A stretch of 24,181 bases of DNA from a virus: IMG/VR virus record IMGVR_UViG_3300043411_001889, positions 1 through 24,181 of that record. One strand, 5' to 3'. Below the pieces are notes generated by a model. The model was not told where the DNA came from and searched no databases. It was given only the letters and a program-made list of their open reading frames with translations. The translations under genes and the position numbers were made by a program. Positions 1 to 24,181 of the stretch are shown here, piece by piece. How positions within the stretch are numbered: the first letter of the stretch is position 1; the number at the start of each line of letters is the position of its first letter.

Positions 1-6
1 TACTTA

Positions 7-486
7 ATGATTGTATTAAGGAAAACTAATTTTCTTGATGCAGAGTATTTCCTTTTATCACATCAGGGGCATTATTTTGGACATAATGAAAGAAGTATAA
101 TTAAAAATTATTTTAAAAATGCTGAAAATAAAATGAAAAAAATTAATGAAAATTTTAATTTAAAGCAGTTTATAAAAGAAACGTTCAATTACGAGCCAAC
201 TTTAAGTCAAATTATAGAAGTGTCAAAAAAAATAAGAAGTGGAGAAAAACTTAATACGTATGAGTGTGGCATTGTTGGTTATGTTATGAGTAAAAACCAC
301 TCTATTGACAAATTGGTTATGGACAGTCCTATGTTTTTGGATATTTGCCCATATCTTGATTTGTCAAAAATATTTTTTGACGTTATTGGACGTGATATAG
401 ATAAAAACAGATCTGACGATTTAATAAAAGAATACATTGCTAACTTTTTTAATAATATTCCAAGAAACGATCGTTCAACAATATAA
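7..486 (+). CDS. Hypothetical protein, possibly 5'-truncated by the window
   Basis: Unknown function. The reading frame is open to the left edge of the window, so position 7 may be an internal Met rather than the true start; another ATG in frame lies at 133 (Met43). The product is Lys/Asn-rich and mostly helical by appearance, with no signal peptide or membrane segment. Residues about 69-155 align by eye with residues about 170-258 of the next gene's product: KIRSGEKLN matches KMRKNEKLN, and KNRSDDLIKEYI matches KNKNEDVIIQYI. The two genes therefore share a C-terminal domain, probably by duplication. It ends with TAA seven bases before the next ATG, so the two are likely co-transcribed. Only the reading frame and the shared domain are supported; no role is claimed. 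Confidence 0.7.
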   Translation: MIVLRKTNFLDAEYFLLSHQGHYFGHNERSIIKNYFKNAENKMKKINENFNLKQFIKETFNYEPTLSQIIEVSKKIRSGEKLNTYECGIVGYVMSKNHSIDKLVMDSPMFLDICPYLDLSKIFFDVIGRDIDKNRSDDLIKEYIANFFNNIPRNDRSTI

Positions 487-492
487 TTACAA

Positions 493-1389
493 ATGAAGAT
501 TATTAGAAATATTATTAAAGAATCATTATTTGGTAACAACGAAAACTTAAATGATAAGTTGCAAAATATTATAGCCCATGTTGGCAATAAGTATTCAAAA
601 GAACGTGGGAAAACACCACAACAATTAAATAGTGGCGAATGTGAAGATATTGCTCATGATGTAATTAAGAAAATTGGCGGCGAAACAATAAATACATTTA
701 TAATTGATGATGGATGGTTTTGGAGTTCAGATAATATTAGCAAATATAAAACTAAAGGTGGTGAGTATTGGAATGTTGAAAATTTAAAAAAATATGGAGA
801 GCCGCCAATGGGTTATGAGAATTTAGGCAAATTAGATTTGGACGGGCATGTATGGATATATTCAAATGGAAAACATTATGACATTGAAACCCTATACGGT
901 GTCGATAATTTCTGGAATTTACCCATATATAAAAGGCAGCTTAGAAATATTGATAATAATAATGAAATTCCTTTAAATGAAACCAAAATGCCAGAAATAA
1001 GAGAAATAACTTTTTTGGCTGATAAGATGCGTAAAAATGAAAAGTTAAATGGGATTGAAATGTATAGTCTTTTAGAGATAATTGAATTAACATCTGCATT
1101 GGACGATGTTATATTAAATTATAAATATTTTAATACGATGATTGTAGATGCACAATTTTATCCATCTTTTATAAAGCGTGTACAAACAGATTTAGAAAAA
1201 AATAAGAATGAAGACGTTATTATTCAATATATTATAAAAATGTTGAGACGTATGCCAAAATCTAATATAGTAATTTTATTGGAATTGGTCAAATGGAAAA
1301 AAAATCATACATTATTAGAAATTTTTGATAAAAGTGTGAGTTTTTTATATGGTGAAAAAAAGCTGACAGATGGCTTTATTAAAAAATAA
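493..1389 (+). CDS. Hypothetical protein with a papain/transglutaminase-like Cys-His-Asp pattern
   Basis: A 298-aa protein in two parts. Residues 1-15 (MKIIRNIIKESLF) resemble a short basic N-terminus seen on many unrelated proteins of environmental phages. Residues about 45-150 contain GEC(50)EDIAHDV, DGH(119)VWIY and KHYD(130)IE followed by GVxxFWNLP. This order (Cys at a helix start, then His, then Asp on adjacent strands) is that of papain-like and transglutaminase-like cysteine enzymes, so a peptidase, amidase or acyltransferase fold is possible. Residues about 170-258 match the C-terminal domain of the preceding protein. The fold assignment rests on motif order only and catalysis is unproven. 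The start follows the upstream stop by six bases; no ribosome binding site is visible. Confidence 0.75.
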   Translation: MKIIRNIIKESLFGNNENLNDKLQNIIAHVGNKYSKERGKTPQQLNSGECEDIAHDVIKKIGGETINTFIIDDGWFWSSDNISKYKTKGGEYWNVENLKKYGEPPMGYENLGKLDLDGHVWIYSNGKHYDIETLYGVDNFWNLPIYKRQLRNIDNNNEIPLNETKMPEIREITFLADKMRKNEKLNGIEMYSLLEIIELTSALDDVILNYKYFNTMIVDAQFYPSFIKRVQTDLEKNKNEDVIIQYIIKMLRRMPKSNIVILLELVKWKKNHTLLEIFDKSVSFLYGEKKLTDGFIKK

Positions 1390-1396
1390 GTAAAAT

Positions 1397-1417
1397 TTAA
1401 TCTGAATTAATATTTAT
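1397..1417 (+). promoter_or_regulatory. Candidate phage promoter (TTAATCTGA / TATTTAT)
   Basis: TATTTAT (1411-1417) is preceded 14 nt upstream by TTAATC, in the 58-bp gap before the 89-aa gene. The same pair occurs in the other long gaps of the window, always on the sense strand. The box ends 30 nt before the ATG. Function is inferred from recurrence only. Confidence 0.4.
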
Positions 1418-1447
1418 TTTTTCTACTTCCATGGATAGATTTAATTC

Positions 1448-1717
1448 ATGGAAATAACGACAATTTCAGAGTTGATTGATAAGCTTATTACAATCAACAT
1501 TAAACTTTATAACGTACTGGATAAAAGTGCGGAACTGGATAAAAAACCAATTAAAGACAACGGCGTGTTAAATGAAATATCTGCTTTGAGTGGAGAAAAT
1601 ATTCGTTTAGTTAAAAACCGAAGCGCTTTGAAAACTGCGATAGATTCAAAGATTAATGAAGCCATTAAAAATGGAAAAATAGACATTTTGGACGAGGTAA
1701 AGCGATATGGTAGTTAA
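1448..1717 (+). CDS. Small helical protein of the sugar module, unknown function
   Basis: An 89-aa protein. Its first 25 residues (ISELIDKLITINIKLYNV) resemble the core 'EL-DKL-I--IK' pattern of short proteins found near surface-polysaccharide genes in bacteria and phages; this is a weak resemblance from memory, not a family assignment. The rest looks like a second helix (residues about 42-78), giving a likely helical hairpin. No catalytic motif, membrane segment or signal peptide is visible. It is the first gene after a candidate promoter and precedes the RHH/endonuclease unit that separates it from the epimerase, so it may originally have headed the sugar operon. An alternative ATG at 1431 closes after nine codons and was discarded. 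Confidence 0.7.
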   Translation: MEITTISELIDKLITINIKLYNVLDKSAELDKKPIKDNGVLNEISALSGENIRLVKNRSALKTAIDSKINEAIKNGKIDILDEVKRYGS

Positions 1718-1730
1718 TAATAAGGATTGT

Positions 1731-1751
1731 TATATATTTTATACTATTTAT
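1731..1751 (+). promoter_or_regulatory. Candidate phage promoter before the RHH/endonuclease unit
   Basis: TATTTAT (1745-1751), with A continuing it to TATTTATA, is preceded 14 nt upstream by TATATATTT in the 46-bp gap before the RHH gene. The box ends 12 nt before the ATG at 1764, or 36 nt before an alternative ATG at 1788. Supported only by recurrence of the same layout in other gaps. Confidence 0.4.
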
Positions 1752-1763
1752 ACTTATAATTAA

Positions 1764-1946
1764 ATGTATAAAAATGTACTTATAAAAATGATAGAACTTA
1801 AAAGAGATAAAACTGTGCGATGCAATTATACTATTCCAGAAGGCATAGTTAAAAAGTTGCACACATTTTCAAAGGAAAATAAAATAAGCAAATCAAATTT
1901 AATATCACATTTACTGGATAAATTTTTTCAAGAGGATAAAAAATGA
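1764..1946 (+). CDS. Ribbon-helix-helix (CopG/Arc-like) DNA-binding protein
   Basis: A 60-aa protein with the layout of a ribbon-helix-helix repressor: a short strand (VRCNYTIPE, residues about 18-26), a first helix (GIVKKLHTFSKEN), a turn (KISKS) and a second helix (NLISHLLDKFFQ). RHH proteins bind operator DNA as dimers through the N-terminal strand. The stop TGA overlaps the ATG of the LAGLIDADG endonuclease gene (ATGA), so the two are translationally coupled and probably form one unit in which the small protein controls endonuclease expression; that role is inferred. The ATG at 1788 (Met9) is a possible alternative start and would keep the whole domain. Confidence 0.8.
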   Translation: MYKNVLIKMIELKRDKTVRCNYTIPEGIVKKLHTFSKENKISKSNLISHLLDKFFQEDKK

Positions 1947-2986
1947 GGTGGACAAAAGATGAAATTATATTTTTAATAGAAAATTACAAATGCAATGGAG
2001 CAGCATATTGTCAACAAAAATTGGGAAGAAGTAAAAGGGCAATGGCTCATATATGGGACAAACATCACAAGGTTAATAATGAAGATAATAATAAAAATGT
2101 TTGGAATGAAAACGAAATTGAATTTTTAAAGACATTTTATGCAAAAAAAGGCGGAAAATTTTGCGCAAAATCTCTAAAGAGATCAATATATTCAATCAGG
2201 GGAAAAGCTGCAAAACTAAATTTAAAAGTTTCAACAGATATGTTGAAACAGTATGCTGATGAATTAAAGAATATGTTTAAAGTTGAAAATTACGAAAAAT
2301 ACTGTAAGATTAATATAGAAGAAAAATTATATAGATGTATAGATACGCCTGAGATGTCTTATTTTTTTGGTTTATTTTGGGCAGATGGTCATGTCAGGAA
2401 TAATAAAAAGGGTGCTAATGAAATAATCATCCACAATTTGAAAAATGATATTGATATTTTTTTTAAAATATTTGGTTCATTTGGAAAGTGGAAATTACAA
2501 AAACCGAAACAAGCTTTTTTACATGGAAAGCCATGTGGTATAATGCAAGTTATGTCTATAGTTGATTTGAAATTTAAGAATTTTCTAGTTGAACATAATG
2601 CGCACATTAAAAGTTCAGGAATAAGCCCGACATCGCTTATTAATTTAATTCCAGAAAATTTAAAAAAATATTTTTACAGAGGATTTTTGGACGGGGATGG
2701 CAATGTGTATAGTTCTTTAAAGCATAATAAAATAAAAGTTGCTTTTACTAGTACATATGAGCAAGATTGGCGTTTTTTAACTGATAAATTTAACGAATTT
2801 AATATTACTTATAAAATATATAAACGCATTTATAAAAATGGGAAAAGGTCAACATTGAATATTTGTGGATATAAAAATTGCGAAATGTTTTTGAATTACT
2901 TATACGAAGGGTATGAAAACGATCAAATAGGTTTATTGAGAAAGTATACAAATTTTAAAAACTTTATAAATGAAAAATATAAATAA
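1943..2986 (+). CDS. LAGLIDADG homing endonuclease with two Myb/GcrA-like N-terminal repeats
   Basis: A 347-aa protein. Two LAGLIDADG-type helices are recognisable: YFFGLFWADG (140-149) and FYRGFLDGDG (244-253), the usual single-chain arrangement with acidic metal-binding residues at the end of each motif (D148, D252). About 100 residues separate them, normal for the family. The N-terminus carries two tandem Myb/SANT- or GcrA-like helical repeats (residues about 3-44, starting WTKDEI, and 54-95, starting WNENEIEFL), likely adding DNA contacts. It cuts a long DNA target to promote its own spread. It overlaps the RHH gene by 4 bp upstream and the epimerase gene by 17 bp downstream, as expected of a mobile gene fitted tightly into an operon. 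Activity cannot be judged from sequence alone. Confidence 0.88.
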   Translation: MRWTKDEIIFLIENYKCNGAAYCQQKLGRSKRAMAHIWDKHHKVNNEDNNKNVWNENEIEFLKTFYAKKGGKFCAKSLKRSIYSIRGKAAKLNLKVSTDMLKQYADELKNMFKVENYEKYCKINIEEKLYRCIDTPEMSYFFGLFWADGHVRNNKKGANEIIIHNLKNDIDIFFKIFGSFGKWKLQKPKQAFLHGKPCGIMQVMSIVDLKFKNFLVEHNAHIKSSGISPTSLINLIPENLKKYFYRGFLDGDGNVYSSLKHNKIKVAFTSTYEQDWRFLTDKFNEFNITYKIYKRIYKNGKRSTLNICGYKNCEMFLNYLYEGYENDQIGLLRKYTNFKNFINEKYK

Positions 2987-3950
2987 AAAAACAGTTTTAA
3001 ATATCGGTGGAGCTGGATATATAGGCGGGTATACAACCGATCTATTATTAGAGCGCGGTTACGATGTTACGGTTTATGATAATCTATTATATGAGGATAA
3101 ATATTTAAAACCAGTCCGTTTTATCAATGGGGATATTCGTGATACTGAGAAACTGGTAGCAATTGCTAAAAACTATGATGTTGTTTTATTTTTGAGTTCA
3201 ATCGTTGGTGACCCAGCTTGTGCAATTAATCCAGAATTGAGTGAAGAAATAAATTTCGAGGCCGTTAAAAATTTTTGCGAAGAATTGAAATATTCAAAAA
3301 AGAGACCACATGTCATCTTTCCATCAACGTGTAGCATATATGGTGCACAAGAAGGGTTGTTAAATGAATATAGTAATGCAAATCCATTATCGGTGTATGC
3401 AGATACAAAATTTCGTGCTGAAAAATATGTCCGTCAAATAGGGGGAACAATATTTCGTTTAGGAACTATTTTTGGGTTAGGAGATTTATATAGCCGTTTG
3501 AGGTTAGATTTGGTAGTAAACGTGCTAACTATGAAGGCTGTTAAAACAGCCCAGGTTAATGTTAATGGCGGAGAACAATGGAGACCAATTATTGCAGTTA
3601 AAGACATTGCTGAATATTTCGTTGAGGCGTGTGAACGACAGCCAAATGAAACGTATGTGGTGGCCTACAAAAATACCACAATTAGAGAATTAGGAGAAGA
3701 GGTTGCAAAATTAATACCAGGAACAAAAATTGAGTATACTGATATGAATTTTCAAGATGCTAGGAATTATAGAGTGGATAATAGCAAAGCTTTAAACTAT
3801 TTTAAGTTTCAGCCTAAAACAACAGTTAAAGACGAGGTTCTTAGAATGAAAAAAATATTTGAGGAAAACCGAATTAAAAATGTTGATTTAGAACTGTATA
3901 ATAATGGTTATTACTTGAAAAAGTTAAAAGAATTTAATAATTTTATTTAA
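2970..3950 (+). CDS. NAD-dependent sugar epimerase/dehydratase (extended SDR)
   Basis: A 326-aa extended short-chain dehydrogenase. The Rossmann NAD(P) motif is GGAGYIG at residues 13-19, the active-site Ser/Thr region is STCSIYG (119-125), and the catalytic pair is Y143 and K147 in YADTK. Length and motifs fit nucleotide-sugar epimerases of the GalE/WbpP type. RmlB-type 4,6-dehydratases have an Asp-Glu pair after the active-site Thr (STDEVYG); here it is Cys-Ser, so a 4,6-dehydratase reaction is unlikely. It probably acts on a UDP-, GDP- or dTDP-sugar in the cytoplasm of the infected cell and feeds the cupin and reductase downstream. The start ATG lies inside the end of the endonuclease gene (17-bp overlap) and leaves a normal 12-residue lead before the Rossmann motif. 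Confidence 0.88.
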   Translation: MKNINKKTVLNIGGAGYIGGYTTDLLLERGYDVTVYDNLLYEDKYLKPVRFINGDIRDTEKLVAIAKNYDVVLFLSSIVGDPACAINPELSEEINFEAVKNFCEELKYSKKRPHVIFPSTCSIYGAQEGLLNEYSNANPLSVYADTKFRAEKYVRQIGGTIFRLGTIFGLGDLYSRLRLDLVVNVLTMKAVKTAQVNVNGGEQWRPIIAVKDIAEYFVEACERQPNETYVVAYKNTTIRELGEEVAKLIPGTKIEYTDMNFQDARNYRVDNSKALNYFKFQPKTTVKDEVLRMKKIFEENRIKNVDLELYNNGYYLKKLKEFNNFI

Positions 3951-3954
3951 TTAA

Positions 3955-4122
3955 ATGGCTGCGCCACACCGTACTTGGTTAAAAATAATAGTTAATCCAA
4001 TATTAAGAAAATTAGGATGGTCAATTGTTTCAGTATTTGAAAATGAAAAATTTATTAAATATAAAATTTTGCCTTACCCAAAATATTGCCCAGTTATTAA
4101 TGAAAAAAGTAATACCAAATAA
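3955..4122 (+). CDS. Small 55-aa hypothetical protein
   Basis: A short frame starting MAAPHRTWLK and ending in TAA at 4120-4122, four bases after the epimerase stop. It fills what would otherwise be a 149-bp gap before the zinc-ribbon gene. The product is basic and aromatic, with a hydrophobic first half (WLKIIVNPILRKLGWSIVSV) that may be an amphipathic helix or strand, then KYKILPYPKYCPVI. Its 3' end overlaps the next gene by 23 bp in another frame. It is accepted as a gene because of the spacing, the good ATG position and the continuous operon; its function is unknown. Confidence 0.6.
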   Translation: MAAPHRTWLKIIVNPILRKLGWSIVSVFENEKFIKYKILPYPKYCPVINEKSNTK

Positions 4123-4282
4123 GTACTTCTCGCCAGTTAAAGGATTTTGCCCTTTATGTACAGATAAACGAACTGCGTACACAACCATACACTTTGATAG
4201 TGGATACTGGGGACGCGTTAACAAATGCGAACGAGGACATGAATGGCATTATTTTAATTACGAAAAAAAGTATGTTGTTTAA
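4100..4282 (+). CDS. Small zinc-ribbon protein, copy 1
   Basis: A 60-aa protein with a likely zinc site: CPLC (C17, C20) and CERGH (C43, H47). The start at 4100 (MKKVIPNKYF) is preferred over an in-frame ATG at 4025, because the extra 25 residues would lie wholly over the 55-aa gene in another frame and show no domain. With this start the first ten residues align with those of the next gene's product (NKYF at residues 7-10 in both), and both have C-x2-C plus C-x3-H, so the pair are tandem paralogues. The stop overlaps the next ATG (TAATG). Role unknown; such ribbons commonly bind nucleic acid or protein partners. Confidence 0.7.
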   Translation: MKKVIPNKYFSPVKGFCPLCTDKRTAYTTIHFDSGYWGRVNKCERGHEWHYFNYEKKYVV

Positions 4283-4560
4283 TGAAAGAATACTTATCAA
4301 ATAAATATTTTGAATATTGCGGAGAAAAACCATGCCCCATTTGTGGTCAAAGAAATACAGAATCATTTTATGTAAACAAAAATTTATCTAATGATACTGC
4401 TATTCAAAGTGCAAAAGGTACGTGGATAAAAGTTTGTAGAAGCGGGCATATGTTTTACAATGTATATATATTTGATGGTTATAGTATTATGGGACACAAT
4501 CTTAAATTAAGCTCATTTCCAAAATGGATAAAAAAAACAATAAGAATAATAATAAAATAA
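4282..4560 (+). CDS. Small zinc-ribbon protein, copy 2
   Basis: A 92-aa paralogue of the preceding protein. It keeps the lead NKYF (7-10), then CPIC (C18, C21) and CRSGH (C52, H56), with a longer loop between the two Cys/His pairs and an extra C-terminal tail (residues about 65-92) that is basic and ends in a Lys/Ile-rich stretch (WIKKTIRIIIK), possibly membrane- or nucleic-acid-associated. Translation is probably coupled to copy 1 through the TAATG overlap. Placement between an epimerase and a sugar cupin suggests a link to the sugar pathway, but the sequence itself shows only a metal-binding scaffold. Confidence 0.72.
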   Translation: MKEYLSNKYFEYCGEKPCPICGQRNTESFYVNKNLSNDTAIQSAKGTWIKVCRSGHMFYNVYIFDGYSIMGHNLKLSSFPKWIKKTIRIIIK

Positions 4561-4568
4561 CCAAATAA

Positions 4569-5036
4569 ATGAAAACAACATTTCCAGTTTTACCAATAGA
4601 AGCACAAGAGCCTACGATATTAGTTGGCGGCTTATCAGTAGATGACAGAGGAACAGTGTCTTACGTGAATGAATTTGATTTTAAAAATGTTAAGAGATCT
4701 TATATGGTAGAGAATCATAAACGTGATTTTATCAGAAGTTATCATTATCATGAAAGAGAGTCTAAATACGTCAGCGTAGTATGTGGAACAATATTATTAA
4801 GCGCAGTTAAAGTTAACAAACAAGATTTAGATAAATCTGTGGTAAAAACATTTACGTTATCGAGTAAACAACCTAAGATTTTATGGATTCCACCAGGATA
4901 TGCTAATGGATTTAAGTCGTTAGAAGAAAATACAAAAATCATATTTTATTCCACATCCACTTTAGAGGACAGTTTAAATGATGATATTCGTTACCCATTT
5001 GATCAGTGGGACGTATGGAGAGATGATTATCGTTAA
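4569..5036 (+). CDS. RmlC-like cupin, probable nucleotide-sugar epimerase/isomerase
   Basis: A 155-aa single-domain cupin of the dTDP-4-dehydrorhamnose 3,5-epimerase (RmlC)/WxcM group. Visible features are DDRG (25-28), R56 followed by YHYH with H59 in the place of the RmlC catalytic His (family pattern R-G-x-H), K66 after it, then IPPGYANGF (107-115), matching the conserved 'PPGFAHGF' strand, and the C-terminal DDIRYPFDQW typical of RmlC ends. It is somewhat shorter than the usual 180-190-aa RmlC. The likely reaction is epimerisation or keto-isomerisation of a 4-keto sugar nucleotide, before reduction by the RmlD-like enzyme encoded downstream. The exact substrate cannot be told. It begins eight bases after the zinc-ribbon gene and ends the first stretch of the sugar operon. 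Confidence 0.85.
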   Translation: MKTTFPVLPIEAQEPTILVGGLSVDDRGTVSYVNEFDFKNVKRSYMVENHKRDFIRSYHYHERESKYVSVVCGTILLSAVKVNKQDLDKSVVKTFTLSSKQPKILWIPPGYANGFKSLEENTKIIFYSTSTLEDSLNDDIRYPFDQWDVWRDDYR

Positions 5037-5060
5037 TAATTAAGAATTTTAATCAGAATT

Positions 5061-5082
5061 TTATTTTTTATAATCTATTTAT
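5061..5082 (+). promoter_or_regulatory. Candidate phage promoter before the GIY-YIG gene
   Basis: TATTTAT (5076-5082), continuing to TATTTATAG, is preceded 15 nt upstream by TTATTTTTT (5061-5069) in the 63-bp gap before 5100. The gap also holds a direct repeat of AGAATTTTA just upstream. TTTAATC/TTTTAATC followed by GAATT precedes the box here and in the gap before 1448, which strengthens the case for a shared control element. Confidence 0.42.
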
Positions 5083-5099
5083 AGAAAAAAATCTGATAT

Positions 5100-5957
5100 A
5101 TGAAAAATAAATCAAAATCATGGGAAGAAATAAAAAATACCTTACCGACGAAGAAAAACGAGCAGCTAAACAAGAATGGAATAAAAAATATTATCAAAAA
5201 AATAAAAAAAAAATTGACAGATATTCTAAAAAACAATATCGAAATAGAACGGAAAAATCATAATGAAAAAAGTGGCATATACTTAATTTATTGTCTTGAA
5301 AGTGAAAAATTTTATATAGGAAGTGCTACTGATTTAATTAAACGACGTGATTCACACTTATCATATTTAAGAAACAATAAACATTCAAATTTAAAATTAC
5401 AAAGAGCATGGAATAAATATTTAGAAAGCAATTTTAAATTTTATATAGTTGAAATAGTTGAAAATCCTACTGATTTAATTGAACGTGAACAATATTATTT
5501 AGATACATTATTGTCTGCAAGAACTAATTATAGAATATTCGACTCGATTGGTTATAATATTGCAGAAAACGCATTAAGACCGCTGCTTAATAAAACATTG
5601 TCATTAGAAGCTAAAAAGAATATTAGTATAAAAAATTCAGGTAAAAACAACGGGATGTATGGTCGAAAAATGAGCGAGGAAGCTAAGGAGCATTTAAGAC
5701 AAAATGGAAGTAAATTTTGGCTGAACAAAAAACTTCCTGCTGAATTAATAGAAAAAAGACAAAAAACAAGAATTAATAATGATAATATTTTAAAAGGCAG
5801 TAGAAATCCATGGGCTAAATTAACAGAACAACAAGTGTTAGAAATAAGAAAACAATATAAAGATGGATTGAGAATTTGTAATTTGGCGAAGCAGTTCAAT
5901 CAATCAACATCAAACATTTGTGATGTTGTACATAGAAAATCTTGGAAACATATATAA
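5100..5957 (+). CDS. GIY-YIG homing endonuclease with NUMOD3 and C-terminal HTH; N-terminus probably frameshifted
   Basis: A 285-aa frame. The nuclease domain (about 58-150) has GIY at 59-61, YIG at 72-74, R82/R83 and the acidic residue region ERE (128-130), the normal GIY-YIG active-site set. A NUMOD3-like segment follows (GKNNGMYGRKMSEEAKEHL, 181-199), then a C-terminal helix-turn-helix (about 239-285, AKLTEQQVLEIRKQY). Together these match Seg-like phage mobile endonucleases. The first 55 residues are Lys/Asn/Ile-rich and unlike the family, whereas another frame across the same bases reads a typical lead segment (separate entry), so the real N-terminus may start at 5120. The gene sits between the cupin and the reductase and ends two bases before the latter, so it was probably inserted into the sugar operon. 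Confidence 0.82.
   Translation: MKNKSKSWEEIKNTLPTKKNEQLNKNGIKNIIKKIKKKLTDILKNNIEIERKNHNEKSGIYLIYCLESEKFYIGSATDLIKRRDSHLSYLRNNKHSNLKLQRAWNKYLESNFKFYIVEIVENPTDLIEREQYYLDTLLSARTNYRIFDSIGYNIAENALRPLLNKTLSLEAKKNISIKNSGKNNGMYGRKMSEEAKEHLRQNGSKFWLNKKLPAELIEKRQKTRINNDNILKGSRNPWAKLTEQQVLEIRKQYKDGLRICNLAKQFNQSTSNICDVVHRKSWKHI
5120..5263 (+). other. Out-of-frame 47-codon segment encoding a typical endonuclease lead
   Basis: Read from the ATG at 5120, in a different frame from the GIY-YIG frame, this gives MGRNKKYLTDEEKRAA, then KQEWNKKYYQKNKKKIDRYS, ending in TEKS-stop at 5261. A KYLTDEEK start followed by a YYxKNKxK repeat is a common N-terminus of phage GIY-YIG and related proteins. The stop falls just before the codons for NEKSGIY of the nuclease domain. 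Removing one A from the run at 5253-5257 would join the two frames as RTENHNEKSGIY. The segment is therefore probably the true N-terminus, split off by a one-base indel in an A-tract (other runs: 5196-5202 and 5204-5213), a sequencing error or a slippage site. Confidence 0.5.
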
Positions 5958-5959
5958 TC

Positions 5960-6781
5960 ATGAAAAAAACAAAAATAGTAATATTAGGAAGCACTGGTAT
6001 GCTTGGGGTTGGCGTAAGCAAAACATTGCTTAAGTGTGATAATTTTGAAATTTATTTTTCTCACAGAGAGGAAAATCAAAAAAATGGGGAAAACTCATTT
6101 GTGTTCAATGCTAATAACCCAGATTTTAATTCAATTCCAGAGTGTGATTATATAATAAACTGTATAGGAATTATTAAACCATTTATGAATAAAGATATGT
6201 CTGGTAGCATATATGTTAATTCTATATTTCCAAGAGAATTAGCAAAGCACTGTAATAGTAAAGATATAAAATTAATACACATCTCAACAGATTGTGTTTA
6301 TAGCGGATTAAAAGGCAAATACATTGAGTCAGATCTACATGACACTATTGATGAATATGGGAAGAGCAAATCATTAGGCGAGGATATAGAGAACTCTATG
6401 GTGCTACGTACCAGTATTATTGGTGAAGAAAAATACAATTTTGCAAGTTTGTTATCGTGGATAAAATCACAAGCAGGCAAAGAGGTTAATGGGTTTACTA
6501 ATCATTATTGGAACGGTGTCTTAACGGATTATTATGGCGTAATATGTAAGCAAATAATTGAGAAAAATTTATTTGAAAATGGACTTTTTCACATTCACTC
6601 TGAGGTGGATTTGACCAAGTGTGAAATTTTACAATTGTTTAATGAAAAGTTTAATTTAGGGATAAAAATAAATCCAATTAAGGATAAAAATCTAGTAGAC
6701 AGAACATTAAGATCTTCTAAGAGTTTACAAGAAAAATTAAATATTCCTAGTTTTCCAACAATGGTTGATCAGTATCTTTAA
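5960..6781 (+). CDS. RmlD-like dTDP-4-dehydrorhamnose reductase (extended SDR)
   Basis: A 273-aa reductase. The NAD(P)H motif is GSTGMLG (10-16), the active-site strand is STDCVYSG (109-116, RmlD pattern STDYVFDG), and the catalytic pair is Y133/K137 in YGKSK, followed by GE (140-141) and LRTSIIG, all in the order of the RmlD substrate-binding family. It would reduce the 4-keto group of a nucleotide sugar, the last step of making a dTDP-rhamnose-like donor. The start at 5960 (MKKTKIVILG) is chosen over an in-frame ATG at 5942, because it puts the Rossmann strand at residue 5 and lies two bases after the endonuclease stop rather than overlapping it. Its last 35 bp overlap the 3' end of the convergent minus-strand gene. 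Confidence 0.88.
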   Translation: MKKTKIVILGSTGMLGVGVSKTLLKCDNFEIYFSHREENQKNGENSFVFNANNPDFNSIPECDYIINCIGIIKPFMNKDMSGSIYVNSIFPRELAKHCNSKDIKLIHISTDCVYSGLKGKYIESDLHDTIDEYGKSKSLGEDIENSMVLRTSIIGEEKYNFASLLSWIKSQAGKEVNGFTNHYWNGVLTDYYGVICKQIIEKNLFENGLFHIHSEVDLTKCEILQLFNEKFNLGIKINPIKDKNLVDRTLRSSKSLQEKLNIPSFPTMVDQYL

Positions 6782-7304
6782 TTTGAACTATTGGCTCTTT
6801 AAAACATGCCATTACATTTTTTGGGAATGTATGAAATTTTTGTAACTCGTTTTCAAAATCCATTAAATCTTCACCATCACATTTAGATATTAGTCTTTTA
6901 ATGTCTTTGGTAATATATACGCCTCCATTTAAAATAAATGGATCTCCAAAAGAAAAATAATGTAAATGCCAATCCCACTTGACAATGTCTTCTGTTTCTG
7001 ATAGCGGAACCAACTTCATTGGGGACTCATATTTTTTTGAAAAATTGGCATGCTTATTTAAGTTAAGAGAAAACGAGAACATTGACGGATCCTCAATTAA
7101 ACAAGATTCAACTTTGGATTCATCAAAATCTGCCATTATAAATTCTGGATTTTGAACAAAACATACTAATGGTTCCTTGATTTCATTTAATATGGTTAAT
7201 AGTGTGTTTTTAAAGTCTTCGCCATATGTGTCCGTATTTATGTAAGAAACAATTTTATTCGTTTCAATATTTGACATATTGCCAAAATTAAGATAGTGTA
7301 TCAT
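6747..7304 (-). CDS. Probable glycosyltransferase-like (GT-A related) protein
   Basis: A 185-aa protein. The order LVCFVQNPEFIMADFD (about 46-61), FSFSLNLN (76-83), a W-x-W pair (WDWHLHYFSFGDPF, about 110-123) and LNGGVYITKDI (125-135) resembles the second half of small GT-A-like proteins that lie beside glycosyltransferase genes, where the pattern is 'FSLRLG ... W.W ... YPLS.DG.I'. Here the DG is NGG. The assignment is by pattern memory and moderate at best. The ATG lies 17 bp inside the upstream GT2 gene, so the two are probably translated together and may act as a pair. It ends with TAG at 6747-6749, inside the convergent reductase gene. Confidence 0.6.
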   Translation of the reverse strand: MIHYLNFGNMSNIETNKIVSYINTDTYGEDFKNTLLTILNEIKEPLVCFVQNPEFIMADFDESKVESCLIEDPSMFSFSLNLNKHANFSKKYESPMKLVPLSETEDIVKWDWHLHYFSFGDPFILNGGVYITKDIKRLISKCDGEDLMDFENELQKFHTFPKNVMACFKEPIVQIKDTDQPLLEN

Positions 7305-8142
7305 TTTTTTGTTCTAAAATGTAATTGTCAATTTTATTGAAATTTGGTTTATTTTCTAAATCTGCAATAATATCCATTTCTAATTCTTTGTTTGCAATAA
7401 TTTCAGTGTTTTTAACATATACTGCTTTATCATTTTGATAAACATTTTCAAATCCAGCGCATTCCATCAGTGGAATTGCTAAAACATTTTCTGTAAAAGT
7501 GTTATACCATTGATTGTTTTCGTTTTTAAAAGCATTATAGTTTGGATCAGCTTCAATCATCCTTCTGTATAGTCCGCCCCTAAATGTTAGTGGAGAATTA
7601 ATTTTAAAATGATTATTTCTTAAATTATTAAATTGCGGTTCATCTAAAAAAATAACAGGCTCATGTTTTCCTTTGCTATTTGAGTGTCCGCCAAATGTCA
7701 TCCAACAATTTTTGGCATTATAAATTGCATTTATTTGAGATAAACTTAATTTATTCATTAACCAATCATGACCATTTAGTAAAACCACTATATCATCATC
7801 ATTCTCTACAAAATTAAATACTCCATTGTGAAAATTAACTAAATCACCATTTCTATTAGGAGAACGCCATGCAATCATTTTTTTACACTTAGTCTTTTCT
7901 AATAGCGGGTGCGAATATTCAATAATCAACTCTCCTCCATCATCATATAGTGGTTTACCATCAGTGTCAACCTTATATTCGCCAGCGGGTATTTTATTGT
8001 ATGATTCATCAGTTGATGAATCATCTATAAACAGTATTTCATAATCATCATAATCTTGTAAAAGAAGATTATTTATACACACATCGAAGAATTTCCCAGG
8101 ATTATAAAAAGAAACAATTATTTTTATTTTGTTGGTTTTCAT
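7288..8142 (-). CDS. GT2 family glycosyltransferase with altered DxD motif
   Basis: A 284-aa protein with a GT-A start: IIVSFYNPGKFF (8-19), INNLLLQDYDDYEILFIDDSS (about 23-43, the UDP-binding 'VDDGS'-type strand) and N-rich loops. The metal-binding motif expected as LDGDDWL is instead LLNGHDWL (N123, G124, H125, D126), so two of the usual acidic positions are replaced. The C-terminal part (ENVLAIPLMECAGFENV, about 219-234) follows the 'mfPllEMAG' pattern of this subgroup, then YVKN. It would transfer a sugar from a nucleotide donor to a glycan, protein or DNA; the acceptor is not visible. The gene lies beside fibre genes and facing the sugar-nucleotide genes, which fits a joint pathway. It overlaps the next gene by 17 bp. 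Confidence 0.82.
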   Translation of the reverse strand: MKTNKIKIIVSFYNPGKFFDVCINNLLLQDYDDYEILFIDDSSTDESYNKIPAGEYKVDTDGKPLYDDGGELIIEYSHPLLEKTKCKKMIAWRSPNRNGDLVNFHNGVFNFVENDDDIVVLLNGHDWLMNKLSLSQINAIYNAKNCWMTFGGHSNSKGKHEPVIFLDEPQFNNLRNNHFKINSPLTFRGGLYRRMIEADPNYNAFKNENNQWYNTFTENVLAIPLMECAGFENVYQNDKAVYVKNTEIIANKELEMDIIADLENKPNFNKIDNYILEQKNDTLS

Positions 8143-8172
8143 ACAATTAAAAAAAACAAATTTTTTACAAAA

Positions 8173-8193
8173 ATAAACCGTTATAAAAATTAT
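8173..8193 (-). promoter_or_regulatory. Candidate phage promoter before the glycosyltransferase pair
   Basis: Read on the minus strand: ATAATTTTTATAAC, then GGTTTAT, a two-base variant of the TATTTAT box at the same 14-nt spacing, ending 30 nt before the ATG at 8142. It lies in the only sizeable gap (47 bp) of this part of the array. It is one of the two imperfect members of the set, so less certain. Confidence 0.28.
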
Positions 8194-8393
8194 TTATTTT
8201 CTATATATTGTTTGGCATTAATTGCCGAAATTAAAGTCTGAAGTTCCTCTATTTTTTGATTTGCCTGTTGTTGAAGTTCTTCTAAAGTTGGAATGATAGG
8301 TTCAGGATCAGGAACAAATTCTTCTGATATTAGAACCATATATTCATTTCCGTTCTCGTCTGTTCTTTTTTCGAATGTTTGGTTAATTGCCAT
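8190..8393 (-). CDS. Small coiled-coil protein at the end of the fibre operon
   Basis: A 67-aa acidic protein. Residues 1-25 look like strands (TFEKRTDENGNEYMVLISEE), then a proline-rich joint (PDPEPIIP) and one long helix rich in Gln, Glu and Leu (TLEELQQQANQKIEELQTLI) with heptad-like spacing, so it may form a coiled coil. It starts 12 bp after the 1009-aa fibre gene with no gap for a separate promoter, and is therefore probably co-expressed with it. A fibre-assembly or fibre-tip accessory role is a guess from position; no family was recognised. The last few bases overlap the candidate promoter of the glycosyltransferase pair. Confidence 0.7.
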   Translation of the reverse strand: MAINQTFEKRTDENGNEYMVLISEEFVPDPEPIIPTLEELQQQANQKIEELQTLISAINAKQYIENK

Positions 8394-8405
8394 TTGTTTT
8401 ATTTT

Positions 8406-11400
8406 TTAACTTAATCTAACTAATGTTGCTGGGTAAGTTGCCGCATTAAGAGTATAAGTAAATGCGGAAACATTACTTGTTAATGCGCTAAATATTGATG
8501 AGGTTGATGATAACCATGTTGCGGCAGCGCCAGTTCCGCCACTTGATATTCCAAAAATTGGAATTCCATTGGTAATTGCAAACGCAGTAACTGAAACAGT
8601 TGTTGCTCCAGTTGAAACACTTGTTAAATAATATAACCCAGGTGATAAAGATTGATTTATATTTATTGATTTCATGCCAGTTGAAGAAGCACTATCAATA
8701 GTACCTGCATCAAGAACTAAACTATTTGGAATTAAATTTGTGCTATCATAGATTCCTAATCTTAATAAAGAATTTGTTCCACCAGTTGTGGTTACGTTTA
8801 TTCCAATTCTATCTAATGTTATTTGTCTAGAAACAACAAATGGGATAAAAAAATATGTGTTTGTTGCGTGTGCAAGTGTTGTTGATGTAGCCAATCCAAC
8901 ACTGTTCATTCCATACCATCTTTCAAAACTTGTTGTTCCAGCTTTTCTATATGAAGCAATATCGTTTCCAAAAACATTTGCTAATGGAGTACTTCCTGAA
9001 AAATATGTTCCACCCGTAATTGTTCCTGCTGATAAATTATTAATTGTTGTTGAAGCCGATGTTATGTTAACTCGAACATTTGTTGAACCTGTTCCATCAG
9101 TAAATAATTTTATGCTTTTATTTGAAGTGGTATTTCCTATCCATAAATCATTACCAGTTGAATATAAATAACCATCATTTGCAGAACCAACATAACCAGT
9201 AAATGTGGATGAATTAATACCCATATCAATATAATTCACACTTTCAGTTCCATTATTGGCTGTTGCAACTATATCTGAACTAGCCTGAGTTCCATTATGA
9301 ATATTTCTAATGTTTAATTGAGAATATGTTAAAGCAGAAGCAATTCCAACAAACACATTTGAATAAGAACTTGGTTGAACATCATATGCTATAATTCTTT
9401 CTGGGTTGGTTGTTGAAGCAGATGCGGTATTAATTTTTAAATATTTTGTTGTTGCAGTTTGTGCATCTAAAAGCCCACTAACATTTAAATCCATTGTGGA
9501 AATAGTTCCATTGCTATTATCAATAACTCCATTTGTTATATATAAACTATTATTATCAGCAACAATATCACCAACCTGAATAAAAATACCATTATCAAAT
9601 TGTGCAGCAGTTGCACCAGTAACAATTAAGTTATCTATTGTTAAACCAGTGACATTAACAGATTGGAATGTTGCTGTTCCTGCAGTAAATGTGTTAATTC
9701 CATTATTAACTGTTGCTCCTCCAGATGATGTTGCTCCAGTATAAGTAATAGTCGTAGAACTTAACTGATGTATAATAGCAATTCCTGTTCCTGCTGATAA
9801 CGTTGATTGAAACACTTCTCCAGTAGAATCTGTCTTTAAAAAAATAGTTGATAATGCAGGTGAGTTTGTTAATGATTTAATTAATAATTTAGGAACTAAT
9901 ACAGTATTGCTTGTTGTTAAAGTGTAACCAGATCCGCCGATAATTGCCGAATTTATTACTGCAGTAATTGTATTATTAGAACCAGCCACAATAGTTGACC
10001 CAGTACTGGTATTAATAAGATTAGTGCTTCCAGCTAAAATAGAGTTTAATCTTGAATTGTTTATTATTTCATTATAACTACCCCCTAAAATAGAATTATA
10101 ACTAAAAAGAAAAGGGTCTGTGCTTGATCTAATTTCATTTCCACGTCCTCCAACAATTGATGAAAGATAACTATTATTAATAAGATTAGCATTTCCAGCT
10201 CCAATAAATCCATACCTTGATGTGCCAATACCATTGCTTACACCTGCAACTATTGCGCAATAATTTGATGTCCCGTAAGGCGGTGTTATACCTAAGTATC
10301 CTGGAGAAAAATATCTACCAATACTGTTTCCTACACCACCGCCAATTACAGAGCTATAAGATAATGCAATAATATTATTGGTTCCTGCTCCAATAAAATT
10401 ATTATAACTGTTATATGGGTTACTGTTATATAACCAAAAATAACCAGAAATTTTATTGTTAGAACCAGAAGATATACTTGAACTGGTTGAATGTTCTCTT
10501 ATTACATTTCCTCCGCCTGCCCCTATAAAACTTTGAGTACTATTTTTTTCTATTTTATTTGTTTGACCACCAATTATAGTTGAAAAATTTGAGATTCCAG
10601 ATATAACATTTCTATATCCGCCAACCACAGAATAATCACCATTAATATATCCAGTGTTGGCTTGTCCTAAAACTGCGCTTGTGTTGCCTACTTGTGAATA
10701 TTGCCAAACATAAGCACCAGTTGGTATTGGTGTGCCAACACTGTTAATTGTTATTAAATTTCCAGATTCAGTAATTGTTGTTGTTCCAAGACCAGTTAAG
10801 CTTTTAAACTGTAAGGTTGATCCAGATTTTTGAATAAAAATACTTGTTCCACTTGAAATTGTTTGTGCTGTTGTTATAAAAATAGCACCTATATTTGTTC
10901 CAGCGCTTAATATTGTCCCACCACTTAAAGTTCCAGCGGAAAGAAAAGATAAAGTTCCTCCAGATATATTAACGGTTGGATTTGATGATGTTCCTCCAGT
11001 GTATGTGTTTAATCCATCCTGAATATTTGTGCTTGACCCAACCCCTCCAGTTCCAGCCGAGAAAGTTAATAATCCTCCATCATCAGAAATTGAAATGTTA
11101 ATTCCAGAAAACGACTTAAATAATAGATTGTTATTTGTTTTATTAATAAAAACAGAATTTCCTCCGCCAGAAGTAATACCGCTTCCAACAAATAAATTTT
11201 GAATATTATTGCTTCCACTTAATATTGTTCCGCCACTTAAAACAGAAGAATTAAAATATGGAGTATAAACACTGTTTGCTGAATCAGATATAGTAAGCAA
11301 ATCTCCAAAGCTAGATCCGCTAAACACAATTGTCCCATCATTTAGCACATATAGTGTTACAGCACTAGTGGACCCACTAAACATTATAGATGGATTTCCG

Positions 11401-11435
11401 CCAGACGTATTTGGAGTTATTAAAATATTACCCAT
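8406..11435 (-). CDS. Tail fibre with YadA-like head repeats and C-terminal receptor-type domain
   Basis: A 1009-aa fibre protein, Ser/Thr/Gly/Asn-rich and almost free of charged residues. Residues 1-235 are beta-rich stalk with repeated 'SGGTILSG' phrases; about 265-505 hold roughly a dozen YadA-like left-handed beta-roll repeats (pattern SxIxGGxxNxI); 508-560 is a linker shared with the 1990-aa fibre (NTVLVPKLLIKSL). Residues about 711-781 contain IVATANNGTESVNYIDMGI and GYLYSTGNDLWIGNT, a module I know from many marine phage tail proteins. The last 170 residues (from ERWYGM, 838) look like a beta-sandwich with LRLGIYDSTNLIPNS and SLSPGLYYL, probably the receptor-binding end. It starts two bases after the 1990-aa gene stops, so the two are co-translated parts of one fibre set. 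Confidence 0.85.
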   Translation of the reverse strand: MGNILITPNTSGGNPSIMFSGSTSAVTLYVLNDGTIVFSGSSFGDLLTISDSANSVYTPYFNSSVLSGGTILSGSNNIQNLFVGSGITSGGGNSVFINKTNNNLLFKSFSGINISISDDGGLLTFSAGTGGVGSSTNIQDGLNTYTGGTSSNPTVNISGGTLSFLSAGTLSGGTILSAGTNIGAIFITTAQTISSGTSIFIQKSGSTLQFKSLTGLGTTTITESGNLITINSVGTPIPTGAYVWQYSQVGNTSAVLGQANTGYINGDYSVVGGYRNVISGISNFSTIIGGQTNKIEKNSTQSFIGAGGGNVIREHSTSSSISSGSNNKISGYFWLYNSNPYNSYNNFIGAGTNNIIALSYSSVIGGGVGNSIGRYFSPGYLGITPPYGTSNYCAIVAGVSNGIGTSRYGFIGAGNANLINNSYLSSIVGGRGNEIRSSTDPFLFSYNSILGGSYNEIINNSRLNSILAGSTNLINTSTGSTIVAGSNNTITAVINSAIIGGSGYTLTTSNTVLVPKLLIKSLTNSPALSTIFLKTDSTGEVFQSTLSAGTGIAIIHQLSSTTITYTGATSSGGATVNNGINTFTAGTATFQSVNVTGLTIDNLIVTGATAAQFDNGIFIQVGDIVADNNSLYITNGVIDNSNGTISTMDLNVSGLLDAQTATTKYLKINTASASTTNPERIIAYDVQPSSYSNVFVGIASALTYSQLNIRNIHNGTQASSDIVATANNGTESVNYIDMGINSSTFTGYVGSANDGYLYSTGNDLWIGNTTSNKSIKLFTDGTGSTNVRVNITSASTTINNLSAGTITGGTYFSGSTPLANVFGNDIASYRKAGTTSFERWYGMNSVGLATSTTLAHATNTYFFIPFVVSRQITLDRIGINVTTTGGTNSLLRLGIYDSTNLIPNSLVLDAGTIDSASSTGMKSININQSLSPGLYYLTSVSTGATTVSVTAFAITNGIPIFGISSGGTGAAATWLSSTSSIFSALTSNVSAFTYTLNAATYPATLVRLS

Positions 11436-11437
11436 AG

Positions 11438-14400
11438 TTATTTTTTAAATTCCGTTATTAATTTACTAACATCTTTTCTTTCTGCAAATACAGTAAAGAA
11501 ACAATTTATTTTAATAAAAGGAATTTTATTAGATATAAATATTTTGTTATTTTCTATTTTTTTAACCACCAACCATTGTAAGTGTTTGTGCGGAGTTAAC
11601 TGAATCGTAATTGAGTTTTCATCAACTAATCCAATCCATTCCTCTGGCAATTCTATTGTGTTTTTATTAATTAATTTACCTCTATAATATACTCCGTGTT
11701 CAGGACCCTCTAAGTTTCCATACTGAAGCATCTTCCCTGTTTTTGTAGGGTGATCAATTAAGAATGATTTTGTAGTGGCGGCAAAATTTCCTTGCACTAA
11801 CGCATCTCCAACTACATGTAATTTTTTTGTTGCGTCTGGAGAAGCTGTATTTATAAATATTGTTGTTTGATCATTTCTTAATAAACCATCAGAAGTCCAA
11901 GTTGTGCCGTTATATCTAGGTACAAAATTAGTTGTTCCTCCAGTGATGTCAGTTATGTTGTGTTTGTGACTCCAAGGTGTAAAAATTTGATATAAATTTG
12001 TAGATCCACTATTTATTGTTCCAGCGCTAAAAGTACTTGCTGATAATCCTGCGCTAAAAGTTGTCGCACTTGAATTTCCAGTATATGAAATACTTAAAGA
12101 TGTAGCTCCAGAAGTTATTCTTATTCCATTTGATGCTACAAGCGTTCTAAATTCCAAATTTGGAGTATTTGTTTGTGCAAAAACCCCTTGACCATTTATT
12201 GTTCCAGTTAAATTTATACCACCAGTGATAGTTCCAGTTGCTAAAGACGTTTTATTTACTTGACCAGTGGCACCATCTACGGTGAGTGCATAAGTTAAAG
12301 ATCCTGCAAATGATTTTATTATTAAATTAGGAACTAATACAGTATTATTATACCCTAAAGAATAATTATAGCCACCTATAATAGCGCTCCTAGTTGCTTT
12401 TATATAGTTTCCATCACCACCAATTATTGATGAGTGTTTAGAACTTTCAATGGTATTGTTTAAACCATGTGAAATGAAATTTCCATAACTATCTCCTGGA
12501 GAATTATTTGCAATAAGAATTCTATTATATTTACCATTTATTATTGATGAAAATCCTCCGTCGTAAATCGTGTTACCAGATCCAGTCCCAACAAATCCAT
12601 AGTTGTATCTATTACGGTCTGCGCTATAAGTAGGTCCGATTTTAGAAGATTTGCCTGACCCAATAATTGAATATTTTGATTTTAATATGTAGTTAAAAAA
12701 TCCATTTCCAATAGAAGAGTTATAGCAATCATATAAGTAATTTGTTTGTCCATTTAACACAAAAGAATATTTAGAAGTGCCATCTATTGAATTTTCTCTT
12801 CCGTTTAAAATTGAATTATATTTTGAATTGGTATTACTGTTTAATACATTGTTTTTACCTAATCCTATAAATCCGTTAGTAGTTACACTTATCTGATGTC
12901 CATTACCGCCTATAATAGAAGAGAGGTTTGAACTTGTATTTATAGTATTATTTGTTCCGTTTAATATTGAAGAATATGCACTCTTAACAGTTGTTGTACT
13001 ACCTGCTGCTATGCTAAAATTAGCATTTACAGTAGTTGTAAAATTATTTGCTCTAATAGAAAAACTTCCAGTTTGCCCAGATCTCCACAAATCTGGTACC
13101 CCTAAACTGCCCATGGTTAAATTAGATTCAACCATAACACCGTTTGCAATATTTGTTATAGTAATACCACTGCCTCCACTTATTGATTTGAATTGCAGTA
13201 TATTATTCGATTTTAAATTAAATACTTGACCAGTGTTAACGGCAACTCCAATATTTGCTCCGCTATATACAAATAAATTTTGTATGTTTGTGTTGCCAGA
13301 ATTTATTGTTCCTCCAGAAAAAGTTGTTGCAGAAAAAGGTCCTGTAAATGTGCCACCAGATATGTTAACAGTTGGAAATGTTGAAGTGCCACCAGTATAA
13401 GTGTTTAAACCATTTTGAATAAATGTTGATGCTCCGCCAGCAGTAGATTCAATAACAACAACACCCTCAATGTTATTAGTGGTTATAGTTATATTTGAAC
13501 CAGCCGATAAAGTTCTGAAAGACATTACTCCAGCTGTTGTAGCGCTATATACTTCTCCAGTACCAATACCTATATTAACTCCAGTGGTTACGGTTCCAAC
13601 TCCACCTGCATATGCGGCTCCTAAAATTAAATGTCCATTAGGTTGTGCTAATACAAAGCTATTTGTTAAACTGGTTAATGATCTTCCAACTCCATGATCA
13701 AAATACATTGTATTAGAAGAAAGAGCAATCATTTCTATGCTACCCAAAACCACTGAGTTTTGAGCGCTGCCAGAAACAACATTCCTTATTCCGCTTATAA
13801 TTGTACTATTAAATCCTGAAACTGAATTACCGTATCCATTTAATATTTGCCCAGCGCTTATGAAAACGCTGTTTCCAGAACCATTTAGAGTTGTGCCATA
13901 CCTAGTGTTGGATCCAGCGTGTGCACCTCGTGTTATTCTGGATTGTGTACCAAACATTAAGGCGGCAGTTGTAAGAGAAGTGGAATAATTATATGATCCA
14001 CCCAAAATAGTTGAGAAGTTTCCATAAGCAGTACCACTTAATCCATTTAATATCGATGTTAATCCACCTCTAGTTTTATTTCTAAATCCAGAAGCTATTA
14101 AAGAATCTCCATTAAAGGAACTAACGTAACTAATAGTGTTGTACCCACCATTTAATATTGTTCCTCTTGCTAGAATTGAAATGCTATTCCATACACCATT
14201 ACCAATAAACTGCTGCGCCCCTCTTGTTGAATTATGCTGTCCATTAATTATTGTGCTAAAAGTTCCGTTTCCACTAATTATATTGTCAAAACCATTATTT
14301 ATTGATGCAAAATTACTTTGAATTAATGTATTTCCAGATCCGTTTATTATGCCATTATTAGAATTATTTATTAAATTATAATTACCATTTCCAATAAAAG

Positions 14401-17400
14401 CATTAGTAGCAGTAATTGCAGAGTTTCTAAGACCAGATACTATAGCACTATAAGATGATGATCTTATTAGATTTGCCCTACCCTGTACAATTGACGAGTA
14501 AGTACTTGAGCTAATAATATGTTCATATCCATTTATAATAGAAGAGTAAGTTGAATTTAAATTTAATGTATTGTGACTACCTCCTAAAATACTTCCGTGC
14601 ATACTATCTGTCAAATAATTAACGGTACCATTTAATAATGTTCCAAACATTGAATTGGTCAAAAATGTTTCTAAACCATTTCCAATAACAGCATATGGAC
14701 TGTTGTTAATAATATTTCTAACTCCATTTAGCACAGTTGCGTATTGTGAAGTTGTTGCAGTATTGCTTAATCCGTTATTAATAGATGATAAATGAGAATA
14801 GTTTATTATTGAATTTAATCGTCCGTTTTCAATGGTAGAAAAATTGCTTAATTTAATTGAGTTGTTAAATCCATTTATAATTGTTCCGCCAGTTGAATTA
14901 TTTGTTAAATTATTTTGTCCATTAATAATTGCCATATAAGCCCCAGTTCTTGCTGACGACGTAGAACCGTTTCCTATAAAACCTTTTCTGGAATTATATA
15001 TTGTGTGATTATTTCCTTGTACTATTGTATTAAAATATCCAATAGATAAAGAGTTGCCAGAACCGTTTATTATGGAACCATAATTAGAATATGTTCCTAC
15101 TATGTTTCTTTTCCCTTGATTTAATAAAACAAAACGATTATTTCCTAAAATTGTATTCCCAGATCCGTGTCCAATAAAAGAATACTCAGCAATGTTGGTA
15201 TTATTTAAACCAGCTATAATTACGTTGTTTAACCCTATAATATTATTGTTAAACCCATTTAAAATTGTTGAATAACTTCCGCTTAAACTATTTAAATATC
15301 CATTACCGTTAAGAGAAAATCTTCCTCTCGCGTTAATAGCAGAACCATTTAGTATTGTTGAATATTCTGATGTAGCTGAATTTGAGAAACCATTTAATAT
15401 TGTAGCAAAAGAATAGCTGGTGTTGTTGCCAAAACCATTACCAATAAAGTTTGATGTCGATCTTGATAAATTATTAAAACCGTTTACAACAACAGAGTAT
15501 GTGTCTAAAGATCTATTTCTTGTTCCACTAATAATTGCTGCTCCAAATCCACTTAATGAATTCAATCTTCCGCTTCCTAAAAAAGAATAGTTAGAATTAA
15601 CATTTAAAGTGTTTCCACTACCTCCAATTAAAGTTGAAAATGCACTGTTATTTACATTGTCTTTGCCAGCGGTTAAACCAAAATTTTGCGTTGTATAATT
15701 ATTTCCACCCTGTAACTGAACTGACATTTGTCCAGTCTGTCCGCTCTCCCATAATGTGTGGCGAATTGTCGTATATGTTAATCCAGATATAATTTCAGTT
15801 GCTTGACCAGCTGATAAATTTCCTATTGATCCACCAGAAAACCCAGTAAAAGTGCCGCCCAAAACAAAGTGTCCATCTGGTTGCGCTAATACTATGTTTA
15901 GAGTTGCACTTGTTAATGACCTACCCACCCCATGATCAAAATACATTGTATTAGAGGAAAGAGCAATCATTTCCTCTCCTCCTAAAACCACGGAGTTTTC
16001 AACGTTTCCAGAAATAACATTTCTCATTCCACTTATAATCGTGCTATTAAATCCTGAAACCGAATTATCAAATCCGTTTAGTATTTGTCCAGCGCTTACA
16101 AAAACGCTATTTCCAGATCCGTTTATTGTAGTTGCATAAACTGTATTATATACTGTTTGTGATCCCTTGGTTATGTATTGACCAGAACCAAACATTAAAG
16201 CGAACGCAGTCAGAGATGTTGAGTAATTATTAAATCCTCCTAAAATAGCCGAGTGGTTACCATAAGCAGTACCACTTAATCCATTTAATATTGTAGATAG
16301 TCCTCCCTTTGTTTTATTTCTAAATCCAGAAGCTATTAAAGAATCTCCATTAAAGGAACTAACGTAACTAATAGTGTTGTACCCACCATTTAATATTGTT
16401 CCTCTTGCTATTATGGATATACTATTTCCTACGCCATTTCCAATGAAATGTTGTGTTCCATTTACTGAGTTATATCTACCATTAACTATGGTGTTGTAGG
16501 CTCCGCTTCCGCTCGCGGCATTTTTATAACCATTAATAATTGTTGAAAAATTTCCATTTGAACTATTAATGTAACCGTTTCCAATAAGAGAAAATCTACC
16601 TAAGCTATAATTCCATGCACCGTTCAATACTGTGCTGTATTCAGTTTTTGCTGTGTTTGAATTTCCGTTTAATATTGTTGAGAATGAAACATTTGTTCTA
16701 TTCCCAAGACCATTTCCTATAAAATTAAACGCATTAAAAGCAATGTTGTTTTCACCATTACCAATAAACGAATAATCAGCACGCGTTCTATTGTAAAAAC
16801 CAGATACAATAGATGAACTAAACCCGCTTAAATAATTTCTTCTTCCAGCTCCATTAAAAGCAAAATTAGATTCTGCCCATATTGTATTACCGCTTCCTCC
16901 AATAGATGTTGAGTATAACGAATTATTGTATCCATCTTTGCCAGCGGTTAATCCAAAATTTTGATATGTAAAGTTATTTCCGTGTTGTAGTTGGACGGAC
17001 ATATATCCAGTTTGTCCACTTTCCCACAATGTGTGTCTGATTGTTATTTGAGGACTTCCTGAAATTATTTCAATTGCTGTGCCAGCTGATAAATAAGGAA
17101 ATATTAAGCCTGTGCCACCACTCACTTCAAATGATATGGTATCTCCAGTGTGCATTAATAAATATGGACCTACTGCACTAAGTGAATAAAACTCATAGAA
17201 ATAGTTAGAGGTGTTAAATTGTTTAAACACGCCGAAACCATCTCCAACATTTGTTGCATTTATTAACGAATAAGTGGATGTGGATAAACTATCAACATAC
17301 CAACGGAGTGTCCTAAGATTAACTACGTCTTTGTCGTGATCTGGATCTGCGCAGTTTTCACCCTTATAATTGTTAAAATCTAAATGATATTTTAATTGTT

Positions 17401-17410
17401 CTTGATACAT
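11438..17410 (-). CDS. Giant tail fibre (1990 aa) of about 70 YadA-like head repeats in three blocks
   Basis: A very long fibre. Residues 1-125 form the N-terminal attachment region. Block A (about 160-490, some 20 repeats), block B (about 585-1235, some 40) and block C (about 1478-1690, some 12) consist of 12-18-residue units of the type YSTILNGxxNxI, a left-handed beta-roll like the YadA head but with Asn in place of the usual Ala/Ser. Each block is capped by LWxSGQTG (near 128, 553 and 1441); A and B end in MIALSSNTMYFDHGVGRSLT. The C-terminus (1880-1985: SFLIDHPTKTGKMLQYG, LEGPEHGVYYRGKL, ERKD) is a beta-rich end seen in other phage fibres. It follows a terminator and a candidate promoter, so it can be expressed apart from the upstream genes. 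It probably trimerises as a host-binding or whisker-like fibre. Confidence 0.87.
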   Translation of the reverse strand: MYQEQLKYHLDFNNYKGENCADPDHDKDVVNLRTLRWYVDSLSTSTYSLINATNVGDGFGVFKQFNTSNYFYEFYSLSAVGPYLLMHTGDTISFEVSGGTGLIFPYLSAGTAIEIISGSPQITIRHTLWESGQTGYMSVQLQHGNNFTYQNFGLTAGKDGYNNSLYSTSIGGSGNTIWAESNFAFNGAGRRNYLSGFSSSIVSGFYNRTRADYSFIGNGENNIAFNAFNFIGNGLGNRTNVSFSTILNGNSNTAKTEYSTVLNGAWNYSLGRFSLIGNGYINSSNGNFSTIINGYKNAASGSGAYNTIVNGRYNSVNGTQHFIGNGVGNSISIIARGTILNGGYNTISYVSSFNGDSLIASGFRNKTKGGLSTILNGLSGTAYGNHSAILGGFNNYSTSLTAFALMFGSGQYITKGSQTVYNTVYATTINGSGNSVFVSAGQILNGFDNSVSGFNSTIISGMRNVISGNVENSVVLGGEEMIALSSNTMYFDHGVGRSLTSATLNIVLAQPDGHFVLGGTFTGFSGGSIGNLSAGQATEIISGLTYTTIRHTLWESGQTGQMSVQLQGGNNYTTQNFGLTAGKDNVNNSAFSTLIGGSGNTLNVNSNYSFLGSGRLNSLSGFGAAIISGTRNRSLDTYSVVVNGFNNLSRSTSNFIGNGFGNNTSYSFATILNGFSNSATSEYSTILNGSAINARGRFSLNGNGYLNSLSGSYSTILNGFNNNIIGLNNVIIAGLNNTNIAEYSFIGHGSGNTILGNNRFVLLNQGKRNIVGTYSNYGSIINGSGNSLSIGYFNTIVQGNNHTIYNSRKGFIGNGSTSSARTGAYMAIINGQNNLTNNSTGGTIINGFNNSIKLSNFSTIENGRLNSIINYSHLSSINNGLSNTATTSQYATVLNGVRNIINNSPYAVIGNGLETFLTNSMFGTLLNGTVNYLTDSMHGSILGGSHNTLNLNSTYSSIINGYEHIISSSTYSSIVQGRANLIRSSSYSAIVSGLRNSAITATNAFIGNGNYNLINNSNNGIINGSGNTLIQSNFASINNGFDNIISGNGTFSTIINGQHNSTRGAQQFIGNGVWNSISILARGTILNGGYNTISYVSSFNGDSLIASGFRNKTRGGLTSILNGLSGTAYGNFSTILGGSYNYSTSLTTAALMFGTQSRITRGAHAGSNTRYGTTLNGSGNSVFISAGQILNGYGNSVSGFNSTIISGIRNVVSGSAQNSVVLGSIEMIALSSNTMYFDHGVGRSLTSLTNSFVLAQPNGHLILGAAYAGGVGTVTTGVNIGIGTGEVYSATTAGVMSFRTLSAGSNITITTNNIEGVVVIESTAGGASTFIQNGLNTYTGGTSTFPTVNISGGTFTGPFSATTFSGGTINSGNTNIQNLFVYSGANIGVAVNTGQVFNLKSNNILQFKSISGGSGITITNIANGVMVESNLTMGSLGVPDLWRSGQTGSFSIRANNFTTTVNANFSIAAGSTTTVKSAYSSILNGTNNTINTSSNLSSIIGGNGHQISVTTNGFIGLGKNNVLNSNTNSKYNSILNGRENSIDGTSKYSFVLNGQTNYLYDCYNSSIGNGFFNYILKSKYSIIGSGKSSKIGPTYSADRNRYNYGFVGTGSGNTIYDGGFSSIINGKYNRILIANNSPGDSYGNFISHGLNNTIESSKHSSIIGGDGNYIKATRSAIIGGYNYSLGYNNTVLVPNLIIKSFAGSLTYALTVDGATGQVNKTSLATGTITGGINLTGTINGQGVFAQTNTPNLEFRTLVASNGIRITSGATSLSISYTGNSSATTFSAGLSASTFSAGTINSGSTNLYQIFTPWSHKHNITDITGGTTNFVPRYNGTTWTSDGLLRNDQTTIFINTASPDATKKLHVVGDALVQGNFAATTKSFLIDHPTKTGKMLQYGNLEGPEHGVYYRGKLINKNTIELPEEWIGLVDENSITIQLTPHKHLQWLVVKKIENNKIFISNKIPFIKINCFFTVFAERKDVSKLITEFKK
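13616..15760 (-). repeat. Internal duplication module B of the giant fibre gene
   Basis: Codes for residues about 551-1265, from HTLWESGQTG to LAQPNGHLIL. It is a second copy of module A (15851-17035). The starts of the copies are 425 codons apart and their ends 746 codons apart, so module B holds about 321 extra residues of head repeats, roughly in the region 14200-15250. Confidence 0.75.
14073..14172 (-). repeat. 100-bp identical tract, copy in module B
   Basis: Identical over 100 bp to 16311-16410, at an offset of 2238 bp (746 codons). It encodes ARGTILNGGYNTISYVSSFN and the following GDSLIASGFRNKT. Bases on both sides differ between the copies, including at silent positions. Confidence 0.85.
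15851..17035 (-). repeat. Internal duplication module A of the giant fibre gene
   Basis: Codes for residues about 126-520, from HTLWESGQTG to AQPDGHFVLGG, with about 20 head repeats. Landmarks shared in order with module B are NFGLTAGKD, YSFIGNG or YSFLGSG, RGTILNGGYNTISYVSSFNG, NGLSGTAYGN, SVSGFNSTIISG and SSNTMYFDHGVGRSLTS. Confidence 0.75.
16311..16410 (-). repeat. 100-bp identical tract, copy in module A
   Basis: Partner of 14073-14172. A second nearly identical pair, at the same 2238-bp offset, lies at 13692-13735 and 15930-15973 (one mismatch in 44 bp) and encodes MIALSSNTMYFDHG. Confidence 0.85.
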
Positions 17411-17435
17411 TAAAAATGGCAGTTAGGCCGTATTG

Positions 17436-17456
17436 ATAAATATTTTTATAAAATAA
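17436..17456 (-). promoter_or_regulatory. Candidate phage promoter before the giant fibre gene
   Basis: On the minus strand TTATTTTATAAAAA is followed directly by TATTTAT (box at 17442-17436), ending 25 nt before the ATG at 17410. It lies just past a hairpin terminator, the expected place for a new transcription start, which makes this the best-supported member of the set. Confidence 0.48.
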
Positions 17457-17480
17457 AAGGGGAACTTAAATTCCCCCTTT
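17456..17480 (-). terminator. Hairpin terminator between two fibre genes
   Basis: On the minus strand AAAGGGGGAA, loop of about six bases, then TTCCCCTTT and a T-rich run (TATTTTAT). The stem has one extra G/C as a bulge. It lies 26-50 bp after the stop of the 477-aa fibre gene, in the longest gap of the window (95 bp). The G/C run is striking in such AT-rich DNA. The mirrored arm also ends in TTTATTTT on the plus strand, so it could work in both directions. Confidence 0.75.
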
Positions 17481-17505
17481 ATTTTACATTATATTTGATT
17501 ATTGA

Positions 17506-18939
17506 TTATTTGAAAAGAATTTGCACAATACCATCTTCGTTATTTGGTTGTTTAATTATATTTAATACTGGATATTTTGTTCCATTAATAGCCTTTCCTT
17601 GTGAATTAACATCTACAAATTTAGATGTGATATATTCTGCTGTACGAACCTTTAATTTACCCAATAGTCCTATAGAAACCCATTCTTTCCTTTCTGTTCT
17701 TGGAATATATGTTTTTTCTGGATCATAAAATGGATTTATTCTTTTGACTTTAGTTTCTTCTATTACAGTGTAATGCATAGTTAAATCCATATCTATTTCA
17801 ATTCCTTTTGGTGATTTTATTTTTGGAATTTCTTTATAAAGTTTATTGTTTGATTTATTTTTAAAAATTTTTAAATTATTAAGTTCTGGTATTACTATCG
17901 TTTGATATATATCCATTATTGGTTCATCCCATTCATTTAATAAAAACATGTTTTTCCAATAAGAAACTGCTCCATCTCCTAAAACCGCTGGATTAATTGA
18001 AACCACTCCAATTACATTTTCATTTCCTATTTTCACCTTATCTCCATCAAGTGATACGAAATAACCCTTTCTATCTTGATTTATAATGTTATCATCTGAC
18101 CATTGAAATAATTCTGCATAATCAGCTCCACTTCCAATTGTTCCACCATTAAAATATCCTTTTCCATTTCCATGTCCAGCATCTACGTTGAATCTAATTT
18201 TATTATAAGTGGTATCAGCAATGTATCCTCCAGAGGCTAAAACAAAATCTCCTACATATCTAGTATATCCACCTTGCCCCCACACTGTGCTTAGTTGGTG
18301 TGCTGCAATATTTTGTGTGCCACCTAAAACCATGGAATATGTTGCATTTGCTCTATTATCTTGCCCATTAATCACCGTAGAATATGATCCCATTGCGCCA
18401 TTTCGCAATCCATTTATTACTGTGGCGAATGAGGTGTTTCCAGAAGAATTGTTTCCATTAAGAACTGTTGCGTAAGAACCATTTGTTTTATTGCTAAACC
18501 CATTTACTATGGTACCTAAATTTCCCAATGCAAAATTATTTCTTCCTCCTCCAACAAACTGAAGGGAAGCTAAATTTGCCCTATTGTAAATTCCGCCAAC
18601 AATTGATGACCAATTAGAGGAAATGCTATTTCCGCTTCCTGCTCCAATTAAACTTCCAGGACCAGTTATTGTATTAAAAGATCCTTGAATAATAGAGGAA
18701 GATGTTGCTTGAGATCTGTTAAAAAATCCACCCAAAACAGTAGAAAAGGAACTTGTTGTTATTCCGCTTTTTCCCATTGTGAAACAATATGAAGAACCAG
18801 CGACATTTCCAGTCCCGTTCCCAACAACAATTGATTTAACCCCAGTGCCTGCAGTAAAAGTAAAAAGTGAAGCACTATAAAAGCTATTTACCTTTACTCT
18901 ACCTTGATCTAGGGTGTCCCCGCTATTTATAAATGGCAT
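17506..18939 (-). CDS. Tail fibre with YadA-like repeats and C-terminal Peptidase_G2 autocleavage domain
   Basis: A 477-aa protein in three parts. Residues 1-60 are a short N-terminal region (VKSIVVGNGTGNVAGSS). Residues about 62-215 hold some ten YadA-like beta-roll repeats (FSTVLGGFFNRS, YSTVINGQDNRA). From about 268 onward, GSGADYAELFQWSDDN, NQDRKGYFVSLDGDKVKIG and VIGVVSINPAVLGD match the Peptidase_G2 (IMC) domain of phage tailspikes and appendages; that family folds the trimer and then cuts itself off near its own N-terminus. The extended end (about 340-477) is charged and soluble, unlike the repeat part, as expected of a removable chaperone. The mature fibre would keep about 270 residues. 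Preceded by a candidate promoter and followed by a terminator. Confidence 0.85.
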   Translation of the reverse strand: MPFINSGDTLDQGRVKVNSFYSASLFTFTAGTGVKSIVVGNGTGNVAGSSYCFTMGKSGITTSSFSTVLGGFFNRSQATSSSIIQGSFNTITGPGSLIGAGSGNSISSNWSSIVGGIYNRANLASLQFVGGGRNNFALGNLGTIVNGFSNKTNGSYATVLNGNNSSGNTSFATVINGLRNGAMGSYSTVINGQDNRANATYSMVLGGTQNIAAHQLSTVWGQGGYTRYVGDFVLASGGYIADTTYNKIRFNVDAGHGNGKGYFNGGTIGSGADYAELFQWSDDNIINQDRKGYFVSLDGDKVKIGNENVIGVVSINPAVLGDGAVSYWKNMFLLNEWDEPIMDIYQTIVIPELNNLKIFKNKSNNKLYKEIPKIKSPKGIEIDMDLTMHYTVIEETKVKRINPFYDPEKTYIPRTERKEWVSIGLLGKLKVRTAEYITSKFVDVNSQGKAINGTKYPVLNIIKQPNNEDGIVQILFK

Positions 18940-18961
18940 TTTTCGTTATTATTAATATGTA

Positions 18962-18982
18962 ATAAATATCTTTTAAAATTAA
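18962..18982 (-). promoter_or_regulatory. Candidate phage promoter before the 477-aa fibre gene
   Basis: On the minus strand TTAATTTTAAAAGA is followed directly by TATTTAT (18968-18962), 22 nt before the ATG at 18939. It has the same 14-nt spacing as the box before 17410. Its upstream element overlaps the last codon of the 509-aa gene. Confidence 0.45.
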
Positions 18983-20508
18983 AGAAATGTTTCGTTTAAT
19001 GTAAAATCATAAAATTGATTACCCCACAATATGCTCAAAATAATGTCAAAATTAGTGTCTCTAGTCAAATTAACCGTTAAACTTTGATTTGGATATAAAC
19101 CAATTGGCATATCTGATGGTGGATTTATGTTTAATGTATATACTCCAGCTTGTAGACTTCCGAAATCATAAAAACCATTTACATCAGAAACAACAGAGTT
19201 TAAATATCCAACTCCTCCACCTAATGGCTGTGTTACTCTACTTAGTATGTCTGTGCTTGATTTGTTGTCTGCACCCAAATATATTTTGCTTTTATTAACT
19301 TCTACATATAAACTTATATCTACACCGCTCATATAAGTATGTCCAGTGTAAGCGCTTGTTATAGAGTCATATGATCCATCATTTTTGTAGTTTTTATACG
19401 TGTGACCAGAAAGCGTAAAAGCATTATCGCTACCTGTTGTTGCGCTTAAATAATCACAATAGTTTTCCACATATTGCCTGGTTCCAAAAATATTTTCAAT
19501 TTCTTTTACGTTGCCAATTCTATATAAAAAATTCTTTTTTGGTGTCAACGGCGTAGAATATGTACGAATAAACTCTGTATCACCAGGTTGGTGAGGAACA
19601 TCAAATTCTACAAATTCTCGTGATTGATCAAAATCATAATTTGTAACATCATATGTTACTTGTAGTTTATATCTATTTCCATCTCCAACATTATTAAAGT
19701 TGAAAATTGGTGTAAACGTTTGCATTACACCGTTTACCGAAGGCTTTCTCCTACCTTCACTAACGTATAAATTTGGTGCTTGAGGGACTATGAAATAGGT
19801 AAAAAGTGCTCCATATACAGGTTGACCACTCATTGTTCCTCCAGTTATTAAATGTAATCTTGGACTACTCAACAAAGATGATGATGACCCAGTATAGTAA
19901 GGTATAACTGTAATTCCTGATCCGTTAATTGGAATTTGTATATCCCCCCACGTAAGATTATTTCTTTTTTCAAATTCAAAATTAATATCAATAAAATATT
20001 GAGCTTTATCAATAAGTAAATCTTCGATATAGCTATTTTCTTTTTTAACTTTTTGTGGTAATTGTAATGTATATCCACTTGTGCTATTTAGGGATGCAGC
20101 AACATAAGTGGCTGCTAATCCATATGAAAAAAATGGCTCAGTAATTCTGGAAACGACTTGATTTTTTTTTGTAACATCTGTAGGATTTTCTACAAAATCA
20201 TCCCACTCCTCATAAGGAATTCTATATATGTTGTGTACTACGTTTGAATTTCCAGATAAACTACCAGTGTTGCCAGTAAAATTAATTGTAATTAATTTTT
20301 GATTATTTAAATTTGTTGAAATGCCATCCACGGTTTGTTCATAAAATTTATAAGTAGCACCGTTGATATCAAACACTGGAACTAAAAACAAAAAAGGAGA
20401 ACTTTGATTAGGTGTAATAGAAACATCAATTTCATTTGTAAACGCCTGTGAAATTGAATCGTTTGTCCCGACAGTTTGTGATATATTTAATGTTGAATTA
20501 TTAGCCAT
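18979..20508 (-). CDS. Phage tail/baseplate structural protein with SdrD-B-like C-terminal domain
   Basis: A 509-aa protein. Most of it is beta-rich with no motif I recognise: an N-terminal part (ISQAFTNEIDVSITPNQSS), a helical insert (VKKENSYIEDLLIDKAQYFI, about 155-174) and a middle with YKLQVTYDVTNYDFDQSREF. Residues about 439-465 (SDVNGFYDFGSLQAGVYTLN) are the signature of SdrD-B/carboxypeptidase-regulatory-like Ig domains, which often form rods or bind surfaces. The gene begins six bases after the 840-aa baseplate gene and is surely co-transcribed with it. It probably joins fibres to the baseplate or forms a baseplate rim, judged by position only. Confidence 0.72.
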   Translation of the reverse strand: MANNSTLNISQTVGTNDSISQAFTNEIDVSITPNQSSPFLFLVPVFDINGATYKFYEQTVDGISTNLNNQKLITINFTGNTGSLSGNSNVVHNIYRIPYEEWDDFVENPTDVTKKNQVVSRITEPFFSYGLAATYVAASLNSTSGYTLQLPQKVKKENSYIEDLLIDKAQYFIDINFEFEKRNNLTWGDIQIPINGSGITVIPYYTGSSSSLLSSPRLHLITGGTMSGQPVYGALFTYFIVPQAPNLYVSEGRRKPSVNGVMQTFTPIFNFNNVGDGNRYKLQVTYDVTNYDFDQSREFVEFDVPHQPGDTEFIRTYSTPLTPKKNFLYRIGNVKEIENIFGTRQYVENYCDYLSATTGSDNAFTLSGHTYKNYKNDGSYDSITSAYTGHTYMSGVDISLYVEVNKSKIYLGADNKSSTDILSRVTQPLGGGVGYLNSVVSDVNGFYDFGSLQAGVYTLNINPPSDMPIGLYPNQSLTVNLTRDTNFDIILSILWGNQFYDFTLNETFL

Positions 20509-20514
20509 GAATTA

Positions 20515-23037
20515 TTATGATTGAGCAGGAGTTGATGTTTCAATTGAATTAATATTTGTTATTTGAGTTGTGGAATTTGTTAATCCAGTAACAAAAGAAG
20601 AAGAATCTAATTGTAGTATTCCATTGGTTGGGTAATGTATTACTAAACCATTAAAAGTATTTGCAAAGTTTATTCGCCTGTTTTGTGTACTTGAAAAAGT
20701 TGCAGAAATAGCAAATTGATTTATATCTAAATCATATCCACTAGACACCTCACTATCAACATTTGAAGCATACACCGTAGATGTGTTTTGCGATGGAACT
20801 ACGCCTTCAACAGATGATGCATATATGGGTAGCGTTTCTAAGTTGCTTAAAATCATAGAAACTGTTGTCGCTGATATAACTGGGTTTAAATCTGGCGGTA
20901 ATCTTTTTTGAAATTCAGATCCATCATTAATTCCAGGTTGGTATACAAACTTTTGACGATTAAATAAAGTATTTCTATAAATTTTCCCAACACCTTCCAA
21001 TATGGTAGTGGCAGGAAGAAGCTGCTCTACAAAAGCACTTAAATCATATTCTATTAAATCTAAAAATTTTTCTAATTTTCTAAAATTCAATCTATTAGAT
21101 TGTTCTCCGCTATTCCAATAATAATAAGTTAAATAGACATTTTTTAAATTTGGATAATGATAATTATGTTTATCATTCTCTATGCCAATTATTTTCCTTC
21201 TTGTAATACTAATGTTTTTTACGTATACATAATCTAGCCACTCAGCTATTGTCATACCCGTAATATTATTAGGCATAACTGTTGAAGCAGTTAATAATTG
21301 ATAATATGGTGGCAAAGAAGAATTGGAAGTGCCAGCACTTAAATAACTTAATTGATACCATTCCAGAGAATCGTTTTCAATCGCCGAAGCAGGACTTAAT
21401 TCTATGATGAATTCTTTTGAATTTACCAAGTGTTCAGTCCCTAATATTGTATCCCCTGTATAAATTTTTAAGTTATCAACTTCTTTTATTGGGTCAAATT
21501 CTGGACGCCACTGCTGAATATAGGCATCGCCATTACCGCGTCCCTCTCCACCTTCTTGGAAGGCATAATTTGAAGAATTATAATTAATAAATCCGTTTGA
21601 ATTTATTTTTAAACTTTGAGTTTGTCCTGAATTTGGAGGAAGCGCTTGATTTATTTTATATACAAACTCATTGATATTAACTAATGAATCTGGCGCACCA
21701 ATTAATTTGAAAATAAATTGAAGAGCATTTCTCGTGCCCTTCTTTTTATATAACCAATTAATATTAATAAGTATGTTTTTCCATAATTGAAAATTATAAT
21801 CTTCGAGCGTTTTACCGCTATCATCTTCAGTCGCTAAGTATTCAAATATATCAGCATCGCTAAACAAATTTACATGCTTCCATCCCAAAAGTTTACTTAG
21901 GCGACCCAAAAACTTATTTGGAATATTTTCTAAATTATTATATGTGGTAGTATGAGCATAAGCCAACCCATCAATGTATTGTTTAATAGCATCAAATTCT
22001 TCTGCATATACAGCAACCAAATTTCTATATGTTTCAGAAGACGAATCTAATTCCAAATAATTTTCTGGAATCATCGTTCTTATCATCCAATTGGTTTTAA
22101 TTTCATCAATTTTACTACAATGTCTTAAAATAGTTGTAGTATAGGCGGTGTAATTAGATCCGTATATATCTGGATTAAACCCATCTATGCTTCTTGGCCA
22201 ATCAATATTTTCATTTTCAAATGTATCTGTTTCCTCGTCTGGAACTAAGAAATTACCATCAAAAAATAATTGATATTCAAGATTTGATAATCCTCTTTTA
22301 AATGTGCCATATCTGGCTGGTGATGGTCTAATCCACAACGGAACAGTGGTAGTAGCGGTTGTTCCAGTTCCAATTAGATGACCATTTATCTCAAAAGTCA
22401 AATAACCACTAGATCCAGGTGTGTAAGAAAAATTATTAATTAAATATGTAATACCACTATTTGAAGCACCACTTACAATTTCAATGGCAAATTCATCGTA
22501 GTTATCATACAATGAATAACTATTTCCAGAGGAATTTCCTGACGCATAAATTACGCCACCCTGATTAGTTAAAGCTGAAATTGGAATTGAAAATGTACTA
22601 ACTTCGGTAAACGCATTTTCAGAATAATTAAAAACCGTATTAGCAGATGGATTATTTACTAATATTGCATATGGAAAATTTAAAATAATATTATTAATTG
22701 CTTGCGCAACTTGACTATAATATGAAGAAAAATATGAATAAGCGTTTGGATTTCTTGGGTCAGGATTTAGTTCGTTGCTTTTTGTGTTTAAAACCTGAAT
22801 TGCATCAAAATTACTTCCTGATAAATTATTTAATGTAGAATAAGAGGAAAAACCGCCAGAAAACGCATTGTTATCTAATATATCTAAATCTTGATTTCTA
22901 CTGATCCTAAAGTCACCAAAAGTGAAAATTGAGTCTACGCTAGTGACAGGCTGTCTTTTGTCCTGACCAACATTTGACCATATAGATAAAGAGTCAGCAG
23001 ATATTATAACTGTATTTTCGGTAAAAGCAGTAGCCAT
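20515..23037 (-). CDS. Baseplate/tail protein with P2 gpI-like core
   Basis: An 840-aa protein. The first 330 residues are beta-rich and unique. From about 338 to 460 it turns helical: YRNLVAVYAEEFDAIKQYID, PNKFLGRLSKLLGWKHV (373-389), LWKNILININWLYKKKGTR (418-436) and ALQFIFKLIGAP, then INEFVY. The 'LW..IL.N..wLYK.KGT..al..lf.liGap' order is characteristic of phage tail protein I-like baseplate wedge proteins of contractile tails. A later part (from about 640) has ITRRKIIGIE and PNLKNVYLTYYYW. Its place upstream of the fibre genes is normal for a baseplate gene. The family call rests on pattern memory, and the protein is far larger than P2 gpI, so it is a fused or expanded version. Confidence 0.75.
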   Translation of the reverse strand: MATAFTENTVIISADSLSIWSNVGQDKRQPVTSVDSIFTFGDFRISRNQDLDILDNNAFSGGFSSYSTLNNLSGSNFDAIQVLNTKSNELNPDPRNPNAYSYFSSYYSQVAQAINNIILNFPYAILVNNPSANTVFNYSENAFTEVSTFSIPISALTNQGGVIYASGNSSGNSYSLYDNYDEFAIEIVSGASNSGITYLINNFSYTPGSSGYLTFEINGHLIGTGTTATTTVPLWIRPSPARYGTFKRGLSNLEYQLFFDGNFLVPDEETDTFENENIDWPRSIDGFNPDIYGSNYTAYTTTILRHCSKIDEIKTNWMIRTMIPENYLELDSSSETYRNLVAVYAEEFDAIKQYIDGLAYAHTTTYNNLENIPNKFLGRLSKLLGWKHVNLFSDADIFEYLATEDDSGKTLEDYNFQLWKNILININWLYKKKGTRNALQFIFKLIGAPDSLVNINEFVYKINQALPPNSGQTQSLKINSNGFINYNSSNYAFQEGGEGRGNGDAYIQQWRPEFDPIKEVDNLKIYTGDTILGTEHLVNSKEFIIELSPASAIENDSLEWYQLSYLSAGTSNSSLPPYYQLLTASTVMPNNITGMTIAEWLDYVYVKNISITRRKIIGIENDKHNYHYPNLKNVYLTYYYWNSGEQSNRLNFRKLEKFLDLIEYDLSAFVEQLLPATTILEGVGKIYRNTLFNRQKFVYQPGINDGSEFQKRLPPDLNPVISATTVSMILSNLETLPIYASSVEGVVPSQNTSTVYASNVDSEVSSGYDLDINQFAISATFSSTQNRRINFANTFNGLVIHYPTNGILQLDSSSFVTGLTNSTTQITNINSIETSTPAQS

Positions 23038-23057
23038 GGAATGTAATCAAGTTTTAA

Positions 23058-23079
23058 ATAAATAATGAAGTAAAATTAT
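23058..23079 (-). promoter_or_regulatory. Candidate phage promoter before the baseplate gene
   Basis: On the minus strand ATAATTTTACTTCAT is followed by TATTTAT (23064-23058), 20 nt before the ATG at 23037; spacing 15 nt as before 5100. It separates the endonuclease gene from the structural operon. Confidence 0.42.
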
Positions 23080-24140
23080 AATGCATATGACCATTTAAAT
23101 CCGCCAGCCGTTTGTATTTTACATTTACAACATAACGAAATAGAAGGTCTACTTACTTTCGTTACTCTATATGCCTCATGTAAAGATTCAAATTCATTTA
23201 AAATACACCCTTTAAAATCTAATTGTACAACTTTTTTCATATTTTTTCTTTGACTTTCACGAATTTTATTTTTGGACTCCTCTGATTGATTATTACTTAG
23301 CCAATATGTGCCACGAGGTTTAGGCTCATATTTTTCCATGACAGAAATGGGCAATTTTAAAGGGATGACATCAAATTTACATTTATAAACCCATATATTA
23401 TTTTTACATTTTCGATTTTTATTACAAGCGTTAGAAATAGATCCATGGTGTAAATTAAATTTTTTAGCTGCTAATCGCGCACTTTCAAACTCATCAATAA
23501 ATTTTCCATCTAAATCGTATTGCAAAACAGCTTTTTGATTAACAATTTTTGCCAATTCAGTAGCTTTTTCAGGAAATTTATATGTATTGTTTAAGTGTCT
23601 TTTTTTGTGTATTAAACTCATTTTTTCTTTTGTTTCAGGAGTGTGCAATCTATTTGTAGATGTAAATTTTATTTTTTTTATGTGTTCTGGAGAAAGTTTT
23701 TTCCCTAAATGTGATTGACGAATTTTATTTTTTGTTTCTTCTGATAAAATAGCACCTAATCTATTTTTGTTACCTTTACTTTTTTCACTCATTTTATTTA
23801 ATACTTCGGGAGTTGGATTATGTAAGCCTTCTCCGCCATCAGTGCTATTTGTAAGTTTATTATCATTTTGTTTATATAACTTTATAAGTTCAATTTCTTT
23901 TTTGACAGCTTCTAAAAAAGTCAAATTATCTTCTAATAAATTAATTATAATTGTATATTTTTTTTCCAAAACTGAATTCATCCATTTCTGTCGATGATTG
24001 CAAATAAATTTAGAGTCATAAATATGTTGTTTAAGCCGCTTTTCTAATAAATGTTTTGTCATACCTATATATCTGATTTTATCAGGAAATTCACTTGATG
24101 CCAAACTGTATATTTTATACTTAATTGGGTTATTTTCCAT
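23076..24140 (-). CDS. GIY-YIG endonuclease with NUMOD3 and two NUMOD1 domains
   Basis: A 354-aa protein from the ATG at 24140; two codons further upstream is only a TTG, so that start is not preferred. The nuclease domain has a divergent GIY (KIY, residues 9-11) and a clear RYIGMT (23-28), followed by R35 in EKRLKQHI. NUMOD3-like segments lie at about 131-155 (LSEETKNKIRQSHLGKKLS) and 167-180 (HTPETKEKMS). Two NUMOD1 DNA-binding domains follow: about 203-252 (AVLQYDLDGKFIDEFESARL) and 303-350 (KVVQLDFKGCILNEFESLHE), each ending in W-x-Y. This is the standard build of phage free-standing mobile endonucleases. It lies directly upstream of the baseplate gene, a common insertion place next to essential structural genes. 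Confidence 0.87.
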   Translation of the reverse strand: MENNPIKYKIYSLASSEFPDKIRYIGMTKHLLEKRLKQHIYDSKFICNHRQKWMNSVLEKKYTIIINLLEDNLTFLEAVKKEIELIKLYKQNDNKLTNSTDGGEGLHNPTPEVLNKMSEKSKGNKNRLGAILSEETKNKIRQSHLGKKLSPEHIKKIKFTSTNRLHTPETKEKMSLIHKKRHLNNTYKFPEKATELAKIVNQKAVLQYDLDGKFIDEFESARLAAKKFNLHHGSISNACNKNRKCKNNIWVYKCKFDVIPLKLPISVMEKYEPKPRGTYWLSNNQSEESKNKIRESQRKNMKKVVQLDFKGCILNEFESLHEAYRVTKVSRPSISLCCKCKIQTAGGFKWSYAL

Positions 24141-24155
24141 GGACAATATTTATTA

Positions 24156-24176
24156 ATAAATCTTCGCCATTTTTAA
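24156..24176 (-). promoter_or_regulatory. Possible phage promoter before the right-hand GIY-YIG gene
   Basis: On the minus strand TTAAAAATGGCGAA is followed by GATTTAT (24162-24156), a one-base variant of the box at the same 14-nt spacing, 15 nt before the ATG at 24140. The gap runs off the window, so its full extent is unknown. Confidence 0.28.
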
Positions 24177-24181
24177 AGAAT

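Follow-up and report, generated by a model that had tools for sequence, protein, structure and literature searches.

Tetart et al. reportedly found in 1996 that small-domain duplications in the T4 tail fibre adhesin expand host range. Among T4 relatives, passages of PMC2993671 describe intragenic mosaicism together with mosaicism of the tail-fibre genes, and parts of PMC6949934 describe tail-associated tandem repeats of the BACON domain in crAss-like phages, grown by internal domain duplication. Here we analyse a phage fibre gene in which two old, strongly diverged modules share a perfectly identical tract of 100 bp, most likely because recent copying replaced this stretch of one module with that of the other.

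The DNA analysed, referred to as the window, is an entire virus record of 24,181 bases, a single contig. The fibre gene lies in the following neighbourhood.

1943-2986, plus strand: homing-endonuclease-like ORF with LAGLIDADG_3
2970-6781, plus strand: sugar-nucleotide genes, an epimerase, an RmlC-like gene (4569-5036) and an RmlD-like gene (5942-6781)
5100-5957, plus strand: homing-endonuclease-like ORF, GIY-YIG with NUMOD3
7288-8142, minus strand: GT2 glycosyltransferase
8406-11435, minus strand: second fibre-like gene
11438-17410, minus strand: fibre gene, an ORF of 1990 codons (1990 aa)
17506-18939, minus strand: tail gene with a Peptidase_G2 autocleavage domain (Pfam scan)
18979-20508, minus strand: tail gene
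20515-23037, minus strand: tail gene, 840 aa, with 16 related loci in viral contigs at 42-46% identity
23076-24146, minus strand: homing-endonuclease-like ORF with NUMOD1/NUMOD3

The sugar-nucleotide genes and the glycosyltransferase directly adjoin the fibre genes and possibly serve glycosylation of the virion or of the host surface. The three homing-endonuclease-like ORFs lie around the tail module. A terminator-like hairpin at 17456-17480, listed on both strands, sits between the Peptidase_G2 gene and the fibre gene, and windows across it have fold z-scores of about -3 to -4. Two stretches of the tail genes rank near the top for RNA folding in the coding region scanned, one at 19640-19769 (z -5.35) and one at about 21532-21833, where several overlapping windows reach z -2.8 to -4.2.

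The fibre repeats match UspA1 (3pr7) in a phmmer search (E 7.3e-10, residues 199-317) and are, by this match, YadA-like (UspA1-like) beta-roll repeats. The C-terminus (residues 1830-1990) has a 52% match to Flavobacterium phage immuto and also matches Synechococcus phages, both among the matches listed, as well as phrog_17490; by these matches the C-terminal domain is of the cyanophage/Flavobacterium-phage type. It was the only part of the fibre matched in phage records among the matches listed (best 20 of 45), and a module searched by itself against the same records returned none. Predicted as a monomer, module A is nearly all beta at a mean pLDDT of 67.8, and a fold search with that model gave no PDB match at E <= 0.001.

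The two modules and the main difference between them are as follows.

15821-17095, minus strand: module A, residues 106-530
13577-15820, minus strand: module B, residues 531-1278
14282-15244, minus strand: 321 extra codons (repeat turns) in module B, residues 723-1043, their placement within the repeats being ambiguous

Across aligned residues the modules are 68% identical, and the same amino acid is kept in 290 of 421 aligned codon pairs. Because module B has 321 extra codons, the alignment runs at two offsets, 1275 for its 5' part and 2238 for its 3' part. A sequence-only reading of the window had proposed about 321 extra residues, in agreement with this alignment, and strong divergence between the modules elsewhere. 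The divergence proved to extend to silent sites. Outside the tract described below, 54% of codons for a shared amino acid are identical (0.539) against 47% (0.471) expected from codon usage alone, so silent sites there are close to saturation.

Within this diverged background lies an exact direct repeat.

16311-16410, minus strand: identity tract, module A copy, whole codons 335-366
14073-14172, minus strand: identity tract, module B copy

The repeat is maximal at 100 bp and both copies are read in one frame, their offset of 2238 bp being 746 x 3, or 746 codons. The identity including silent sites, as first read from the letters, is thus exact. Codons for a shared amino acid are identical at 32 of 32 positions inside the tract and at 139 of 258 outside, so that silent divergence along the alignment is as uneven as that reading had supposed, and the run of identity far exceeds its flanks, as in a conversion tract. 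The edges are abrupt, with 20 of 60 bp mismatched on one side and 9 of 20 on the other, and they are out of step with amino-acid conservation. Next to the tract, residues 322-333 retain 11 of 12 amino acids but share just 4 of 11 codons, and at residues 490-501 all 12 of 12 amino acids are retained with 7 of 12 codons identical. Protein constraint alone therefore does not yield codon identity. Codons for a shared amino acid were labelled identical or synonymous, and we permuted these labels within classes of equal degeneracy, which as a simplification treats codons as independent. A run of 32 was reached in none of 20,000 shuffles over all codons (longest 19) and in none of 20,000 restricted to the 3' part (longest 24), and the segment score of the tract in none of 5000. 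Under a simple model with the divergence of the flanks, the probability of the tract is about 1e-9. Homogenisation of the 100-bp tract is, on the evidence of silent sites, edges and flanks, well supported.

Two shorter shared stretches lie at the same offset.

16260-16291, minus strand: 32-bp exact island, module A copy, borderline
14022-14053, minus strand: 32-bp exact island, module B copy, borderline
15930-15973, minus strand: 44-bp pair, module A copy, one mismatch
13692-13735, minus strand: 44-bp pair, module B copy, one mismatch

The 32-bp island, which the sequence-only reading did not list, is separated from the tract by a diverged patch of 19 bp. With the tract removed, 77 of 5000 shuffles reached its score; with both removed, the best remaining segment, which falls inside the 44-bp pair, was reached by 759 of 5000. 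By these scores one tract is certain, the 32-bp island borderline and the 44-bp pair ordinary. The 44-bp pair had been put forward as a second sign of homogenisation. It does exist with its single mismatch, but given the common protein sequence its identity is not exceptional, with nothing beyond chance for homogenisation to explain, and we dropped it as independent evidence because 759 of 5000 shuffles equal it.

We favour, at a probability of roughly 0.7, a single young intragenic gene conversion, without crossover, between old duplicated beta-roll modules. An old in-frame duplication would have given modules A and B, which then would have diverged to near saturation at silent sites while beta-roll turns were gained or lost (the 321 codons). 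Much later, about 100 bp would have been copied from module to module without crossover, perhaps up to 151 bp (14022-14172) if the 19-bp diverged patch is enclosed, during recombination-dependent replication or break repair. That patch between the islands fits poorly with a single clean conversion tract, and it also counts against this reading that the tract comes from one contig. The two copies, the near-saturated flanks, the identical tract and its abrupt edges are observed; gene conversion as the copying route and the enzymes for it are our inference. Because no relative carries the tract, the copying can be neither polarised nor dated. RecA family (PF00154) matches were found in none of four relative records, which may be fragments; the model may also miss UvsX of the T4 type. 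A recombination-dependent or UvsX-like system may operate in this phage; UvsX-dependent repair in T4 is described, in part of PMC8262927, as pairing very short stretches of identity.

An island of the same kind would also be produced if the tract were the relic of a recent duplication of the whole module, with imports from other phages having replaced most of one copy and spared 100 bp. Tail-fibre genes are mosaic, and the phages that the C-terminus of this fibre resembles are not those that the module resembles. The imports would, however, have to fall on both sides of the tract. Codon identity is also near saturation in both parts of the alignment (5' part 0.517, expected 0.485; 3' part minus the tract 0.558, expected 0.459), a pattern for which a single conversion is the simpler account. 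We consider the relic unlikely.

The sequence-only reading had left the choice between conversion and selection on DNA, and of this the homogenisation of the 100-bp tract stood. Selection at the nucleotide level, by a regulatory site, an RNA structure or a codon constraint, would hold the tract identical in both modules; the protein segment it encodes is fully conserved too, and the B copy forms a stable fold (z -3.28; -3.05 in the window scan). Yet the two windows that overlap the A copy most, in its own context, give z -1.0 and -1.7, and z falls below -3 in 10 of the 338 windows scanned anyway. Since the B context folds well and the A context does not, a shared RNA structure behind the tract was dropped. 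No Rfam family was matched. Promoter-like sites are at the level of shuffled sequence (31 found, 33.1 expected), with none of those listed falling within the tracts, and the 24-mer core of the tract is missing from the viral and genome records searched. These RNA-structure and DNA-signal tests are weak ones; we regard selection as improbable, somewhat more so than the relic.

A diversity-generating retroelement was also considered and rejected: the tract copies are without differences, and where the 3' parts of the modules differ, changes of every type are seen. A Pfam scan covering 17 proteins found no reverse transcriptase.

Conversion gains some support from paralogues and relatives, where no other paralogous pair in the window or in two relatives has such an island. 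Across 14 protein alignments of the three fibre-like genes in the window, the longest run of identical codons was 6 and codon identity was about random; across 13 alignments of this fibre with those of two relatives, L026 and L031, the longest run was 9. The A-B pair itself is not among the local alignments listed for either comparison. Two fibre genes of the window have in common a 38-nt pair, 92% alike, at 9871-9908 and 12309-12346. A module profile found relatives in eight loci at 37-39% identity, and the module start SAGTAIEI...RHTLWE, read from translations, is present twice in the fibres of L026 and L031. No exact repeat of at least 28 bp occurs in L026-L033. Codons about 1574-1705 of the L026 fibre hold an in-frame tandem duplication of 66 codons (163 of 198 bases alike), and in L017 a different, repetitive gene contains an exact repeat of 58 bp at offset 138 (13762-13957). 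These duplications and the repeat survey indicate that genes of this tail region have duplicated internally and in frame in other cases too; only here was a long island of identity seen in diverged modules. The tract itself was not found by exact pattern in viral or genome contigs, and no relative bearing it was recovered by the module profile in genome contigs or through the 3' part of the module in viral contigs. P0001, compared with 12 relative records, matched five (best 142 bits, 43% identity).

One relative is represented by six near-identical records. Four (L026, L028-L030) share the same fibre of 2342 aa; the other two carry deletions that break the fibre frame, 79 bp at about 13968 in L027 and 128 bp at about 12442 in L033, neither of them between long repeats. 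These deletions may be assembly errors and would otherwise be real variants. They are a point in favour of an assembly artefact, in which near-identical stretches from both modules, or from two strains, were fused into one sequence, as is the origin of the window in a single contig from a virus collection. Against this, a two-copy repeat within one contig has only one linear path. Assemblers merge bubbles only where flanks as long as a k-mer are truly identical and the sequence enclosed is highly similar, so the patch would be near-identical in truth even if merged. An artefact seems a shade less probable still than selection on the nucleotide sequence.

The sequence-only reading had further suggested a switch in fibre length by recombination between the tracts. 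Its arithmetic is right: the copies are direct repeats in frame with each other, 746 codons apart, and loss of that length would leave 1244 aa. The fibres of this phage and its relatives also vary in length (1401, 1990 and 2342 aa). The switch itself found no support. No length variant was found: searches that may skip a phage's own or very near records returned no second record of this phage, and the six near-identical records of the relative show no in-frame module change, their 79- and 128-bp indels being frame-breaking. The loci of the nearest relatives are without exact repeats of 28 bp or more, no site-specific recombinase was seen among the proteins scanned, and the length differences among relatives accompany deep sequence divergence. 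That the tracts are a functional recombination site, kept identical so that a population switches between fibres of 1990 and 1244 aa, is hardly credible. It is very unlikely, if less extremely so, that they are maintained as recombination sites giving in-frame fibres of 1244, 1990 and 2736 aa by ongoing intragenic recombination or conversion without a dedicated recombinase. The tract does leave perfect homology over 100 bp, from which a length change could later be seeded, and unequal recombination could in principle, on rare occasions, delete or duplicate the 746 codons.

Taken together, the gene is a clean example, strongly backed by the statistics, of homogenisation inside one phage fibre gene, and it suggests that modules repeated within a fibre can swap short stretches long after diverging. 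Such exchange would be a route for spreading a change between modules. By itself the tract leaves the known picture of fibre evolution unchanged; tail-fibre mosaicism is known already, and recombination within this repeated fibre gene adds another example. In the literature searched, judged by titles and abstract openings, no paper was recognised that describes conversion from one module of a phage fibre gene to another.

The comparison with described systems is close in some respects and not in others. The repeat turns match the YadA-like head of the trimeric autotransporter UspA1 (3pr7), although UspA1 is a bacterial adhesin and the predicted module A has no significant PDB match. Repeat variation within a phage fibre gene is shared with the adhesin duplications attributed to Tetart et al.; those are reportedly new and alter host range, whereas here an old duplication carries a young conversion tract and no phenotype is recorded. 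The crAss-like BACON arrays of PMC6949934 are likewise tail repeats, in phages of predicted Bacteroidetes hosts, but the domain is different and the terms 'gene conversion' and 'recombination' are absent from its main text. With the T4-related phages, as far as passages of PMC2993671 describe them, our phage shares intragenic mosaicism and mosaicism of the tail fibre; theirs arises between phages, whereas here it would involve two modules of one gene and about 100 bp.
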